NCBI RefSeq assembly: GCF_014648355.1
Contig: NZ_BMQY01000002.1
Span: forward strand, 310,001-374,000
DNA length: 64,000 nt
From: Couchioplanes azureus
GTDB lineage: Bacteria; Actinomycetota; Actinomycetes; Mycobacteriales; Micromonosporaceae
Reading direction: 5' to 3'
The notes under the pieces: model-generated
Database searches by the model: none
The model's input: the letters and a program-made list of their open reading frames with translations, nothing else
What the model was told of the DNA's origin: nothing
In this document: one piece after another, positions 1 to 64,000 of the stretch
Position numbering within the stretch: position 1 is the stretch's first letter
How the letters are laid out: the number at the start of each line of letters is the position of its first letter
Position numbers and translations under genes: made by a program

Positions 1-411
1 GCGGACCATCGAGCGGACCAGGTCCGGGCCGGTGGTGGTGAGGCCGCCGACCAGGGCCAGCAGCACCACGGCGACCAGCCGCAGCCCCGTGGCCAGCCCG
101 TTCTCCAGCGCCTCGGGCCACAGCTCGAACGGGCCGAACCGGGCGGGCGGCCGGGTGCCGGAGAACCGGGCCGGGTCGGTCCAGAGGCCGAACGAGCAGG
201 TCATGACCGCCAGCGCGGCCGGCACGCCGAGCAGGATCCGGGCCAGCGTACGGCCGGACGCCCGCGCGCCGGCCAGGATCAGCACCAGCGCCACGGCGCA
301 CACCAGCGCCGGGGTCGCCAGGTCGCGGGTGCCGATCACCAAGACCATGAGCGGCAGGGTCCCGAACAATATGGACAGCGGGTTGTACGTCCGCAGGTCG
401 AGCACGCTCAC
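1..411 (-). CDS. ECF transporter transmembrane (T) component, partial
   Basis: The frame is open from a GTG at 411 to the window edge, so only the first 137 residues are present and the C-terminus is missing. The visible part is mostly hydrophobic helices separated by short Arg-rich turns, as expected for the CbiQ/EcfT family. These proteins couple a substrate-binding S protein to the two ATPases of an energy-coupling-factor vitamin or metal importer in the membrane. The GTG overlaps the stop of the upstream ATPase gene (GTGA), so the two are translationally coupled. The EcfT call rests mainly on that coupling plus the helices; the Ala-Arg-Gly coupling motifs normally lie in the part outside the window. 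No S component is visible. Confidence 0.75.
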   Translation of the reverse strand, partial: MSVLDLRTYNPLSILFGTLPLMVLVIGTRDLATPALVCAVALVLILAGARASGRTLARILLGVPAALAVMTCSFGLWTDPARFSGTRPPARFGPFELWPEALENGLATGLRLVAVVLLALVGGLTTTGPDLVRSMVR

Positions 412-2141
412 GCCGCACCCGCCGCGGCCGGAGCCGGAAGGTCGGCGAGGCGGGTCACGGCGCGCCATCGGTCGTGCCGGACCAGCGCGCGGGTGGCCCG
501 GGCGACCGGTGGCGGGCGCAGCCCCGGCAGGTCGCGCGCGAACACCTCGGCCGGCGGGCCGTCGGCGGCGATCCGGCCGCCGGCGAGCGCGACGACCCGG
601 GTCGCGTGCTCGGCCACGAGCTGCATGTCGTGGCTCACGACGATGACCGTGGTGCCCTCGGCGTGCAGGCCGGTGAGCAGGTCGAGCAGCTCGGCGGCGC
701 GCTCGCGGTCCTGGCCGAACGTCGGCTCGTCGAGGACCAGGACCTCGGGGCGGACGATGACGGCGGTGCCGACCGACAGCCGCCGCTTCTGCCCGCCGGA
801 CAGCAGGAAGGGGTGCAGCGCTCGCCACTCGCCGAGGCCGAACCGGGCGAGCACCTCCTCGACCCGGGCGGCCACCTCGTCCTCCGGCACGCCGCGCAGC
901 CGCAGCCCGAGGGCCAGCTCGTCGTCGACGCGCCCGGTCACGAACTGGTGCTCGGGGTTCTGGAAGACGAAGCCGATCCGGCCGGCCAGCTCGCGGGCGC
1001 CGGCGCGCGCCGGGTCGAGCCCCGCGACCGTGACCGCGCCGCGCGGTGGCCGTACCACCCCGGCCACGGCCTGCACGAGGGTCGTCTTCCCGGCGCCGTT
1101 CGCGCCCACCACGGCGATCAGCTCGCCCCGGGCGACGCGCAGGCTGACGTCGTGCAGCACCGGCCGCCCGCCGCGCGCGACGGTGAGCCGGTCCACGACG
1201 AGCACCGGTTCGCCCGGCGGGGTGCCGGGCGCCCGGATCGCGGGCGCGGGCAGCTCGGGCCGGGCGTCCAGCGCCGCCGCCAGCTCGGCCGGGGTCAGCG
1301 GCAGCGGCTCCAGGGGTATGCCGGCCGCGCGCAGGCGCAGGGCCGCGAGGGCGCTGACGGGCAGCCAGACGCCGAGGTCGAGGAGCAGGTCGCAGTGCCG
1401 GCCGAGCGTCTCCCGCGCCGGACCGTCGAGGACCACCCGTCCCGCGCGGTCCAGCACGACCACCCGGTCGACGAGGTCGATCGCCGTGTCCAGGCTGTGC
1501 TCGACGAGCAGGACGCCCCGGTCACCGGCGGCGACGATCTCGCGCAGCACGGCGTAGACCTCCTCGACGCCGGCCGGGTCGAGGTTCGCCGTCGGCTCGT
1601 CGAGGACCAGCAGCGGGGCGCCCATCGCCAGCGCGCAGGCGATCGCGAGCCGCTGCCTCCCGCCGCCGGAGAGCCGGTCGGGGTCCTCGTCGCGGCGCTC
1701 CCACAGGCCGACCCGGCGCAGCGCCTCCTCGGCGCGGGCCAGCACCTCGCCGGCCGGCAGCCGCAGGTTCTCCGGTCCGAAGCAGACCTCGTCGAGGACG
1801 GTCGCGGTGACGATCTGGGCGTCCGGGTCCTGGAACACCATGGCCACGTCGCGGGCCAGGTCGCTCACCCGGTGCGCGCGGGTGTCCCGGCCGCCGACCT
1901 CGACGGCGCCGGTGAGCTCGGCGCCGACGACGTGCGGGATGAGGCCGTTGGTGGTCAGGGCGAGCGTCGACTTCCCGCAGCCGGACGGGCCGAGCAGCAG
2001 GACGGCCTCGCCGGGCCGGACCGCGAGGGTCACCCCGCACGGCACCGCCCGGCCCGCGGTCGCCGGCTCGCCGGCGTCGCGGTGCACGACACCGACCTCG
2101 CGCAGGGCGAGCAGCGGCGGCGGATCATCGACGGCGGGCAC
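408..2141 (-). CDS. Fused double-ATPase of an ECF-type ABC importer
   Basis: The 577-residue protein contains two complete ABC ATPase domains in tandem. The N-terminal domain shows Walker A GPSGCGKST, signature LSGGGRQ and Walker B LLVLDEPT. The C-terminal domain shows Walker A GANGAGKTT, signature LSGGQKR and Walker B VLVLDEPT. Fused A-A' proteins power ECF importers for vitamins, precursors or metal ions and sit on the cytoplasmic face bound to the T component, which is encoded next and overlaps by GTGA. The frame stays open far upstream, but the start is placed at the GTG at 2141. A TATCCT -10 box ends 6 nt before it and there is no Shine-Dalgarno, so the mRNA is probably leaderless. The substrate cannot be read from the ATPase. 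Confidence 0.88.
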   Translation of the reverse strand: MPAVDDPPPLLALREVGVVHRDAGEPATAGRAVPCGVTLAVRPGEAVLLLGPSGCGKSTLALTTNGLIPHVVGAELTGAVEVGGRDTRAHRVSDLARDVAMVFQDPDAQIVTATVLDEVCFGPENLRLPAGEVLARAEEALRRVGLWERRDEDPDRLSGGGRQRLAIACALAMGAPLLVLDEPTANLDPAGVEEVYAVLREIVAAGDRGVLLVEHSLDTAIDLVDRVVVLDRAGRVVLDGPARETLGRHCDLLLDLGVWLPVSALAALRLRAAGIPLEPLPLTPAELAAALDARPELPAPAIRAPGTPPGEPVLVVDRLTVARGGRPVLHDVSLRVARGELIAVVGANGAGKTTLVQAVAGVVRPPRGAVTVAGLDPARAGARELAGRIGFVFQNPEHQFVTGRVDDELALGLRLRGVPEDEVAARVEEVLARFGLGEWRALHPFLLSGGQKRRLSVGTAVIVRPEVLVLDEPTFGQDRERAAELLDLLTGLHAEGTTVIVVSHDMQLVAEHATRVVALAGGRIAADGPPAEVFARDLPGLRPPPVARATRALVRHDRWRAVTRLADLPAPAAAGAA

Positions 2142-2147
2142 GCGGTG

Positions 2148-2153
2148 AGGATA
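2148..2153 (-). promoter_or_regulatory. -10 box of a leaderless promoter for the ECF ATPase gene
   Basis: TATCCT on the minus strand (TANNNT form) is followed by six bases and then the GTG start at 2141. Transcription would therefore begin at or next to the start codon. No ribosome-binding site precedes the GTG. Confidence 0.5.
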
Positions 2154-2237
2154 GGCGACCCTAAGTTCCCGGCTTCGGGCGCCCTCGGACCCGCTAAAGC
2201 GCTGGCACGCCGTGGCGGAGCCGGGTACAAGATCTCC

Positions 2238-3137
2238 ATGACCCACGCACAGAGCGAGCGAGCCACCCGGGTCGCTCTCGTCACGGCCGAGATCTTCCCC
2301 GACCTCTACGAGGACGACCACCCGCTGCGCGACGCGCTGCGCGAGCGGGGGGTGGCCGTGGACGCGGTCCGCTGGGACGACCCGGCCGCCGACTGGGACG
2401 GCTACGACCTGGTCGTCCTGCGCTCGCCGTGGGACTACGCGCCGCGGCGCGACGCCTTCGTCGCCTGGGCGCGCACGGTGCCCAGGCTGGTCAACCCGGC
2501 CGACGTCGTGGAGTGGAACACCGACAAGCACTACCTCGGCGACCTCGCGGCCGCCGGTCTGCCGATCACCCCGACGACCTTCGTCGAGCCGGGCGAGGCC
2601 TGGACGCCGCCGGAGGCGGGCGAATGGGTGATCAAGCCGACGATCAGCGCGGGTAGCCGGGACACCGGCCGGTATCTGCTGCCCGAGGATCTCACCACCG
2701 CCCGCGCGCACGTGCAACGCCTCGGCGCCGAGGGCCGCACGGCGATGGTCCAGCCGTACCTCGCCGCCGTCGACACCGCGGGCGAGACGGCGATCCTGTG
2801 CCTGCCGGACGCCACCGGGGCCCTCGCCTTCAGCCACGCGGTCCGCAAGGGTCCGCTGCTGAACGGCCGGGGCGAGCGCTCGGGCGAGTACCGCGAGGAC
2901 ATCACCGCCCGTACCCCCTCGGCACAGGAGCGGGATCTCGCCGGGCGGGTGCTGCGGCTGGTTCCCGGAGGCGCCGACCGCCTGCTCTACGCCCGGGTCG
3001 ACCTGGTGCCGGGCCCGGACGGCGCTCCGCTGCTGCTCGAGCTGGAGCTCACCGAGCCGTCGCTGTTCCTGCGCAGCGCGGACGGCGCGGCCGCGCGCCT
3101 GGCCGATGCCGTCCTCCGCCGGATCGGCGTTTCCTGA
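2238..3137 (+). CDS. ATP-grasp domain protein (RimK/cycloserine-ligase-like)
   Basis: The 299-residue protein resembles the stand-alone ATP-grasp family that includes O-ureido-D-serine cyclo-ligase. Its N-terminal half has the pattern of family members (VALVTAEIFPD, then DLVVLRSPWDY near residue 60). The central part has the ATP-binding stretch EWVIKPTISAGSRDTG, and the C-terminal LLLELELTEPSLFL supplies the acidic metal ligands. Such enzymes form amide-type bonds through an acyl phosphate in the cytoplasm; the substrate here is unknown. It is divergent from the ECF importer with a 96-nt gap. The ATG has no Shine-Dalgarno; TACAAG lies 6 nt upstream, so it may be leaderless. It is not part of a recognisable cycloserine cluster, so I do not assign that reaction. 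Confidence 0.8.
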   Translation: MTHAQSERATRVALVTAEIFPDLYEDDHPLRDALRERGVAVDAVRWDDPAADWDGYDLVVLRSPWDYAPRRDAFVAWARTVPRLVNPADVVEWNTDKHYLGDLAAAGLPITPTTFVEPGEAWTPPEAGEWVIKPTISAGSRDTGRYLLPEDLTTARAHVQRLGAEGRTAMVQPYLAAVDTAGETAILCLPDATGALAFSHAVRKGPLLNGRGERSGEYREDITARTPSAQERDLAGRVLRLVPGGADRLLYARVDLVPGPDGAPLLLELELTEPSLFLRSADGAAARLADAVLRRIGVS

Positions 3138-3242
3138 CGGTTCCCTTCCGGTTGCCGCCCGCCTCGGCGAAGACGAGACTTCGGGTATCGCACAGCTTCG
3201 GCGAGGAGACCCGGTGGCGGAGGGTCCCGGAAGGAGAAGCCC

Positions 3243-3593
3243 GTGACAGCCACTCAGCCATGGGTCGGGCGACTCGCGGAACCACCACCCGCCAGCGTCA
3301 CCGTCATCGGGACGACCGGCGCGCTGATCCTCGCGGTGGCGGGTGAGCTCGACGCGTCGAACCGGGTCGAGGTCCACGACGCGCTGCACGACGCCATCGC
3401 CGCGCACGCCCCGCGGCACGTCGTCATCGACCTCGCCGGCCTGGGCTTCTGCGACCTCGCCGGCATGCGCGTGCTCGCCGGTATCCTCCGCCAGCTCACG
3501 GCGGACGGCGTCCCCTGCCACATGCGCAGCCCGCAACCCCACGTCGCCCGGCTCCTGCGGCTCATCCCGACCGGCGCGGTGGTCGTGCGCTAA
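3243..3593 (+). CDS. STAS-domain protein (anti-sigma factor antagonist-like)
   Basis: This is a 116-residue single-domain protein. Residues about 20-110 follow the STAS pattern of SpoIIAA/RsbV: a beta-strand (LILAVAGELD), helix, strand (HVVIDLAGLGF), then the conserved loop and helix. Family members bind anti-sigma kinases and are switched by phosphorylation of a serine in the loop D-S-(S/T)-G. Here the loop reads CDLAGM, so the phosphorylatable serine is Leu and the next position is Ala. It may be an unregulated antagonist or may serve another partner-binding role. The GTG start is preceded by GGAAGGAG. No anti-sigma factor is adjacent; a CheY-like protein follows after 194 nt. Confidence 0.85.
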   Translation: MTATQPWVGRLAEPPPASVTVIGTTGALILAVAGELDASNRVEVHDALHDAIAAHAPRHVVIDLAGLGFCDLAGMRVLAGILRQLTADGVPCHMRSPQPHVARLLRLIPTGAVVVR

Positions 3594-3787
3594 CGGACGC
3601 CGGCACGCGAACGCCACCGCCCCGGCCGGCTCGCGCCGCGCCGCCCGCACCGCGCACCGCCGGCCGGGCGCACCGGCTCACTCCGCGATTGCACCCCGGC
3701 GAATCGCTCGCCGCCCCGGGCTCGCCGCCGATACGACAACCACTGCGGCGAGGGGCGCCGCACCGGCCACGCCAACGAGGTGACAAG

Positions 3788-4186
3788 GTGCTGGTTCTCG
3801 TCGTCGACGACTCGTGCGCCATGCGGAGGGTCATCCGGCGCATCCTGACGCCGGCCGGGTGCGAGGTCGTCGAGGCGCCCGACGGCAGCGCCGCCCTGCG
3901 GATGCTGGCCGCCATGCCGCAACCGCCGGACGTGATCCTGTCGGACTGGGACATGCCGCACCTCAACGGCGTGGACCTGCTCACCGCCGTACGCGCCCAC
4001 CCGCAGTGGCGCGACATCGCCCTGATGATGGTCACCGGCGAATGCGCGCAGAGCCAGATCGCGCATGCCATGGCGGCCGGCGCCGACGCCTACCTCACCA
4101 AGCCGTTCACCCCCGCCGCCGTCCTCGAGAAACTGCGGCTGCTGGGCCTGCCGGACGCCCCGGCCGGCCGCGGCTGCGCGAACTAG
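3788..4186 (+). CDS. Single-domain response regulator (CheY-like receiver)
   Basis: This 132-residue protein is only a receiver domain. All the phosphorylation residues are visible: the acidic pair Asp7-Asp8, the acceptor Asp53 in LSDWDMP, Thr83 and Lys105 in YLTKPF. It has no output domain, so it acts by protein contact, for example on the flagellar switch or as a phosphate relay. No histidine kinase is adjacent. A chemoreceptor lies about 54 kb away in this window, but a link is only inferred. The GTG at 3788 was chosen because the receiver fold begins there and GAGGTG precedes it. An in-frame ATG at 3689 would add an Arg/Pro-rich, non-conserved leader. Confidence 0.87.
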   Translation: MLVLVVDDSCAMRRVIRRILTPAGCEVVEAPDGSAALRMLAAMPQPPDVILSDWDMPHLNGVDLLTAVRAHPQWRDIALMMVTGECAQSQIAHAMAAGADAYLTKPFTPAAVLEKLRLLGLPDAPAGRGCAN

Positions 4187-4319
4187 GCGGCGTCTTCGCC
4201 GATCATGGTCGGGTCCAGGGCTCGATGGGAAGCTCGCGCCACGGCGACCCGGTGCGCCACCGGCCACCGCGCTGGCGCCACGTCCGGTCGACGAGCCACC
4301 CTGATCCGAGCGAGACTCC

Positions 4320-5426
4320 CTAATCGATGGGTAGCCCGGCGTTTCTCATGAGTTCCTTGGCGTACCCGGTCAGGACGAGCCCGAGCGTGCTGCCGGTGGC
4401 CCCGGTGATGATCTCCACCGTGCGACTCATCATCGTCTTGACGATGTTCGAGTCCTGCTCGCGGCGGGCAAGTTCGCCCTCGATGACGTCGGTGTTGCTG
4501 CGGACCGCGGCGGCGTGTTCCTCAGGCAGGCCGAGAGCCGGGAGCGCCTCGACGATGGCGCGCACGAGGACACTGATCTCGTCGTCGGCACGGCCTGATG
4601 TCGTGGTGAACCCCTGGGATACGTGCTTGTTGTGCAGGGCGATGTTGCCGGACACGGGAGCATTGAAGGTGGTGGTGATGTTCGGGCGGTGGTCGTTCTC
4701 CCGGCTCAGGTGGTCAGCCACGTCTCCTCCATGTGCAACGCATTCTTGGCCTTGGAAGGTGATTTGCGCGGTCACTGGACCACGGATCTCGGCAGCGCCA
4801 CCGTCTCCGCGGATCAGCCCTTCGTCTTGCAGGTACTGCGCAGCGAGCCGGAACAGGCCCTCAGGCAGTTGCTCGCCCTCGAAGGTGGCGTGCTCACTCG
4901 TCAGCACTCCGTCGACGTGGTTCCACCGTTGGCCATCTGGGTCTTGCTCGCTCAACCAGCGCAGCAGACCGTTCGTGGCGGCGTTCTTCTGCCGCCACCG
5001 TCGCCGAACCTCGATGTCGGCCCGCTGCGCCTCCACCTTCGTCCTGCCCAGAGCGGTGAGAGTGATCCGCGGAACCTTGTCGATGCTGTAGGTGATCAGG
5101 CCCGCGTCGCGCAGTTCCGCAAGGCGGTACTGCCATATGGACCCGGCTTCTGGTGATCTCCCGGCTTTCCAGGTCCAGGGGTCGGCCGGATCCCGAGAGG
5201 ACCGAGCGATGCGATGAACAGGACGAACGGGAGGTAGGCGCCGAGCCTCATACTGGCGGGTCAGTTGCCTCGGGTCCGGCGGCAGGTAAGAACGCGGAAC
5301 GCGCGAACTGGCGACCTGGCTTCTCTGGAACTGGTGCACCGTGGTTCCCGGGTTGTCATAACACCAGTTCAGGAACTGCTCGCGCTCGCTTGCTGCGGGT
5401 TCGTGGGCTGGTGATCGACCTGGCAT
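4320..5426 (-). CDS. Accessory protein: winged-helix-like N-terminus, Gly/Asn-rich linker, hydrophobic C-terminus
   Basis: I do not recognise this 368-residue protein as a named family. The N-terminal half looks like a winged helix (WQYRLAELRDAGLITYSIDK, then RITLTALGRTKVEAQR). The middle has a second helical module, followed by a short strand-rich linker (TFNAPVSGNIALHNKHVSQ). Linkers of that kind often join sensor and effector modules in actinobacterial conflict proteins. The last about 70 residues are an acidic helix and then a Gly-rich hydrophobic stretch (TGATGSTLGLVLTGYAKEL) that could enter a membrane. Codon use is visibly less G+C-rich than in neighbours, suggesting transfer. The ATG at 5426 was chosen because upstream sequence becomes Arg/Pro-rich; an ATG pair at 5555-5558 is the alternative. 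Function is unknown. Confidence 0.65.
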   Translation of the reverse strand: MPGRSPAHEPAASEREQFLNWCYDNPGTTVHQFQRSQVASSRVPRSYLPPDPRQLTRQYEARRLPPVRPVHRIARSSRDPADPWTWKAGRSPEAGSIWQYRLAELRDAGLITYSIDKVPRITLTALGRTKVEAQRADIEVRRRWRQKNAATNGLLRWLSEQDPDGQRWNHVDGVLTSEHATFEGEQLPEGLFRLAAQYLQDEGLIRGDGGAAEIRGPVTAQITFQGQECVAHGGDVADHLSRENDHRPNITTTFNAPVSGNIALHNKHVSQGFTTTSGRADDEISVLVRAIVEALPALGLPEEHAAAVRSNTDVIEGELARREQDSNIVKTMMSRTVEIITGATGSTLGLVLTGYAKELMRNAGLPID

Positions 5427-5579
5427 CAGGCGGCTCGGTCCTGGAGACGGCCGCCTCGGCGGCCGCGGGCGCGGCGAGCGGCGATGGCTTCCAGACCCGC
5501 AGTGTTCACCCTGACAAGAGTCACAGAGGATAGTCGCCGCCGCTACCCTCCGCATCATCGAGGCACGCCATCCGGGTCG

Positions 5580-5609
5580 CGGCTCCTCGTTCTGACGAGC
5601 GAGGAGCCG
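5580..5609 (-). terminator. Hairpin downstream of the LLM oxidoreductase gene
   Basis: CGGCTCCTCG at 5580-5589 is the exact reverse complement of CGAGGAGCCG at 5600-5609, giving a 10-bp stem with a 10-nt loop. It lies 53 nt past the stop of the oxidoreductase gene. There is no T-run, as is common in high-G+C actinobacteria. Confidence 0.6.
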
Positions 5610-5662
5610 TCCCGCGGTGGAATGGGCCCGCCGACAACGCGGGCCGCACACCTCGACGTCTG

Positions 5663-6604
5663 CTAGGCGGCGACCAGGGGCCGGAGGGCGGCGCCCAGGC
5701 CCGCGACGGCACCCGGCCGGTGGCCGTTGCGGATCAGGTTGATGGTGATGCCGTCGATCCCGGCGCCGAGGACCTTCTCCTGCACCTGCGCGGCGACCTG
5801 GTCGGCCGTGCCGAGGAAGACGCGGTTGCGGCGGTCCTCGGGCACCGCGTGGGCGAGCTCGGCGACCTCCTGCCCCGTCTCCCCCACCAGGCCCATGACC
5901 AGGTAGCTGGTGGCAAGCGTGGCGGGATCGCGGCCGATCTCCTCGCAGCGCCGGCGTAGGACGGCGACCTTGTGCGGCAGGTCGTCGATGTCGCAGATGA
6001 TGTTCATGTGGTCGGCGAAGCGCGCGGCCAGCCGGAACGTCTTCTGCTCACCGCTGCCGCCCAGCATGATCGGGATCGCCGGCCGCACCCGCGGGTTGTT
6101 CATGGCGCCGCGGGCCGTGTACCACTTGCCGTCGAAGGTCGCGGGCTCGCCCTTGAGCATCGGGGCGATGATGGTCAGGGCCTCCTCCAGCCGCTCGAAG
6201 CGCTGGGCGAACGACCCGAACTCGAAACCGTAGTCGTGGTGCTCGCGCTCGAACCAGCCGGCGCCGATCCCGAGCAGCGCCCGGCCCCGGGATACCACGT
6301 CCAGGGTGGTCACGGTTTTCGCCAGGAGGGCGGGATTGCGGTACGTGTTCCCGGTGACCAGCGCGGACAGCTGGACCGTCGAGGTGGCCGTAGCGAGCGC
6401 GCCGAGCGTCGTGTACGCCTCCAGCATCGCGTTCTCCGGCGCCCCGATGCCCGGCAGTTGGTAGAAGTGGTCCATCACCAGGACGGTGTCGAACCCCGCC
6501 GCCTCCGCCTCGCGGGCCTGCGCGACGACGGTGTCGAAGAGGTCCTCGTCCGCGACGCCGGGATAGGTGAAGTTCGGAATCTGGTACCCGAGCCGGATGC
6601 TCAC
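5663..6604 (-). CDS. LLM-class (luciferase-like) F420-dependent oxidoreductase
   Basis: The 313-residue protein is a complete luciferase-like TIM barrel. It begins with LGYQIPNFTYPG and carries the family segments DTVLVMDHFYQLPG (about 40-53), SALVTGNTYRNPALLAK and RALLGIGAGWFEREHHDYG. Actinobacterial proteins of this type usually use coenzyme F420 for hydride transfer in the cytoplasm; the substrate is unknown. The GTG start is preceded by GGAGG 8 nt upstream. The gene is divergent from a TetR regulator, which probably controls it through repeats in the 79-nt gap. A strong hairpin follows the gene. Confidence 0.87.
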   Translation of the reverse strand: MSIRLGYQIPNFTYPGVADEDLFDTVVAQAREAEAAGFDTVLVMDHFYQLPGIGAPENAMLEAYTTLGALATATSTVQLSALVTGNTYRNPALLAKTVTTLDVVSRGRALLGIGAGWFEREHHDYGFEFGSFAQRFERLEEALTIIAPMLKGEPATFDGKWYTARGAMNNPRVRPAIPIMLGGSGEQKTFRLAARFADHMNIICDIDDLPHKVAVLRRRCEEIGRDPATLATSYLVMGLVGETGQEVAELAHAVPEDRRNRVFLGTADQVAAQVQEKVLGAGIDGITINLIRNGHRPGAVAGLGAALRPLVAA

Positions 6605-6616
6605 AGTGCCTCCGCC

Positions 6617-6650
6617 AATGTAAGAGGGCTATCACCTGCTAATGTAAGAG
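6617..6650. promoter_or_regulatory. Direct repeats AATGTAAGAG in the LLM/TetR intergenic region
   Basis: AATGTAAGAG occurs at 6617-6626 and again, identical, at 6641-6650, a 24-bp period. On the minus strand the copies supply TTACAT elements that could be the -35 and -10 of the oxidoreductase promoter. The repeat is the obvious candidate operator for the adjacent TetR protein. Confidence 0.55.
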
Positions 6651-6683
6651 CCCATTCACTTATCGGCAAGCGGGGAGGGCGGC

Positions 6684-7283
6684 GTGTCGGCGGAACGGGG
6701 TTACCACCACGGCGACCTCCGCGCGGCGCTCATCCAGGCCAGCTTCGAGCTGCTCGCCGAGGGCGGCCTGCAGCGCTTCTCGGTCGCCGCGGTCGCGCGC
6801 CGGCTCGGAGTGAGCTCGGCGGCGCCGTACCGGCACTTCCCGGACCGGGCGCACCTGCTCGGCGCGGTCTCCGCGGCCGCCGCCCGCGACCTGCGTGCCG
6901 CCATCGCCGCGGCCGCCGCCGCGGCGGGAACCGACCCGGCCGAGCGCCTGGCCGCGGCCGCGGGCGCCTACGTGCGGTACGTCGCCGGCACGGGCGCCGG
7001 CGTCCAGGTCATCTACGCCGCCGAGCTGTACGACCTGCCCGACGAGGCCCGCCGCGAGCAGACCCGGGCGCTGATGACCACCCTGATCGATTTGGCCACG
7101 GCGACCGGCTCCCGCTCGTACCAGGAGGCCGTGCGGCTCGTCGAGGCGACGATCGCCGTGGCGCACGGCTACACGTCGCTGCTGGCGGACGGCTTCTTCG
7201 CCCGCAAGGCGCACTCCAGCGACGCCGTCGCCGACCGGGCCACCGCGGCGGCCCGCGCCCTGATCGCCCCGCCCCGGCGCTAG
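6684..7283 (+). CDS. TetR/AcrR family transcriptional regulator
   Basis: This 199-residue regulator has an N-terminal TetR helix-turn-helix: YHHGDLRAALIQASFELL, then LQRFSVAAVARRLGVSSAAPYRHF at about residues 29-52. The C-terminal helical ligand-binding domain resembles the TetR_C_33-type (WHG) domain. It is transcribed away from the LLM oxidoreductase and is its likely repressor through the AATGTAAGAG repeats between them. The GTG start has GGGGAGG upstream. It converges on the 2-oxoacid dehydrogenase operon, with a hairpin region between. Confidence 0.88.
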   Translation: MSAERGYHHGDLRAALIQASFELLAEGGLQRFSVAAVARRLGVSSAAPYRHFPDRAHLLGAVSAAAARDLRAAIAAAAAAAGTDPAERLAAAAGAYVRYVAGTGAGVQVIYAAELYDLPDEARREQTRALMTTLIDLATATGSRSYQEAVRLVEATIAVAHGYTSLLADGFFARKAHSSDAVADRATAAARALIAPPRR

Positions 7284-7293
7284 GTCAGGCCAT

Positions 7294-7336
7294 CCCGGCC
7301 GGAGGCCGGGCGAGGCCCCGCCGGAGGCCGGGCGGG
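7294..7336. terminator. Double hairpin between convergent tetR and dehydrogenase operon
   Basis: CCCGGCC/GGCCGGG (7294-7300 with 7304-7310, 3-nt loop) is followed by CCCGCC/GGCGGG (7317-7322 with 7331-7336). The two lie in the 66-nt gap between convergent genes, as expected for a bidirectional terminator. The unit GCCGGAGGCCGGGCG is itself partly duplicated here. Confidence 0.5.
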
Positions 7337-7349
7337 ATCCCGGGGTGGG

Positions 7350-9683
7350 TCAGGTGAGATCCAGGCCGGCGCGGACGATGCTGTCGGTGTCGATGCCGTG
7401 GTGCTGGTAGACCGCGGCGAGCGCGCCGGACTGACCGAAGGTGCTCACGCCGAGGTGCCGGGCGCTCCGGCGGTGCACCCCGGCCAGGAAGGCGAGCGTG
7501 TGCGGGTGGCCGTCGAGCACCGTGAGCAGCGGCGCGGCCCGGTCGGCGGGGAACGCCGCGTCGAGGATCCAGGTGTCGGCGCTGCCCTGGCCGGCGCGGG
7601 CCTGCATGGCCGCGAACAGCAGGCCGGGGCTGGTCACGCAGACCACGTCGGCGGGCGTGCCCAGCGCGGCGAGCCGGTCGGCGGCGGCCAGCGCCTCCGG
7701 CAGCAGGGCCCCCATCGCGGCGATGGTCAGCGCCGGTGGCTGCGGGGCGCGGCGCAGCAGGTAGGCGCCGGCGACCACCTGACGGCGGCGGCGCTCCCGG
7801 GCGGCCGGGTCGGCGGGGACGTCGGCCAGGCCCTGGTCGACCGGGCGCGAGGACAGCCGCAGGTACGCGGAGCTGCCGCCGGGCTTGCCGAGGCGGGCGA
7901 GCGCGGCGAGCAGGGTCCACTCCAGGTCGACGGTGAACGCGGGCTCGTAGCTGACGCAGCCCGGCTGCTCGAGACCGATCGACGGCGTCTTGATGGACTG
8001 GTGCGCGCCCCCCTCGGCGGCGAGGGTGACGCCGGCCGGGGTGCCGACCAGGATCGACTGACCGCCGGCGTACATGCCGAACGACCAGGGTTCGAGGGCG
8101 CGCTCGACGAAGGGGTCGTAGACCACGCCGATGGGCAGCAGCGGCTGGCCCCAGCGGCTCCACGTGGCACCCAGCTCGCCGAGCAGCCCGACCAGGTTGC
8201 CTTCGGCGATGCCCAGCTCGATGTGCTGCCCGGTGGGGCGCTCGCGCCAGTGCAGGATGGTCTCGGGGTCGTCGTCGAACCAGTTGCGGCGGTTGTCGGT
8301 CGACCACACGCCGACCTTGTTGATCCAGCCGCCGAGGTTGGTGGAGGACGCCACGTCGGGTGCCGCGGTCACCACGCGGCGGGCCACGGCGGGGGCCTGG
8401 CGGGTCAGGTCGAGCAGGGCCCGGCCGAGCCCGGCCTGCGTCGACGAGGTGCCGGACGGGGTCCGGCCCAGGTCGGCGGGCACGTCCGGCGCGGGCTCCG
8501 CGGTCACCGGCGCGCGGTGCAGCCGGGCGGCGACCTCCGCGCAGAGCCGGCCGGGCGCCGAGTGCGGCGTGAAGCGGGCCCACGGCGCCTCCACCGACAT
8601 GCCGACCCGGGCGCCGAGCTCGCGCAGCTGCGCCTCGGTCAGCAGCGACGAGTGGTTCTGCGGGTGGCCCTCGGTGGCCAGCCCGTAGCCCTTCACGGTG
8701 TAGGCGAAGATGACCGTGGGGCGGCTGTCGTCGATCGCCGCCAGCGTGTCGCCCAGGGTGCGCAGGTCGTGGCCGCCGAGGTTGCGCAGCGCCGCCACGA
8801 GGGTGCCGTCGTCGAGCCCGTCGACCAGCTCCCGCAGTGCCGCCGCGTCGGCCCCCTCGCCGGGCAACCGCAGCCGCAACTGCTCCGGCGAGCACCGCAG
8901 CAGCCGCTGGAACTCGGCGTTGGACATGTCGTCCACCCGCCGGCGCAGCGCGTCACCGCCGGGCCGCTCGAAGATGGCGCTGAGCAGCCGGCCGTACTTG
9001 GCGGTCAGCACCTGCCAGCCGGCGGCCTCGAACATGGCCTGCAGCCGGGTCGCCGCGACGTGCGGCACGACCCGGTCCAGGGACTGGCGGTTCAGGTCGA
9101 CGATCCAGCAGACCTCGCCGAGCTCGCCCACCATCGGGTCGAGGATGGCCTCCCAGCACGCCCCCTCGTCCAGCTCGGCGTCGCCGACGAGCGAGTACTG
9201 CCGGCCGGCGCCGGTCGAGGCGCCGCAGGCGTTGACGTAGCGGCGGGCCAGCGCGCCCCAGATCGGGGCGGTGGCGCCGATGCCGACCGAGCCCGTGGAG
9301 TAGTCGACCGGGTCGGGGTCCTTGGACCGGCTCGGGTAGCTCTGCAGCCCGCCGAAGGAGCGCAGGGTGGTCAGGTAGCGCTCGTCCAGGCTGCCGAGCA
9401 GGTAGTTGATCGCGTGCAGCACCGGCGAGGCGTGCGGCTTCACCGAGACGCGGTCCTGCGCGGTGAGGTGGTCGAACCACAGCGCCGTCATGATCGTCGC
9501 CATCGACGCGCTCGACGCCTGGTGGCCGCCGACCTTGAGGCCGTCCGGGTTCGGCCGGACCCGGTTGGCGTGGTCGATCATCGCGGTGGCGAGCCAGAGC
9601 ACCCGCTGCTCCACCTCGCGCAGGACCGCCCAGCGGTCCTCGTCGCCCTCGATGCGCACAACGGCGGGATCGACCGCGGTCAC
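7350..9683 (-). CDS. AceE-type (homodimeric) 2-oxoacid dehydrogenase E1 / transketolase-like protein
   Basis: The 777-residue protein has the three-part architecture of homodimeric pyruvate dehydrogenase E1 and transketolase. The TPP/Mg2+ site is visible in the first third (GDAELDEGACWEAI, then DLNRQSLD), matching AceE. YTVKGYGLATEG matches the AceE helix after it. The middle pyrimidine-binding domain has HIELGIAEGNLVG, and a transketolase-type C-terminal domain follows. It would decarboxylate a 2-oxoacid and pass the acyl group to a lipoyl domain. GGAGGTGGAC precedes the GTG at 9683, 16 nt after the E2 gene. It is shorter than classical AceE (near 900). Finding it downstream of a complete heterodimeric E1 is unusual; its substrate may differ. 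Confidence 0.8.
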   Translation of the reverse strand: MTAVDPAVVRIEGDEDRWAVLREVEQRVLWLATAMIDHANRVRPNPDGLKVGGHQASSASMATIMTALWFDHLTAQDRVSVKPHASPVLHAINYLLGSLDERYLTTLRSFGGLQSYPSRSKDPDPVDYSTGSVGIGATAPIWGALARRYVNACGASTGAGRQYSLVGDAELDEGACWEAILDPMVGELGEVCWIVDLNRQSLDRVVPHVAATRLQAMFEAAGWQVLTAKYGRLLSAIFERPGGDALRRRVDDMSNAEFQRLLRCSPEQLRLRLPGEGADAAALRELVDGLDDGTLVAALRNLGGHDLRTLGDTLAAIDDSRPTVIFAYTVKGYGLATEGHPQNHSSLLTEAQLRELGARVGMSVEAPWARFTPHSAPGRLCAEVAARLHRAPVTAEPAPDVPADLGRTPSGTSSTQAGLGRALLDLTRQAPAVARRVVTAAPDVASSTNLGGWINKVGVWSTDNRRNWFDDDPETILHWRERPTGQHIELGIAEGNLVGLLGELGATWSRWGQPLLPIGVVYDPFVERALEPWSFGMYAGGQSILVGTPAGVTLAAEGGAHQSIKTPSIGLEQPGCVSYEPAFTVDLEWTLLAALARLGKPGGSSAYLRLSSRPVDQGLADVPADPAARERRRRQVVAGAYLLRRAPQPPALTIAAMGALLPEALAAADRLAALGTPADVVCVTSPGLLFAAMQARAGQGSADTWILDAAFPADRAAPLLTVLDGHPHTLAFLAGVHRRSARHLGVSTFGQSGALAAVYQHHGIDTDSIVRAGLDLT

Positions 9684-9699
9684 GTCCACCTCCACGAGC

Positions 9700-11118
9700 T
9701 CACAGATCGGCAAGCAGGGTCGCCGGCTTCTCCACACAGTCGGCGACATAGCGCAGGAACCCGCCCGCCGCGCCGCCGTCGCACACCCGGTGATCGAAGC
9801 TCAGCGACAGCTGCGTGACCTTTCGGACGGCGAGCTGCCCGTCGACGACCCAGGGCTTGTCGACGATACGGCCCACACCGAGGATGCCAGCCTCCGGGTG
9901 GTTGATGATCGCGTTCGAGCCGTCCACGCCGAAGACGCCGTAGTTGTTCAGCGTGAACGTACCGCCGGTCAGCGCGGCGGGCGGCAGCGTCCCGGCACGG
10001 GCCAGCCCGGCCAGCCGGCTCATCTCGGCGCCGAGCTGGGCGGCGCTCATCAGGTGCGCACCCTGCACCACCGGCACCATCAGGCCCCGGTCGGTCTGCG
10101 CGGCGAAGCCCAGGTTGACGTGCGGCAGCCGGAGGATCTCCCCGGCCGCCACGTCGACGGTCGAGTTCAGCTCGGGGAACCGCCGGAGACCCGCGACGCA
10201 GATCCGGGCGAGCAGGGCGAGCAGGCCGACGCCGCGGTCCGCGAGGGCGTTCTTCGCCTCGACGAGGCCGGTGGCGTCGACGTCGACCCAGGTGGTCGCG
10301 TCGGGGATCTCGCTGCGGCTGCGCGCCAGCTTGTCGGCGACCGCCCGCCGCACGCCCCGCAACGGGATGCGCTCGATGCCGGCCGCCGGTGCGCCGGCCG
10401 CGGAAACGGCGGAAGCGACGGGAGCGACGGGAGCGGCCGGAACGGTGGTGGCCGGAACGGTGGTGGCCGGAGCGGTGGTGGCCGGAGCGGTGGTGGCCGC
10501 GATGGCCTCCTCGACGTCGCGGCGCCGGATGACGCCGTGACCGCCGGGGACGACCGCGGTGAGGTCGACGCCGTGCTCGCGGGCCAGCTTGCGGACCAGC
10601 GGCGAGATGACCTTGGGCGCGGCCGGCTCACCGGACACCGGCGCGGCGGCCACGGAGGTCACGGCGGTCGCGGAGGCCTGGGTGGCCACACCGGCCGCGG
10701 ACGCTGCACCGGCGGTAGCGGTAGCGGCCGCGGTGGCCGCCGTCCGGCCCCGGCGGGCACGCCGCCGGGAGGCCGGGGCATGGCCGGTGCCGTACCCGAT
10801 CAGGACGTTGCCCGAGCCGGCCCGCTCCTCGGTGCGGTACTGCTCGGCCGGACCGGAGCCGCCGTCCGGCGCCGCCGCCGCGGCGACGGTGATCAGCGGC
10901 TCGCCCACGGCGAGGACCGAGCCGGCCTCGGCGTGCAGGATCGCGACCGTGCCCGCGAACGGCACGGGGACCTCGACCGCCGCCTTGGCCGTCTCCACCT
11001 CGACCACGACCTGGTCGACGGTCACCGTGTCGCCGACCGAGACCCGCCACTGGACGACCTCCGCCTCGGTCAGGCCCTCACCCAGGTCGGGCAGGCGGAA
11101 GACCTGGTCGGCGCTCAT
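9700..11118 (-). CDS. Dihydrolipoamide acyltransferase (E2) of a branched-chain 2-oxoacid dehydrogenase
   Basis: The 472-residue E2 has one N-terminal lipoyl domain with the lipoylated lysine at residue 45 (VETAKAAVEV). An Ala/Pro/Thr linker follows, then a peripheral-subunit-binding domain (ISPLVRKLAREHGVDL, then GVIRRRDVEEAI). The second Ala/Thr/Pro linker carries a 15-bp tandem repeat. The C-terminal acyltransferase domain has the active-site motif SFDHRVCDGG (His443, Asp447). It transfers acyl groups from E1 to CoA in the cytoplasmic complex. The ATG overlaps the E1-beta stop (ATGA), so the subunits are coupled. No E3 (lipoamide dehydrogenase) gene is in the operon; E3 is commonly shared and encoded elsewhere. 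Confidence 0.92.
   Translation of the reverse strand: MSADQVFRLPDLGEGLTEAEVVQWRVSVGDTVTVDQVVVEVETAKAAVEVPVPFAGTVAILHAEAGSVLAVGEPLITVAAAAAPDGGSGPAEQYRTEERAGSGNVLIGYGTGHAPASRRRARRGRTAATAAATATAGAASAAGVATQASATAVTSVAAAPVSGEPAAPKVISPLVRKLAREHGVDLTAVVPGGHGVIRRRDVEEAIAATTAPATTAPATTVPATTVPAAPVAPVASAVSAAGAPAAGIERIPLRGVRRAVADKLARSRSEIPDATTWVDVDATGLVEAKNALADRGVGLLALLARICVAGLRRFPELNSTVDVAAGEILRLPHVNLGFAAQTDRGLMVPVVQGAHLMSAAQLGAEMSRLAGLARAGTLPPAALTGGTFTLNNYGVFGVDGSNAIINHPEAGILGVGRIVDKPWVVDGQLAVRKVTQLSLSFDHRVCDGGAAGGFLRYVADCVEKPATLLADL
10436..10495. repeat. Four 15-bp tandem repeats in the E2 linker
   Basis: GCCGGAACGGTGGTG occurs twice (10436-10465), followed by two copies with one change (GCCGGAGCGGTGGTG, 10466-10495). 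The array encodes the flexible ATT(A/V)P linker of E2 and is likely to vary in copy number. Confidence 0.85.
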
Positions 11119-12146
11119 GCCGTGGTCCCGGTGTGGCGCAGGTCCGGCTCGTCGTCGAACTGGAGTCGGTCGACCGCGTCGAGGATGCGGTCGACGGTGG
11201 GCAGGTGCGCGTGCTCCAGCTTCGGCGGCGGGTACGGGATGTCGTACCCGGTCACCCGCAGCACCGGCGCGGCCAGCGAGTGGAAGCAGCGCTCCTGCAC
11301 CCGGGCGGCGATCTCCGCGGCGACGCCCGCGAAGCCCTGCGCCTCCTGGACGACGACGCAGCGGCCGGTGCGGCGTACCGAACGGACCACGGTCTCGTCG
11401 TCGAAGGGCACGATCGTGCGCAGGTCGACGACCTCCAGGCTGATCCCCTCGGCCGCGGCCGCCTCCGCCGCCTGCAGCGCGAGCGGCACGGTGGGGCCGT
11501 AGGCCACCAGGGTCGCGTCCGTGCCGGCGCGCCGGACGGCGGCCCGTCCCATCGGGCCGGCCGCGCGGGTGCCGAGGTCGACCTTCGCCTTGCTCCAGTA
11601 CAGCCGCTTGGGCTCCATGAAGACGACCGGGTCGGGGTCGGCGATCGCGTCGCGCAGCAGCCAGTACGCGTCCTCGACGGTGGCCGGCGTGACCACCTTC
11701 AGCCCCGGCGTGTGCGCGTAGTACGCCTCGCTGGAGTCGCAGTGGTGCTCGACCCCGCCGATGCCGCCGGCGAACGGCACCCGGATCACGATGGGCATGG
11801 TGAGCGCGCCCCTGGTCCGGTTGCGCATCTTCGCCACGTGCGAGGCGATCTGCTCGAACGCGGGGTAGGCGAACGCGTCGAACTGCATCTCGACGACGGG
11901 CCGCATGCCGCCCATGGCCAGGCCGACGGCGAGCCCGACGATGCCGGACTCGGCCAGCGGCGTGTCGAAGCAGCGGTCCTCGCCGAACTTGCGGGTGAGG
12001 CCGTCGGTGATCCGGAAGACGCCGCCCAGGGCGCCGACGTCCTCGCCGAAGACCAGCACGCTCTCGTCGTCACCGAGCGCGTCGCAGAGGGCGGCGTTCA
12101 GCGCCTGCGCCATGGTCAGCTCGGTGGGTGCGGTACCCGTGGTCAT
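11115..12146 (-). CDS. 2-oxoisovalerate/pyruvate dehydrogenase E1 beta subunit
   Basis: The 343-residue protein is a full-length E1 beta subunit of a heterotetrameric 2-oxoacid dehydrogenase. Family landmarks are VLVFGEDVGALGGVFRIT, FDTPLAESGIVGLAVGLAMGG, PFAGGIGGVEHHCDSSEAYY and the C-terminal GYDIPYPPPKLEHAHLP. The last is typical of branched-chain 2-oxoacid dehydrogenases. With E1 alpha it decarboxylates the 2-oxoacids of valine, leucine and isoleucine and so also feeds branched fatty-acid primers. It starts 1 nt after the E1-alpha stop and overlaps E2 by ATGA. Confidence 0.92.
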   Translation of the reverse strand: MTTGTAPTELTMAQALNAALCDALGDDESVLVFGEDVGALGGVFRITDGLTRKFGEDRCFDTPLAESGIVGLAVGLAMGGMRPVVEMQFDAFAYPAFEQIASHVAKMRNRTRGALTMPIVIRVPFAGGIGGVEHHCDSSEAYYAHTPGLKVVTPATVEDAYWLLRDAIADPDPVVFMEPKRLYWSKAKVDLGTRAAGPMGRAAVRRAGTDATLVAYGPTVPLALQAAEAAAAEGISLEVVDLRTIVPFDDETVVRSVRRTGRCVVVQEAQGFAGVAAEIAARVQERCFHSLAAPVLRVTGYDIPYPPPKLEHAHLPTVDRILDAVDRLQFDDEPDLRHTGTTA

Positions 12147-12147
12147 C

Positions 12148-13233
12148 TCATGCCTCCCCGGCGTCGAGCTCGGCGACGAGCTGCGCGCGCTGCTCCTCGA
12201 GCTGCGCGGTCGGCTCGGCGAAGACGTGGTCGAACAGAGTGCGCGGGTCGACCGCCACGTCCGCGTTCAGCTTGGTGCGCACCTCGGCGGCGAACGCCTC
12301 GGCCTCGGCCTCGGCGGTCCGCACCGCCTCGTCGTCGATCAGGCCGCGCCGGCGCAGGTACGTCTGCAGCCGGGCGAGCGGGTCGGCGGCGGCCCACCGG
12401 GTCACCTCGGCCTCGTCGCGGTAGCGGGTCGCGTCGTCGGCGTTGGTGTGCGCCTCCATCCGGTAGGTGTGCGCCTCCACGAGGTAGGGGCCGCGGCCGG
12501 ACCGGGCGTGCTCGACCGCGGTGCCGAGCACCGAGAGCACGGCGAGCAGGTCGTTGCCGTCGACCTGCTCGGAGGCGACGCCGTAGCCGACGCCCTTGTA
12601 GGCCAGGGCGGGTGCCGCGGTCTGCTGGGCCAGCGGCACGGAGATCGCGTACCCGTTGTTCTGGATGAAGAACACGACCGGCGCGCGCCGCACGGCGGCG
12701 AAGTTGAGCGCCTCGTGGAAGTCGCCCTCGCTGGTGCCGCCGTCGCCGATCAGCGCCAGCACCACGCCGTCCTCGCCCTTGCGGCGCAGCGCCTCGGCCA
12801 GGCCGACCGCGTGGATGGTCTGGGTGGCCAGCGGGGTGCACTGCGGCGCCACCTTGACGGCCGCCGGGTCGTAGCCGCAGTGCCAGTCGCCGCGCAGCAG
12901 GGTCAGCACCTCGGCCGGGTCGAGTCCCCGGGCGACCAGGGCGACGCTGTCGCGGTAGGTGGGGAACAGCCAGTCGTCGTCACGCAGCGCGAGGACGGCG
13001 GCGATCTGGCACGCCTCCTGGCCGCGGCTGGACGGGTACACGGCGAGCCGGCCCTGCTTGGTCAGCGCGGTGGCCTGGGTGTCGAAGCGCCGGCCCAGCA
13101 CCATCCGCCGGTGCGCCTCGACGAGCAGGTCGTCGCTCGGCCGGGCATACCCGGCGGGCGCGGGCGTCTCGGTGCCGTCGGCGGCGACGAAACGCACGGG
13201 TTCCGGGGAAGGCAGCAGGTCCTCAAGCCGCAT
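12148..13233 (-). CDS. 2-oxoisovalerate/pyruvate dehydrogenase E1 alpha subunit
   Basis: The 361-residue E1 alpha subunit carries the TPP-binding motif GDGGTSEGDFHEALNFAAV...NN in its second half. It also has family segments such as GRLAVYPSSRGQEACQIA, FPTYRDSVALVARG and YRMEAHTNADDATRYR. It is first in a four-gene operon with E1 beta, E2 and an AceE-like E1. It is divergent from an Lrp/AsnC regulator, the usual partner of bkd operons. The promoter candidate on the minus strand is TTGACC, a 17-bp spacer and CACGCT, with a 13-bp palindrome over the -10. AGAGAGAGCGAG lies before the ATG. Confidence 0.92.
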   Translation of the reverse strand: MRLEDLLPSPEPVRFVAADGTETPAPAGYARPSDDLLVEAHRRMVLGRRFDTQATALTKQGRLAVYPSSRGQEACQIAAVLALRDDDWLFPTYRDSVALVARGLDPAEVLTLLRGDWHCGYDPAAVKVAPQCTPLATQTIHAVGLAEALRRKGEDGVVLALIGDGGTSEGDFHEALNFAAVRRAPVVFFIQNNGYAISVPLAQQTAAPALAYKGVGYGVASEQVDGNDLLAVLSVLGTAVEHARSGRGPYLVEAHTYRMEAHTNADDATRYRDEAEVTRWAAADPLARLQTYLRRRGLIDDEAVRTAEAEAEAFAAEVRTKLNADVAVDPRTLFDHVFAEPTAQLEEQRAQLVAELDAGEA

Positions 13234-13258
13234 GGCGACGCTCGCTCTCTCTGGACGC

Positions 13259-13298
13259 CTGATCGCATCAGCGTGGGTTCGCGGCGATGTACGGTCAA
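13259..13298 (-). promoter_or_regulatory. Promoter of the 2-oxoacid dehydrogenase operon with palindromic operator
   Basis: On the minus strand, TTGACC (13293-13298) and CACGCT (13270-13275) are separated by 17 bp. The perfect palindrome CTGATCGCATCAG (13259-13271) overlaps the -10 edge and is a plausible Lrp/AsnC operator. Confidence 0.5.
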
Positions 13299-13352
13299 GG
13301 GCGCCGGATGATCGCAGACGAATGGCCGATCATGAAGGGAAGTGGCGTCACA

Positions 13353-13859
13353 ATGTCCTCGGAGAGGCCGCCGACCGACGGCGCGGCTGGACGTTCTGCC
13401 GGGCCGCTCGATCCGACCGACCGGGTCCTGCTGGCGGAGCTGAAGCGCGACGGGCGCATCTCCATTCGGGCGCTGGCGGAACGCGCCCACATCTCCCGGT
13501 CGAACGCGTACACGCGGGTGGCCCGGATGGTCGACGACGGCACGATCCGCGGCTTCACCGCCGAGCTCGACCCGCACAGCATCGGGCTGGGCACGACCGC
13601 GTACGTCGCGATCACCATCGACCAGACCGCCTGGCGCCAGATCGCCGCCGGGATCAGCGACATCCCGTACGTGGAGCACTTCGCCCTGATCGGCGGCGAC
13701 AACGACGTGCTCGCGCTGGTCCGGGCGCCGGACAACACCGCGCTGCGGGACGTCGTGCTGGACCGCATCCAGGACATCCCCGGCGTGCGCACCACGCGGA
13801 CCTGGCTGGTGTTCGAGGAACGCACCGGGCGGGGAGTGCCCTACGACGCCGAGGCCTGA
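13353..13859 (+). CDS. Lrp/AsnC family regulator, probable regulator of the bkd-type operon
   Basis: The 168-residue protein has an N-terminal AsnC helix-turn-helix (DPTDRVLLAELKRDGRISIRALAERAHISRSNAYTRV, about residues 21-57). The C-terminal RAM/ligand-binding domain includes GLGTTAYVAITI, VEHFALIGGDNDVLALVRAPD and IPGVRTTRTWLVFEE. Lrp-type proteins form octamers and respond to amino acids. Its divergent position next to the 2-oxoacid dehydrogenase operon suggests control by branched-chain amino acids or 2-oxoacids. The ATG at 13353 is preceded by AAGGGAAG at long spacing. An ATG at 13332 lacks any site. Confidence 0.88.
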   Translation: MSSERPPTDGAAGRSAGPLDPTDRVLLAELKRDGRISIRALAERAHISRSNAYTRVARMVDDGTIRGFTAELDPHSIGLGTTAYVAITIDQTAWRQIAAGISDIPYVEHFALIGGDNDVLALVRAPDNTALRDVVLDRIQDIPGVRTTRTWLVFEERTGRGVPYDAEA

Positions 13860-13887
13860 CCGCGGCACTGTGGTGGCGCTCACACAC

Positions 13888-13904
13888 CGTGAAAATCGTT
13901 CACG
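13888..13904. promoter_or_regulatory. Inverted repeat CGTGAA-N5-TTCACG upstream of the kinase gene
   Basis: A perfect 6-bp inverted repeat with a 5-bp spacer lies in the 224-nt gap between the Lrp gene and the kinase gene. A TACGAT -10-like box at 13948-13953 lies further downstream. The repeat could be an operator for the kinase promoter; the cognate regulator is unknown. Nothing else is evident in this gap. Confidence 0.35.
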
Positions 13905-14083
13905 ATCGTTACCATCACCGGGCGGTGCACCACTTCCCCAGGTCGGGTACGATGTCGGCCATTCACACGAGGCAATCGGCACCGTGATCGATCCGGCGAC
14001 GCCGGGGCGAGCCGGCGCCGATCTGCACGGTGAGTAGTGGCGTGATGCCACGGTCGAGCGCAAGGTCCGGGGGAGGGATCACG

Positions 14084-15676
14084 GTGCGATCACTCGCGGG
14101 CCGCTATCGCGTGGAAGAGGCCGTCGGGCGGGGCGGCAGCGCGGTCGTGCACCGCGGCTGGGACCGCACGCTCAAGCGCCCTGTGGCGATCAAGCTCTTC
14201 TCGCCGTACCGGTACGGCACCGAGGAGCCCGCCGTCGACGTGCTGCGGGAGGCGCGCGCCGCGGCCGGGCTCAGCCACCCTAACGTCGCCCGGGTCTACG
14301 ACTACGGCGAGGCGATCGAGGGCGAGGAGCGGCACCCGTACCTCATCATGGAGTTCCTCGAGGGCGACACCCTCGCCGACGAGCTGGCCCGCACCGGCGC
14401 GCTGGAGTGGCAGCGGGCCGTCGCGATCTGCGCGGACACCGCCGCGGCCCTGGCCGCCGCGCACGCGCGCAACCTGGTGCACCGCGACGTCAAGCCGCGC
14501 AACGTCATGCTCACCCCGGGCGGCGTCAAGGTCCTCGACTTCGGCATCGCCGCCTTCGCCGGGCAGAACAGCTTCGACACCCACGGGCGGCTCTGGGGCA
14601 CCCCGGCGACCCTCGCGCCGGAACAGCTGCGCGGCGAGCCGACCTATCCCGCCGCGGACGTGTACGCGCTCGGCCTGCTGCTGTTCGAATGCCTCACCGG
14701 TTCGCGCGCGTGGCCCGGCACCACCGTCGGCGAGATCCTGGCCGCCCGCCACGGGGGCCGGACGCCGCGCCTGCCGCGCATCGCCGGACTCCCCCGCGAG
14801 ATCATCCGCCTCTACGACGACTGCACCGCCGAGGAGGCCGACCGGCGCCCGTCGGCCGCTTCCGCGGTCGAGGTCCTCCGCCGGGCCATCGGCAGGCTGC
14901 CGGCCGTGCGTCCGGCCGTCGCCAGAGTCACGGCCGCCACCACGGCCGGCGGCGTTGCGGCCCTCACCGCCGTCGGCACCGCCGCGCTCGATGGCGTCCC
15001 GGCCGGCAGCGCTGCCGTCGCCACGGCCGCCGGCCGCGGTCCGGCCCTGGCCGCCCTCGGCCGCGTTCCGGCCCTCACCGCCATCGGCAACGTTCCGGGC
15101 GCCGTCGTCGGCGGCGTCCGGGCCATCGGCCGGACCCGGTCGCGGCGCCGCGTCGCCGCCACCGCGTCCATGGCCGTCGCCGCGGCGATCGTCAGCATCC
15201 TCGGCCTCCAGATCGCCAACGGCGGCGCGGCGCCGCACGGCCGGCAGGCGGAGGCCGCCGCCGACGGTGCGGCCGGCGCCGCCGGCATGACCCCGACGCC
15301 GCAGGTCATGCCGCGCCCCACCGCGAGCGCGCCGCCGCGGGACCTGCCCGCGGAGGCGGACCACCCGGTCCGCAAGCCGCCGGGGGACATCATCCGCGAG
15401 GTCGTGGCGCCGCCGGCCGCCACCGTGACCTGGTCCCGGCCGGCGACGTGGCCGACCACCACGATGCCGACGGCCGAGCCCACGGCGACCCAGCACACCC
15501 CGACCACGCCGCCGCCGGCCACGACGGAACCGACGACGCCGCCGACGGTGGACCCGACCACCCCGCCACCCACCGAGACCACGACGATCCCGCAGCCGTC
15601 CACCGAGACCACCACCCCACCGCCGGCGACCACGGAGCCCACGCCGGAGATGGTGCTCGCCGAGACGACCCCGTGA
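14084..15676 (+). CDS. Transmembrane serine/threonine protein kinase (PknB-type catalytic domain)
   Basis: The 530-residue protein has a complete Hanks-type kinase domain at residues about 8-270. The P-loop GRGGSAVV, ATP-anchoring Lys37, catalytic HRDVKPRN (Asp135), DFG at 152-154 and the APEQLRGE activation-segment end are all present. An Ala-rich juxtamembrane segment precedes one membrane helix at about 358-380. An extracellular tail rich in Thr, Pro and Glu follows, with no PASTA or other recognisable sensor domain. It would phosphorylate cytoplasmic targets in response to a surface or wall signal. The GTG at 14084 is preceded by GGGGGAGGG; the frame also has starts at 14030 and 14045, but without good sites. 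Confidence 0.9.
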   Translation: MRSLAGRYRVEEAVGRGGSAVVHRGWDRTLKRPVAIKLFSPYRYGTEEPAVDVLREARAAAGLSHPNVARVYDYGEAIEGEERHPYLIMEFLEGDTLADELARTGALEWQRAVAICADTAAALAAAHARNLVHRDVKPRNVMLTPGGVKVLDFGIAAFAGQNSFDTHGRLWGTPATLAPEQLRGEPTYPAADVYALGLLLFECLTGSRAWPGTTVGEILAARHGGRTPRLPRIAGLPREIIRLYDDCTAEEADRRPSAASAVEVLRRAIGRLPAVRPAVARVTAATTAGGVAALTAVGTAALDGVPAGSAAVATAAGRGPALAALGRVPALTAIGNVPGAVVGGVRAIGRTRSRRRVAATASMAVAAAIVSILGLQIANGGAAPHGRQAEAAADGAAGAAGMTPTPQVMPRPTASAPPRDLPAEADHPVRKPPGDIIREVVAPPAATVTWSRPATWPTTTMPTAEPTATQHTPTTPPPATTEPTTPPTVDPTTPPPTETTTIPQPSTETTTPPPATTEPTPEMVLAETTP

Positions 15677-15742
15677 CCCGCGCCGGCTGACCACCGGCCG
15701 AACCCGGTTGCGCCGCTCGCCCGCGGGCGGCACCGTACGGAG

Positions 15743-16207
15743 ATGCCCGACCACCCCGTACGGGAGATGACCCCGGCCGAGACGGCCACCGTCGCCGAGC
15801 TGCTGGACGCCTTCAACCGCGAGTTCGACACCCCCACGCCGGGTCCCGCCGTCCTCGCCCGGCGCCTGCCGGGCCTGCTCGCCGACGGCCGGCTCGCGGT
15901 CCTGCTCACCGGGGAACCGGCCGCCGGCGTGGCGGTCCTGTCCCTGCGCCCCAACGTCTGGAGCGACGGCCCGGTGGTGCTGCTCGACGAGCTGTACGTG
16001 CGACCCGAGCTCCGCAACCGCCGCTACGGGCATGCCCTGCTGGAGGCCGCCTGCCGGCTGGCCCGCGAGCGCGGCGCGGAGACCATCGAGATCAACGTCG
16101 ACGGCGACGACACGGACGCCCGGCGCTTCTACGAGGCGCACGGCTTCACCTACACCGAGCCCGGCGCCGGCGAGCCGATGTACTTCTACTACCGCGACCT
16201 CGGCTGA
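15743..16207 (+). CDS. GNAT family N-acetyltransferase
   Basis: This 154-residue single GNAT domain has the acetyl-CoA-binding motif A region LLDELYVRPELRNRRYGHALLEAACRLARERGA. Motif B is ARRFYEAHGFTYTEPG near the C-terminus. It acetylates an amine on an unidentified substrate. It follows the kinase gene by 66 nt in the same direction and converges on the LysR gene. GGAG directly abuts the ATG, so translation may not depend on a normal Shine-Dalgarno. Confidence 0.87.
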   Translation: MPDHPVREMTPAETATVAELLDAFNREFDTPTPGPAVLARRLPGLLADGRLAVLLTGEPAAGVAVLSLRPNVWSDGPVVLLDELYVRPELRNRRYGHALLEAACRLARERGAETIEINVDGDDTDARRFYEAHGFTYTEPGAGEPMYFYYRDLG

Positions 16208-16232
16208 GCAGCCGGAGGCCGCCGGCCGGCGC

Positions 16233-17195
16233 TCAACGGCCCGGGCGGACCGTGTCGAAGACGACCGACCAGGGCGTCGGCGTGCCGGCCGGCGCGGCGG
16301 CGGGTGACCACGGTCCGGTGAGGACCTCGGCGGCCACGGTGGCGAAACGCTCGGCCGCCGGGTGCGCGCCGCGCCGCGGCCAGACCGCGGAGACCTCCTC
16401 CCGCAGCGGCTCGCCGGCCAGTGGACGCCAGGCGACGCGCGGTTCGCGGCGCACCGCGGCCTCGCGGTGCAGAGCCACCCCGTCTCCGGCGAGGACCAGG
16501 CCGCAGAGCAGCTCCGGGCTGCGGGCGTGCCGGATCCGCTCCGGCACGAACCCGTTGTCCCGGGCGACCGCGAGGATGTGGTCGTACCAGGCGGGTGCGG
16601 TGGCGCGCGGGAACAGGACGAGGCCGTGCCCGGTGAGGTCGGCGAGGCTCAGCGTGGCGGACCGGGCGAGCGGCGAGGCGCGCGGCAGGACCACCCCCAG
16701 CGGCGTACGGGTGACCGGGCCGGACCCGAGGTCGACCAGGTCGGCCGGGTGCTGGACCAGGCCCACGTCGAGCCGGGCACCGGCCAGCGCGTCGAGCTGT
16801 TCGGCGGTGGTCAGCTCGTGCAGATCGACGTCCAGCCCGGGTGCGTGCGCGCGGAGCCGGCGCAGCAGCTCCCCCAGGACCTGCGCCGGGGTGTCCGGCG
16901 GTACGCCCGCCCGCAGCGTGCCCAGGTCGCCGTCGCGGATGGTGCGCATGAGCGTCCGCATCCGCTGCTCCGCGGCGAGCAGCTCGCGCGCCTGCTCGAC
17001 CAGGGCCTGGCCCGCGGTGGTCAGCGCGGTGCCCCGGGGCAGCCGGTCGAAGAGCGTGACGCCGAGCTCGCGCTCCAGCCGGCGCATCGCCTGGCTGAGC
17101 GGCGGCTGGGCCATGCCGAGCGTCTCCGCGGCCCGGCTGAAGTGCAGTTCCTCGGCGACGACCAGGAAATACCGCAGGTGCCGGAAGAGATCCAC
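16233..17195 (-). CDS. LysR family regulator divergent from a beta-lactamase-like gene
   Basis: The 320-residue protein has the LysR helix-turn-helix at residues about 3-62 (RHLRYFLVVAEELHFSRAAETLGMAQPPLSQAMRRLERELG). A two-lobed periplasmic-binding-type effector domain follows. I place the start at the GTG at 17195. The protein then opens like most LysR proteins (M-D-L-F-R-H-L-R-Y-F), and a TAGGGT -10 box ends 6 nt upstream, implying a leaderless mRNA. A GTG at 17204 is an alternative lying inside the palindrome. The divergent arrangement with a class A serine hydrolase recalls ampR-ampC/penR-penA pairs, so it may regulate that gene. The inducer is unknown. Confidence 0.85.
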   Translation of the reverse strand: MDLFRHLRYFLVVAEELHFSRAAETLGMAQPPLSQAMRRLERELGVTLFDRLPRGTALTTAGQALVEQARELLAAEQRMRTLMRTIRDGDLGTLRAGVPPDTPAQVLGELLRRLRAHAPGLDVDLHELTTAEQLDALAGARLDVGLVQHPADLVDLGSGPVTRTPLGVVLPRASPLARSATLSLADLTGHGLVLFPRATAPAWYDHILAVARDNGFVPERIRHARSPELLCGLVLAGDGVALHREAAVRREPRVAWRPLAGEPLREEVSAVWPRRGAHPAAERFATVAAEVLTGPWSPAAAPAGTPTPWSVVFDTVRPGR

Positions 17196-17200
17196 GGCGT

Positions 17201-17214
17201 CCACCCTAGGGTGG
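17201..17214. promoter_or_regulatory. Shared palindromic -10 region CCACCCTAGGGTGG
   Basis: A perfect 14-bp palindrome contains TAGGGT on both strands. On the plus strand TAGGGT (17208-17213) ends 5 nt before the hydrolase ATG at 17219. On the minus strand TAGGGT ends 6 nt before the LysR GTG at 17195. One element can thus serve as the -10 box of two divergent leaderless promoters and as an operator. Confidence 0.55.
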
Positions 17215-17218
17215 TCCG

Positions 17219-18124
17219 ATGTCCGTCGACGACGTGTTCGCCGCCGGTGGCGTCGAGGGCTGGCTGCATGCCCGCGACATCGACACCGGCGACGCCGTGG
17301 GGTGCCGTTCCGGCGAGCCGGTGGTGCTCAGCTCCGTCTTCAAGATCCTGCTGGCGCTGGAGTACGCCCGGCAGGCCGCCTCGGGCGCGCTCGATCCGGC
17401 CGAACGGGTGACGGTGCGCGGCGGGGACCGGCTGGGTGGCTGGGGCACCGGCGGATGCGCCGACGACGTCGAGCTGTCGCTGCGCGACCTGGCGTACTTC
17501 ACCATGTCGGTCAGCGACAACGCCGCCGCGGACGTGCTGCTGCGCCGGGTCGGCCCGGACCTGCTGCCGGTCCTCGCCGCCGAGCTGGGCCTCGTCCGGA
17601 CCCGCGTGGTGGGCGGCCCGCGCCAGATGCTCGAGACCATGTTCGCCGACGTGGGCGCGGCGGACGGCGCCGGTTTCGCCCGGGTCTTTCCCACCCTTTC
17701 CGACGCGCAGGTGCGCGCGTTGCGCGTCTTCGACCCGCGGCGGACCACGTCGAGCACGCCGGAGGAGATCACCCGTCTGCTCCAGCTGATCTGGCGGGAC
17801 GAGGCCGGGCCGCCCGAGGCCTGCGCGACGGTGCGCGACCTGATGTCGCGGCAGATGTTCTGGACGCGGCTCGCGGCCGCGTTCCCGGCCGGAGTCCGGG
17901 TGGCCGGCAAGACCGGCACGCTGCCCGGCCTGCACATGGAGGCCGGCGTGGCGGAGTATCCGGACGGCGGCCGGTACGCGCTCGCGGTGTTCGTCCGGAC
18001 CCGGCGGCTCGACACGTCCCGGATGGACGTCGACCAGCTGCTCGGCCGGGCCGCGGCGGCCGCGGTGCGGCACCTGCGCGACGGTCTGCCCGCCGGCGTG
18101 CCCGGAGTCGCCGGCGCCGAGTGA
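17219..18124 (+). CDS. Class A beta-lactamase-related serine hydrolase, no signal peptide
   Basis: The 301-residue protein has the three penicillin-recognising motifs in order: S39-V-F-K42, S99-D-N101 and K231-T-G233. Fold and length match class A beta-lactamases and DD-peptidase relatives, which acylate a serine with beta-lactams or D-Ala-D-Ala-like substrates. No signal peptide, lipobox or membrane helix is visible; the protein starts almost directly with the domain. It may therefore be cytoplasmic, leave by another route, or hydrolyse a different substrate. The start ATG appears leaderless behind the shared palindrome with lysR. A true antibiotic-resistance role is not shown. The omega-loop Glu166 equivalent could not be placed by eye. 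Confidence 0.82.
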   Translation: MSVDDVFAAGGVEGWLHARDIDTGDAVGCRSGEPVVLSSVFKILLALEYARQAASGALDPAERVTVRGGDRLGGWGTGGCADDVELSLRDLAYFTMSVSDNAAADVLLRRVGPDLLPVLAAELGLVRTRVVGGPRQMLETMFADVGAADGAGFARVFPTLSDAQVRALRVFDPRRTTSSTPEEITRLLQLIWRDEAGPPEACATVRDLMSRQMFWTRLAAAFPAGVRVAGKTGTLPGLHMEAGVAEYPDGGRYALAVFVRTRRLDTSRMDVDQLLGRAAAAAVRHLRDGLPAGVPGVAGAE

Positions 18125-18264
18125 TCCACGCCACGCGCGACGCGCGACGGGCCGGTCGCGAGCTGGGCTGATATCCGGACGGCTATGGCGGGTGCGGCGA
18201 CCGGATCTTGGACGCGCGGCGGGAGCCGCTGGTGTGCTGCGGGTCCCTCGACGGAAGGACCGTG

Positions 18265-19233
18265 ATGTCCCGCAACGCCTTCGACCGCCGCGACTTCCTG
18301 CGTACCGCCGCGGCCGGCACCGCGCTGGCCTCCCTGCCCGCGGCGCTGCCCGGCACGCCGGCCGCCGCCGCGCCCGGCGCCGCTCCCCGACGCCGGCGGA
18401 CCGCGACGTTCCGCTGGCTCGGCACCACCGGCTGGCGCATCGACGTCGCGGGCCGGACCGTGCTGGTCGACCCGTACGTGAGCCGCTTCCGGACCGGGCT
18501 GTTCGGCGGCACGTTCGACCCGGCCACGCCGCTCGCCGTGGATCCCGCCGCGATCGCCGCCGCGGACCTGGGCGCCCCCGAGACCGTGCTGGTGACCCAC
18601 ACCCACTGGGACCACTTCGCCGACGTGCCCCACGTGGCCCGGACGACCGGGGCACGGGTACTGGGCACCCTCACCGCCTACCACCTGGGGCTGGCCGCCG
18701 GCGTACCCGGCGATCGGCTGAGCCCGGTGAAGGGCGGCGAGGTGCTGGACTTCGGCGACTACCGGGTCGAGGTCGTCGCCGCGCTGCACAGCCGCAACGC
18801 CAGGTACTCACTCGCCTTTCCCGGCGTCCGGTTGCAGGCGCCCGGCGCGGCGCCGGCGACGATCGCCGATCTGCCCGAGGGCGACACCCTGGCGTACGTG
18901 TTCCGCGTACCCGGCGGCCCGTCGGTCTTCCTCATGGGTGCCAGCGACTTCGTCGAGCGCAACCTGGCCGGCATCCGGCCGGACGTCGCGATGATCCCGA
19001 TCAACAGCAGCGACGCCACCCACGACTACGTGCCCCGCCTGCTCGCGGCGCTCGACCGCCCGGCCGTGGTCGTGCCGGTGCACTGGGAGAACTTCGAGAC
19101 GCCGCTGCGGAACCCGCCGGTGGTGGCACCCGCCGACCGCCGGCGGCTGGACGCCTTCGAGGCCGCGATCCGGGCGGCGTCGCCGCGGACCCGGATCGTG
19201 CGGCCGGAGTTCCTGACGCCGTACGAATTCTGA
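18265..19233 (+). CDS. Tat-exported metallo-beta-lactamase-fold hydrolase
   Basis: The 322-residue protein begins with a twin-arginine signal (RRDFLRTAAAGTALASLPAAL, cleavage after an Ala-rich stretch near residue 35). The mature part is a metallo-beta-lactamase fold with the metal motif THTHWDHF and later ligands in GASDF and PVHWENF. This resembles the UlaG/N-acyl-phosphatidylethanolamine-phospholipase-D-like branch rather than true beta-lactamases. The Tat signal implies folding with metal in the cytoplasm and export to the cell surface or medium. GGAAGGA precedes the ATG. The substrate is unknown; a lipid or phosphodiester is possible. Confidence 0.83.
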   Translation: MSRNAFDRRDFLRTAAAGTALASLPAALPGTPAAAAPGAAPRRRRTATFRWLGTTGWRIDVAGRTVLVDPYVSRFRTGLFGGTFDPATPLAVDPAAIAAADLGAPETVLVTHTHWDHFADVPHVARTTGARVLGTLTAYHLGLAAGVPGDRLSPVKGGEVLDFGDYRVEVVAALHSRNARYSLAFPGVRLQAPGAAPATIADLPEGDTLAYVFRVPGGPSVFLMGASDFVERNLAGIRPDVAMIPINSSDATHDYVPRLLAALDRPAVVVPVHWENFETPLRNPPVVAPADRRRLDAFEAAIRAASPRTRIVRPEFLTPYEF

Positions 19234-19273
19234 TCCGTTCGCGGCATCTGCCGGAGGCCGAAGAAATCGACTC

Positions 19274-19302
19274 TTGTCAAAGTGTGACGCCGACCGTAAA
19301 CA
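19274..19302 (+). promoter_or_regulatory. Promoter candidate for the penicillin-acylase-type gene
   Basis: TTGTCA (19274-19279) and TAAACA (19297-19302) are separated by exactly 17 bp in an unusually A+T-rich gap. GGAAGGGA lies before the start codon at 19360. Confidence 0.45.
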
Positions 19303-19359
19303 GGTGGTTAGCAGTATGAATCTTTCTCGCGTCATGCGGCCCGGAAGGGACCCCCGCCC

Positions 19360-22300
19360 ATGCACCGACGCCCCCCGCGCATCCGCGCGGTACTGACCGC
19401 CTCACTGCTGCTCACCGCCGCCGTCACGGTCGGCGCCACCTCCGGCGCACCGGCCACCGCGGCCCCCGCCACCAACACCGACCACTGCCTCGGCGAGTGC
19501 CACGACATCCTGCCGCCGGGCCAGAACGGCACCGCGAACCTCGTGCAGATCATCGCCCATCAGACCCTCGGCACCATGCCCCGGCACTCCAGCGACCAGC
19601 TGGGACGCTATGCCGACCTCGTGCACCACCACACCGGCCTGACCGAGGAGCAGATCGGCACCTTCTTCAACGACGGCTCGTTCGGCGTCGCACCCGGCGA
19701 GGTCGAACGCAGCTACCAGCCCCGCTCCGACGTGACCGTGGTCCGCGACAAGGCCCTCGGCGTCCCGCACATCACCGGCAGCACCCGGGCCGGCACGATG
19801 TTCGGCGCGGGCTACGCCGGGGCCGAGGACCGGCTGTTCCTCATGGACCTGATGCGGCACGTGGCCCGCGGCGAGCTCACCCCGTTCGCCGGCGGCAACC
19901 CGGGCAACCGGGCCCTGGAACAGAGCGTGTGGCGCAACTCGCCGTACACCGAGGCGGACCTGCAGGCGCAGATCGACGCGCTGCGGTCCTCGGGACCGCG
20001 CGGCGCGCAGCTCTACGCGGACGTGCAGGCGTACGTCGCCGGTGTCAACGAGTACATCGCCGACTGCATGGCCGCGCGCAACTGTCCCGGCGAGTACGTG
20101 CTGACCGGCAACATGGACCCGATCACCAACGCCGGGGGCCCGGAGGACTTCACGCTGACCGACCTGATCGCGGTCGCCGGGGTCATCGGCGGCCTGTTCG
20201 GCGGGGGCGGCGGCGGCGAGATGCAGTCCGCCCTGGTCCGGATCGCCGCGCGGGCCGAGTACGGCGACGCGGCCGGCGACGCGGTCTGGACGACGTTCCG
20301 CTCCCAGAACGATCCCGAGACGGTGCAGACCCTGCACGCCGGACAGACGTTCCCCTACACGCCGGACAACCGCGGCGCCGCCGGGGTCGCCATGCCGGAC
20401 CCGGGCACCGTCACGGGCGAGCCGCTCGTCTACGACCAGTCCGGGACGGCGACGTCGGCCCGCAGGCACGGCAGGAGCGCCATCGCCGAGTCCCTCGGCA
20501 AGCTGGCCATCGACGGCCACCGCGGCATGTCCAACGCGGCGGTGGTCTCCGCCGCGCACTCGGCGACGGGCCACCCGGTCGCCGTGTTCGGCCCGCAGAC
20601 CGGCTACTTCGCTCCCCAGCTGCTCATGCTTCAGGAGCTGCAGGGCCCGGGGATCAGCAGCCGGGGCGCCGCCTTCGCCGGACTGAACCTCTACACGCTG
20701 CTGGGCCGCGGGCCCGACTACGCGTGGAGCGCCACCTCGGCGGGGCAGGACATCACCGACACCTTCGCCGCGGAGCTCTGCGAGCCCGGCGGCGGCACGC
20801 CGACCACCGCGTCTTCGCACTACCTCTACCACGGTCAGTGCCTCGCGATGGAGGCGCTGTCCAAGTCCAACGCGTGGGAGCCCAGCACCGCCGATCCCAC
20901 CCCGGCCGGGTCGTACCGGCTCACCGTGCTGCGGACCAGGTACGGCCTGGTGTCGCACCGCGGCCTGGTCGGCGGAAAGCCGGTCGCGTTCACCAGCCTG
21001 CGCGCGACGTACCGGCACGAGGCGGACTCGGCGCTCGGCTTCCAGATGTTCAACGAGCCCGACCAGATGGGTACGGCCGCCGGGTTCCAGGCCGCGGCGT
21101 CGCAGATCTCGTTCGCGTTCAACTGGTTCTACGTCAACTCCGCCGACACGGCGTACTTCGCGTCCGGGGCGCACCCGGTCCGGTCCGCCGGCGCCGACCC
21201 GAACCTGCCGACCTGGGGCCGGCCCGCGTACGAGTGGTCCGGCTGGGACCCGGCCACCAACGTCGCCGCGTACCAGCCCGCCTCGGCGCACCCGCAGGCG
21301 GTCAACCAGGACTACTTCGTCAGCTGGAACAACAAGCAGGCGAACGGGTTCTCGGCCGCCGACGGCAACTTCAGCTTCGGCGCGGTGCACCGCGGCGACC
21401 TGCTGGACCGGCCGATCAAGCAGGCCCTGGCGGCGGGTCGCACGTTCGACCGGGGCAGCCTGCTGAGCGTCGTGGAGACCGCGGCGATCACCGACCTGCG
21501 GGGCGCCGAGGTCCTCGACGACCTGCTGCGCGTCATCGACTCCGCCCCGGTCACCGATCCGGCCCAGGCCCAGGCGATCGCCAAGCTGCGCGCGTGGCAG
21601 CAGGACGGCAGCAAGCGCGTCGAGACCGCGCCGGGCAGCAAGGTCTACCGCGACGCCGAGGCCATCCGCATCCTCGACGCCTGGTGGCCACGGCTGGTGC
21701 CGGCGCAGTTCAAGACGCCGCTCGGCGACGAGCTGTACCAGACGCTGGCGAACACCCTGCCGATCGACGAGTCGCCGTCCACCGGCCAGGGCCACGAGGG
21801 TTCCGCGTTCCAGTCCGGCTGGTGGGGCTACGTGGAGAAGGACCTGCGCGCGGTGCTCGGCGACGACGTTCCCCACTGGCCGGTCACCTACTGCGGGAAC
21901 GGCAGTCTCGGCGCCTGCCGCGGCGCGCTGCTCGCCAGCCTCACGGCGGCGCTGGCGGTGCCGGCCACCACCACCTATCCCGGCGACTCGCACTGCGCGG
22001 CCGGCGACCAGTGGTGCGCCGACGCCATCCTGCAGTCACCGCTCGGCGGCATCACCCACCCGATGACGAGCTGGCAGAACCGGCCCACCTACCAGCAGGT
22101 CGTCTCGTTCCCGGCGCGGCGCGGCGACGACGTGAGCAACCTGGCGGCCGGGCGCGCGGTGACCGCGTCGACCACCCAGCCCGGCCATCCCGCCGCGCAC
22201 GCCGTCGACGGCGACCGGGCCACGCGCTGGGCGAGCCGGTGGTCCGACAACCAGTGGCTGCGCATCGATCTGGGCAGCAGCCGGCCGGTGGCCCGGATGG

Positions 22301-22518
22301 TGATCCGGTGGGAGTCCGCGTACGCCACCGCGTACAAGATCGAGGTCTCGCCCGACGGCAGCGCCTGGACCCAGGTCGCGGCGGTGACCGGCGGCAACGG
22401 CGGGGTCGACAACGTCACCTTCCCGGCGACCGGCGCCCGCCACGTGCGGCTGACCGGGCAGAGCCGGGCCACCTCCTACGGCTTCTCGGCCTACGAGGTG
22501 GAGCTGTACTCGCACTGA
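19360..22518 (+). CDS. Secreted penicillin-acylase-family Ntn hydrolase with C-terminal F5/8C (discoidin) domain
   Basis: The 1,052-residue protein has an N-terminal signal peptide (basic start, then AVLTASLLLTAAVTVGATSG, cleavage near residues 30-38). The body matches the penicillin amidase superfamily. An alpha region begins with YQPRSDVTVVRDKALGVPHI and GAGYAGAEDRLFLMDLMRHVARGEL. The beta-chain nucleophile is probably Ser391 in HRGMSNAAVV, followed by GHPVAVFGPQTGYFAPQ as in penicillin G acylase. These enzymes self-cleave and hydrolyse amides such as acyl-homoserine lactones, lipopeptide acyl chains or beta-lactam side chains. Residues about 926-1052 form an F5/8 type C carbohydrate-binding domain, which would tether it to a glycan surface. 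Substrate unknown. Confidence 0.87.
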   Translation: MHRRPPRIRAVLTASLLLTAAVTVGATSGAPATAAPATNTDHCLGECHDILPPGQNGTANLVQIIAHQTLGTMPRHSSDQLGRYADLVHHHTGLTEEQIGTFFNDGSFGVAPGEVERSYQPRSDVTVVRDKALGVPHITGSTRAGTMFGAGYAGAEDRLFLMDLMRHVARGELTPFAGGNPGNRALEQSVWRNSPYTEADLQAQIDALRSSGPRGAQLYADVQAYVAGVNEYIADCMAARNCPGEYVLTGNMDPITNAGGPEDFTLTDLIAVAGVIGGLFGGGGGGEMQSALVRIAARAEYGDAAGDAVWTTFRSQNDPETVQTLHAGQTFPYTPDNRGAAGVAMPDPGTVTGEPLVYDQSGTATSARRHGRSAIAESLGKLAIDGHRGMSNAAVVSAAHSATGHPVAVFGPQTGYFAPQLLMLQELQGPGISSRGAAFAGLNLYTLLGRGPDYAWSATSAGQDITDTFAAELCEPGGGTPTTASSHYLYHGQCLAMEALSKSNAWEPSTADPTPAGSYRLTVLRTRYGLVSHRGLVGGKPVAFTSLRATYRHEADSALGFQMFNEPDQMGTAAGFQAAASQISFAFNWFYVNSADTAYFASGAHPVRSAGADPNLPTWGRPAYEWSGWDPATNVAAYQPASAHPQAVNQDYFVSWNNKQANGFSAADGNFSFGAVHRGDLLDRPIKQALAAGRTFDRGSLLSVVETAAITDLRGAEVLDDLLRVIDSAPVTDPAQAQAIAKLRAWQQDGSKRVETAPGSKVYRDAEAIRILDAWWPRLVPAQFKTPLGDELYQTLANTLPIDESPSTGQGHEGSAFQSGWWGYVEKDLRAVLGDDVPHWPVTYCGNGSLGACRGALLASLTAALAVPATTTYPGDSHCAAGDQWCADAILQSPLGGITHPMTSWQNRPTYQQVVSFPARRGDDVSNLAAGRAVTASTTQPGHPAAHAVDGDRATRWASRWSDNQWLRIDLGSSRPVARMVIRWESAYATAYKIEVSPDGSAWTQVAAVTGGNGGVDNVTFPATGARHVRLTGQSRATSYGFSAYEVELYSH

Positions 22519-22522
22519 GCAT

Positions 22523-22565
22523 GCGGACGCCCGGTTCGGCCTCGCCGGCCGAACCGGGCGTCCGC
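22523..22565 (+). terminator. Strong terminator after the penicillin-acylase-type gene
   Basis: An 18-bp perfect stem (22523-22540 with 22548-22565, core CGCCCGGTTCGGC) with a 7-nt loop begins 5 nt after the stop. It separates the acylase gene from the convergent HEAT-repeat gene and may work both ways. Confidence 0.8.
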
Positions 22566-22680
22566 ACGAGTGGAGGCGGTCAGGCGAATCGCCGAACCGC
22601 ATCCCACCAGCAGAACCAGCTACACCGCCAACGTCGATCCTCCGAAAGCCTCACAACGGACCGGAGCTAGACCCCGGTGT

Positions 22681-24699
22681 CTAGCTGGGCGGGAGGTGAA
22701 CCTCGACGGTCACGTCACCCACCGTGGGGCGTCCGGCAGGAATGCGGACGCGGAAGCGCCGGTGCGCGGGGTCCCGCAGGATCAGCATCCACCGGCCGGT
22801 GGACTCCTGATAGATACTGGTCTTGACGGCGTCCATGTCGGGCACCGCGATCGCGATGGCCCGGCAGCGGGACCGGACGGCCTCGCGGGCAAGCAGCTCG
22901 GCTTCCTTCGCGGTGATCGGCACCAGGGCGGTCTCCGGGTGCTTGCGGGAAGCGTCACCGGTCGCCGAGGCGCCGGTGTCCTCCGGTGCCTCGACGGACT
23001 TGGCCTTCCTGCGGCGCAGGTGGCCGCGAAGGGACTCCTTCGCGCCTTCGTAGGCGGCGTTGCCCAGGACGCCACTGGCAACGGCGAGAGCCACCCACTG
23101 CGCCACCTGGCCGATCTGGCCGGCGTCGGGGGCCAGGATGCGGGGAGGCTGGGTGCGGAGGTCGTCATCCGAGTCAGCGCTGTGCGCCAGCAGATGCGTG
23201 GTCGCCGCGTCACGTCGCCATCCGTCTTTCAACGCCCGTAATGCCGTACGCCGAACCATTGCGCTGGCGTCGGTGACCGCGATCTCGTGCAGCAGCAGAT
23301 AGGTCTCCTCGGTCGAGCCGAGACGGGCCAGGGCGGACAGTGCCGCCGCCCGTACGTGTTCCGGGCGCTCGTCGGACATGGCCTGCTCTTCCAGCCACCG
23401 CCGCCGAGCGGCGGCATCGGAGCGCCACACTCTCACGACGGCTCGGAACGCGGCGTGGACCACCTCGGCCGTCTCGGCGGCCACGGCCAGCCCTTGCAGC
23501 AGTGGCAACGTCGACGGGAGCGGTGCCCACCCCTCGGCAAGCGCCTTGATCGCGGTGATCCGGACCTTGGGCTGCGGGTGCTCCATGGCGAGCCCGCACA
23601 CCCACGGGTACGTTTCCGGGTCGCTGCGCCAGTGCGTCACCAGCGCATCCATGGCGTCCTCGCACAGGCCCAGGGCATCGGCGGTGACGCACTGGCGCAA
23701 CCAGAGCTCGACACCGGGATGATGTCGCCATCCCGAGACGACTGCCGACAGGGCGGCACGGCGAACCGACAGGTTCGCATCGTGGAACAGCACGCCACTC
23801 AGCACATCGATGGTGTCGTCATACTGCGGCCAGATCTGCTGAAGCAGGGTGACGGCAGCCGTACGCACGGCGCCGTCGGGTTCGTGTCGGATCCGTTCCT
23901 CGACCAGTGCTCGCAGTCCATCGTCCGGGGGCCACCCGTGCGCCAGGCCTTCGAGCGCGCACTGCCGTAGCCGCGCGTCGTGGGCGTTGCAGGCGACGGC
24001 GCGCAGCAGCGGCACGGTGGCGGGAGATGTCCGCCGGTAGCGGATCAGTGCTCGTACCACGGCGGTCTGATGGGGCACCCGGTCGGCGTCCGCGGTGCCA
24101 GCACCGCCCGTGCCGGCGACGACGTAGCGGTGCAGCCATTCCTCGACGCCGGTGTCGTCGCGCCACAGTTCGGTGAGCGCAGCGAGCGCTGCCTCCCTGG
24201 CTGCGGGAATCGGGTCGTCCTCGGCGACGCGTTGCAGCTGCGCGCAGGTGGCCGGGTCGTCCCGCCAGGCTTCAGCGAGGATGCGCACCGCGCCGACGCG
24301 TACGGTGGCGTGGCGGTCGTGGAGCCGGCGATCGCACACGAAGCGGCGAGTCGAGGGTTCCGCGGGCCAGTTCGTGGCCAGGCAACGCAGCGCCGCCAGA
24401 CGGACGTCTTGATGAAGGTCCTCGACAGCGCGCCGGCGTACGACGTCGGCCGTGGTGCGGGCCGGATCTACGTGCCGCAGCGCCCGCAGCCGCACCACCC
24501 ACACCGGGTCGCCGTCGATGCACGCCGTTGTCGCAGCGGCGGTGGCTGGATGTCGGGGCCAGCGGGTCACCAACGCGGCCAGCGCGTCCAACCGGGACTG
24601 GAAGGCGCCGGAACCGGAGGTGACCAAGGCGACGAGACGATCCCGTTCCGCATTCTCCCGGTCGGTGTCAGCTACCTGATCGGCTCCCATGTCCCCCAT
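22681..24699 (-). CDS. HEAT-repeat protein with hydrophobic segment and C-terminal domain
   Basis: Residues about 20-500 of this 672-residue protein consist of helical-hairpin repeats of the HEAT type, roughly every 33-35 residues. Each ends in an L-x-x-x-W-R-x-D-P-x-T-like turn (AWRDDPATCAQL, ELWRDDTGVEEWL, GWRHHPGVELWL, VWRSDAAARRRWL). After a short acidic linker comes a hydrophobic stretch (QIGQVAQWVALAVASGVLGNAAYEG) followed by basic residues, suggesting membrane contact. A C-terminal alpha/beta module of about 90 residues follows (AELLAREAVRSRCRAIAIAVP onward). The repeats make a protein-binding solenoid. G+C looks lower than in flanking genes, and an IS relic lies next to the start, so it is probably acquired. 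Function unknown. Confidence 0.75.
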   Translation of the reverse strand: MGDMGADQVADTDRENAERDRLVALVTSGSGAFQSRLDALAALVTRWPRHPATAAATTACIDGDPVWVVRLRALRHVDPARTTADVVRRRAVEDLHQDVRLAALRCLATNWPAEPSTRRFVCDRRLHDRHATVRVGAVRILAEAWRDDPATCAQLQRVAEDDPIPAAREAALAALTELWRDDTGVEEWLHRYVVAGTGGAGTADADRVPHQTAVVRALIRYRRTSPATVPLLRAVACNAHDARLRQCALEGLAHGWPPDDGLRALVEERIRHEPDGAVRTAAVTLLQQIWPQYDDTIDVLSGVLFHDANLSVRRAALSAVVSGWRHHPGVELWLRQCVTADALGLCEDAMDALVTHWRSDPETYPWVCGLAMEHPQPKVRITAIKALAEGWAPLPSTLPLLQGLAVAAETAEVVHAAFRAVVRVWRSDAAARRRWLEEQAMSDERPEHVRAAALSALARLGSTEETYLLLHEIAVTDASAMVRRTALRALKDGWRRDAATTHLLAHSADSDDDLRTQPPRILAPDAGQIGQVAQWVALAVASGVLGNAAYEGAKESLRGHLRRRKAKSVEAPEDTGASATGDASRKHPETALVPITAKEAELLAREAVRSRCRAIAIAVPDMDAVKTSIYQESTGRWMLILRDPAHRRFRVRIPAGRPTVGDVTVEVHLPPS

Positions 24700-25119
24700 A
24701 GTGCTCTTCGCATGCGACAGTCGGTCACCCCCGGCGTGCGTTGTCGTGCCGGCTGTCAGCGTCGCGACGCGGCCTCGGTGCCCGGGGTCAGGGCGGACGC
24801 CGTGTGGTACTCGCGGCAGCTGTGGACAGCAGGATGCGGCACTCGTCGCGACTCAGGGCGTTCCGGGCGATCAGCGTTCGGCGACGGGTTCGCCTCCGAC
24901 GCCAAGTCCTGCTACCCGGCGCCGGGCGAGCGATGGATCATCCCGCAACGCTGACCACCGTGCTTGCCCATCACCGCCGAGTCCCACGGGGCATCTCGGC
25001 CTGCACCTGCTCGGCGCCGCCGAGCAACGCCGCGCCCAAACCCACGCCGACCTGAGCACTGGCGGCGATATCGGTGGCCGCGCGCTGGAGGAGTCGCCGC
25101 CCGACGAGGCGCCTAGGTC
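24700..25119. other. Intergenic stretch without a recognisable gene
   Basis: Short open frames exist on both strands, but none has a ribosome site or family resemblance. Together with the IS630 relic that follows, it looks like degraded mobile-element or scar DNA. Confidence 0.5.
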
Positions 25120-25337
25120 GGTTTCGCCGACGAGTGCGGCCGGACGTCACGAGCGCACAAGGCCATCACCTGGGCGCCCAGGGGCGTGACCCCGGTGATG
25201 GCGGTGGAAAGGGCGAGCCGAAAGGGTTCCGTGAACCGAGCCTCATCCGTCTGCTCGACGCCGCTCACCAGCAGCTGCAGGCACCCATCGGGCTCGTCTG
25301 GGACGGTCTGAACACCCACCGCAGTCCCGCGATACAC
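25120..25337 (+). pseudogene. IS630-family transposase relic (internal deletion, frameshift)
   Basis: Two fragments of an IS630 DDE transposase lie in different frames. The first, from 25120, reads GFADECGR, then ITWAPRGVTPVMAV, matching the first catalytic Asp (codon 25129) and the conserved TWAPRG-TPV block. The second, from 25242, reads LIRLLDAAHQQLQAP, then IGLVWDGLNTHRS, matching the block around the second catalytic Asp (codon 25302). About 60-70 codons normally between the blocks, the helix-turn-helix region and the C-terminal third are missing. No terminal inverted repeats were found, so the element is dead. Confidence 0.75.
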
Positions 25338-25406
25338 CCGACCAGACCCTGACCCCGAAAGGTGTCCAGCTTGTACATGTACTCGAGGCGGCGGTCCGCG
25401 GCCGGC

Positions 25407-26642
25407 TCAGGGCACCGAGCGGATGCGGGTCACCAGCACCGAGCCCAGCACGGTCACCGCCGCCACCGACAGGAACAGCACCGGATAGCCGCCCAGGTAG
25501 GCCACGATCGGGAAGGCCACGGCCGGGCCGAGCACCTGCGGCGCGGAGTTGGCGATGTTGATGATGCCGAGATCGCGGGCGCGCTCCCGCGCGTCGGGCA
25601 GGACCTGGGTGATCAGTGCCTGGTCGACCGACAGGTAGACGCCGAAGCCCAGGCCCAGCAGGGCGGCCGCGACGACCGCCCCGGGCCACGTCGGCCAGAG
25701 GGCCAGCAGCACGGCCGCGGCCGCCATCACGTATCCGGACAGGACGACCGGCGGCTTGCGCCGCCCGGTGCGGTCCGACACCACTCCCCCGGCCACGACG
25801 GTCAGCAGCGTCCCGGCGGTGTAGACCAGTACGAGCAGGAGCAGCCCCTGCTCGGCGTCCGGGTGGCGGACCCGGTCGCGCAGGAAGTAGAGCAGGTACA
25901 GCGTCGCCATCGCGTTACCGAGCTGGACGAGGAACCGGGTGGCCCAGGCCCAGGCGAAGTCGGGGGCCTCCCCCGGGCGGAACCGGAACGCGGTCAGCAC
26001 CGACCGGGCGGTGAACCGCGGGGCGAGCTCCGCCGGGACCGGCGGGTCCCGGGTGAGCAGCACGAACGGCGCGGCGGCGAGCACCACCACGGCGCCGGTC
26101 AGCAGGTAGCCGGCGTCCACCCCGGTCACCACGGCCGTCACCAGCAGGACGCCGAGCACCACCCCGGAGGACTGGGCCAGCCCCACCCAGCCGGACACCC
26201 GGCCCCGCTGGCCCACCGGCGTCCGGTCCGGGACGATGGCGGTGATCCCGGCCTGCAGCAGGTTGAGCCCGGCCTGCGCCAGGCACCAGCACAGCGTCAG
26301 CCCGAGCAGGGTGTGCTGCCCGGAGAGCAGGACGAGCCCGGCGAGGCCGGTCAGGGCGCCGACGGCCGTCCACGTGTGCCGGCGCCCGGTCCGCGCCGTC
26401 GTCGCGTCGGAGAGCGCCCCGGCGAGCGGGCCCGCCACGACGGCGACGAGCGCGCCGACGCCGGTGACGATCCCCAGCGCGGTGGCCTTGCCGGCGCCCG
26501 CCACCTCCTCGGCCTGCTGGGGCAGCAACACCTGCAGCGGCGCGTAGTAGCCGACCCACAGGCCGAGGTTGGCCAGCGACAGCAGCGTAATCCAGCGCCC
26601 GCCCACCCGCGGCGGGGCGGCGAGGCCGGCGCGCACGGTCAC
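25407..26642 (-). CDS. MFS transporter (glycoside/sugar-type) linked to a beta-glucosidase
   Basis: The 411-residue protein has about 12 membrane helices in two halves. The MFS inter-helix motifs SDATTARTGRRHTW (after helix 2) and SDRTGRRKPP (in the second half) are both visible. It resembles the GPH/major-facilitator sugar transporters. The GTG start overlaps the stop of the GH1 beta-glucosidase gene (GTGA), so the pair is coupled. Likely role: uptake of a beta-glucoside or export of released product. No transport substrate can be read from sequence. Confidence 0.87.
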   Translation of the reverse strand: MTVRAGLAAPPRVGGRWITLLSLANLGLWVGYYAPLQVLLPQQAEEVAGAGKATALGIVTGVGALVAVVAGPLAGALSDATTARTGRRHTWTAVGALTGLAGLVLLSGQHTLLGLTLCWCLAQAGLNLLQAGITAIVPDRTPVGQRGRVSGWVGLAQSSGVVLGVLLVTAVVTGVDAGYLLTGAVVVLAAAPFVLLTRDPPVPAELAPRFTARSVLTAFRFRPGEAPDFAWAWATRFLVQLGNAMATLYLLYFLRDRVRHPDAEQGLLLLVLVYTAGTLLTVVAGGVVSDRTGRRKPPVVLSGYVMAAAAVLLALWPTWPGAVVAAALLGLGFGVYLSVDQALITQVLPDARERARDLGIINIANSAPQVLGPAVAFPIVAYLGGYPVLFLSVAAVTVLGSVLVTRIRSVP

Positions 26643-27973
26643 CGCTGCCCGGCGAGGGCGGCGCGCAGCCAGGCGAAGGAGTCCTTGGGCGTACGCCGCT
26701 GGGTGTCGTAGTCGACCCGGACGAGGCCGAACCGCTGGCTGTAGCCCTCCGCCCACTCGAAGTTGTCCAGCAGCGACCAGACGAAGTACCCCCGCACGTC
26801 GACGCCCGCGACGATCGCCTCGTGCAGGGACCGCAGGTGCGCGTCCAGGTAGTCGATGCGGGCGGCGTCGTGGACCCGGCCGTCGGCGCCGGGCACGTCC
26901 ACGGTGGAACAGCCGTTCTCGGTGACGTAGACCGGCGGCAGCACGCCGGCATACTGCTCGCGCAGGCCCACCAGCAGCTCCCGCAGGCCGTCCGGCACCA
27001 CGGGCCAGCCGAACGCCGTCCGCGGCACGCCCTCGATCTCGACGGTCTCGAACGGCAGCGGCGCGCCCTCCGGTGCCGCCCTGACCCGGGTGGGGTGGTA
27101 GTAGTTGACGCCCAGCGCGTCCATCGGCGTCGCGATGACGTCCAGGTCCCCGTCGCGGACCACGCCGGCGTCGGTGAGCCCGGCGGCGAACGGTGGATAT
27201 TCGCCGCGCAGGACCGGGTCGAGGAAGAGCCGGTTGTGGAAGCCGTCGTAGACCGCGGCGGCCACCAGGTCGTCCTCGCCGTCGCCGGCCGGCCACACCG
27301 GCGTGCAGTTGTTGGTGATCATCACCTCCGCGGCACCGCGCTCGCGCAGCGCCCGCACCGCCAGCCCGTGGGCGAGCAGCTGGTGATGGGCCACCGGCAG
27401 GGCGTCGAGCATGAGCTCGCGGCCGGGGGCGTGGGTGCCGAGCGCGTATCCCTCGGCCATGTGCACGACCGGTTCGTTGAGGGTGATCCACCGCCGGACG
27501 CGGTCGCCGAGCCGGTCGGCGACCGCGGCCGTGTAGTCGGCGAAGCGGTGCGCGGTGTCCCGGGCGAGCCACCCGCCGGCGTCCTCCAGGGCCTGCGGCA
27601 GGTCCCAGTGGAACAGCGTCGGCACCGGCGCGATGCCGCGGCCCAGCAGCGCGTCCACCAGCCGGTCGTAGAAGTCCAGACCCTGGGCGAGGGCCGGGCC
27701 CGCGCCGGTGGGCTGCACCCGCGGCCAGGCGATCGAGAACCGGTACGCCCCGACGCCCAGCGCGGCGAGCAGCTCCACGTCCTGCGCCCAGCGGTGGTAG
27801 TGGTCGCAGGCCACGTCGCCGGTGTCGCCGTCGCGGACCCGGCCCGGGGTATGGCTGAAGGTGTCCCAGATGGAGGGTCCCCGCCCGCCGTCGCGCACGG
27901 CGCCCTCGATCTGGTAGGCCGCGGTGGAGACGCCCCACAGGAAGTCCGGGGGGAATGTCGGCAGGGCAACCAC
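26639..27973 (-). CDS. GH1 beta-glucosidase
   Basis: The 444-residue protein is a full-length glycoside hydrolase family 1 enzyme. It begins with FPPDFLWGVSTAAYQIEGA, the family signature, and has RFSIAWPRVQPTG. The acid/base glutamate lies in TLNEP and the nucleophile glutamate in YVTENG. FVWSLLDNFEWAEGYSQRFGLVRVDY is the C-terminal aglycone/glucose-binding block. It hydrolyses beta-glucosides in the cytoplasm (no signal peptide). AGGAGG lies 8 nt before the GTG start. Coupled to the MFS transporter downstream. Confidence 0.94.
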   Translation of the reverse strand: MVALPTFPPDFLWGVSTAAYQIEGAVRDGGRGPSIWDTFSHTPGRVRDGDTGDVACDHYHRWAQDVELLAALGVGAYRFSIAWPRVQPTGAGPALAQGLDFYDRLVDALLGRGIAPVPTLFHWDLPQALEDAGGWLARDTAHRFADYTAAVADRLGDRVRRWITLNEPVVHMAEGYALGTHAPGRELMLDALPVAHHQLLAHGLAVRALRERGAAEVMITNNCTPVWPAGDGEDDLVAAAVYDGFHNRLFLDPVLRGEYPPFAAGLTDAGVVRDGDLDVIATPMDALGVNYYHPTRVRAAPEGAPLPFETVEIEGVPRTAFGWPVVPDGLRELLVGLREQYAGVLPPVYVTENGCSTVDVPGADGRVHDAARIDYLDAHLRSLHEAIVAGVDVRGYFVWSLLDNFEWAEGYSQRFGLVRVDYDTQRRTPKDSFAWLRAALAGQR

Positions 27974-28005
27974 GGTTCCGGCCTCCTCGAAAAGACGAGT
28001 CCGGC

Positions 28006-29496
28006 TCAGATTAGTGGGGTGACCGTCACGTCGTCGATCACCCAGTACCAGTTGTTGCTCGCGTCGTGAAAGCGGAACTTCACGGTCATCGCGCCGGCCC
28101 CGGCCGGCACCGGCACGGGCAGCGACTCGGCCGTGGCCAGGGCGTCCGCCGAGTAGCGCCGCACCAGCCGGTCGGGTCCGCCGTCGAAGGAGACGAGGAC
28201 GTCGCCCTTCTGCGCGCCCTCCTGCCGGTAGTGGGTCACGTAGTTCACCCGGACCGTGGTGCCCGCCGCGACCGGATAGGCCGGCGTCACCAGAGTCGAG
28301 TCGAAGCTCGTGCCGCCGGACCTGTCGGCGAACTCGTCGCTGTCGGCCACGGCGAAGACGCCGCGCGCCCGTACGGCGTTCTCCCGCTCCTGGCCGCCCT
28401 GCGTCCGGCTCCAGAACTCGTCGGTGGCGAAGGACCAGCCCCGCCATTCGGTGACCCCGCCGGCGGGCATCGCACCGCGGTCCACGGACCAGCCGGCCGG
28501 CGGCACCGGGGTCCAGCCGGCCAGCGTCGACGGGATGCCCGTCTCGTCCACCCGGGTCCGCAGCGCCAGGCCGTCGAAGGGATCGCCGGCGAGGGCCCGG
28601 ACGGTGCGGCCGTCCAGGGCCACGGAGACGCCGAAGTGCTGCAGCGCCGTCGCGGCCAGGTCCGCCTGCCGGACGTCCACCGGCCGGGCCCCCGCGGCGA
28701 TGCCGGGGCCCACGGCGAGCAGGAACGTGCCGCGCTCGTCGGGGCGGCAGCCGCCGTGCCCGCCGAACGGGACCCGGTGACCGTGGTCGGTGGTGACCAT
28801 GACGAGCCAGTTCTCGTCCGCGTACGTGGGCCGCGACCGCACCGCCGCCAGCATCCTGCCGAGCTGCTGATCCTGCTTCTCGATGGCGGCCCGGTAGCGC
28901 CCGCCGGTGCCCACGGCGTGCGCCACCACGTCGGTGTTGCCCAGATAGACGAACGACGCGTCCGGATCGCCGGTGCCCAGCCGGGTCACCGCGTCCGTGG
29001 TGATCTTCTCGTCCTCCCCGGCGTAGCCGTCGGCGTCCCCGTCGAGGGTGACCCGCGTGTCGATCGCCGGCGAGAAGGTGCCCTGCTCGTGCAGCGGCGC
29101 CCAGTCGACCGCGGAGTACGTCGCCAGCGCCGGGTCCGCCCGCTCCAGGCGGGTCAGGAAGTCGGGGTAGGCGTCGTACCGCTTGCCCGCGAAGCTGTTG
29201 TTGCGTACGCCGTGCCGGTCGGGCCAGACGCCGGTGGCGATGGTCGACCAGCCGGGGCCGCTGGACGAGTCGGCCAGCGACGGGCACTGCACCAGGCTGC
29301 GGCCGAGCGCGCCCTGCGCCGCGAGGGCGTCGAGGTTCGGCGCGTCCGCCGCCACGACGCTGTCCCAGTTGAGCCCGTCCATCCCCACCACCAGCAGCTT
29401 GGGGACCGGGGCACCGGCGGCCGCGGCGCCGGGGACCGCGACCGAGGCGGCGACCAGCGCCGCGGCGAGGCCGACGCGCAGCACGGAACGTTTCAT
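28006..29496 (-). CDS. Secreted type I phosphodiesterase/alkaline-phosphatase-superfamily protein
   Basis: The 496-residue protein has a Sec signal peptide (MKRSVLRVGLAAALVAASVAVPGAAAAG). The catalytic domain has VVGMDGLNWDSV, with the first metal Asp, and a nucleophile region near SSSGPGWSTIATGVWPDRHGV. TTDHGHRVPFGGHGG supplies later metal ligands. The last about 160 residues are a beta-rich domain (PAYPVAAGTTVRVNYVTHYRQEGA and onward) resembling a carbohydrate-binding or jelly-roll module. It should hydrolyse phosphomonoesters or phosphodiesters outside the cell with two zinc ions. GGAGG precedes the ATG. It sits 32 nt upstream of the glucosidase gene on the same strand. Confidence 0.85.
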   Translation of the reverse strand: MKRSVLRVGLAAALVAASVAVPGAAAAGAPVPKLLVVGMDGLNWDSVVAADAPNLDALAAQGALGRSLVQCPSLADSSSGPGWSTIATGVWPDRHGVRNNSFAGKRYDAYPDFLTRLERADPALATYSAVDWAPLHEQGTFSPAIDTRVTLDGDADGYAGEDEKITTDAVTRLGTGDPDASFVYLGNTDVVAHAVGTGGRYRAAIEKQDQQLGRMLAAVRSRPTYADENWLVMVTTDHGHRVPFGGHGGCRPDERGTFLLAVGPGIAAGARPVDVRQADLAATALQHFGVSVALDGRTVRALAGDPFDGLALRTRVDETGIPSTLAGWTPVPPAGWSVDRGAMPAGGVTEWRGWSFATDEFWSRTQGGQERENAVRARGVFAVADSDEFADRSGGTSFDSTLVTPAYPVAAGTTVRVNYVTHYRQEGAQKGDVLVSFDGGPDRLVRRYSADALATAESLPVPVPAGAGAMTVKFRFHDASNNWYWVIDDVTVTPLI

Positions 29497-29542
29497 GCGT
29501 AACCTCCGGACGAGGGGATTCCCGGAAACGCATCGAAAGCTA

Positions 29543-30547
29543 TCACTGCGTCGGCGTCTCCGCGCGGTTCCCTTCGTCCGCGGTGTGCCAGTAGAGCACC
29601 GGCCCCTGCGCCGGGCCGGCGCCGGCCAGCTCGCGCAGGGCCGCCGCGGCCTTCGCGGTGTAGACCGGCTCGGTGCGGACGCCGGCGTGCTCGGTGAGCC
29701 AGGGAGCCGCGGCCGCCGACGCGGCGGTCGGGTGGCCGTAGCCCGGGCCGAGCCAGTCGGCCCGGACGGTGAGCGGGGCCAGCGGGGCCCGCTCCGGCAG
29801 CGGGGCGCCGCTGCGGCGCAGCAGGCGCGCGGTCGCCTCGGCGAGGCGGCGGACCTGCGGCTCGCCCATCGGGGTCCGGTCGTTGACGAGCACGCCGACG
29901 ACCCGCGTGGGCAGGCCCGCGAGACCCAGGCCCAGGGCCAGCCCGGCGGCGGTGCCGCCCGAGCCGACCGGCACGACCACCTGCCGCGGCACCGGAAGCT
30001 CGCCCGCGGCGACCTGGGCGGCGAGCTCGAGGGCCGCCTCCACATAGCCCAGACAGCCGCGCGGGCTCGATCCGCCGACCGGCAGCAGGCTCGGCCGGGC
30101 GCCGGTGACCGCGGCCCGGGCGAGCAGCAGACCGGCGGCGAGGTAGCCGGCGGGCACGCTGCCCACCCGGCGCACGGTCGCGCCGGTGGCGTGCACGGCG
30201 GCGGCCTGCCGGGCCACGTGCTCGTCGTACGGCTGCTCCAGCGCGACGACCGCCACCCGCAGGCCGGCCGCGGTGGCGTAGCGGGCCACGGCGACGGCGT
30301 GGTGGCTGCCCGTGCCGCCCGCGGTCACCACCGTGCGGCGGCCGCGGCTCAGCAGGTCGGCCAGCGTCCACTCCAGCTTGCGGACCTTGTTGCCGCCGTA
30401 CAGCGTGCCGTACCCGCCGTCGTCCTTGACCCACACCCCGCCCAGGCCGGCGACCGCGCGGACCGGCGTCGGCGCGGTGCCGAGCCGGCGGAACGGCAGG
30501 CGTCCCACGATCGCGGGAAAGCGCTCGTGCAGCAGCGGCACCGTCAT
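29543..30547 (-). CDS. PLP-dependent ACC deaminase/D-cysteine desulfhydrase family enzyme
   Basis: The 334-residue protein is a fold-type II PLP enzyme. The PLP-binding lysine is in GGNKVRKLE, the phosphate-binding loop is VPVGSGGTAAGLALG, and GGTGSHHAVAVA matches the ACC deaminase/D-cysteine desulfhydrase clade. These enzymes deaminate ACC or remove H2S from D-cysteine. It is divergent from the megasynthase gene, 80 nt away, so a role in supplying or removing an amino acid there is possible but unproven. The ATG at 30547 was chosen because TACGCT ends 6 nt upstream, implying a leaderless mRNA; an ATG at 30568 is in frame. Confidence 0.83.
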   Translation of the reverse strand: MTVPLLHERFPAIVGRLPFRRLGTAPTPVRAVAGLGGVWVKDDGGYGTLYGGNKVRKLEWTLADLLSRGRRTVVTAGGTGSHHAVAVARYATAAGLRVAVVALEQPYDEHVARQAAAVHATGATVRRVGSVPAGYLAAGLLLARAAVTGARPSLLPVGGSSPRGCLGYVEAALELAAQVAAGELPVPRQVVVPVGSGGTAAGLALGLGLAGLPTRVVGVLVNDRTPMGEPQVRRLAEATARLLRRSGAPLPERAPLAPLTVRADWLGPGYGHPTAASAAAAPWLTEHAGVRTEPVYTAKAAAALRELAGAGPAQGPVLYWHTADEGNRAETPTQ

Positions 30548-30553
30548 CCCCGC

Positions 30554-30559
30554 AGCGTA
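30554..30559 (-). promoter_or_regulatory. -10 box of a leaderless promoter for the PLP enzyme gene
   Basis: TACGCT on the minus strand (TANNNT form) is followed by six bases and the ATG at 30547. For the divergent megasynthase, a TACCGT box at 30580-30585 could be the -10, leaving a leader of about 36 nt. Confidence 0.4.
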
Positions 30560-30627
30560 CTTCGACATCCCGCGGGGGCTACCGTGGCGGCGCTGTGTGC
30601 CGGCGCCGAGACCTGCCAGGAGTGTTC

Positions 30628-33600
30628 ATGACGCTGACCGACGTGCTGCTCCGGGCCGCGACCCGCGCACCCGACCGGGGCGTGGTCCACCTCGGCGACG
30701 CCGGCGCCGAGCGGCTCGTCACCCACGCCGAACTGTACGCGGACGCGCTGCGAATCGCCGGGGGCCTGCGCCGGGCGGGGCTCGCCACCGGCGACAGCCT
30801 GCTGGTGGTGGCCGACGACAGCGCCGAGTTCCTGCCGCTGTTCTGGGGCGCGGTGCTGGCCGGCGTCGTACCCGTGCCGCTGCCGCCGGAACCGGCCCGC
30901 CTGGCCGCCGTCGCGGCGCTGCTCGGCGGCCCGCCGCTGGCCGGCGACGCCGTCCTCGCCGGCGCCCGGGTGCTGCCGGTGCCCACGCTGCGCCGCTCCG
31001 CGCCGCTCGCCGCGCCGGTCCGGGCCGCGACCGGCGATCTCGCCATGCTGCAGTTCTCCTCCGGCAGCACCGCGGCGCCGAAGGGCGTCGAGCTGACCCA
31101 CGGCAACCTGGTCGCCAACCTCGAGCAGGCGGCGCGGGCGAGCGCGCTGGACGGCGACGACGTCGTGCTGACCTGGATGCCGTACTTCCACGACATGGGG
31201 CTGATCGGCACCCACCTGGTGCCGCTGCACCGGGGCTGCCGGCAGGTGCGGATCAGCCCGCTGACGTTCGCCAAGCGACCCGAGCTCTGGCTGCGCACCG
31301 CCGCGAGACACCGGGCGACCGTGCTGTCGGCCGCCAACTTCGCCCTGGCCCTGACCGTACGGCGGGTGGCCGGCGAGACCCTCGACGGGATCGACCTGAG
31401 CAGCGTCCGGCTGATGATGGTGGGCGCCGAGCCGATCTCCCCCACGGTGTGGCGGGCGTTCGCCGACCGGATGGCGCGGGCCCGGCTCGACCCCCGCGCC
31501 CTGCGGCCGGTGTACGGGCTGGCGGAGGCCACCGTCGCCGTCGCCTTCACGCCGCCCGGCGAGCTGGCCCGGCCGTTGCGGCTGAGCCGGGCGGCGCTCG
31601 CCCGCGGGGTCGCGGTGGACGCCGGGGCCGGCACCCCGGCCGTGGAGCTGATGGATGCCGGCCACCCGGTGCCGGGCTGCCGGATCCGGATCGTCGACGA
31701 GGACGGCCGGCCGGTCGAGGACGGCCTCGTCGGCCACATCCAGGTACGCGGCCCGAACGTCACCCGCGGCTACCACCGCGACCCGGCCGCGAGCGCCGCC
31801 GCGCTGGCCGGCGGCTGGCTGCGGACCGGCGACACCGGCTTCCTGCGCGCGGGGCGGCTCTGCGTCACCGGCCGGGAGAAGGACGTGGTGTTCGTCCACG
31901 GCCGCACCTTCCACGCCGGCGACCTGGAAGAGGTGGCGGCGGCGACGCCGGGGCTCGGGGCCGGGCCGGTGGCGGTGGTCGGCGCGACCGGCGCGGTGAG
32001 CGGCCGGGAGCGGGTCGTGGTGTTCCTGGCGGCGCCGGCCGTGCGCGCGGACCCGGAGGTGGGCGCCCGGGTCCGGGCCCGGGTCGCGGAGGCGCTCGGG
32101 TACGACGGGGTCGAGGTGCGGGTGGTCCCGAACGGGGCATTCGCGCGGACCACCAGCGGCAAGCTCCGCCGCCAGGCGCTGCGCGAGCGCATCGGGGCCG
32201 ACGAGGTCGCGGCGCCGCTGCCGGCGCCGCCCGCGCCGCCCGTCGTGCCGGCCTCCGCCGCCCGGGTGCCGCGGAGCCGGGCCGACCTGGAACGGACCGT
32301 GCGCGCGGTGTGGTCCCGCGTGCTGCGCATCCCCGAGGAACGGATCGGCCCGGCCGACCGGTTCCTGGCGATCGGCGGCTCGTCGCTGGCGGCCATGGAG
32401 GTGCTCGCGGCGCTGGAGGACACGCTCGGCCGTACGCTCGACCCGGTCCTGCTGCGCGACTGTGCGACGGTGCCCGAGCTGGCCGACCGGTTGCTGGCCG
32501 ACCGGTGGCCGGCCGCCCCGGCCGGCCGGCCGGCGCCCGCCTCCCGCCCGGTGGCGGGCACCGAGCTCGCGGTCGTGGCGATGGCGTGCCGCTTCCCCGA
32601 CGCCGCCACCCCGGAGGAGTTCTGGCGCAACCTGCTGGCCGGCCGCGACAGCGTCGCCCCGGTGACCCGCTGGCCCGGCGGCGGCCACGGCGCGTTCCTC
32701 GGCGACCCGGCGCTGTTCGACGCCGGCTTTTTCGGCATCGACGACGCCGAGGCCCGCTACCTCGACCCGCACGCGCGCATCTTCCTGGAGCTGGCGTACG
32801 AGGCGCTGGAGCGCGCCGGTCTCGCCGGGCCCCGCCGCCACGACCGCCGGATCGGCGTGTTCGCGGCCGTCGGGGAGAGCGGGTACGCCGAGCTGGTGGC
32901 GGCGACCGGCACGGCCGGGCCGCACGCGATGACCGGCACGATGCGTGGCCTGCTGCCCGCGCGCGTGGCCCACCTGCTCGACCTGCGCGGCCCGGCCCTC
33001 GCGGTGGACACCGCCTGCTCGTCGGCGCTGGTCGCGCTGCACCTGGCGCACCGCAGTCTCGCGGCGGGCGACTGCGACGTGGCGGTGGTGGGCGGCGTCG
33101 GCCTGCTCCTGACACCGACCGGCGAGCGGCTGCTCGGCGGGGCGCAGGCGCTGTCGCCGACCGGGCGCTGCCGGGCGTTCGCCGCGGACGCCGACGGTTT
33201 CGTGCCCGGCGAGGGCGGCGCGGCGCTGGTGCTCACCCGGCTCGGCGACGCGGACCGCGACCGGGTGCTGGCGGTGGTGCGCGGCACGGCGGTCACCAAC
33301 GACGGCCGCTCGCTGAGTCTGATGGCACCGAACCCGCTGCGGCAGCGGGAGGTGATCGCCCAGGCATACCGGGACTGTGGTGTGGACCCGGCCGAGGTGT
33401 CCTACGTGGAGGCGCACGGGACCGGCACCGCGGTGGGCGACCCGGTCGAGGCGCAGTCGCTGGCGTACGCGTTCCCGCCGCTGCCGGACGGGCGCAAGCG
33501 GCTGCTCGGCTCGGTGAAGACCAACGTCGGGCACCTGCTGCACGCCGCCGGGCTGCCCGCCCTGGTGAAGGTGGTCCTCGCGCTGCGGCACCGGGAGCTG

Positions 33601-36600
33601 CCGCCGTCGCTGCACCACGACCGCCCGTCGCCGCGGTTCGACCTGGCCGGGGCCGGGTTCGAGGTGGTCACGTCGCGGCGGCCGTGGACCGGTCCCGCCG
33701 TCGCCGGGATCAACGGGTTCGGCTTCGGCGGCACCAACGCGCACGCGATCCTGGCCGCGCCGCCCGCGCCGCCCGCGCCGGAGCCGGCCGACGGGCCTGC
33801 GGACGCCGGGCCGCCGGTCCCCGGGCCTTGCGGCCCCGACCCGGTGGAGGGCCCCGCCGACCCGGCGCCCGCGGCCCGCGGGCCGCATCTGCTCACGCTG
33901 TCGGCCCGTTCCGCGGCCGCGCTGCGGGCGGCGGCCGGCCAGCTCGTGGAGCATCTGCGGGCCCATCCGGCGCTGCGCGAGGCGGACGTGTGCGCCACCG
34001 TCTCCACGGCCCGCGACGACGGGCCGTACCGGGTCGCGCTGGTGGCGGACGGCGACCTCGCCGAGCGCCTGGCGACCGCGGCGTACGGCCCGCCCGTGGG
34101 TCGCGCGCCCCGGGTGGCGTGGCTCTTCGGCGGGCAGGGCACCCAGCGTCCGGGCCGGGGCGCCGCACTGTACGCCGGCGCGCCCCGGTTCCGTGCGGTC
34201 CTCGACGAGGTGTCCGCGGCGGCCGGGCCGATCGCGGGCCGCACCCTGCGCGCATGGTGCACGGACCCGTCGGTGCCGGCCGGCGACCTGGCCCGCACCG
34301 AGGTCACCCAGCCGCTGGTGGTCGCGTTCGGCGTGGCGCAGGCGGCCCAGCTGCTCGCGTACGGGGTCCGGCCGGAGGCGGTCGCCGGGCACAGCGTCGG
34401 CGAGCTGGCCGCCGCGGCGACCGCCGGGATGCTCACCCCGGTGGAGGCGGTGCTGCTGGCCGCCGAACGGGGCCGGCTGACCGCGGAGCTGGCCACGCCG
34501 GGGGCGATGGTCGCGGTGGCCGCGGGCGCCGACGCGGTGGCTGCGGTGCTGGACGCCGGCGTGGTCCTCGCGGCGGACAACGGCGCCCGTCAGGTGGTGC
34601 TCGCCGGGCCGGTCGAGGCGGTCCAGGAGGCGAGCCGGCGGCTGGTCGCCCTCGGCATCGGCACCCGCCGGCTCGCGGTCTCGCACGCCTTCCACTCCCC
34701 GGCCATGGCGCCGGTCGCCGACCGGCTCGCCCGCCATGCCCCGGCCCCGCGGCCCGCGGAGATTCCGCTGCTCAGCACGGTGACGGGCGACTGGGGTGCG
34801 GCGTACGACGCGGCCTACCTGGCGGCACAGGCGGTGCGGCCGGTACGCTTCGCGGCCGCGGTGCACCGGCTGAGGGACGCCGGTTTCGACGCCTTCGTGG
34901 AGGTGGGCGCGAGCGTCGCGCTCGCGCCGCTGATCCCGGCGGCACCGGTACGCCCGGCGGGCCGCGACGCCCGTGCCCTGCTGGCGACGGCCGGAGACCT
35001 GTGGCGGCGCGGTGCCCCTCTCGACCGCACCCGGCTCGACGCCGGCACGCGACCGGTGGAGGTGCCGACGTATCCGTTCCAGCGGCGCCGTCACTGGGTC
35101 ACCGACGTGCCGCCGACGCTGGCGACCGCCCGATGGGTCGAGGCGCCCGCCACGGTCCGCGGCACCGACGCCGCCGGGGAAGACGGCAGTCCCCCGCCGG
35201 TGACGGTCGTGACGGCCGCACCCGCCGGGACCGACGACGAGGGCGCCGCCGCCGCGCGGGCGCTGGCGCGGGCGCCGCGGTCGGGACACCTGCTCGTCGT
35301 CACCGAGGACGTTCACGTCACCGGCGCCGGCCCCGAGCGGCCGAACCCCGTGCACGCCGTCTGGACGGGTCTGGCGATGGCGCTGGCGGACGAGAACCCC
35401 GGCCTCGGCGTCCGCATCGTCGACCTGTCCTCGACGGACACGCCGGCGGCCCGGCGCGACGCCGTCGCGCGGGAGTCGGCCGACCCGCCGGCGCCCGGTC
35501 CCGCGCGGATCGTCGCCTGGCGGGACGGCCGCCGGCTCGAGCGCCGGTTCACCGGCGCCGCCCCCATCACGCCGGTGGACCTGCCGAGCGACGGGCGGTA
35601 TCTGATCGTCGGCGGTGCCGGTGCGGCGGGCAGCGCGATCGCCCGGGACCTGGCCCGCCGGGGACGCCCGCACCTGCTGCTCGCGGGCCGCTCGGCGGCA
35701 CCGGCCGCGCTCCTCGGGGAGCTGCGGAAGCTCGGGGCGTCGGTGGAGTACCGCCGGGCCGACGTGGCGGTGGCGGCGGACGTGGCCGCGCTCGTCGCCG
35801 GGCACCGGTTCGACGTCGTGGTGCACGCGGCCGGGGTGGTCCGCCCGGGCAGCCTGCGGGCGGCGGCCCCGGCGGAGATCGCGGCGGATCTGGCGGCCAA
35901 GGTCCGCGGCACCCGCCTGCTCACCGAGGCCCTGCGCGGGCAGGATCCGCTCGTCGTGGCGTTGTCGTCGGTCTCGTCCGTGCTGCCCGGCCTGGCCGGC
36001 GCGCTCGGCGCCTACGTGGCCGGCAACGCCTGCCTCGACGCCTTCGCCGCGGCGCAGCGGAAGGCCGGGCGGCGATTCGTGTCGGTGAACCTGCCGGTGC
36101 TGACCGGCGGCGGCCTCGCCGCGGCCGGGGGCCTCGCCGCGGACGGCGACGGGCTGCCGCTCGACCGGCTGCCGGAGATCCTGTGGACGGCCGCCGCCGT
36201 GGGCGCACCCCAGGTGCTGGTCACCGTGCCGCACCGGCCGGGCGAGACCTCCGCCGTCGCGGCTGCGGGCAACGCGGCCGCCGGTCCGGCGCCGGGCGAC
36301 GCGGCCGGCAGCTCCGCATCGGCCCACGGCGGTGCCCCGGAGGCGGCGGGCGGGCACCGCACCACGGGGTCCGGCACCGGCTACGACGACGTCGTCGCGA
36401 TCGTGCGGGAGCTGCTGGCCGGCCCGCTGGGCACCGACGCCGCGGCGATCGGCGCCGACGAGCCGTTCCTCGCCCTCGGGCTCGACTCGCTGACCGCCGT
36501 CGACCTGGTCAAGAAGCTCGAGGCCCGGCTCGGCCGCACGCTGTCGACGACGCTGTTCTTCGAGCACCGTACGCTCGGCGAGGTCGCCCGACACCTCGCG

Positions 36601-39600
36601 GGCGCGCCGGAGTTCCCGCTCAGCCCGGTGCAGCGGGCGTTCGTCACCACCGGCCGGCTGTACCCCGGGGTACCCGCGTACGCGTCCGTGCGGCAGACCG
36701 TGACCGGGCCGGTCGACCCGGACCGGCTGGGGCGCGCCTTCGCGGAGCTGGAGCGACGCCATCCGATGCTGCGGGTACGGTTCGGCGCCGGCGGGCAGCG
36801 GTTCGCGGCACCGGGACCCGGGCGGCCCGCGTGGTTCACCGTGACCGCGCTCGCCGGGCCGGTGGAGACGCTCGACGCCGCCCTGCGCCACCGCCGGTTC
36901 GACCTGACCCGGGAGGCACCGCTCCGGGCGGTCCTGGCCGTCGCCGGTCCGGAGCTGGCGCACCTGCTCGTGGTGGCGCACCACGCCGCCGCCGACGGCT
37001 ACAGCCTGGCGATCCTCGGCGACGAGCTGTGGGCGCTCTACTCCGGACGCGAGCTGCCCGCGCCGCCCGCCACGACGTTCGCCGACCATGAGGCGTCGCG
37101 CGGCGCCCCGGCCGCGGCGGACCTGGATCACTGGCGGGAGGCGCTCGGGGCGTACCCCGGGCTGGCGCTGCCGTTCGACGGTGACGCCCGGAGCGAGCCG
37201 GAGCCGCCGTACGCCGTCCATCAGGTGACGGCCGGCCCGGCGCCGACCGCACGGCTGGGCGAGCGGGCCCGGGAGGCGGGGGTGTCGCTGTTCCATCTGC
37301 TGCTCGCCGGCTACGTGCGGTGCCTGTCCCGGTGGAGCGGCCAGTCCGCGGTGCCGGTGGCGGTCGCCCGCGCCGGGCGCACCGCGCGGCTGGCGGGGGT
37401 GGAGCGGATGGTCGGCCCGTTCGCGGACACGCTGCCGGTGCTCGCCGATGTACGGCCGGGCGAGCCGGTCCTCGCGCTCGCCCGGCGGTTGCGCGACGCC
37501 TGGCTGGACAGCGAACGGCACGGCTCGGTCTCCACCGTGGACCTCGCGCGGATGCTCGCCGCGGAGGGCGCCGGGCCGCGCACGGCGAGCCCGGCGAGTT
37601 TCAGCTTCGCCCGCTTCCCCGGCACCGGCGGCGCCGGCGGCCCCGTCGTGGCGACCGTCGCCGGCACCGCGTCGGCCGCGACCCGGCTGGGCCTGGTGTG
37701 CTTCGAGGCGCACGGCGCCCTGCACTTCTCGTGGAACTACCCGGCAGCGCTGTTCGATCAGTCCACGGTGGAGCGCCTCGCCGCCGAGCATCTGGCGGAG
37801 ATCGACGAGCTCGCCGGCGCTGCGCCGCCGACGGTGCCCGCGCCGCCGACGGTGCCCGCGCCGCCGACGGTGCCCGTCGTCGAGCGGATCCGGCGGCAGT
37901 GCCGTCGCTCGCCCGAGGCGGTCGCCGTCCGCACCGAGGGCGTGCCGCTGACCTACGGTGAGCTCGACGCGGCCTCCGACCGGCTCGCCGCCCGGCTGGC
38001 GGCCACCGGTGCCCGCCGGATCGGCCTGCTCACCGGGCCGGGCGCCGGCACGGTCGTCGGCCTCGTCGCCATCCTCAAGGCCGGTGCGGCGTGGGTGCCC
38101 CTGGACGCCTCGTACCCCACCGCCCGGCTGGCCGAGCAGCTCGCTCGCGCCGGGGTGGGCGTGGTCGTGCACGACGACAGCACCCGTACCGAGGCGGGAA
38201 CCCTGGGCGACCTCACCCTGGTCGACACGCGCGACGGCGTGGACGGCGTACCGCCTCCCGTGACCACCGGACCCGGGGACGAGGCGTACGTCATCTTCAC
38301 CTCCGGCTCGACCGGGCGGCCCAAGGGCGTCGTGGTCGGTCACCGGGCCATGGCCAACTACCTGGACTGGGCCGTGGCGGCGTTCGGGTACCGGCCCGGC
38401 GACCGGCTGGCGCAGACCGCGCCGATCTGCTTCGACGCCTCGGTGCGTCAGCTTCTGGCGCCGCTGCTGGCCGGCGCCACGGTCGTCGCCTGGGACCGGG
38501 ACACCCTCCGCGACCCCGAGGAGCTGCTGCGCCGGGTCGAACGCGACCGGATCACGGTGTGGAGCTCGGTGCCGACGCTGTGGGAGCGGCTGCTCGGGGC
38601 CGCCGAGAAGCGCGCCCGGCGTCCCGATCTCTCCGCACTGCGCTGGGTGCACGTGGGCGGCGAGGAGCTGTCCGCCGCCCACGTACGGCGCTGGTTCGAC
38701 CTGGCCGGCCCCGGCACGCGCATCGCCAACCTGTACGGCCCCACCGAGACGACGATCAACGCCACCGCGCACGTGATCGACCGGCGCCCCGGCGACGACG
38801 AGGTGCATCTGCCGATCGGCCGGCCGATCGGCGGCGCGCTGGCCGAGGTGATCGGCGCCGACGGCCGCCGCTGCCGGCCCGGCGAGGTGGGCGAGCTCCA
38901 CATCGGCGGGGCCGGGGTCGCCGCCGGATACCTCGACGACCCGGAGCAGACCGCGGCGTCGTTCGTGGACCGCGACGGACACCGGTGGTACCGCAGCGGC
39001 GACCGGGCCCACCGCGATTCCGACGGCCTGCTGTGGTTCCGGGGGCGGGTGGACGACCAGGTGAAGCTGCACGGGTACCGGGTGGAGCCGGGCGAGGTGG
39101 AGGCCGTGCTGCGCCGGCACCCGGCGGTCGACCGGTCCGCCGTACGGGTCCACGACGGGCGGCTCGTCGCCTGGGTGCAGCCGCGGGGCGACCTGCGGCC
39201 GGGCGGGGCGGAGCTGCGGACGTACCTGGAAGGGCTGGTGCCGCCGTATCTGGTGCCGGCCCGCGTCGAGGTGGTGACGGCGTTGCCGCTCACCGCCACC
39301 GGCAAGGTCGACCGGGCGCGGCTGGCGCCGGGCGCCGCGGACCGCCGGAGCGGCGCGCCACCGGTGACCGCGACCGAACGGCTGCTGGCCGAGCTCTGGT
39401 CGAGCCTGCTCGGCGTGCCGCACGTGGGGCGCGACGACGACTTCTTCGCCCTCGGCGGCGACTCGATCGGCGTCCTGGACCTGTTCGCCAGGCTGGCGGC
39501 GCACCGGCCGGCGCTCCCCCGGCCGACGGTGGTCTACCGGCACCGCACGCTGGCCGCGCTGGCGGCCGCCATCGACGCGGCGCCCGCCGATCCCGCGGCG

Positions 39601-41907
39601 CACCCCGAGCCCGCGGAGCACCCCGGGCCCGCGGCGCACCCCGAGCCCGCGGCGGGTGCCGCAGACGACGCGGAGTTTCCGCTGACCCCGGGCCAGCGCG
39701 GCTATCTGCTCGCCGACGCGGTCGGCGCCCCGTCGGCCTGGCTGGCGGCGCCGCGGCTGCACGGCCCGCTCGACCCCGACCGGTTCCAGCGGGCCGTCGA
39801 CGTGCTCGTCGCGCGGCATCCGATGCTGCGAACGGCGTTCCGCTGCGACGCACGCCCGCCGGCACAGCGCGAGCTGCCGCCGTCCTCCCGGCTGATCGTC
39901 GGCTACGACGCGGCACCGGGGCCGCTCGCCGCGGCGCTGGAGGCCGAGCGGGCCCATCGGTTCGATCCCGCGCGATGGCCGCTGGTGCGGCTGCGGCTGC
40001 TGCGCACGGGCCCGCAGGAGCACGTCCTCGTCCTGCACGCGCACCACCTGGTCGGGGACGGATACAGCGTGGCGCTGCTGGCCCGCGAGTTGCTGGCGGT
40101 CTACGACCGGGGTGCGGACGCCCTGCCGCCGCTGCGGTCGACGTTCCGCGACTACGCCGCACTGCTGCGCGGGCTCAGCGCCGTCCCCGTGGAGAACGAC
40201 GGGCACGCCTTCGGCCCGGTGGCGACGACCGGCTTCACGCTCCCCGCGGCGGTCACGGCCGGGCTGCGGCACCGGGCGGCCGCGGCCGGCGTGACCCCGT
40301 TCGTGCCGGTCCTCGCCGCGTACGCACACAGCCTCGCGATCGTGACCCGGCAGCCGGACCCGCTGGTCGGCGTGGCGGTGACCGGCCGCGACCACGCCCT
40401 GCCCGACGTGGCCCGCATCTTCGGCCCGTGCGCGACCGCGGTCGCCGTGCGTCCCGCACCGGCCGGCGCCGGAGACGACCTGCGGCGCGCGGCCGCCGCG
40501 GTGCAGGAGGCCCGGAGCCGCACCTTCACCGCGCCGCGCGGATGGCGGTTCTTCTTCACCTACCTGGACTTCGACGCACTGGGCCCGCCCCGGGGCGAGA
40601 CGCTCCGGCTGTCCTGGGAGGACACCGACGCCGACCTGGCGGTCCCGCCCGGCACCGAGACGCTGCTGGCGGTCCGCCCGGTCGACGGCGGCCTGCGGCT
40701 CACGCTGCGCGGCCGCGCCGCACCGCAGACCCTCGACCGGCTCGCCGCCGACCTCCGGTCGCGCCTCGAGCAAGCGGCCGGCGCACGGCCGCGGCACGAC
40801 CGGGCCACCCGGCTGGATGCCGCCCTCGTCGGCTACCTTCCGGCCCCCGCGCACCTCGCGGCCGTGGCGGAAGACCTGCCCGCGGAGGTACGCCGCGCGC
40901 TGCCCGCCCTGGACCGGGAGGGCATCCGGGCGGTCCTGTTCCCCGACGGCGGCCCGCGCCTGCTGGAGACCGCCGCGACGCCGCTCGGCCGGTCGGGATT
41001 CGTGTGCCTGCCCCGGTTCGCCGACGAGCTGACCGGGCCGGGCCTCGCCGCGGACGGCGCCGCCGCCGTCGACCTCGCCGCGGAGCTGGGCGCGCGCAGC
41101 GTGTCGCTGGCCGGGATGATCCCGTCCCTGACCGGGTACGGCACGGCGGTCGCACGCCGCGTACGCTCGGCGGCCCGGGTGACCAGCGGCCACGCGGTGA
41201 CCGCCGCCTCGGTGGTCCGCACGACGCTCGCCGCCGTCGCCGCCACCGGCCGCACGCTGCCCGACGGTGTGCTGGCCGTCGTGGGAGTCGGCTCCATCGG
41301 CGCCGCATCTCTGCGGCTGTTGCTGGCCCGCACCGGGCCGGCGCCGGCCGGCCTGCTGCTGTGCGACCTACCGGCCGCCGCCGGCCGGCTCACCGAGCTG
41401 GCGGCCACGATCGCGGCCGGCGGCTACGACGGTCCCGTCGACATCGTCACCGCCGGCCCGGCGGCGCCGGACCCGGTGTACCGGGCGCACGTCATCGTGG
41501 CGGCGACCAGCGGCGGTCCCGGCACCCTGGACGTCGACCGGCTGCGACCGGGCACCGTCGTGGTGGACGACTCGTTCCCGCACTGCTTCGACACCGGGCG
41601 GGCCCTGAGCCGGATGCGCGACCGGCGGGACGTGCTCGTGGTGGGCGGCGGGCTCCTGCACTGCGGCCCGGTCGACCGGACGGTCGCCGCCGGCCTGCCC
41701 GCCGCGGCCCGGCCCGGCCTGCCGGGCACGGTGGCGTCGTGCCAGCTGGAGTCGCTGCTGCACGCGACGAGACCGGGGTTGCCGCTGGTGTCCGGCCCGG
41801 TCGGCACGGCGGCGGCCGCCGCCTACTGGGACGCCCTCGACGCGGCGGGGGTCCGCGCGGCCCCGCTGCACCTGCTGGACCGCGAGGTGCCCGGGCCCAT
41901 GCCATGA
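30628..41907 (+). CDS. Hybrid FAAL-PKS-NRPS megasynthase with terminal acyl-ACP-reductase-like domain
   Basis: One uninterrupted 3,759-residue protein. FAAL, 1-525 (SSGSTAAPKG, MPYFHDMGLIG). ACP1, Ser586. KS, 646-1047 (Cys797, His930, His969). AT, 1155-1489 (GHSVG Ser1256, HAFH at 1353: malonyl-type). KR, from about 1655 (GGAGAAG, Ser1781, Tyr1796, Asn1800; a 2-residue longer loop). ACP2, Ser1954. C1, 1996-2395 (HHAAADG, His2119). A, 2428-2900 (FTSGSTGRPKG, NLYGPTETT, Lys2893). PCP, Ser2946. C2, 3017-3385 (HHLVGDG, His3140). Reductase-like end, 3396-3759. No DH, ER or TE. Inferred chemistry: a fatty acid is adenylated and loaded, extended by one malonate, reduced to beta-hydroxyacyl, condensed with one amino acid and released reductively. 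AGGAG precedes the ATG at 30628. Adenylation-pocket residues, aligned by eye, read D-A-R-S-V-V-L-I-N-K; I cannot match them to a known amino acid. Confidence 0.92.
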   Translation: MTLTDVLLRAATRAPDRGVVHLGDAGAERLVTHAELYADALRIAGGLRRAGLATGDSLLVVADDSAEFLPLFWGAVLAGVVPVPLPPEPARLAAVAALLGGPPLAGDAVLAGARVLPVPTLRRSAPLAAPVRAATGDLAMLQFSSGSTAAPKGVELTHGNLVANLEQAARASALDGDDVVLTWMPYFHDMGLIGTHLVPLHRGCRQVRISPLTFAKRPELWLRTAARHRATVLSAANFALALTVRRVAGETLDGIDLSSVRLMMVGAEPISPTVWRAFADRMARARLDPRALRPVYGLAEATVAVAFTPPGELARPLRLSRAALARGVAVDAGAGTPAVELMDAGHPVPGCRIRIVDEDGRPVEDGLVGHIQVRGPNVTRGYHRDPAASAAALAGGWLRTGDTGFLRAGRLCVTGREKDVVFVHGRTFHAGDLEEVAAATPGLGAGPVAVVGATGAVSGRERVVVFLAAPAVRADPEVGARVRARVAEALGYDGVEVRVVPNGAFARTTSGKLRRQALRERIGADEVAAPLPAPPAPPVVPASAARVPRSRADLERTVRAVWSRVLRIPEERIGPADRFLAIGGSSLAAMEVLAALEDTLGRTLDPVLLRDCATVPELADRLLADRWPAAPAGRPAPASRPVAGTELAVVAMACRFPDAATPEEFWRNLLAGRDSVAPVTRWPGGGHGAFLGDPALFDAGFFGIDDAEARYLDPHARIFLELAYEALERAGLAGPRRHDRRIGVFAAVGESGYAELVAATGTAGPHAMTGTMRGLLPARVAHLLDLRGPALAVDTACSSALVALHLAHRSLAAGDCDVAVVGGVGLLLTPTGERLLGGAQALSPTGRCRAFAADADGFVPGEGGAALVLTRLGDADRDRVLAVVRGTAVTNDGRSLSLMAPNPLRQREVIAQAYRDCGVDPAEVSYVEAHGTGTAVGDPVEAQSLAYAFPPLPDGRKRLLGSVKTNVGHLLHAAGLPALVKVVLALRHRELPPSLHHDRPSPRFDLAGAGFEVVTSRRPWTGPAVAGINGFGFGGTNAHAILAAPPAPPAPEPADGPADAGPPVPGPCGPDPVEGPADPAPAARGPHLLTLSARSAAALRAAAGQLVEHLRAHPALREADVCATVSTARDDGPYRVALVADGDLAERLATAAYGPPVGRAPRVAWLFGGQGTQRPGRGAALYAGAPRFRAVLDEVSAAAGPIAGRTLRAWCTDPSVPAGDLARTEVTQPLVVAFGVAQAAQLLAYGVRPEAVAGHSVGELAAAATAGMLTPVEAVLLAAERGRLTAELATPGAMVAVAAGADAVAAVLDAGVVLAADNGARQVVLAGPVEAVQEASRRLVALGIGTRRLAVSHAFHSPAMAPVADRLARHAPAPRPAEIPLLSTVTGDWGAAYDAAYLAAQAVRPVRFAAAVHRLRDAGFDAFVEVGASVALAPLIPAAPVRPAGRDARALLATAGDLWRRGAPLDRTRLDAGTRPVEVPTYPFQRRRHWVTDVPPTLATARWVEAPATVRGTDAAGEDGSPPPVTVVTAAPAGTDDEGAAAARALARAPRSGHLLVVTEDVHVTGAGPERPNPVHAVWTGLAMALADENPGLGVRIVDLSSTDTPAARRDAVARESADPPAPGPARIVAWRDGRRLERRFTGAAPITPVDLPSDGRYLIVGGAGAAGSAIARDLARRGRPHLLLAGRSAAPAALLGELRKLGASVEYRRADVAVAADVAALVAGHRFDVVVHAAGVVRPGSLRAAAPAEIAADLAAKVRGTRLLTEALRGQDPLVVALSSVSSVLPGLAGALGAYVAGNACLDAFAAAQRKAGRRFVSVNLPVLTGGGLAAAGGLAADGDGLPLDRLPEILWTAAAVGAPQVLVTVPHRPGETSAVAAAGNAAAGPAPGDAAGSSASAHGGAPEAAGGHRTTGSGTGYDDVVAIVRELLAGPLGTDAAAIGADEPFLALGLDSLTAVDLVKKLEARLGRTLSTTLFFEHRTLGEVARHLAGAPEFPLSPVQRAFVTTGRLYPGVPAYASVRQTVTGPVDPDRLGRAFAELERRHPMLRVRFGAGGQRFAAPGPGRPAWFTVTALAGPVETLDAALRHRRFDLTREAPLRAVLAVAGPELAHLLVVAHHAAADGYSLAILGDELWALYSGRELPAPPATTFADHEASRGAPAAADLDHWREALGAYPGLALPFDGDARSEPEPPYAVHQVTAGPAPTARLGERAREAGVSLFHLLLAGYVRCLSRWSGQSAVPVAVARAGRTARLAGVERMVGPFADTLPVLADVRPGEPVLALARRLRDAWLDSERHGSVSTVDLARMLAAEGAGPRTASPASFSFARFPGTGGAGGPVVATVAGTASAATRLGLVCFEAHGALHFSWNYPAALFDQSTVERLAAEHLAEIDELAGAAPPTVPAPPTVPAPPTVPVVERIRRQCRRSPEAVAVRTEGVPLTYGELDAASDRLAARLAATGARRIGLLTGPGAGTVVGLVAILKAGAAWVPLDASYPTARLAEQLARAGVGVVVHDDSTRTEAGTLGDLTLVDTRDGVDGVPPPVTTGPGDEAYVIFTSGSTGRPKGVVVGHRAMANYLDWAVAAFGYRPGDRLAQTAPICFDASVRQLLAPLLAGATVVAWDRDTLRDPEELLRRVERDRITVWSSVPTLWERLLGAAEKRARRPDLSALRWVHVGGEELSAAHVRRWFDLAGPGTRIANLYGPTETTINATAHVIDRRPGDDEVHLPIGRPIGGALAEVIGADGRRCRPGEVGELHIGGAGVAAGYLDDPEQTAASFVDRDGHRWYRSGDRAHRDSDGLLWFRGRVDDQVKLHGYRVEPGEVEAVLRRHPAVDRSAVRVHDGRLVAWVQPRGDLRPGGAELRTYLEGLVPPYLVPARVEVVTALPLTATGKVDRARLAPGAADRRSGAPPVTATERLLAELWSSLLGVPHVGRDDDFFALGGDSIGVLDLFARLAAHRPALPRPTVVYRHRTLAALAAAIDAAPADPAAHPEPAEHPGPAAHPEPAAGAADDAEFPLTPGQRGYLLADAVGAPSAWLAAPRLHGPLDPDRFQRAVDVLVARHPMLRTAFRCDARPPAQRELPPSSRLIVGYDAAPGPLAAALEAERAHRFDPARWPLVRLRLLRTGPQEHVLVLHAHHLVGDGYSVALLARELLAVYDRGADALPPLRSTFRDYAALLRGLSAVPVENDGHAFGPVATTGFTLPAAVTAGLRHRAAAAGVTPFVPVLAAYAHSLAIVTRQPDPLVGVAVTGRDHALPDVARIFGPCATAVAVRPAPAGAGDDLRRAAAAVQEARSRTFTAPRGWRFFFTYLDFDALGPPRGETLRLSWEDTDADLAVPPGTETLLAVRPVDGGLRLTLRGRAAPQTLDRLAADLRSRLEQAAGARPRHDRATRLDAALVGYLPAPAHLAAVAEDLPAEVRRALPALDREGIRAVLFPDGGPRLLETAATPLGRSGFVCLPRFADELTGPGLAADGAAAVDLAAELGARSVSLAGMIPSLTGYGTAVARRVRSAARVTSGHAVTAASVVRTTLAAVAATGRTLPDGVLAVVGVGSIGAASLRLLLARTGPAPAGLLLCDLPAAAGRLTELAATIAAGGYDGPVDIVTAGPAAPDPVYRAHVIVAATSGGPGTLDVDRLRPGTVVVDDSFPHCFDTGRALSRMRDRRDVLVVGGGLLHCGPVDRTVAAGLPAAARPGLPGTVASCQLESLLHATRPGLPLVSGPVGTAAAAAYWDALDAAGVRAAPLHLLDREVPGPMP
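37822..37875 (+). repeat. Three perfect 18-bp repeats in the C1-A linker
   Basis: GCGCCGCCGACGGTGCCC occurs three times in tandem, encoding (APPTVP)x3 between the first condensation and the adenylation domain. It is a flexible interdomain linker. Confidence 0.85.
39598..39651 (+). repeat. Three near-perfect 18-bp repeats in the PCP-C2 linker
   Basis: Three 18-bp units of the form GCGCACCCCGAGCCCGCG encode (A/E)HP(E/G)PA repeats between the PCP and the second condensation domain. Confidence 0.8.
40816..41904 (+). other. Terminal AAR-like acyl-ACP reductase domain of the megasynthase
   Basis: Residues 3396-3759 align by eye along their length with cyanobacterial acyl-ACP reductase (AAR). ALVGYLPAPAHL corresponds to AAR's opening GLIGHLTSLEQA. 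SLAGMIPSLTGYG corresponds to ALGGFTSI, and VTSGHAVTAASVV to FTTGNTHTAYVI. The Rossmann loop is VVGVGSIG (Gly3553, Gly3555, Gly3558) and VLVVGGGLLHC matches YVLNGGVVEHC. Cys3705 in VASCQLESLL matches the catalytic Cys294 in MFACFAEAML. AAR forms a thioester on that Cys from acyl-ACP and reduces it with NADPH to the aldehyde. The same reaction on a peptidyl carrier protein is inferred, not shown. Confidence 0.72.
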
Positions 41908-41914
41908 TCTTCCG

Positions 41915-42577
41915 GTGCGCGCCGTCCTGTTCGACCTCGATGACACGCTGATCGACCAGCAGACCGCCGCCCGTGAGGCGGTCGTCGCGTGGGCCGCGGA
42001 GCTCGGTGTCACCGATCCGGACGTCCCCCGGCGCTGGGCACACCTCTCCGAACGGCACCTGGCCCGCTATCAGCGCCGTGAGCTGACCTTCGACGAGCAG
42101 CGCCGCGAGCGGGTCCGCGACTTCCTGCCCGGGCCGCTGACCGACCGGGAAGCGGACGCGCTCTTCGCGGGTTACCTCACGCGCTACGAGGCCGGCTGGA
42201 CGGCGTTCGAGGACGCGGTTCCCACGCTCCGGCGGGCCCGTGCCGCCGGGTTGCCGGTCGCCATCCTCACCAACGGCGACGAGACCCAGCAACGCCGCAA
42301 ACTGGAGCGGCTGTCCCTCAGCGCCGAGATCGACCTGCTGGTGGCGTCCTCGATGGTGGCCGCGGGAAAACCGGACCCGCGCGCCTTCCAGCACGCGGTC
42401 GCGCTCCTGGGTCTCCGCGGTGCCGACGTCCTGATGGTCGGCGACTCCCTGGAGAAGGACGTGCTCGCCGCACGGGCCGCCGGTCTGGAGGCGGTCCTCG
42501 TGGACCGCGCGGACGCCCACCCCGACGCCGGCGTGCCCCGCGTGCGTTCCCTCCACGACCTGGCCTTCGTCCGCTGA
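41915..42577 (+). CDS. HAD-superfamily hydrolase, coupled to the megasynthase
   Basis: The 220-residue protein is a HAD phosphatase with a helical cap. Motif I is FDLDDTLID at the N-terminus, motif II is ILTNGD, the motif III lysine is in AAGKPDPRAF, and motif IV is VGDSLEKDV. It would dephosphorylate a small metabolite in the cytoplasm. Its GTG start lies only 7 nt after the megasynthase stop, so the two are almost certainly one operon. It may tailor the product or a precursor, or remove a toxic by-product; the substrate is unknown. Confidence 0.88.
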   Translation: MRAVLFDLDDTLIDQQTAAREAVVAWAAELGVTDPDVPRRWAHLSERHLARYQRRELTFDEQRRERVRDFLPGPLTDREADALFAGYLTRYEAGWTAFEDAVPTLRRARAAGLPVAILTNGDETQQRRKLERLSLSAEIDLLVASSMVAAGKPDPRAFQHAVALLGLRGADVLMVGDSLEKDVLAARAAGLEAVLVDRADAHPDAGVPRVRSLHDLAFVR

Positions 42578-42621
42578 CCGGCGGCGCTCGACCGCTCGCG
42601 AGGGTGGTCTGGTGCCGCCGG
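42578..42621. terminator. Inverted repeat between convergent HAD and sigma factor genes
   Basis: CCGGCGGC (42578-42585) pairs with GCCGCCGG (42614-42621), an 8-bp stem with a 28-nt loop. It fills the 58-nt gap between convergent genes and is a modest terminator candidate. Confidence 0.35.
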
Positions 42622-42635
42622 AAGCGCCCGGTGGC

Positions 42636-43217
42636 TCAGCTCACGGCGGTGCGCGGCCCGCGGTCCCGGTCGTGCAGGGCCGAGACGAGGTCCGCGCGGG
42701 CGCGGGCGACCCGCGAGCGGATGGTGCCGACCGGACAGTCGCAGGCGTCGGCGGCCTCGGCGTAGGACAGTCCGGCGACCTGCGTCAGCAGGAACGCCTC
42801 GCGCCGCTCGGGGTCCAGCCGGTCGAGCAGGTCGGTGAGGGCGTGGTACTCGTCGAAGCGGTGCCGCCCGCGGGGACCGGCGGTGTCCGGGTCCTGCCGC
42901 CACTCGGCGATGGCGGCGAGCCGGGGGCGGCGCACGACCGTGCGTACGTGGTCGGCGGCGACGCGGCGTGCGATGGCGAACAGCCAGGTGCGGACCGAGG
43001 AGCGGCCGGAGAAGCCGGGCAGCGCCTTGATGGCGCGCAGGTAGGTCTCCTGGGTCAGGTCCGCCACGTCGGCGGGGGCGCTCAGCCGGGCGAGGAATCG
43101 TGCCACGTCCTGCTGGGTGGCGCGGATGAGGTGGCTCAGCGCGTCACGGTCGCCGTGCGCGCCGGCGTACGCGAGCGCGGCGAGATCCGTCGCGGGCGGG
43201 TCCGGGCGGCGGTTCAT
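42636..43217 (-). CDS. ECF-type RNA polymerase sigma factor
   Basis: The 193-residue protein has sigma region 2 (VADLTQETYLRAIKALPGFSGRSSVRTWLFAIARRVAADHVR) and sigma region 4 (LTDLLDRLDPERREAFLLTQVAGLSYAEAADACDCPVGTIRSRVARARADL). It lacks the C-terminal SnoaL extension of the SigJ type. It directs RNA polymerase to stress or envelope genes. No anti-sigma factor is adjacent; a DUF1232 membrane protein precedes it by 71 nt on the same strand. The ATG at 43217 lacks a clear Shine-Dalgarno. Whether it controls the neighbouring biosynthetic operon is unknown. Confidence 0.9.
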   Translation of the reverse strand: MNRRPDPPATDLAALAYAGAHGDRDALSHLIRATQQDVARFLARLSAPADVADLTQETYLRAIKALPGFSGRSSVRTWLFAIARRVAADHVRTVVRRPRLAAIAEWRQDPDTAGPRGRHRFDEYHALTDLLDRLDPERREAFLLTQVAGLSYAEAADACDCPVGTIRSRVARARADLVSALHDRDRGPRTAVS

Positions 43218-43288
43218 GTCTGCCGATGGTGGCGGGGCCCCCTCGATCCCCGGTCGACGCGTGGACGAGCGCGGGGCCGCCAGGCGCG

Positions 43289-43702
43289 TCAGGCGGCCGG
43301 TGTGGCGCCCGGCCGGGGCGGTCCCAGCAGCCGTTCGAGCAGCCGCGGCTCGCCCGGCCACGCGGCCAGCAGCACCTCGCGGGGCACCTGCCGGCCGGCG
43401 TAGCGCAGCGCCAGCGCGACCACGACGATGTCGTCGAGCGGCCCGATCACCGGGAGGAACTCCGGGATCAGGTCGATCGGACTCGCCAGCCACAGCCCCG
43501 CGATGACGATCGCCACCCGGGCCCGGCGCGGCACCCGCGGATCCTTGCGCAGCCGGCGCACGGTGGTGACGCAGTCCGGGATGAACGCGGCGAGGTCCCG
43601 CAGGACCCCGGGAGGGAGCCGGCGCGCCAGCACCACCAGCAGTGCCCAGCTCGCCACCACGCACGCCACGCCGATGCCGAGCCCGATCAGCCAGTTGCGC
43701 AT
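43289..43702 (-). CDS. DUF1232 (YkvA-type) membrane protein
   Basis: The 137-residue protein has an N-terminal membrane helix (WLIGLGIGVACVVASWALLVVLA) and the DUF1232 core (ARVAIVIAGLWLASPIDLIPEFLPVIGPLDDIVVVALALRY). That core is the highly conserved SPIDLIPEFLPVIGPLDD motif of the family. Function of the family is not established. It lies between the type II thioesterase and the sigma factor, all on one strand, so it may share a transcript with either. Confidence 0.88.
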   Translation of the reverse strand: MRNWLIGLGIGVACVVASWALLVVLARRLPPGVLRDLAAFIPDCVTTVRRLRKDPRVPRRARVAIVIAGLWLASPIDLIPEFLPVIGPLDDIVVVALALRYAGRQVPREVLLAAWPGEPRLLERLLGPPRPGATPAA

Positions 43703-43745
43703 GGTCCACCGTCCGCCGTGCCGAGTCCGCCCCGGTGATTGTCCG

Positions 43746-44507
43746 TCAAGCGGTGCGGCGGTTCTGCGGGACGGCGAGCTGGTCGCGGATCACCGTCAGG
43801 ACGGCCGGGGCGTGGTCGAGCAGGAAGAAGTGCCCGCCGGGGAAGACCCGGACGGCGAAGGGCTCCTGCGAGTGCCGCTCCCAGTCGCGGGCTTCCTCGA
43901 TCGTCGTGTGCGGATCGCGGTCGCCGGTCAGGACGGTGACCGGACACGGCGGCGGGCCGCCCGGCTTCCAGCGGTAGGTCTGGACGGCGCGGTAGTCGCT
44001 GCGCAGCGCGGGAAGGATCATCTCGAGGATGCCCGGCTCGTCGAGCAGCGCCGCGTCGGTGCCGCCGAGCCTGCGCAGCTCGGCGATGATGCCGGCGTCG
44101 TCGCGCGGCGGCGCGCTGTCGGGACGCAGCCGGTGCGGGGCGCGCCGTCCGGAAGCGAACAGATGCAGCGGCAGCCCCGGGTTGTCGCGCCGCAGCCGCC
44201 GGGCCACCTCGTACGCGACGATCGCCCCCATGCTGTGCCCGAAGAGCGCCAGGGGCCGGGGATCCCATCCCGCCATGGCGGAGTGCAGCCGGTCGGCCAG
44301 CACGGCGATGTCGTCGAGGCACGGTTCGCCGTGGCGGTCGTGGCGGCCGGGGTACTGCACGGCGTACACGTCGATGCCGGGGGCGAGGGCGCGGGACATG
44401 GGCGCGAAGAAGCTCGCCGCGCCGCCGGCGTGCGGGAAACAGACGAGCCGGGGTGCCGCGGGCTCCGCGGGCCGGAACCGCCGGAACCAGATGCTGTCGT
44501 CCGTCAT
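43746..44507 (-). CDS. Type II thioesterase (external editing TE for PKS/NRPS)
   Basis: The 253-residue alpha/beta hydrolase has the TEII pattern: LVCFPHAGGAASFFAPM at the start, YPGRHDR, the nucleophile in FGHSMGAIVAYEVARRL, and the catalytic His in FPGGHFFL near the end. These enzymes remove stalled or wrong acyl groups from carrier proteins of PKS and NRPS lines. The natural partner here is the megasynthase 1.8 kb away on the other strand. The gene begins 6 nt after the guanine deaminase stop, so it appears to be the last gene of the purine operon. Confidence 0.9.
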   Translation of the reverse strand: MTDDSIWFRRFRPAEPAAPRLVCFPHAGGAASFFAPMSRALAPGIDVYAVQYPGRHDRHGEPCLDDIAVLADRLHSAMAGWDPRPLALFGHSMGAIVAYEVARRLRRDNPGLPLHLFASGRRAPHRLRPDSAPPRDDAGIIAELRRLGGTDAALLDEPGILEMILPALRSDYRAVQTYRWKPGGPPPCPVTVLTGDRDPHTTIEEARDWERHSQEPFAVRVFPGGHFFLLDHAPAVLTVIRDQLAVPQNRRTA

Positions 44508-44513
44508 GTCGTC

Positions 44514-45833
44514 CTAACTCGCCGAGGCGGCGCGCTCCACCCGGGCGGTCCCCGCCGCCACCGGCTCGCCGTCGATCCAGACCCGCGCCACATCGTACGG
44601 TGTGCCCAGTGCGAACACCTTGGCGAGCGCGTCCTCCGGTCCGGTCGCGTGCCGCATGCCGATGTCGAGCGGCGTACCCGGCGCCGGGCGCACCCAGACC
44701 GCGTCGAAGCGCCGCCCGACGCCGAGGTCGCCGATCTCCTCGCGCAGCCCGAGCGCCTCCGCGCCGGCCGCGGTGGCCAGGTGCAGCAGGTGCGCCGCGG
44801 TCAGCGCGACGCCGTCCGGGCCGCTCAGCCGTTGCAGCAGGTACGCCTGCAGACCCTCCTTGAACAGCGAGAAGCCGGTGCCCGCCCCGACGTCGGAGCC
44901 CAGCGCGACCGGCACCCCGTGGGCGAGATGGCGGTGCAGCGGGAAGAGGCCGCTGCCCAGCGCCGCGTTGCTGGTCGGGCAGTGCGCCACGCTCGTCCGC
45001 GCCTCGGCCAGCCGCTTCAGCTCGGCGTCCGTCGGGTGCACGTTGTGCGCGAGCACGCTGCGCCGGCCGACCAGCCCGTGCCGGTCGTAGCTGTCGAGGT
45101 AGCTGCCGCCGTCGAACAGCCGGCCGACGGTGGCCACCTCGTCGAGGTTCTCGTTGATGTGCGAGGTGAACCAGCTGTCCGGCAGGTCGCGGTGCAGCTG
45201 CCCGCACGAGGCGAGCAGGTCGTCGCTGCAGGACAGCGCGAACCGCGGGGTCACCGCGTAACGGCTGTGCCCGGTGCCGTGCCAGCGTTGCGCCAGGGCG
45301 CGGCCCTCGTCGTACCCGCGCCGGGCGGTCGTGTGCAGGTCCGCGCGCAGCATCCGGTCGCTGACCACGAGACCGCTGGTGACGCGCAGGCGGCTCGCGG
45401 CGGCCGCCTCGAAGAGGGCGTCCACCGCCGGGGCGAAGTGCGAACCGAAGACCAGGGCCGTGGTGGTGCCCGCACCGATCAGCGCGGTGACGAACTCGGC
45501 GGCGACGGCGCGGGCGTACTCCACCTCGGCGAGCCGTGCCTCCTCGGGCAGGGCGCACTGCTCCAGCCATTCCAGCAGCGGCATGCCCAGCGCGCCGATG
45601 ACCCGTACCTGGGGGAAGTGGACGTGGGTGTCGACCAGGCCGGGCAGCAGGACACCGCCGGTCAGCTCCACCACCTCGGCCTCGGGGTGCCGCGACCGCA
45701 GCCGGGCGAAGCCGTCCCGGTCGACGATGACGCCGTCCTCGACGAGCAGGCCGGCGTCGGCGTCGGCGCGCAGCGCGCCACCGCGGAACGGGTCCTGCGG
45801 GGTGTCGATGGTCTGGGCACGGTAGAGGGTCAT
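44514..45833 (-). CDS. guaD: Guanine deaminase
   Basis: The 439-residue amidohydrolase has the metal-binding HVHFPQ, later histidine-bearing motifs SHINEN and LAHNVHPTD, and the catalytic Asp in ALGSDVGAG. FPQVRVIGALGMPLLEWL is characteristic of guanine deaminase, which converts guanine to xanthine with zinc. It lies directly downstream of xanthine dehydrogenase genes with an ATGA overlap to xdhC, so guanine to xanthine to urate is encoded as one unit. Confidence 0.92.
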   Translation of the reverse strand: MTLYRAQTIDTPQDPFRGGALRADADAGLLVEDGVIVDRDGFARLRSRHPEAEVVELTGGVLLPGLVDTHVHFPQVRVIGALGMPLLEWLEQCALPEEARLAEVEYARAVAAEFVTALIGAGTTTALVFGSHFAPAVDALFEAAAASRLRVTSGLVVSDRMLRADLHTTARRGYDEGRALAQRWHGTGHSRYAVTPRFALSCSDDLLASCGQLHRDLPDSWFTSHINENLDEVATVGRLFDGGSYLDSYDRHGLVGRRSVLAHNVHPTDAELKRLAEARTSVAHCPTSNAALGSGLFPLHRHLAHGVPVALGSDVGAGTGFSLFKEGLQAYLLQRLSGPDGVALTAAHLLHLATAAGAEALGLREEIGDLGVGRRFDAVWVRPAPGTPLDIGMRHATGPEDALAKVFALGTPYDVARVWIDGEPVAAGTARVERAASAS

Positions 45834-46670
45834 GTGTCGGCGTCCAGGGTCAGGGGAACGGCGGCGGCTGCCTCCCGTTCCATCGTGCGCAGCAGGTCGG
45901 CCGCCACGCTGACGGCGATCGTGGCGGGTTCCTTGCCCCGGATGTCCGGGAGCCCGATGGGGGTGGTGATGCGGGCGATCGCCGCGGCATCGTGGCCCTG
46001 CTCGGCCAGCCGGGCGCGGAACCGGGCCCATTTGCCCGCGGAGCCGATCAGGCCGACGGAACCGAACGCGCCGCCGCGCAGCACCGCGTCGCAGAGCGCG
46101 AAGTCCTCCGCGTGGTCGTGCGTCATGATCAGTACGTGGGTGCCCGGCGGCAGCTCCCCGAGCACGATCTCCGGCAGCACCGCCACCCGGTGCACGTGCA
46201 CGCCGGCCACCGCGTCGGCGAGCACCGCCAGCCGGGCCTCGGTGAGCTGATCCGCGCGGGTGTCCACGAGGTGCAGCTCGATGTCGTGCCGGGCCAGGAT
46301 GCGCGCGAGCTCGAGGCCCACGTGGCCGACGCCGAAGACGGCCACGGCGGGGACCACCGGCAGCGGTTCCAGCAGGACCGTGACCTCTCCGCCGCAGCAC
46401 TGCACGCCGTGCTGGTACGGCGCCTTGTCCGACAGCGCCAGCGTGAACGTCTGCGGCACCGCGCCCGCCGTGCCCAGCAGCGCGCGGGCCCGGTCGATCG
46501 CGACGGCCTCCACGTTGCCGCCGCCGATGGATCCCCAGGTCCGCGTCGCGCCCACGACGAGCTTCGCGCCGGCGGCCCGGGGCGCGTGCCCGCGGACCGC
46601 GACCAGCGTGACCAGGACGCCCGGCTCCCGGACGGTCCGCAGGTGGGTGACCGCGCCGAGCCAGCCGCGG

Positions 46671-46678
<8 letters not shown>
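45830..46678 (-). CDS. xdhC: XdhC, molybdenum-cofactor sulfuration/insertion factor for xanthine dehydrogenase
   Basis: The 282-residue protein has the XdhC/CoxI N-terminal domain (GSIGGGNVEAVAIDRAR) and QHGVQCCGGEVTVLLEPL with the conserved Cys pair. The C-terminal Rossmann domain is VAVFGVGHVGLELARILARHD, then IMTHDHAEDFALCDAVL and IGLPDIRGKEPATIAVSVAADLL. It binds Moco, promotes its sulfuration and inserts it into XdhB. It overlaps xdhB by 8 nt and guaD by ATGA. Confidence 0.92.
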
Positions 46679-49105
<2,427 letters not shown>

Positions 49106-49109
<4 letters not shown>

Positions 49110-50554
49110 CCGGCCACCTCCTGCGGGCTCGGGTTCTCGGCGTACAGCTTGAGCAGGGCCTGGCCGAGCATCGCGGCGCGATATCCGGCGCTGGCCCGGT
49201 GGTCGTCCAGGGGCGTGCCCTCGCCGCGCAGCACCCGGGCGGCCGCCTCGGCGGTCTCCGCGGACCAGGGCCGCCCCTCGAGGGCCGCCTCGGTGGCCCG
49301 GGCCCGCAGCGGGGTGGCCGCCACGCCGCCGAGACCGATGCGCGCCCGCACGACCGTCCCGCCGGTGACCTCCAGCGCGAACCCGAGGGCGACGCTGGAG
49401 ATGTCGTCGAAGCGCCGCTTCGCGATCTTGTGGAAGGCCGTGAGGCCGGCGAGCGGCAGCGGGATCCGCACCGAGCGGATGAGCTCGTCCGCGCGCCGGA
49501 CGCTGCGCCGGTAAGCGGTGTAGTAGTCGGCCAGCGGCACCGCGCGCTCGCCGTCGGCGCCGGCCAGGACCACGTCGGCGTCGAGCGCCAGCAGCACCGG
49601 CGGGAGGTCGCCGATCGGGGACCCGGTGCCGAGGTTGCCCCCGACGGTCGCGCTGTTGCGGATCAGCCGGGAGGCGAACTGGGGGAAGAGCTGAGCGAGC
49701 AGCGGCACCCGCCCGTCGAGCCGGCGCTCGATCTCGGTGAGGGTGAGCGCGGCGCCGATCTCGACGTGGTCACCGTCCATCGTCAGCTCCCGCAGCTCGG
49801 GGAGCCGGTCGACGGCGACGACGCATCCGGCCCGCGCCCCGCGCAGGTTCACCTCGACGCCCCAGTCGGTCGAGCCCGCGACGACGGTCGCGCCGGGCCG
49901 CTCCCGCAGCAGCCGCAGCGCCTCGGACAGCGCGGCCGGGCGGACGAACTCACCGTCGTCGCGGCGTACCCGGGTGGCCCGCGCGGGTGCCGCCGGTTCC
50001 TGCCGGCGCCCGGCGAGCGGATCCTCCGGCGCCGGCGGCCCGAGCGCGTACGCGGCGTCGCGGATCGGCCGGTATCCGGTGCAGCGGCACAGGTTGCCGC
50101 TCAGCGCGTGCAGGTCGAACCCGTTCGGGCCGTGGTCGTCGCCGGCCGGGGTCCCCTCCGGCGCCGCCGCGCGGCCGGGCCGGTAGAACTCGGCGGCCAT
50201 GCTGCAGACGAAGCCGGGCGTGCAGTACCCGCACTGGGAGCCGCCGCGGACCGCCATCTCGTGCTGGACCGGGTGCAGGCGCTCCGGGCCGCCCAGGCCC
50301 TCGGCCGTGACGACCTCCTGGCCGTCCAGCCCCAGCGCGGGCAGCAGGCAGGCGTTGACCGCCACCCACTCGGTGGGGCTGTCGACGCCGGGCCGCGCGA
50401 CCAGCACGGCACAGGCGCCGCACTCGCCCTCGCCGCAGCCCTCCTTGCAGCCGGTGAGCCCCTGCTCCCGCAGCCACTCCAGCGCACTGGTGTGCGGCGC
50501 GACGTCCCCCAGCGCGAGGTCGCGCCCGTTCACCCGGATCCCGGCGGCGCCCAT
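49106..50554 (-). CDS. xdhA: Xanthine dehydrogenase small subunit ([2Fe-2S] and FAD)
   Basis: The 482-residue protein fuses the two electron-transfer modules. The N-terminal plant-type [2Fe-2S] domain has GCGEGECGAC near residues 39-48. The helical [2Fe-2S] domain has QCGYCTPGFV and CRCTGYRP. A CO-dehydrogenase-type FAD domain begins near residue 200 (FVRPAALSEALRLL, then VVAGSTDWGVEV, SATVGGNLGTGSPIGDLPPVLLALDADV). Electrons pass from the Mo site through the clusters to FAD and NAD+. It is first in the operon; GGGAG lies before the ATG. No purine regulator gene is adjacent. Confidence 0.94.
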
Positions 50555-50828
50555 GATCAGCTCCCGTCAGCCGTCTTCACGTACATGTTTCCCCGGGCCC
50601 GTGCTTCTCCGGGCCGGAACATGGTTGACGGTTGACGCCGGGGCGGCTGGTTATCCATGTGAACAACCGCCCGAGCCGGTCCCGACTGTACAAGCCGCGG
50701 CCCGCCGTGGGTAGACGGCCCGCACCATCAGCGCATCCGCGTCGGACGACCCCCGTGACACCCGGCAGCGGGCGATGGGCGACACTGCGTCGCACGCAAG
50801 AGACGACAGTCGATGGAGGGGAACGTAC
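50555..50828. promoter_or_regulatory. Divergent promoter region between xdhA and a secreted-protein gene
   Basis: This 274-nt gap holds regulatory-looking sequence. There is a tandem TTGACGGTTGACG at 50624-50636 and an imperfect hairpin GGGCGG...CCGCCC at 50641-50672. CATGTTTCC near 50584 and GGAACATG near 50616 form an imperfect inverted repeat on the xdhA side. No gene is seen. Exact transcription starts cannot be assigned. Confidence 0.4.
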
Positions 50829-51893
50829 ATGCGCTTGTCGTTGCGGGGGGCTGCCGCCTTGGTGCTGGCGGCCGTGGCGGGTGTCGCCGGGGCGGCGCCC
50901 GCCCACGCCGCCGACCGGCCGGTGGTCTGGTCGCACGCCTCGGGCGAGCCGGTCGCCGTGACCGGCGACGCGGAGGTCCGGTTCGAGGCGTGGAGCGGCG
51001 CCCAGCTGGTCGTGGACTGCTCGTACGCGGGCAAGGCGCCGTGGGGCGAGCTGGTCGCCCCGTCGGGCCGGACCAGCCGGGTGGCGTGCGTGGACGGCGC
51101 GGAGGGCCGCCGGCACCGGTCGCTGGAGCTGTTGATGCTGTCCGAGGGCGGCGGGTACCGGATGACCTTCTCGTCGCCGGTGCACGCCACCTTCTGGATC
51201 TCCGCGCTGGACAACCGGGCCATCGTGCCGGCCGCGGGCGGCCTCGTGACGGAGCTGTCGCCCGGTGACGCGCCGCGCAACGCCGTCGTGGCCTTCCGGG
51301 CGCGCGCCGGTGAGCGGGTGTGGCTGGAGTGCCAGAGCAGGGAGTGGGGCCTCAAGACCACCCTGTTCGGCCCGGACCACAAGGAGTTCCCCCGGACGGC
51401 CGGCGCGTACTGCGCGCAGCACGACCCGCGGTGGGGCGACCCGGACGGCCCCTTCTTCCCGGTCGTCGACGACGCTCTGCCGGTCGGCGGAGAGTACCGG
51501 CTGGTCCTGGACTACGGCGAGTTCCGGCCGGCCTACCCGGCGAGGGTGAAGTTCTACCGGGTTCCGGCGGACCGGACCGGCACGCTGGCGGCGGACGGCA
51601 GCCCGCTCGCCCTCGACCTCGCCCCCGGGCAGAACGCCACGGTGACCTTCACCCTGGCGCAGGAGGGCTGGCCGGTCCTCCACTGTGCGCAGTCCACGTC
51701 GGAGTACGTGTCGGTCACCCTCCGCGCGGCGGACGGCAGCATCGGCATGGGCGAGACGTGCGACGGTGCCGAGCGGCGGCTGTACGACCCGTCCCGCTGG
51801 TGGGGGCAGGAGAAGCTGCCGGCGGGCACGTACACCCTGGACATCGATCCGTCCGACCGGGCCGCCGCCGCTCTGCAGCTGCGCCTCGGCTGA
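50829..51893 (+). CDS. Secreted beta-rich protein of unknown function
   Basis: The 354-residue protein has a clear signal peptide (MRLSLRGAAALVLAAVAGVAGAAPAHA, cleavage about residue 27). The mature part contains three successive beta-sandwich-like segments of about 105 residues. Each ends in a TYTLDIDP/YRLVLDYG/YRMTFSS-type strand and carries cysteines in similar places (VDCS, LECQS, LHCAQS), suggesting an internal repeat. No enzymatic motif is visible. It could be a cell-surface or matrix protein. GGAGGGG precedes the ATG. It converges on the SMC operon. Confidence 0.75.
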   Translation: MRLSLRGAAALVLAAVAGVAGAAPAHAADRPVVWSHASGEPVAVTGDAEVRFEAWSGAQLVVDCSYAGKAPWGELVAPSGRTSRVACVDGAEGRRHRSLELLMLSEGGGYRMTFSSPVHATFWISALDNRAIVPAAGGLVTELSPGDAPRNAVVAFRARAGERVWLECQSREWGLKTTLFGPDHKEFPRTAGAYCAQHDPRWGDPDGPFFPVVDDALPVGGEYRLVLDYGEFRPAYPARVKFYRVPADRTGTLAADGSPLALDLAPGQNATVTFTLAQEGWPVLHCAQSTSEYVSVTLRAADGSIGMGETCDGAERRLYDPSRWWGQEKLPAGTYTLDIDPSDRAAAALQLRLG

Positions 51894-51900
51894 CCCCGCG

Positions 51901-51934
51901 CCGCCCCCGCGAGCCGTCAGGTCGGCGGGGGCGG
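51901..51934. terminator. Bidirectional hairpin shared by the secreted-protein gene and the SMC operon
   Basis: CCGCCCCCGC (51901-51910) pairs exactly with GCGGGGGCGG (51925-51934), a 10-bp stem with a 14-nt loop. It lies just after the secreted-protein stop and overlaps the last codons of the SMC gene, where it encodes the Pro-rich end RPPPPT. Confidence 0.6.
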
Positions 51935-54900
51935 CCGGTAGGACGTCATCCACTCGGCGAGCAGCGCGATGCGGGCGGACTCCGCCTCGCTGCCGACGAC
52001 GACGGGCGCCTGGTTGTACGGGAACGCGTCCGAGGTGCGCCGCAGTTTGATGTAGAGGCTCGACGCACCGATCGCGTAGCGTTCCATGTCGTCCTGCAGC
52101 GCGCCGACGACGCTGATCGCACGGTCCCGTCCGATGTTCTCGAACAGGGCGACGGCGTCCCGGCGGTGCGCGGCGCCGAGGTTGCGGCCCAGCTCGTCGA
52201 GGACGAGCAGCAGCGGCCGGTCGTGCGACCCGGCGAGCGCCGCGGCGCAGACCAGCTTCACCGCCTTGTCGTCCATCTGCGCGGTGTTGCCCCGCAGCCG
52301 GTACGACGACAGCGGCTTCCCCTCGCCCCGCCGCCAGCGCGGCGTGATCGTCCACTGCCACGGCTTCTGCGGGTCGGCCGGCGGTTCGGGTTCCGGGAAG
52401 TCGAGGCCGGCGCCGTACCCGCCGTACGCCTGGTCGAGCTGGTCGAACTCGGCCGCGACCCGCCGCAGCTTGGCCTTGATCGCCGTGGCGAGCGTCGCCC
52501 GCAGGGCGGCCGACGCGAGCTGCGCCTCGTGCAGGTGCGTCTCGGCGCTGTGCAGCGTCTGGGTGCGGACGGCGCGTTCGGTGTGGATCTGGTCGAGGGT
52601 CTGCTCGTCGATCTCGGCCAGCTCGTCGAGGTACGCGCCGACGATCCGCAGGACCTGCGGGACGAGCCGCAGGTGGGCGCCGGACCGGCGGTCGCGGCGT
52701 CGCTCGTCGACGACCTGCAGCTCCTCCGGTATCTGCTCGGCGGGCGTGTCCGCGGGGAAGCACGCCTCCCGGGCCCGATCGGCCTGGTACGCGCACAGGT
52801 CGTCCCACTCCGCCGTGCTGCGCTTCTGTTCCCGCTCGCCGAGGGTCAGCAGATGCCGCTCCGCCGAGGCGACGGTCCCCTGCCACGCGTCGTGCCGGCC
52901 GGGCAGGTCGAGCGTGGCCCGCTCCCCCGCCGTCAGCAGCCACGAGGCGTGCTCGTGCTCCCGCTCGCGGCGCAGCGCGTCCCGCTGGGCCCGGGCCGCG
53001 GTGATCCGCTGGTCGCGGGCGTTGCGCTCGCCGAGCGCCGCCTCGTAGCCGGCCCTGGACGCGGCGAGCCGGGCGGCGAGCGACTCCAGCGCCTCGCCGA
53101 TCCTGGCGTTGCGGGCGCGCAGCTCCGCGACCTGGCCGTCGAGCGCGCCGGCCTCGATCGCGGCCCGGGCGGCCCGCACGTGCTCGCCCGAGCGGTCCCG
53201 GTCGCCCCGTGCCCGGCGGATGCCGTCGTCGGCGGCCTCGTCGGCGAGGGCGGCCCGGTGCAGCGCCTCCCGGGCGGCGTGGATGCGGCCGGCCCGGCCG
53301 GTGATCGCCTCGCCGAAGCCGGCCGTGCCGTGCACCCCCGCCGCGGTGTCGAGGTCGGCCGCGGCGTCGCCGGCGCGGTCGCGGAGCACGCCGAGGAACC
53401 GGTGGACCGTCAGCGCCGGGTCGGCCGCGGCGGGCAGGCCGGCCCCGGCGGGCAGGCCCGGCGGGTCCGCCTCGACCACCAGCGACCCCGGGACGTCGGC
53501 GAGGACCTTGACCGCCGGCGCGGCGTCGGCGACCACGACGGCATGCCGGTACGGCAGCAGCCGCGCCTCCCAGACCGGGCGTTGCTCCTCGGTGAGGCTG
53601 ATCGCGTCGACGAGCGGGACACCGGTGATCCCGGCGGCGCGCAGCGCCCGCACCTGCGGGTCCGCGACGTCCTCGCCCCGTTCCGCGGCCGCGAGGGCCG
53701 CGCGGGCCCGGGTCACGGCCTGCTGGGTGACGCCCTTGTGCCGCTCGGCGTCGCGGATGGCGGCGGTGGCGTCACGCAGCTCCGTCTCGGCCTCGGCGAG
53801 CGTCCGGCCGTCGGCGGCGTCCGCGGCCGCCCGCAGCGTACGGATCCGGGCGGTGAGCTGTTCGAGCTGGCCGATGTGGTGGCTCTGCTGGGTGCGCAGG
53901 TCCTGGGCGGCGGCCAGGGCCTCCTCGTGCTCGGCGACCCGCCGGCGGTAGCTCGCCTCGAAGGTCGCGTCGTCCGCCAGCCGGGCCAGGTCGCCGGCCG
54001 CGGTCTCGATCTGCTCGTCGAGCTCGTCGCGGCGGGCCGCCAGCCGGTCCAGCTCCGCCGCCAGGTCCGCGTCCCGCGCGACACCGTCGACCAGGTGGCG
54101 GGCGCACCGCGACGTCCAGCTGTCGCGCGCCTCGGCCAGCAGCGTCCGGGCCTGCTCGCGGGAGCGGACGGCGTCCTCGACGACGGCCATCCGGTCGCTC
54201 CACTGCGCGTACTCCTGCCGGGCCTGCTGCGCGTCGACGGCGTGCTGGTGTTCCTGCTGTCGGGCCTGTTGCTCGTCGTCGATCTCGCGGTTCAGGCCGG
54301 TCAGCGCCCCGACCGCGGCGAAGATGCGTTCCGGGCTGAGCTCGTTCAGCGGCTGGGCCAGCAGGTTCGCCGTGAGGCTGGCCCGCACCGAGGTGGACAG
54401 GAACGACACGCACCGGACCGTGCCGCCGTACAGGGTCCGGGCGAGCCGGTTGGCCCGGATGTCGGTACGCCCGTTGCTGCGGGGCAGCTCGTCCCAGAGC
54501 CGGTCGGCGCCGCCGGCACGCTCGTTCTCGGTGTCGCCGTACGCGACGTGCAGGTGGGGCGCCCACCGCAGTTCCAGGTGCGGGGCCTGCCGGTTGATCC
54601 GCAGCCACACCGTCAGCGTGTCCGCCTCCAGCTCGGCGACGCAGTGGGCGCCCGGCGGGACGAAGACGCCGACGATGTAGCCGCGGTCGGCGTTGGCGTG
54701 CAGCGACTCCTGCCCGGCCAGCTCGGCGGTGAACAGCAGCTCGGCCGCGGCCTGGGCACCGGACTGCAGGCGCCACTGGTCGTCGGCGTGCAGCAGGCTG
54801 AGCCCGGCGATGAACGACGACTTGCCGGCGCCGTTGGAGTCCGACGGGCCCTGTCCGGCGACGGTGATCAGGCCCCGGGAGGTGATCGGCACCGGATGGG

Positions 54901-54994
54901 TCGACAGCCGGGAAATGTTGATCATCTGGATGCCGGCGAGCACCCTGGGCCCGACGAGATCGTCCACGTCCGGGCCGCTACCGGGTGCCGTCAA
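51917..54994 (-). CDS. SMC/MukB-like ATPase of a four-gene condensin-type system
   Basis: The 1,025-residue protein has SMC architecture. The N-terminal ATPase half has Walker A GPSDSNGAGKSS (Lys58). Two Ala/Glu/Arg-rich coiled-coil arms flank a compact hinge-like middle (about 440-560; VRALRAAGITGVPLVDAISL, then VWEARLLPYRHAVVV). The C-terminal half has Walker B LLLVLDELG (Asp933, Glu934). Short arms and hinge style resemble JetC/MksB/RecF-like SMCs rather than the housekeeping SMC. The expected signature LSGG is replaced by LSSYRLRGNTAQMDDKA. The TTG start overlaps the upstream stop (TTGA) and has AGGGAGA before it; a GTG at 54967 is an alternative. It is probably a DNA-translocating complex. 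Confidence 0.82.
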   Translation of the reverse strand: MTAPGSGPDVDDLVGPRVLAGIQMINISRLSTHPVPITSRGLITVAGQGPSDSNGAGKSSFIAGLSLLHADDQWRLQSGAQAAAELLFTAELAGQESLHANADRGYIVGVFVPPGAHCVAELEADTLTVWLRINRQAPHLELRWAPHLHVAYGDTENERAGGADRLWDELPRSNGRTDIRANRLARTLYGGTVRCVSFLSTSVRASLTANLLAQPLNELSPERIFAAVGALTGLNREIDDEQQARQQEHQHAVDAQQARQEYAQWSDRMAVVEDAVRSREQARTLLAEARDSWTSRCARHLVDGVARDADLAAELDRLAARRDELDEQIETAAGDLARLADDATFEASYRRRVAEHEEALAAAQDLRTQQSHHIGQLEQLTARIRTLRAAADAADGRTLAEAETELRDATAAIRDAERHKGVTQQAVTRARAALAAAERGEDVADPQVRALRAAGITGVPLVDAISLTEEQRPVWEARLLPYRHAVVVADAAPAVKVLADVPGSLVVEADPPGLPAGAGLPAAADPALTVHRFLGVLRDRAGDAAADLDTAAGVHGTAGFGEAITGRAGRIHAAREALHRAALADEAADDGIRRARGDRDRSGEHVRAARAAIEAGALDGQVAELRARNARIGEALESLAARLAASRAGYEAALGERNARDQRITAARAQRDALRREREHEHASWLLTAGERATLDLPGRHDAWQGTVASAERHLLTLGEREQKRSTAEWDDLCAYQADRAREACFPADTPAEQIPEELQVVDERRRDRRSGAHLRLVPQVLRIVGAYLDELAEIDEQTLDQIHTERAVRTQTLHSAETHLHEAQLASAALRATLATAIKAKLRRVAAEFDQLDQAYGGYGAGLDFPEPEPPADPQKPWQWTITPRWRRGEGKPLSSYRLRGNTAQMDDKAVKLVCAAALAGSHDRPLLLVLDELGRNLGAAHRRDAVALFENIGRDRAISVVGALQDDMERYAIGASSLYIKLRRTSDAFPYNQAPVVVGSEAESARIALLAEWMTSYRPPPPT

Positions 54995-55650
54995 CGCTGG
55001 TTCTCCCTGCTCGAGGTGCGGCACCGACGCCGGCGGACGGCGGCGGCGAGGGGGTGGTCCGGTGCGGCGGCGATGATCAGCTGGTCCTGCAGCCGGGCCC
55101 GCGCCGCCGGGGTCAGGCGCAGCAGTTGCGGGCCGGGCACGTACCCGCCGTCGGTGTCGCCGCCGCGGACCCGGCGCAGCACTCCGGCGGACACCAGCTT
55201 GCTCAGCGCGGCCTTGGCGGCCCCCGGCGGCACCTTGCCGGTCCGCAGGACGTCCTGCTCGGTCGCCGGGTACGTGCTCGTCCACTCGTCCTGGCCGAGC
55301 CGTTCCTCGCTGCGCGGGATCGCGACGGAGTACACCAGCACGAGCACCAGCACCGCCCGCTCGACCGCGGTCAGGGGCTGCCAGCCTCCGGCGGTCAGCT
55401 CCGCGGCGACGGTGTCGTCGTAGCCGGTGGTGAACCGCAGGGCGTCGACCTGGACGAGCACCCGGCCGGTGCGGCTCAGCAGCCGTTCGAGGCGCTCCCG
55501 GCCGGTCGGGTCGCGCAGGGCGGGAAGCTCCTGGCGATGAACCGGTTCGCGGGAGTGCTCCAGCAGCGCGTACGCCGCCTCGACCTGTTCGCGCTGGCGG
55601 TCGCTCAACGAGCCGAGCACCGCGTCGAACAGCGGGTTCGCGCCGGTCAC
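54991..55650 (-). CDS. Predicted winged-helix (kite/MukE-JetB-like) subunit of the SMC system
   Basis: The 219-residue protein looks mostly helical with winged-helix segments: VHRQELPALRDPTGRERLERLLSRTGRVLVQVDALRFT, then a second one (EQDVLRTGKVPPGAAKAALSKLVSAGVLRRVRGG, YVPGPQLLRLTPAARARLQDQLI). Position between a kleisin-like gene and the SMC gene, size and tandem winged helices fit a kite protein, which binds the kleisin and DNA. This is an inference from layout; no signature motif exists for the family. AGGAGG precedes the GTG, which overlaps the upstream stop by GTGA. Confidence 0.6.
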   Translation of the reverse strand: MTGANPLFDAVLGSLSDRQREQVEAAYALLEHSREPVHRQELPALRDPTGRERLERLLSRTGRVLVQVDALRFTTGYDDTVAAELTAGGWQPLTAVERAVLVLVLVYSVAIPRSEERLGQDEWTSTYPATEQDVLRTGKVPPGAAKAALSKLVSAGVLRRVRGGDTDGGYVPGPQLLRLTPAARARLQDQLIIAAAPDHPLAAAVRRRRCRTSSRENQR

Positions 55651-56186
55651 CGTGCCTCCTGCCGCGCGCCGGGGACGGCGTCGGGGATCAGCCGCCACAG
55701 CTCCCGGAGCGTGCTGAGTTCCAGCGGGCCCCAGGTCGCCACCCGCGGCCCGAGCCGGACCGTACCCGGGGTCCGCAGCACCCATCGGGACGTCTCCAGG
55801 CGGCGCAGCCCGGCGGTCAGCAGCCGCTGCCGGCCGGTCCGGTCCCGGCCCGGGTGCAGCAGCTCCAGCACCCGGTCGACGTGGGCCAGGTCCGCGGGCC
55901 GTCCCGGCCACGGGTCCGTTCCCGGGTCGGGCCAGCAGCAGCGCAGGCACGCGGCGAAGACCCGCAGGGTGCCCGCGCTGTCCGGCAGGGTCGGGGCCGG
56001 CTGGCCGTACTCGGCGAGCACCTGCGGACCGGCGCCGGGCGCGACGGCCGGCAGGAACCACACCGACCGCGCGTCCGGCTCGACGAGCCGCACCATGCCC
56101 GCCGGGGACGCGGTGCCGGCCGGGGCCTGCTGCGGTCCACCGGATCGGACCTTCGCCCACCACAGGGCGGTCTCCCGCTCGTTCAC
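55647..56186 (-). CDS. Unknown small subunit inside the SMC operon
   Basis: I do not recognise this 179-residue protein. It has a Trp-rich start (ETALWWAKV), a central helical part (LRVFAACLRCCWPDPG, then LAHVDRVLELLHPGRDRTGRQRLLTAGLRRLETSRWVLR) and a C-terminal LRELWRLIPDAV. The middle could be a small winged helix. It starts with a GTG overlapping the kleisin-like gene stop (GTGA) and ends overlapping the next GTG. Strict coupling on both sides argues that it is a stoichiometric subunit. It is too short to be JetD/MksG and shows no TOPRIM-type Glu/Asp motifs. Confidence 0.65.
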   Translation of the reverse strand: MNERETALWWAKVRSGGPQQAPAGTASPAGMVRLVEPDARSVWFLPAVAPGAGPQVLAEYGQPAPTLPDSAGTLRVFAACLRCCWPDPGTDPWPGRPADLAHVDRVLELLHPGRDRTGRQRLLTAGLRRLETSRWVLRTPGTVRLGPRVATWGPLELSTLRELWRLIPDAVPGARQEAR

Positions 56187-57397
56187 GCCGGGACCGCCTG
56201 GTCGCCGCGGCGGCGCAACCAGCCGTCGGTGACCCAGGCCGGCTCGGACGCCGGGTCGATGCGCAGCCCGTCCTCCCAGGTGAGCGCGTACGGCAGCTCG
56301 GTGCGCAACTGGATCGCGGTCAGGTCGGACAGGACCCGCCGCGCGGCCGGCCAGTTCCCCGCGGCGGCCAGCAACTCGGCGACACCGACCCGGTCCCGGC
56401 TCCCGAGCAGCCGCTCCGCGCGGGCGGCGAGGACCTCCGCCTCGGTGTCGGCGGGTGCCGCGACCGGGCCGTCGTCCTCGATCCGCGGTCGCGGCGGCGG
56501 GGTGCGTCCGGCGTCGCCACGCAGGCCCTCCTCGACCGCGTCGAGCAGGTCGTCCGCCGTGAAGCACGGGTCCAAGGCGTCGAACAGCAGGCCGTCGGCC
56601 GCGGCCGCCAGCTCGTCCACGCTCGCGTCCCGGGCGAAGCTGCGCCACCGCTCGGCCGGGAGCAGCCCCAGCGCCCGGGTCCGGCCGGCCTGGTCGATCA
56701 GCCGGCGCGCGGCCGTGGTGACCGCGTCCCGGTAGGCGCCCAGCGCCATCCGCAGGTCGGTGCACTCGCTCAGCAGCTCCGGCCACCGGCTCGCCGAGCG
56801 GTTGTGGTAGAGCCGCGCCTGCTCCAGCAGCTCGCTGTTGCCCAGCATCGGCTGCGCCTGCGAGCGCAGCGACTCCACCGTCCCGCCCCGGGCCAGCTGC
56901 ATGATCGGGTTGGCGAGCAGCCGGAACACGTGCGTCAGCTCGCGCAGGTGCGAGCGCGCGTCGTCGCGCGTGGTGGCGGGGTCGTCGGCCGCCAGCCGGG
57001 CGATCGACAGCATCCGGTGCAGCTCGCCGAGCCCGCCGGTCCGGGCCAGGCGGCGCAGGAACAGCAGCATCACGTACGGTGCGAACGCCGCCTGGTAGTA
57101 CATCTCGTGCGGGCGCTCGTTGACCCGGGTCACCGCCCGGTACGAGCGCAGCACCTCGAACCGGCGCCGGACCGCCACCGCCGGCGCGTCCCCGCAGGCG
57201 GCGACGACCTGCTCCACGGTCAGCCCGGCCGGGCCCGCGTCCGCGAACGCCTGCAGGATCGACTCGTCGACGCGGACGGACTCGGGGTCGTCGACCATGC
57301 CGTTCGCCTCCCGGGCGAGGACGGCGAAGACCTGCCGATATACCCCCAGAACGGCGGAGCCGGCGGTCTGTTCCTCGAACGGCAGCGCGGAATTCAC
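56183..57397 (-). CDS. Predicted kleisin-like (MukF/JetA-like) subunit of the SMC system
   Basis: The 404-residue, first-encoded protein has an N-terminal winged-helix-like part (about 40-95: [25 protein letters not shown], then [19 protein letters not shown]). A long helical middle contains [36 protein letters not shown]. After an acidic/Pro linker, a C-terminal winged-helix-like part follows ([37 protein letters not shown]). Winged helices at both ends with a helical connector is the layout of bacterial kleisins. Function is inferred from this and from gene order. The GTG has no Shine-Dalgarno but CACAAT ends 6 nt upstream, so it may be leaderless. It is divergent from a chemoreceptor gene. 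Confidence 0.6.
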
Positions 57398-57507
57398 GGC
57401 CCGATTGTGCACTGCATCCTGCAGGCTCAGCGATCCAGGACGCCATGCCGATCTTTCCCTCGGGTGCCCGGGACCGCCCGGCCGCCCGTCGGACACCGGG
57501 AGGACCC

Positions 57508-59469
57508 GTGCACGGCATCCGTACCCGCCTCGTCGCGAGCGTGCTGGTCATCATCGCCGTGGCGCTCGGCGCGCTGGTCGCGATCACCACCGTGCGCACG
57601 ACCGCCCTGAGCCAGCGGCAGGCCGCGGAGCACATGGAGGAGCTGGCCCGCCGGGAGGCCGGCCAGGTCGGGGCCCGGATCGACGTGGCCGTGCACGCCG
57701 CCCGGGAACTGGCCGGGGCGATGGTCACCCTCAAGGCCGCCGGGATCACCGACCGGACCGCGGTGAGCCACCTGGTGCGCGACACCCTCGGCCGGCACCC
57801 GGAGTTCGTCGGCATGTCCACCGGCTGGGAGCCCGACGCCTTCGACGGCCGCGACGCCGAGTTCCGCGGCAAGGCGCCGAGCGACGCCACCGGCCGCTTC
57901 ATCCCGTACTGGTACCGCGACGGCGAGGCGCTCGAGGCCGACCCGCTGGTGGACTACGAGACGCCCGGCGCCGGCGACTGGTACCTGGTGCCCCGCAAGA
58001 CCGGCAAGAGCATGGTGGTCGACCCGTACGTCTACCCGATCAACGGCAAGGACGTGCTGATGACGACCGCCACCGCCCCGGTCATGGTGGACGGCAAGTT
58101 CGCCGGGGTGGTCACCGTGGACCTGGCGCTGGCCGAGCTGAGCGCCGAGCTGGGCGCCCGCCGGCCGTACGGCACCGGGTACCTCTCGCTGGTCACCGCC
58201 GGCGGCGTGGTCGTGACCCATCCCCGCGCGGAACTGCTCGGCAAGCCGCTGACCGGGGACGTCGCCGGCCGGGTCCCCGCCGCCCTGGGCGAGGCCGGCG
58301 CCGCGCGCTGGACCGGCCGCGACCAGCATCTGGGCGAGGACGCCACCGCGGTCGTCGCCCGCGTCGGGCTCGCCACCGGCGACTCCTGGGCGCTGCTGGT
58401 CGCGGTGCCGGACGCCTCGATCACCGCGCCGGCGGACGCGCTGCGCACGTGGCTGCTGCTCGCCGCCGCGCTGGCGTTCCTGGTCGCCGGCGTCGTGGTG
58501 TGGGTGCTCGGCACCCGGCTGACCCGGCCCCTGCTGTCGCTGCGCGACCGGCTCGCCGAGATCGCCGCCGGGGAGAGCGACCTGAGCCAGCGGGTCGACG
58601 AGTCGCGCCGCGACGAGATCGGCCAGCTCGGCGCCGCGTTCAACCGCTTCACCGGCAAGATCGCCGACGTGGTGCGCCGCATCGACGAGCAGGCCGAGCA
58701 GGTGTCCACCTCGGCGCGGTCGCTCAGCACGATCAGCGACCAGCTCCGGGCCAACGCCGCGCAGACCGCCGAGCGCGCCGACGTCGTGGCCGAGGCGGCC
58801 GGGCGGGTGTCCGGCAACATCACCACCGTGACCGTCGGCGCCGGCGAGATGGGCGCCTCCATCCGGGAGATCTCGGCCAGCACCGCGGAGGCCGCCCAGG
58901 TGGGCGGCCGGGCGACCGAGGCCGCCCGGGCCACCACGCAGACCGTGGCGAAACTGGGCGAATCCTCCGTACAGATCGGCGAGGTGGTCAAGGCGATCAC
59001 CAGCATCGCCGAGCAGACCAATCTGCTGGCACTGAACGCCACCATCGAGGCGGCCCGCGCCGGCGAGGCCGGCAAGGGCTTCGCCGTGGTCGCCGGCGAG
59101 GTCAAGGACCTGGCCCAGGACACCGCCCGGGCGACCGAGGACATCACCCAGCGGGTCCAGGCCATCCAGTCGGACACGCACGCCGCCGTCGCCGCCATCG
59201 AGGAGATCGTCCACGTGGTGACCCGGATCAACGAGCTGCAGACCACGATCGCCGGGGCCGTCGAGGAGCAGACCGCCACCACGCAGGAGATGAGCCGCAA
59301 CGTCGACGAGGCCGCGTCGGGCTCGGCGGACATCGCCGCGACGATCGGCTCGGTGGCCGAGGCCGTGCAGCACACCACCGCGGGCAGCGCCGACACCGGC
59401 CGGGCCGCCGAGGAGCTCGCCGGCCTCGCCGCGCAGCTCAAGACGCTGGTCGGCCAGTTCCGCGCCTAG
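57508..59469 (+). CDS. Methyl-accepting chemotaxis protein with Cache-type sensor
   Basis: The 653-residue receptor has a first membrane helix at about 9-30 and an extracellular dCache-like sensor to about 305. It includes [29 protein letters not shown] and [33 protein letters not shown]. The second membrane helix is at about 311-335, then HAMP ([24 protein letters not shown]). A long cytoplasmic signalling domain has the hairpin tip [38 protein letters not shown]. It signals through CheW/CheA, and implies a motile stage such as zoospores. GGGAGG precedes the GTG at 57508. No che genes are adjacent; the ligand is unknown. Confidence 0.92.
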
Positions 59470-59532
59470 CCGGGCCGGCATCGATCGACGTCCGTCGTTT
59501 GCCCTACGGGGGCCGGGGGTAGCGCCTGGGCC

Positions 59533-60978
59533 ATGACGGTGACGCGGGAGAAGACCTTCTTGGGGCAGCCCCGGGCGCTCGCCCACCTGTTCGGGGTGGA
59601 GCTGTGGGAACGGTTCTCGTTCTACGGCATGCAGGGCATCCTGCTGATCTACCTGTACTACCCGGCCGCCGACGGCGGCCTGGGGATCGGCGAGGACACC
59701 GCCACCAGCATCGTGGGCGCGTACGGCGGAGCCGTCTACCTGTCGACGATCCTCGGCGCCTGGGTCGCCGACCGGCTGCTGGGCTCCGAACGCGTCCTGT
59801 TCCTCAGCGCGGTGCTGGTGATGTGCGGGCACCTCGCGCTGGCGCTGCTGCCGGGGCTGCCGGGCGTCGCCGCGGGCCTGGTGCTGATCGCGGTCGGCAG
59901 CGGCGGCGTGAAGGCCAACGCCACCTCGCTGGTGGGCACCCTCTACGACGAGCACGACGAACGCCGCGACGCGGGCTTCTCGCTGTTCTATCTGGGCATC
60001 AACCTCGGTGCCCTGGCCGGGCCGCTGCTGACCGGGCTGCTGCAGAAGAGCGCCGGCTTCCACGTCGGCTTCGGCCTGGCGGCGGTCGGCATGGCCATCG
60101 GCCTCGCACAGTACGCCGCCGGCCGGCGCCGACTGCCCGAGTCGGCGAACGAGGTGCCCCATCCGCTGCCCGCCGGCAGGCGGGCGACGGCCGCCGGCGC
60201 GTTCGGCGCCGTCCTGGCGGCGGTCGTGGTCCTGGCGGTGACCGGCGTCCTGGCCGCGGACCGGCTCGCCACCGTCGTCGTGGTGGTCAGCGCGGCCGCC
60301 GCCCTCTGCTACTTCGTGGTGATCCTCGCCAGCCGCGAGGTCACCGCGGTGGAGCGGCGGCGGGTCTACGCGTTCATCCCGATGTTCCTCGCCAGCGCCG
60401 CGTTCTGGTCGCTGTACCAGCAGCAGTTCACGGTCGTGACGCTCTACTCCGACCAGCGGCTCGACCGGACGGTTCTGGGCTGGGAGATGCCGGTGTCCTG
60501 GGTGCAGTCGATCAATCCGGTGTTCGTCATCCTGCTCTCCGGGGCCTTCGCCGCACTGTGGACACGCCTCGGCGACCGCCAGCCGTCGTCCCCGGTGAAG
60601 TTCGCCACCGGTACGGCGATCATGGGTGTCGCCTTCCTGCTGTTCCTGCCGCTCGCCGGGGGCGGGCCGAACAGCGCGCCGCTGCTGGCCCTCGCCGGGA
60701 TCCTCTTCGTCTTCACCGTGGCGGAGCTCCTGCTGTCGCCGGTCGGGCTGTCCCTGGCCACCAAGCTCGCTCCGCGCGCCTTCCACACCCAGATGGTGGC
60801 CCTCTTCTTCCTGTCCGTGGCGCTGGGCACCGCCCTGTCGGGCACCCTGGCCCGCTACTACAGCGCCGACGCCGAGGTCGCGTACTTCGGGGTGCTCGGC
60901 GTCGTGGCGATCGTGCTGGGACTGGCGCTGGCGCTCGCCGCGCGGCCGATCTCCCGGCTGATGGGCGGCGTCCGGTAG
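59533..60978 (+). CDS. POT/PTR family proton-coupled peptide transporter
   Basis: The 481-residue protein has about 14 hydrophobic segments. The proton-coupling motif ExxER is present at the N-terminus (ELWERFSFYGMQGIL), followed by the POT signatures GAYGGAVYLSTILGAWVADR and FSLFYLGINLGALAGPLL. It imports di- and tripeptides with protons across the cytoplasmic membrane. It follows the chemoreceptor gene by 63 nt in the same direction; a link between peptide sensing and uptake is possible but not shown. Confidence 0.92.
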   Translation: MTVTREKTFLGQPRALAHLFGVELWERFSFYGMQGILLIYLYYPAADGGLGIGEDTATSIVGAYGGAVYLSTILGAWVADRLLGSERVLFLSAVLVMCGHLALALLPGLPGVAAGLVLIAVGSGGVKANATSLVGTLYDEHDERRDAGFSLFYLGINLGALAGPLLTGLLQKSAGFHVGFGLAAVGMAIGLAQYAAGRRRLPESANEVPHPLPAGRRATAAGAFGAVLAAVVVLAVTGVLAADRLATVVVVVSAAAALCYFVVILASREVTAVERRRVYAFIPMFLASAAFWSLYQQQFTVVTLYSDQRLDRTVLGWEMPVSWVQSINPVFVILLSGAFAALWTRLGDRQPSSPVKFATGTAIMGVAFLLFLPLAGGGPNSAPLLALAGILFVFTVAELLLSPVGLSLATKLAPRAFHTQMVALFFLSVALGTALSGTLARYYSADAEVAYFGVLGVVAIVLGLALALAARPISRLMGGVR

Positions 60979-61185
60979 GCGACGGAGCGTGAGCGGCCGG
61001 GCGCCGCTACGTACACAGAACGAGGTCCGCTCCATCTAACGGTGGAGAACCCGCGCGCCGGGTCTGCTCTTCGACCGATGCCCGGGGTAGCGCGCTGATG
61101 GCACTCTCTCGTCGACCGGCAGATCTTGGCGTCGATGGACCGACGCGGATCGCCGGACATCGGACGGTTCGACGGGGAGGCATTC
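60979..61185. other. Intergenic region before the MprF-like gene
   Basis: The gap holds a small inverted repeat (CTCCA...TGGAG near 61032-61049) that may end the transporter transcript. The in-frame codons upstream of 61186 (TTG at 61126, ATG at 61135) lack ribosome sites. No gene is seen. Confidence 0.4.
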
Positions 61186-63006
61186 GTGGCGCGACAGGAT
61201 GGCGGTACGACGGCGGTGGAGGAGCAGGCCGCACCGCGGTCCGCTCGCTGGCGCACGTGGCGCCGGCGGGTACCGGCGGTCGCCGCCGTGCTGTGCGGCA
61301 TCGTCGGCACGCTGGGCATCCTGGCCGCCCTCGGCGCGGTCCGGGCCGAGCTCGCCGGGGACGCGACGCTGTGGTCCGGGTTGCCCGCCATGAGTACGGC
61401 CGCGGGCGGCGTCCTGTACCTCGTCGTGGCCCGTGGCCTGAGCCGCCGGCAGCGCGCCGCCTGGGTGTGGCTGGTGTGCCTGATGACGGTCACGATCGTG
61501 CTGACGGCCGCCGGGGCGCTGGTGGACAGCGGGCACCGCTACGGCGGGCACGGCACCGGGCTGCGCCTGGGCGTCGGCGTGCTGCTGCTGGCCGCCGTGG
61601 TCGCCGCGGGCGGCGAGTTCCCGGTGACCCGGCCGCGGGCCCGCCGGTCGGCCACCGCGCTGCTGGCCTCCCTCGCGGTGCTGGGGCCGGTCGCGAGCTG
61701 GTTGATGCTGACGGCGTTCAGCCCCGGCACCGCCAGCGGCACCCACCGCGCCCTCTGCGGCGCCTGGTACCTGGTACGCGGGCTGGTGGGCGTCCGGCAG
61801 CCGCAGCTGCACGCGGCCCCGCCGGGCTGGATCCCGGTGACCGCCGGCCTCGCCGGTGCCGCGATCGTGATCCTCGCGGCGTACCTGAGCCTGCGCCCGG
61901 GTCGCGCCACCGGGCAGGCGGCGAGCACCCAGCAGCCGCGGCTGCGCGAGCTGCTGACCGCGCACGGCGGTCAGGACTCGCTCGGCTACTTCGCCCTGCG
62001 CGACGACAAGACCAGCATCCTGTCCGCCACGGGCAAGTCGGCGGTCTGCTACCGCGTGGTCAACGGGGTGAGCCTCGCCTCCGGCGACCCGATCGGCGTC
62101 CAGGCGGACTGGCCGGTCGCCATCGCGGCCTGGCGCGAGCAGGCCGAGGCCAACGGCTGGATCCCGGCGGTCCTGGGCGCCAGCACGGCCGGCGCGCGAG
62201 CCTACTCCCGGGCGGGCCTGCGGGTACTGGAGATCGGCGACGAGGCGGTGCTGCACACCGGCGAGTTCAGCCTGGACGGCCGGCCGATGCGCGCGGTCCG
62301 CCAGGCCGTGCACCGCGTCCGGCGGGCCGGGTACGAGGTGCGCATCCACCGCGTCGGCGACGTCGCACCCAGCACGATGGACGAACTGTCGCACTACGCC
62401 GACCAGTGGCGGGACGGATCCGTGGAGCGCGGCTTCTCCATGGCCCTGGGCCGCTTCGCCCACCCGGACGACCTGGAGTACGTGGTGGCCGAGGTGCGCG
62501 ACGCCGAGGGCCGGCCCGCGGGCGTGCTCGGCTTCGTCCCGTGGGGCGCCGACGGCCTCTCGCTCGACCTCATGCGCAAGGACCCGGACAGCCCCAACGG
62601 CATCTTCGAGTTCATGATCGTGGAGCTGCTGGCGCGCGCCGAGGCGATGGGCGTCCGGCGCGTCTCGCTCAACTTCGCCATGTTCCGCTCGGTCTTCGCC
62701 CGCGGCGAGCAGCTCGGCGCCGGCCCGCTGCTGCGCGGGTGGCGCGGCCTGCTCCTGTTCGCCTCCCGGTGGTGGCAGCTCGAGTCGCTCTACCGGGCCA
62801 ACGTGAAGTACCAGCCCAGCTGGGTGCCCCGCTTCATCTGCTACCCGCGCGGCCGGGACCTGCCCCGGGTCGCCCTGGGTGCCGCCATCGCCGAGGGGTT
62901 CGTCACGCCGCCCGGACGCCGCGGTGCGGTTCCGGCGCCCCGCGCCGAGGCCGTCGCCCCGGCGGTGCTCCCCCGCTCGGCCACGCCGACGGGAGTGTCC
63001 CGGTGA
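61186..63006 (+). CDS. MprF-like aminoacyl-phosphatidylglycerol synthase (DUF2156)
   Basis: The 606-residue protein has about six membrane helices in residues 25-250 and then the soluble DUF2156/LPG_synthase_C domain. That domain includes LGYFALRDDKTSILSATGKSAVCYRVVNGVSLASGDPIG, GRFAHPDDLEYVVAEV, LSLDLMRKDPDSPNGIFEFMIVELL and LNFAMFRSVFARGE. It transfers an amino acid from aminoacyl-tRNA to phosphatidylglycerol, lowering surface charge and often resistance to cationic peptides. The amino acid is not evident. The membrane part is shorter than in full MprF with its flippase. GGGGAGG lies 5 nt before the GTG at 61186. It overlaps the following esterase gene (GTGA). Confidence 0.88.
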   Translation: MARQDGGTTAVEEQAAPRSARWRTWRRRVPAVAAVLCGIVGTLGILAALGAVRAELAGDATLWSGLPAMSTAAGGVLYLVVARGLSRRQRAAWVWLVCLMTVTIVLTAAGALVDSGHRYGGHGTGLRLGVGVLLLAAVVAAGGEFPVTRPRARRSATALLASLAVLGPVASWLMLTAFSPGTASGTHRALCGAWYLVRGLVGVRQPQLHAAPPGWIPVTAGLAGAAIVILAAYLSLRPGRATGQAASTQQPRLRELLTAHGGQDSLGYFALRDDKTSILSATGKSAVCYRVVNGVSLASGDPIGVQADWPVAIAAWREQAEANGWIPAVLGASTAGARAYSRAGLRVLEIGDEAVLHTGEFSLDGRPMRAVRQAVHRVRRAGYEVRIHRVGDVAPSTMDELSHYADQWRDGSVERGFSMALGRFAHPDDLEYVVAEVRDAEGRPAGVLGFVPWGADGLSLDLMRKDPDSPNGIFEFMIVELLARAEAMGVRRVSLNFAMFRSVFARGEQLGAGPLLRGWRGLLLFASRWWQLESLYRANVKYQPSWVPRFICYPRGRDLPRVALGAAIAEGFVTPPGRRGAVPAPRAEAVAPAVLPRSATPTGVSR

Positions 63007-64000
63007 GCGACATCGTCATCACCAGCGGCTGGGTGATCGCCCTGGTGATCGCCCTGACCGTGGCCGCCGCGGTGGCCACCGCGAAGTTCTGGGACCGGGG
63101 CCGGTTCCGCACCCTGCACCGCGCCTTCGGGCTGCTCGTCGTCCAACTGCTGGTGCTGCTCAGCATCGGCGCCGTGATCAACCGGGGGGCGAACTTCTAC
63201 GTCACCCTCGGCGAGCTGTTCGGCCAGGGCAAGGAGGACAGCTACGCGGCCTCGCTCCCGCAGCAGGCGCCGACGTTGTCCGCCGACGGCGCCGGCCAGG
63301 ACGGTCTCGCCCGCTGGATCGCCGACCATCCCCCCAGGCCCGGCCAGGGCACCCTGATCCCCGCCATGCTGGCCGGCCCGCGCACCGGATACCGCCTCCC
63401 GGCGCAGATCTACCTGCCCCCGGGCTACGCCACCACTCCCGCGACCCGCAAGTTCCCCGTCGTGCTGTTCCTGGCGGGCTACCCCGGCACCCATTACAGC
63501 TGGTCCAAGAGCGTGGGCGTGCCGGCCGCACTGGACCGGGCGATCGGCGCGAAGCACCTGGCACCGGTGATCGCCGTCCTGGCCGAGCAGGACCCCGTCC
63601 GCGGCCGGGACAGCGAATGCGTCGACTCCGCCCACGGCATCCGGGCCGACACGTACCTCTCCAGCGACGTGCCGGACGTGGTAGGCCGCCACTTCCGGGC
63701 GGCGAGCGGCCGGGGGAACTGGTCCGTGGTGGGCTACTCGACCGGCGGCTTCTGCGCGGCCAACCTGGCCCTGCGCCACCCGGACAAGTTCTCCGCCGCC
63801 GGAGTCCTGTCCGGCTACTTCCGGCCGATCGTCGACCGGTCGACCGGCGACCTCTACAAGGGAGACCTCGACCTGCGCCGCGCCAACGACCCCCGGATCC
63901 TGATCGGCCAGCGCCGGCCCGCGCCGACGCACCTGTTCCTCTTCGCCGGAACGGGCGACCGCGAGGCCCTCGAGGACCTGAAGGCCTTCGCGCCGCTGGT
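63003..64000 (+). CDS. Membrane-anchored alpha/beta-hydrolase esterase, partial
   Basis: The right edge cuts this gene; 332 residues are present. Two N-terminal membrane helices (WVIALVIALTVAAAVATA and LLVVQLLVLLSIGAVI) precede an external esterase/antigen-85-like domain with FPVVLFLAGYPGTHYSW and the nucleophile motif GYSTGG. GTG overlaps the MprF-like stop (GTGA), so it is coupled. In Corynebacterium glutamicum and other bacteria, hydrolases that remove amino acids from aminoacyl-phospholipids are encoded beside the synthase; the same role is inferred here. The last catalytic residues (Asp/His) lie in or beyond the visible part. Confidence 0.82.
   Translation, partial: MSDIVITSGWVIALVIALTVAAAVATAKFWDRGRFRTLHRAFGLLVVQLLVLLSIGAVINRGANFYVTLGELFGQGKEDSYAASLPQQAPTLSADGAGQDGLARWIADHPPRPGQGTLIPAMLAGPRTGYRLPAQIYLPPGYATTPATRKFPVVLFLAGYPGTHYSWSKSVGVPAALDRAIGAKHLAPVIAVLAEQDPVRGRDSECVDSAHGIRADTYLSSDVPDVVGRHFRAASGRGNWSVVGYSTGGFCAANLALRHPDKFSAAGVLSGYFRPIVDRSTGDLYKGDLDLRRANDPRILIGQRRPAPTHLFLFAGTGDREALEDLKAFAPL

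Follow-up and report, generated by a model that had tools for sequence, protein, structure and literature searches.

The window analysed here, a stretch of 64,000 nucleotides, belongs to an actinomycete related to Actinoplanes and contains a gene that encodes a giant lipopeptide-making enzyme. In one search 381 related proteins passed, and 121 near relatives were examined residue by residue. Residues are numbered from the GTG at 30595 unless marked, and fractions in the following list refer to the near relatives.

30628..41907, + strand: megasynthase coding sequence, ATG start, 3759 aa; the frame is open from GTG 30595
30631..32193, + strand: loading domain, a fatty acyl-AMP ligase (FAAL); the best solved matches include FAALs as well as FadD AMP ligases
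32383..32385, + strand: phosphopantetheine Ser597 of ACP1 (Ser in 120/121, one gap)
32566..33618, + strand: ketosynthase, catalytic Cys808, His941 and His980 (each in 120/121, one gap)
34120..34908, + strand: acyltransferase (Ser retained in 108/121)
35593..36102, + strand: ketoreductase (Tyr in 121/121)
36403..36597, + strand: ACP2 (Ser in 121/121)
36610..37794, + strand: condensation domain C1
37891..39306, + strand: adenylation (A) domain, nine-letter code DARSHGLIN
39463..39465, + strand: phosphopantetheine Ser2957 of the PCP (Ser in 121/121)
39673..40776, + strand: condensation domain C2, between PCP and release domain, HHLVGDG intact
40756..41904, + strand: terminal release domain, TAD-like and of acyl-ACP reductase (AAR) fold by sequence and fold comparison
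41182..41193, + strand: TSGH motif with His3533 (His in TAD, Asn in AAR and PigE)
41284..41301, + strand: nucleotide-binding loop GVGSIG (GxGSIG in 121/121)
41365..41367, + strand: Asp3591, NAD(H)-type, where the second Rossmann strand ends (121/121)
41566..41589, + strand: DDSFPHCF motif (DDSGPHCF in TAD)
41740..41742, + strand: Cys3716 (Cys3705 of the earlier note), counterpart of TAD Cys2238
41915..42577, + strand: HAD-type hydrolase, directly downstream of the megasynthase

Because of this set of upstream domains, we predict a chain composed of a fatty acid, a reduced extension and one amino acid. The FAAL would activate the fatty acid that starts the chain, one malonyl extension reduced by the ketoreductase would yield a 3-hydroxyacyl unit, and one amino acid would be added via the adenylation domain. 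The code of this domain was derived by hand against what we take to be the code positions of GrsA; it reads DARSHGLIN in 105 of the 121 near relatives and DARSHGLVN in 16. An Arg at position 239 hints at a substrate with an acidic side chain, and the nearest solved adenylation domain, LgrA, leaves the substrate choice undecided. Since the near relatives share the code DARSHGL[IV]N, many strains should make compounds of a single class; searches of open-licence PMC articles did not bring up a description of it.

The genes around the megasynthase are of little help in guessing the product, and we set such a guess aside. In an ORF comparison of 80 loci, where some loci end soon past the gene, upstream flanks fall within the gene and ORFs below 82% GC3 were excluded, no locus showed a homologue of the HAD, ECF sigma or thioesterase gene that lies downstream in the window. 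In separately retrieved regions, 13 upstream and 7 downstream, only the closest relative, G317 (loci L107 and L120), showed homologues of genes that neighbour the megasynthase in the window, the sole exception being a xanthine-dehydrogenase homologue at L117. A HAD homologue beside the megasynthase gene was seen in the closest relative only, and the hydrolase is probably not part of the system. The largest group of downstream ORFs spanned 13 of 73 loci, and some groups were antisense shadow ORFs. An ABC-transporter ATPase gene, identified by eye, recurs upstream in 6 of the 13 regions.

The terminal domain matched neither the thioesterase family (PF00975) nor any SDR or NAD-binding reductase family in the Pfam search, and PHROGs gave no match. 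This confirms the earlier observation that the megasynthase ends in something other than a thioesterase or an SDR-type R-domain. Structure comparison revealed an AAR fold over the full length of the domain, as that note had proposed from an alignment by eye; the nearest solved relative, by sequence and by fold, is instead the TAD of the carmabin NRPS (PDB 9e4s, 9e4u, 9e4x, 9e50, 9e56). Identity is only ~28% to this TAD and 19% to cyanobacterial AAR. The TAD score from a profile that had been built with TAD included is circular and was left unused. The NCBI model for AAR, TIGR04058 (cut-off 449.7 bits), had no match at the megasynthase locus at E<=1, nor was it listed for the terminal domain itself at E<=0.1; elsewhere in the genome it gave 12 weak matches, the best at 15.4 bits. 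Among 14 control genomes one scored above the cut-off, and Synechococcus elongatus was among the 12 that matched at all. A PigE model run on 198 genomes matched the transaminase half only, never above cut-off, and is uninformative for the release domain.

Alignment of the marker residues, with HMMER alignments used for AAR at column 204 because MAFFT misplaced AAR there, showed that the release domain agrees with TAD and differs from AAR and PigE. Together with the silent TIGR04058 model, this speaks against the domain being AAR proper. DDSFPH is found in all 121 near relatives and the adjoining Cys in 117, and the acidic Asp3591 marks the nucleotide site as NAD(H)-type. Sequence alignments to AAR stop short of its Cys294, and the Cys of the release domain was placed via TAD Cys2238; at that place the near relatives carry Cys without exception, in accordance with the acyl-acceptor role first suggested for it. 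Given the fold, the Rossmann loop, this conserved Cys and the missing thioesterase or R-domain match, chemistry through an enzyme-Cys thioester is probable. In one distant relative, P0197, the Cys stretch is missing entirely. It is very improbable that the domain is a leftover, inactive or structural, and that the chain leaves by hydrolysis or through the thioesterase encoded nearby (43746-44507): Cys, nucleotide loop, Asp, His and GGGLL are all retained in 121/121 near relatives, dN/dS is 0.30-0.39, and a type II thioesterase beside the gene was seen only in the closest relative.

The C2 domain, which precedes the release domain, displays HHxxxDG in 121/121 near relatives and shares one open frame with the release domain at 76 of 80 loci. 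These features are what would be expected if the two domains acted jointly. C2 would then make or modify the last bond, for instance by condensing the chain with an amine or another aminoacyl unit, or by a dehydration like that of AmbE-CmodAA, before the TAD-like domain released or capped the product. In a model of the didomain the C2 part matches complete condensation domains, and its best single-domain match is AmbE-CmodAA (7r9x, E 5.2e-23), with a score nearly tied with those of ordinary condensation domains. By sequence, C2 is nearer to ordinary condensation domains (PvdL, TycC, Txo2) than to 7r9x. We thus rejected C2 as a dehydrating (modAA) domain, the margin of 7r9x being meaningless. 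The domain search found neither a second adenylation domain nor a PCP after C2, and the packing of the two domains in the model is uncertain (pTM 0.54); joint action appears quite unlikely.

Based on these findings, we postulate, at about an even chance, that the C-terminal ~380 residues form a carmabin-TAD-type domain of AAR fold that releases the chain through a Cys thioester as a C-terminal amide. The finished lipo-aminoacyl chain would pass from the carrier protein onto Cys3716 (Cys3705 when counted from the ATG), and ammonia would attack the bound chain; acyl transfer, the amide product and ammonia as the nucleophile are what we infer. An amide is likely, rather than an aldehyde, because the closest relative of solved structure belongs to a cyanobacterial pathway that, according to PMC10949194 and PMC6164609, makes a product with a C-terminal amide. 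We tentatively read TAD as "terminal amidation domain". As the nucleotide site is kept in 121/121 near relatives, the domain likely requires a bound dinucleotide, which might hold the active site together or serve a transient hydride transfer.

Several observations weigh against amide release. Simple ammonolysis has no need of a dinucleotide, yet the invariant GxGSIG and Asp3591 favour hydride chemistry; a condensation domain separates PCP and release domain; P0197 lacks the Cys stretch; and to the low identity with TAD are added differences near the active-site motifs. At column 297 all 121 near relatives have Gly where TAD and Pantoea have Glu, and three residues after the Cys 120 have Glu and one Asp where TAD and Pantoea have Ser.

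The invariant loop and Asp, as well as the AAR fold, would also suit the reading of the earlier note, in which the domain, like AAR, PigE and TamH, would use hydride from NADH to release the Cys-bound chain as a lipo-aminoacyl aldehyde. AAR-like domains of TamH and PigE turn natural-product thioesters into aldehydes, and KecF is predicted to do likewise, as stated in PMC9594044, PMC8341465 and PMC6498172; for PigE, PMC8341465 describes aldehyde formation in cell lysate, not with the purified protein. PigE and TamH have a partner that uses the aldehyde, whereas here no fused PLP transaminase was found (domain search, 15 families listed), nor was a conserved downstream partner seen. The TAD-like markers and the unmatched TIGR04058 also count against reductive release, which we regard as possible but doubtful, and the amide end of the carmabin product removes the aldehyde as the natural expectation.

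An invariant NAD site in an amide-type domain would be accounted for by hydride borrowing: NADH would reduce the chain, handed over by C2, to a bound aldehyde, ammonia would add, and the same NAD+ would re-oxidise the carbinolamine to a primary amide. Such a redox-neutral synthase seems unlikely; if real, it would let an AAR form amides with no need of ATP or glutamine.

Under amide release, the product to be expected from this widespread actinobacterial megasynthase shifts from a lipopeptide aldehyde to, likely, a lipopeptide amide. AAR, PigE, TAD and the actinobacterial family form a comparative set in which to ask how the AAR fold could change its releasing agent from hydride to ammonia or back.

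An AAR-type domain on an NRPS, implied at first to be new, has its precedent in the carmabin TAD, of which the C2-preceded actinobacterial form is a variant. The two share the AAR fold, the Cys2238 counterpart, TTGH (here TSGH), DDSxPHC and the acidic NAD-site residue; they differ in the condensation domain before the release domain, in the actinobacterial one-gene architecture, and at column 297 and Cys+3, where, close to the motifs, one acidic residue was lost from the actinobacterial family and a different one appeared. AAR works through a Cys-thioester mechanism, which the release domain probably shares. The cyanobacterial enzyme (PDB 6jzy/6jzu) also resembles it in fold over ~320 residues and in the Rossmann site, but stands alone, has Asn for the His of TTGH, and lacks DDS-PHC and the acidic residue ending strand 2. 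The putative "amidotransferase" domains of HcaD (hectoramide B; 434 residues) and VatR (vatiamides) are likewise non-thioesterase domains ending an NRPS, according to PMC10949194, but directly follow a PCP, whereas here C2 intervenes. PigE, TamH and KecF carry an AAR-like domain acting on natural-product thioesters (TamH and KecF by description), but are fused to a PLP transaminase, unlike the megasynthase, and PigE lacks the TAD markers. SDR-type thioester reductase domains of NRPSs are functional analogues, with terminal release of NAD(P)H type, and differ in fold and mechanism.

The megasynthase of the window (G+C 75%) is encoded in a 7.6 Mb genome, in which the window corresponds to C2:310001-374000, and which is kin to Actinoplanes and Couchioplanes.

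30595-41907, + strand: megasynthase open frame (ATG at 30628, 3759 residues)

The order of its Pfam domains is AMP-binding (FAAL), PP, KS, AT, KR, PP, C, A, PP, C, with the FAAL and A assignments also borne out by searches of solved structures. The last ~380 residues, the release domain, matched no Pfam family (DUF5983 at 0.23 aside). In NCBIfam, PigE was matched in part (5.3e-11; 41.6 bits, where the cut-off is 850) and SbnB at trace level (0.0075). The earlier note had likened this domain to cyanobacterial acyl-ACP reductase (AAR). That observation is real and was well read by eye. The domain is best classed not as an AAR but as a member of the AAR fold resembling TAD, a domain from the carmabin NRPS.

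Cys3716 (Cys3705 in the earlier note) aligned to residue 334 of the crystallised TAD chain. Of the seven Cys in the aligned stretch, this residue alone is consistent with both the number 2238 and an end near 2296. According to its title, PDB 9e56 has Cys2238 joined to dephospho-CoA by a disulfide; this puts the Cys at the spot that a phosphopantetheine arm would reach. Cys3716 is likely equivalent to AAR Cys294, because PigE Cys296 is described as superposing on Cys294 (PMC8341465). The distant relative P0197 is without the stretch carrying this Cys.

A protein search scored 1745 candidates and gave 381 proteins of megasynthase length at E<=0.001. Conservation was assessed among the window protein and the best 120 of these, i.e., its nearest relatives (n=121). 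The PCP Ser, the HHxxxDG of both condensation domains, the release-domain Cys, the GxGSIG loop, Asp3591, GGGLL, and DDSFPH were kept in 121/121, with Cys directly after DDSFPH in 117. TTGH occurred in 117/121 and TSGH in the other four, while the adenylation code was DARSHGLIN in 105 and DARSHGLVN in 16. The active-site Ser of the AT (window 34120-34908) was kept in 108 proteins; some of the 13 others may require an AT in trans, or the alignment may be wrong at that column. The closest relative among the best 120 of 381 listed, named Couchioplanes caeruleus by its source, is 86% identical across the release domain, and dN/dS of this domain against two relatives was 0.39 and 0.30, a further two relatives having yielded no alignment on the plus strand.

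A scan of named genomes yielded 167 pattern stretches and 148 relatives, 80 of which were kept; VDDSFPHC was one scan pattern, so the motif is not independent evidence among these loci. The second condensation domain and release domain share one stop-free frame in 76 of the 80 (exceptions L022, L056, L062, and L078). At L022, L056, and L078 (the last with one stop), the two domains were not found in one open frame, reflecting either sequence errors or decayed copies. Within the genus, the domain is present in 24/67 genomes, the window's own included. Of 296 genomes in the class, 21 gave a match of any strength and nine, the window's own included, a strong one (E<1e-40). Eight of the strong matches lie in frames 3.8-4.5 thousand residues long, and the ninth in a frame of 402 residues. 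A further protein search recovered 81 proteins of domain size, many being partial records of such synthases.

Stand-alone homologues were also observed. Pantoea stewartii plasmid pCN101 (L127:11704-12993) encodes one of 429 residues, annotated as hypothetical and 44% identical to carmabin TAD, in a gene row that also holds a KS protein, a MupA-type monooxygenase, and two adenylation-domain proteins; this is possibly a trans-acting version. A divergent homologue (398 aa) on a linear plasmid of Streptomyces sp. NBC_00470 (L128:11476-12672) lies upstream of genes for ACP and ketosynthase and has no annotated NRPS gene within ~12 kb either side; it is perhaps part of a type II system with the same release chemistry.

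Upstream of the megasynthase gene are divergent genes for a PLP enzyme of the D-cysteine-desulfhydrase/ACC-deaminase kind (match below cut-offs), a phosphodiesterase, a GH1 protein, and an MFS protein. Downstream lie genes for a HAD hydrolase, an ECF sigma factor, DUF1232, a type II thioesterase, an amidohydrolase, and xanthine dehydrogenase.

43746-44507, - strand: type II thioesterase-like gene (PF00975, 5.6e-54)

In the regions examined, homologues of these neighbours, the thioesterase-like gene included, flank the megasynthase gene in the closest relative only (a xanthine dehydrogenase homologue in L117 excepted), and on a Streptomyces fungicidicus plasmid it is surrounded by unrelated genes; thus, the megasynthase looks like a one-gene pathway. 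No conserved partner to use an aldehyde or supply ammonia was seen in these regions. A gene resembling an ABC-transporter ATPase by eye lies upstream in 6 of 13 regions. Such a gene is carried by the ~5.4 kb (L107 6714-12077) separating the GH1 and phosphodiesterase homologues of the closest relative, whereas these genes adjoin in the window (26639-28006). Elsewhere in the window, 16233-22518 holds a run of adjacent genes: one of class A beta-lactamase type (PF13354) accompanied by a divergent LysR regulator, one encoding a metallo-beta-lactamase fold, and one of penicillin-amidase type with a C-terminal F5/8 discoidin domain.

The product is likely released as an amide. The nearest solved relative of the release domain is TAD, which counts for this reading, and carmabin A is reported to bear a C-terminal amide (PMC6164609, PMC10949194). 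Release as an aldehyde ranks second: the domain has the AAR fold and retains the dinucleotide site, and the chemistry of TamH (PMC9594044) and of PigE, in lysate but not with purified enzyme (PMC8341465), is described as giving aldehydes, as is predicted for KecF (PMC6498172); the sequence markers, however, lean to TAD. Our confidence in amide release is tempered because column 297 holds Gly in the window family and Glu in TAD, position Cys+3 holds Glu instead of Ser, and the second condensation domain separates the PCP from the release domain. This condensation domain probably works, on a putative acceptor, since it was modelled as a full C domain in a structure model and fold search.

Also in favour of an amide, the domains that end HcaD and VatR resemble the window release domain in size and place; amidation by ammonolysis has been proposed for them, with the enzymology described as unstudied in the same paper (PMC10949194). 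Within the open-licence PMC literature searched, the order PCP-C-TAD, as it occurs in this widespread one-gene lipopeptide synthase of actinobacteria, is undescribed; AAR-fold domains from NRPS were themselves known before and are present in the PDB.
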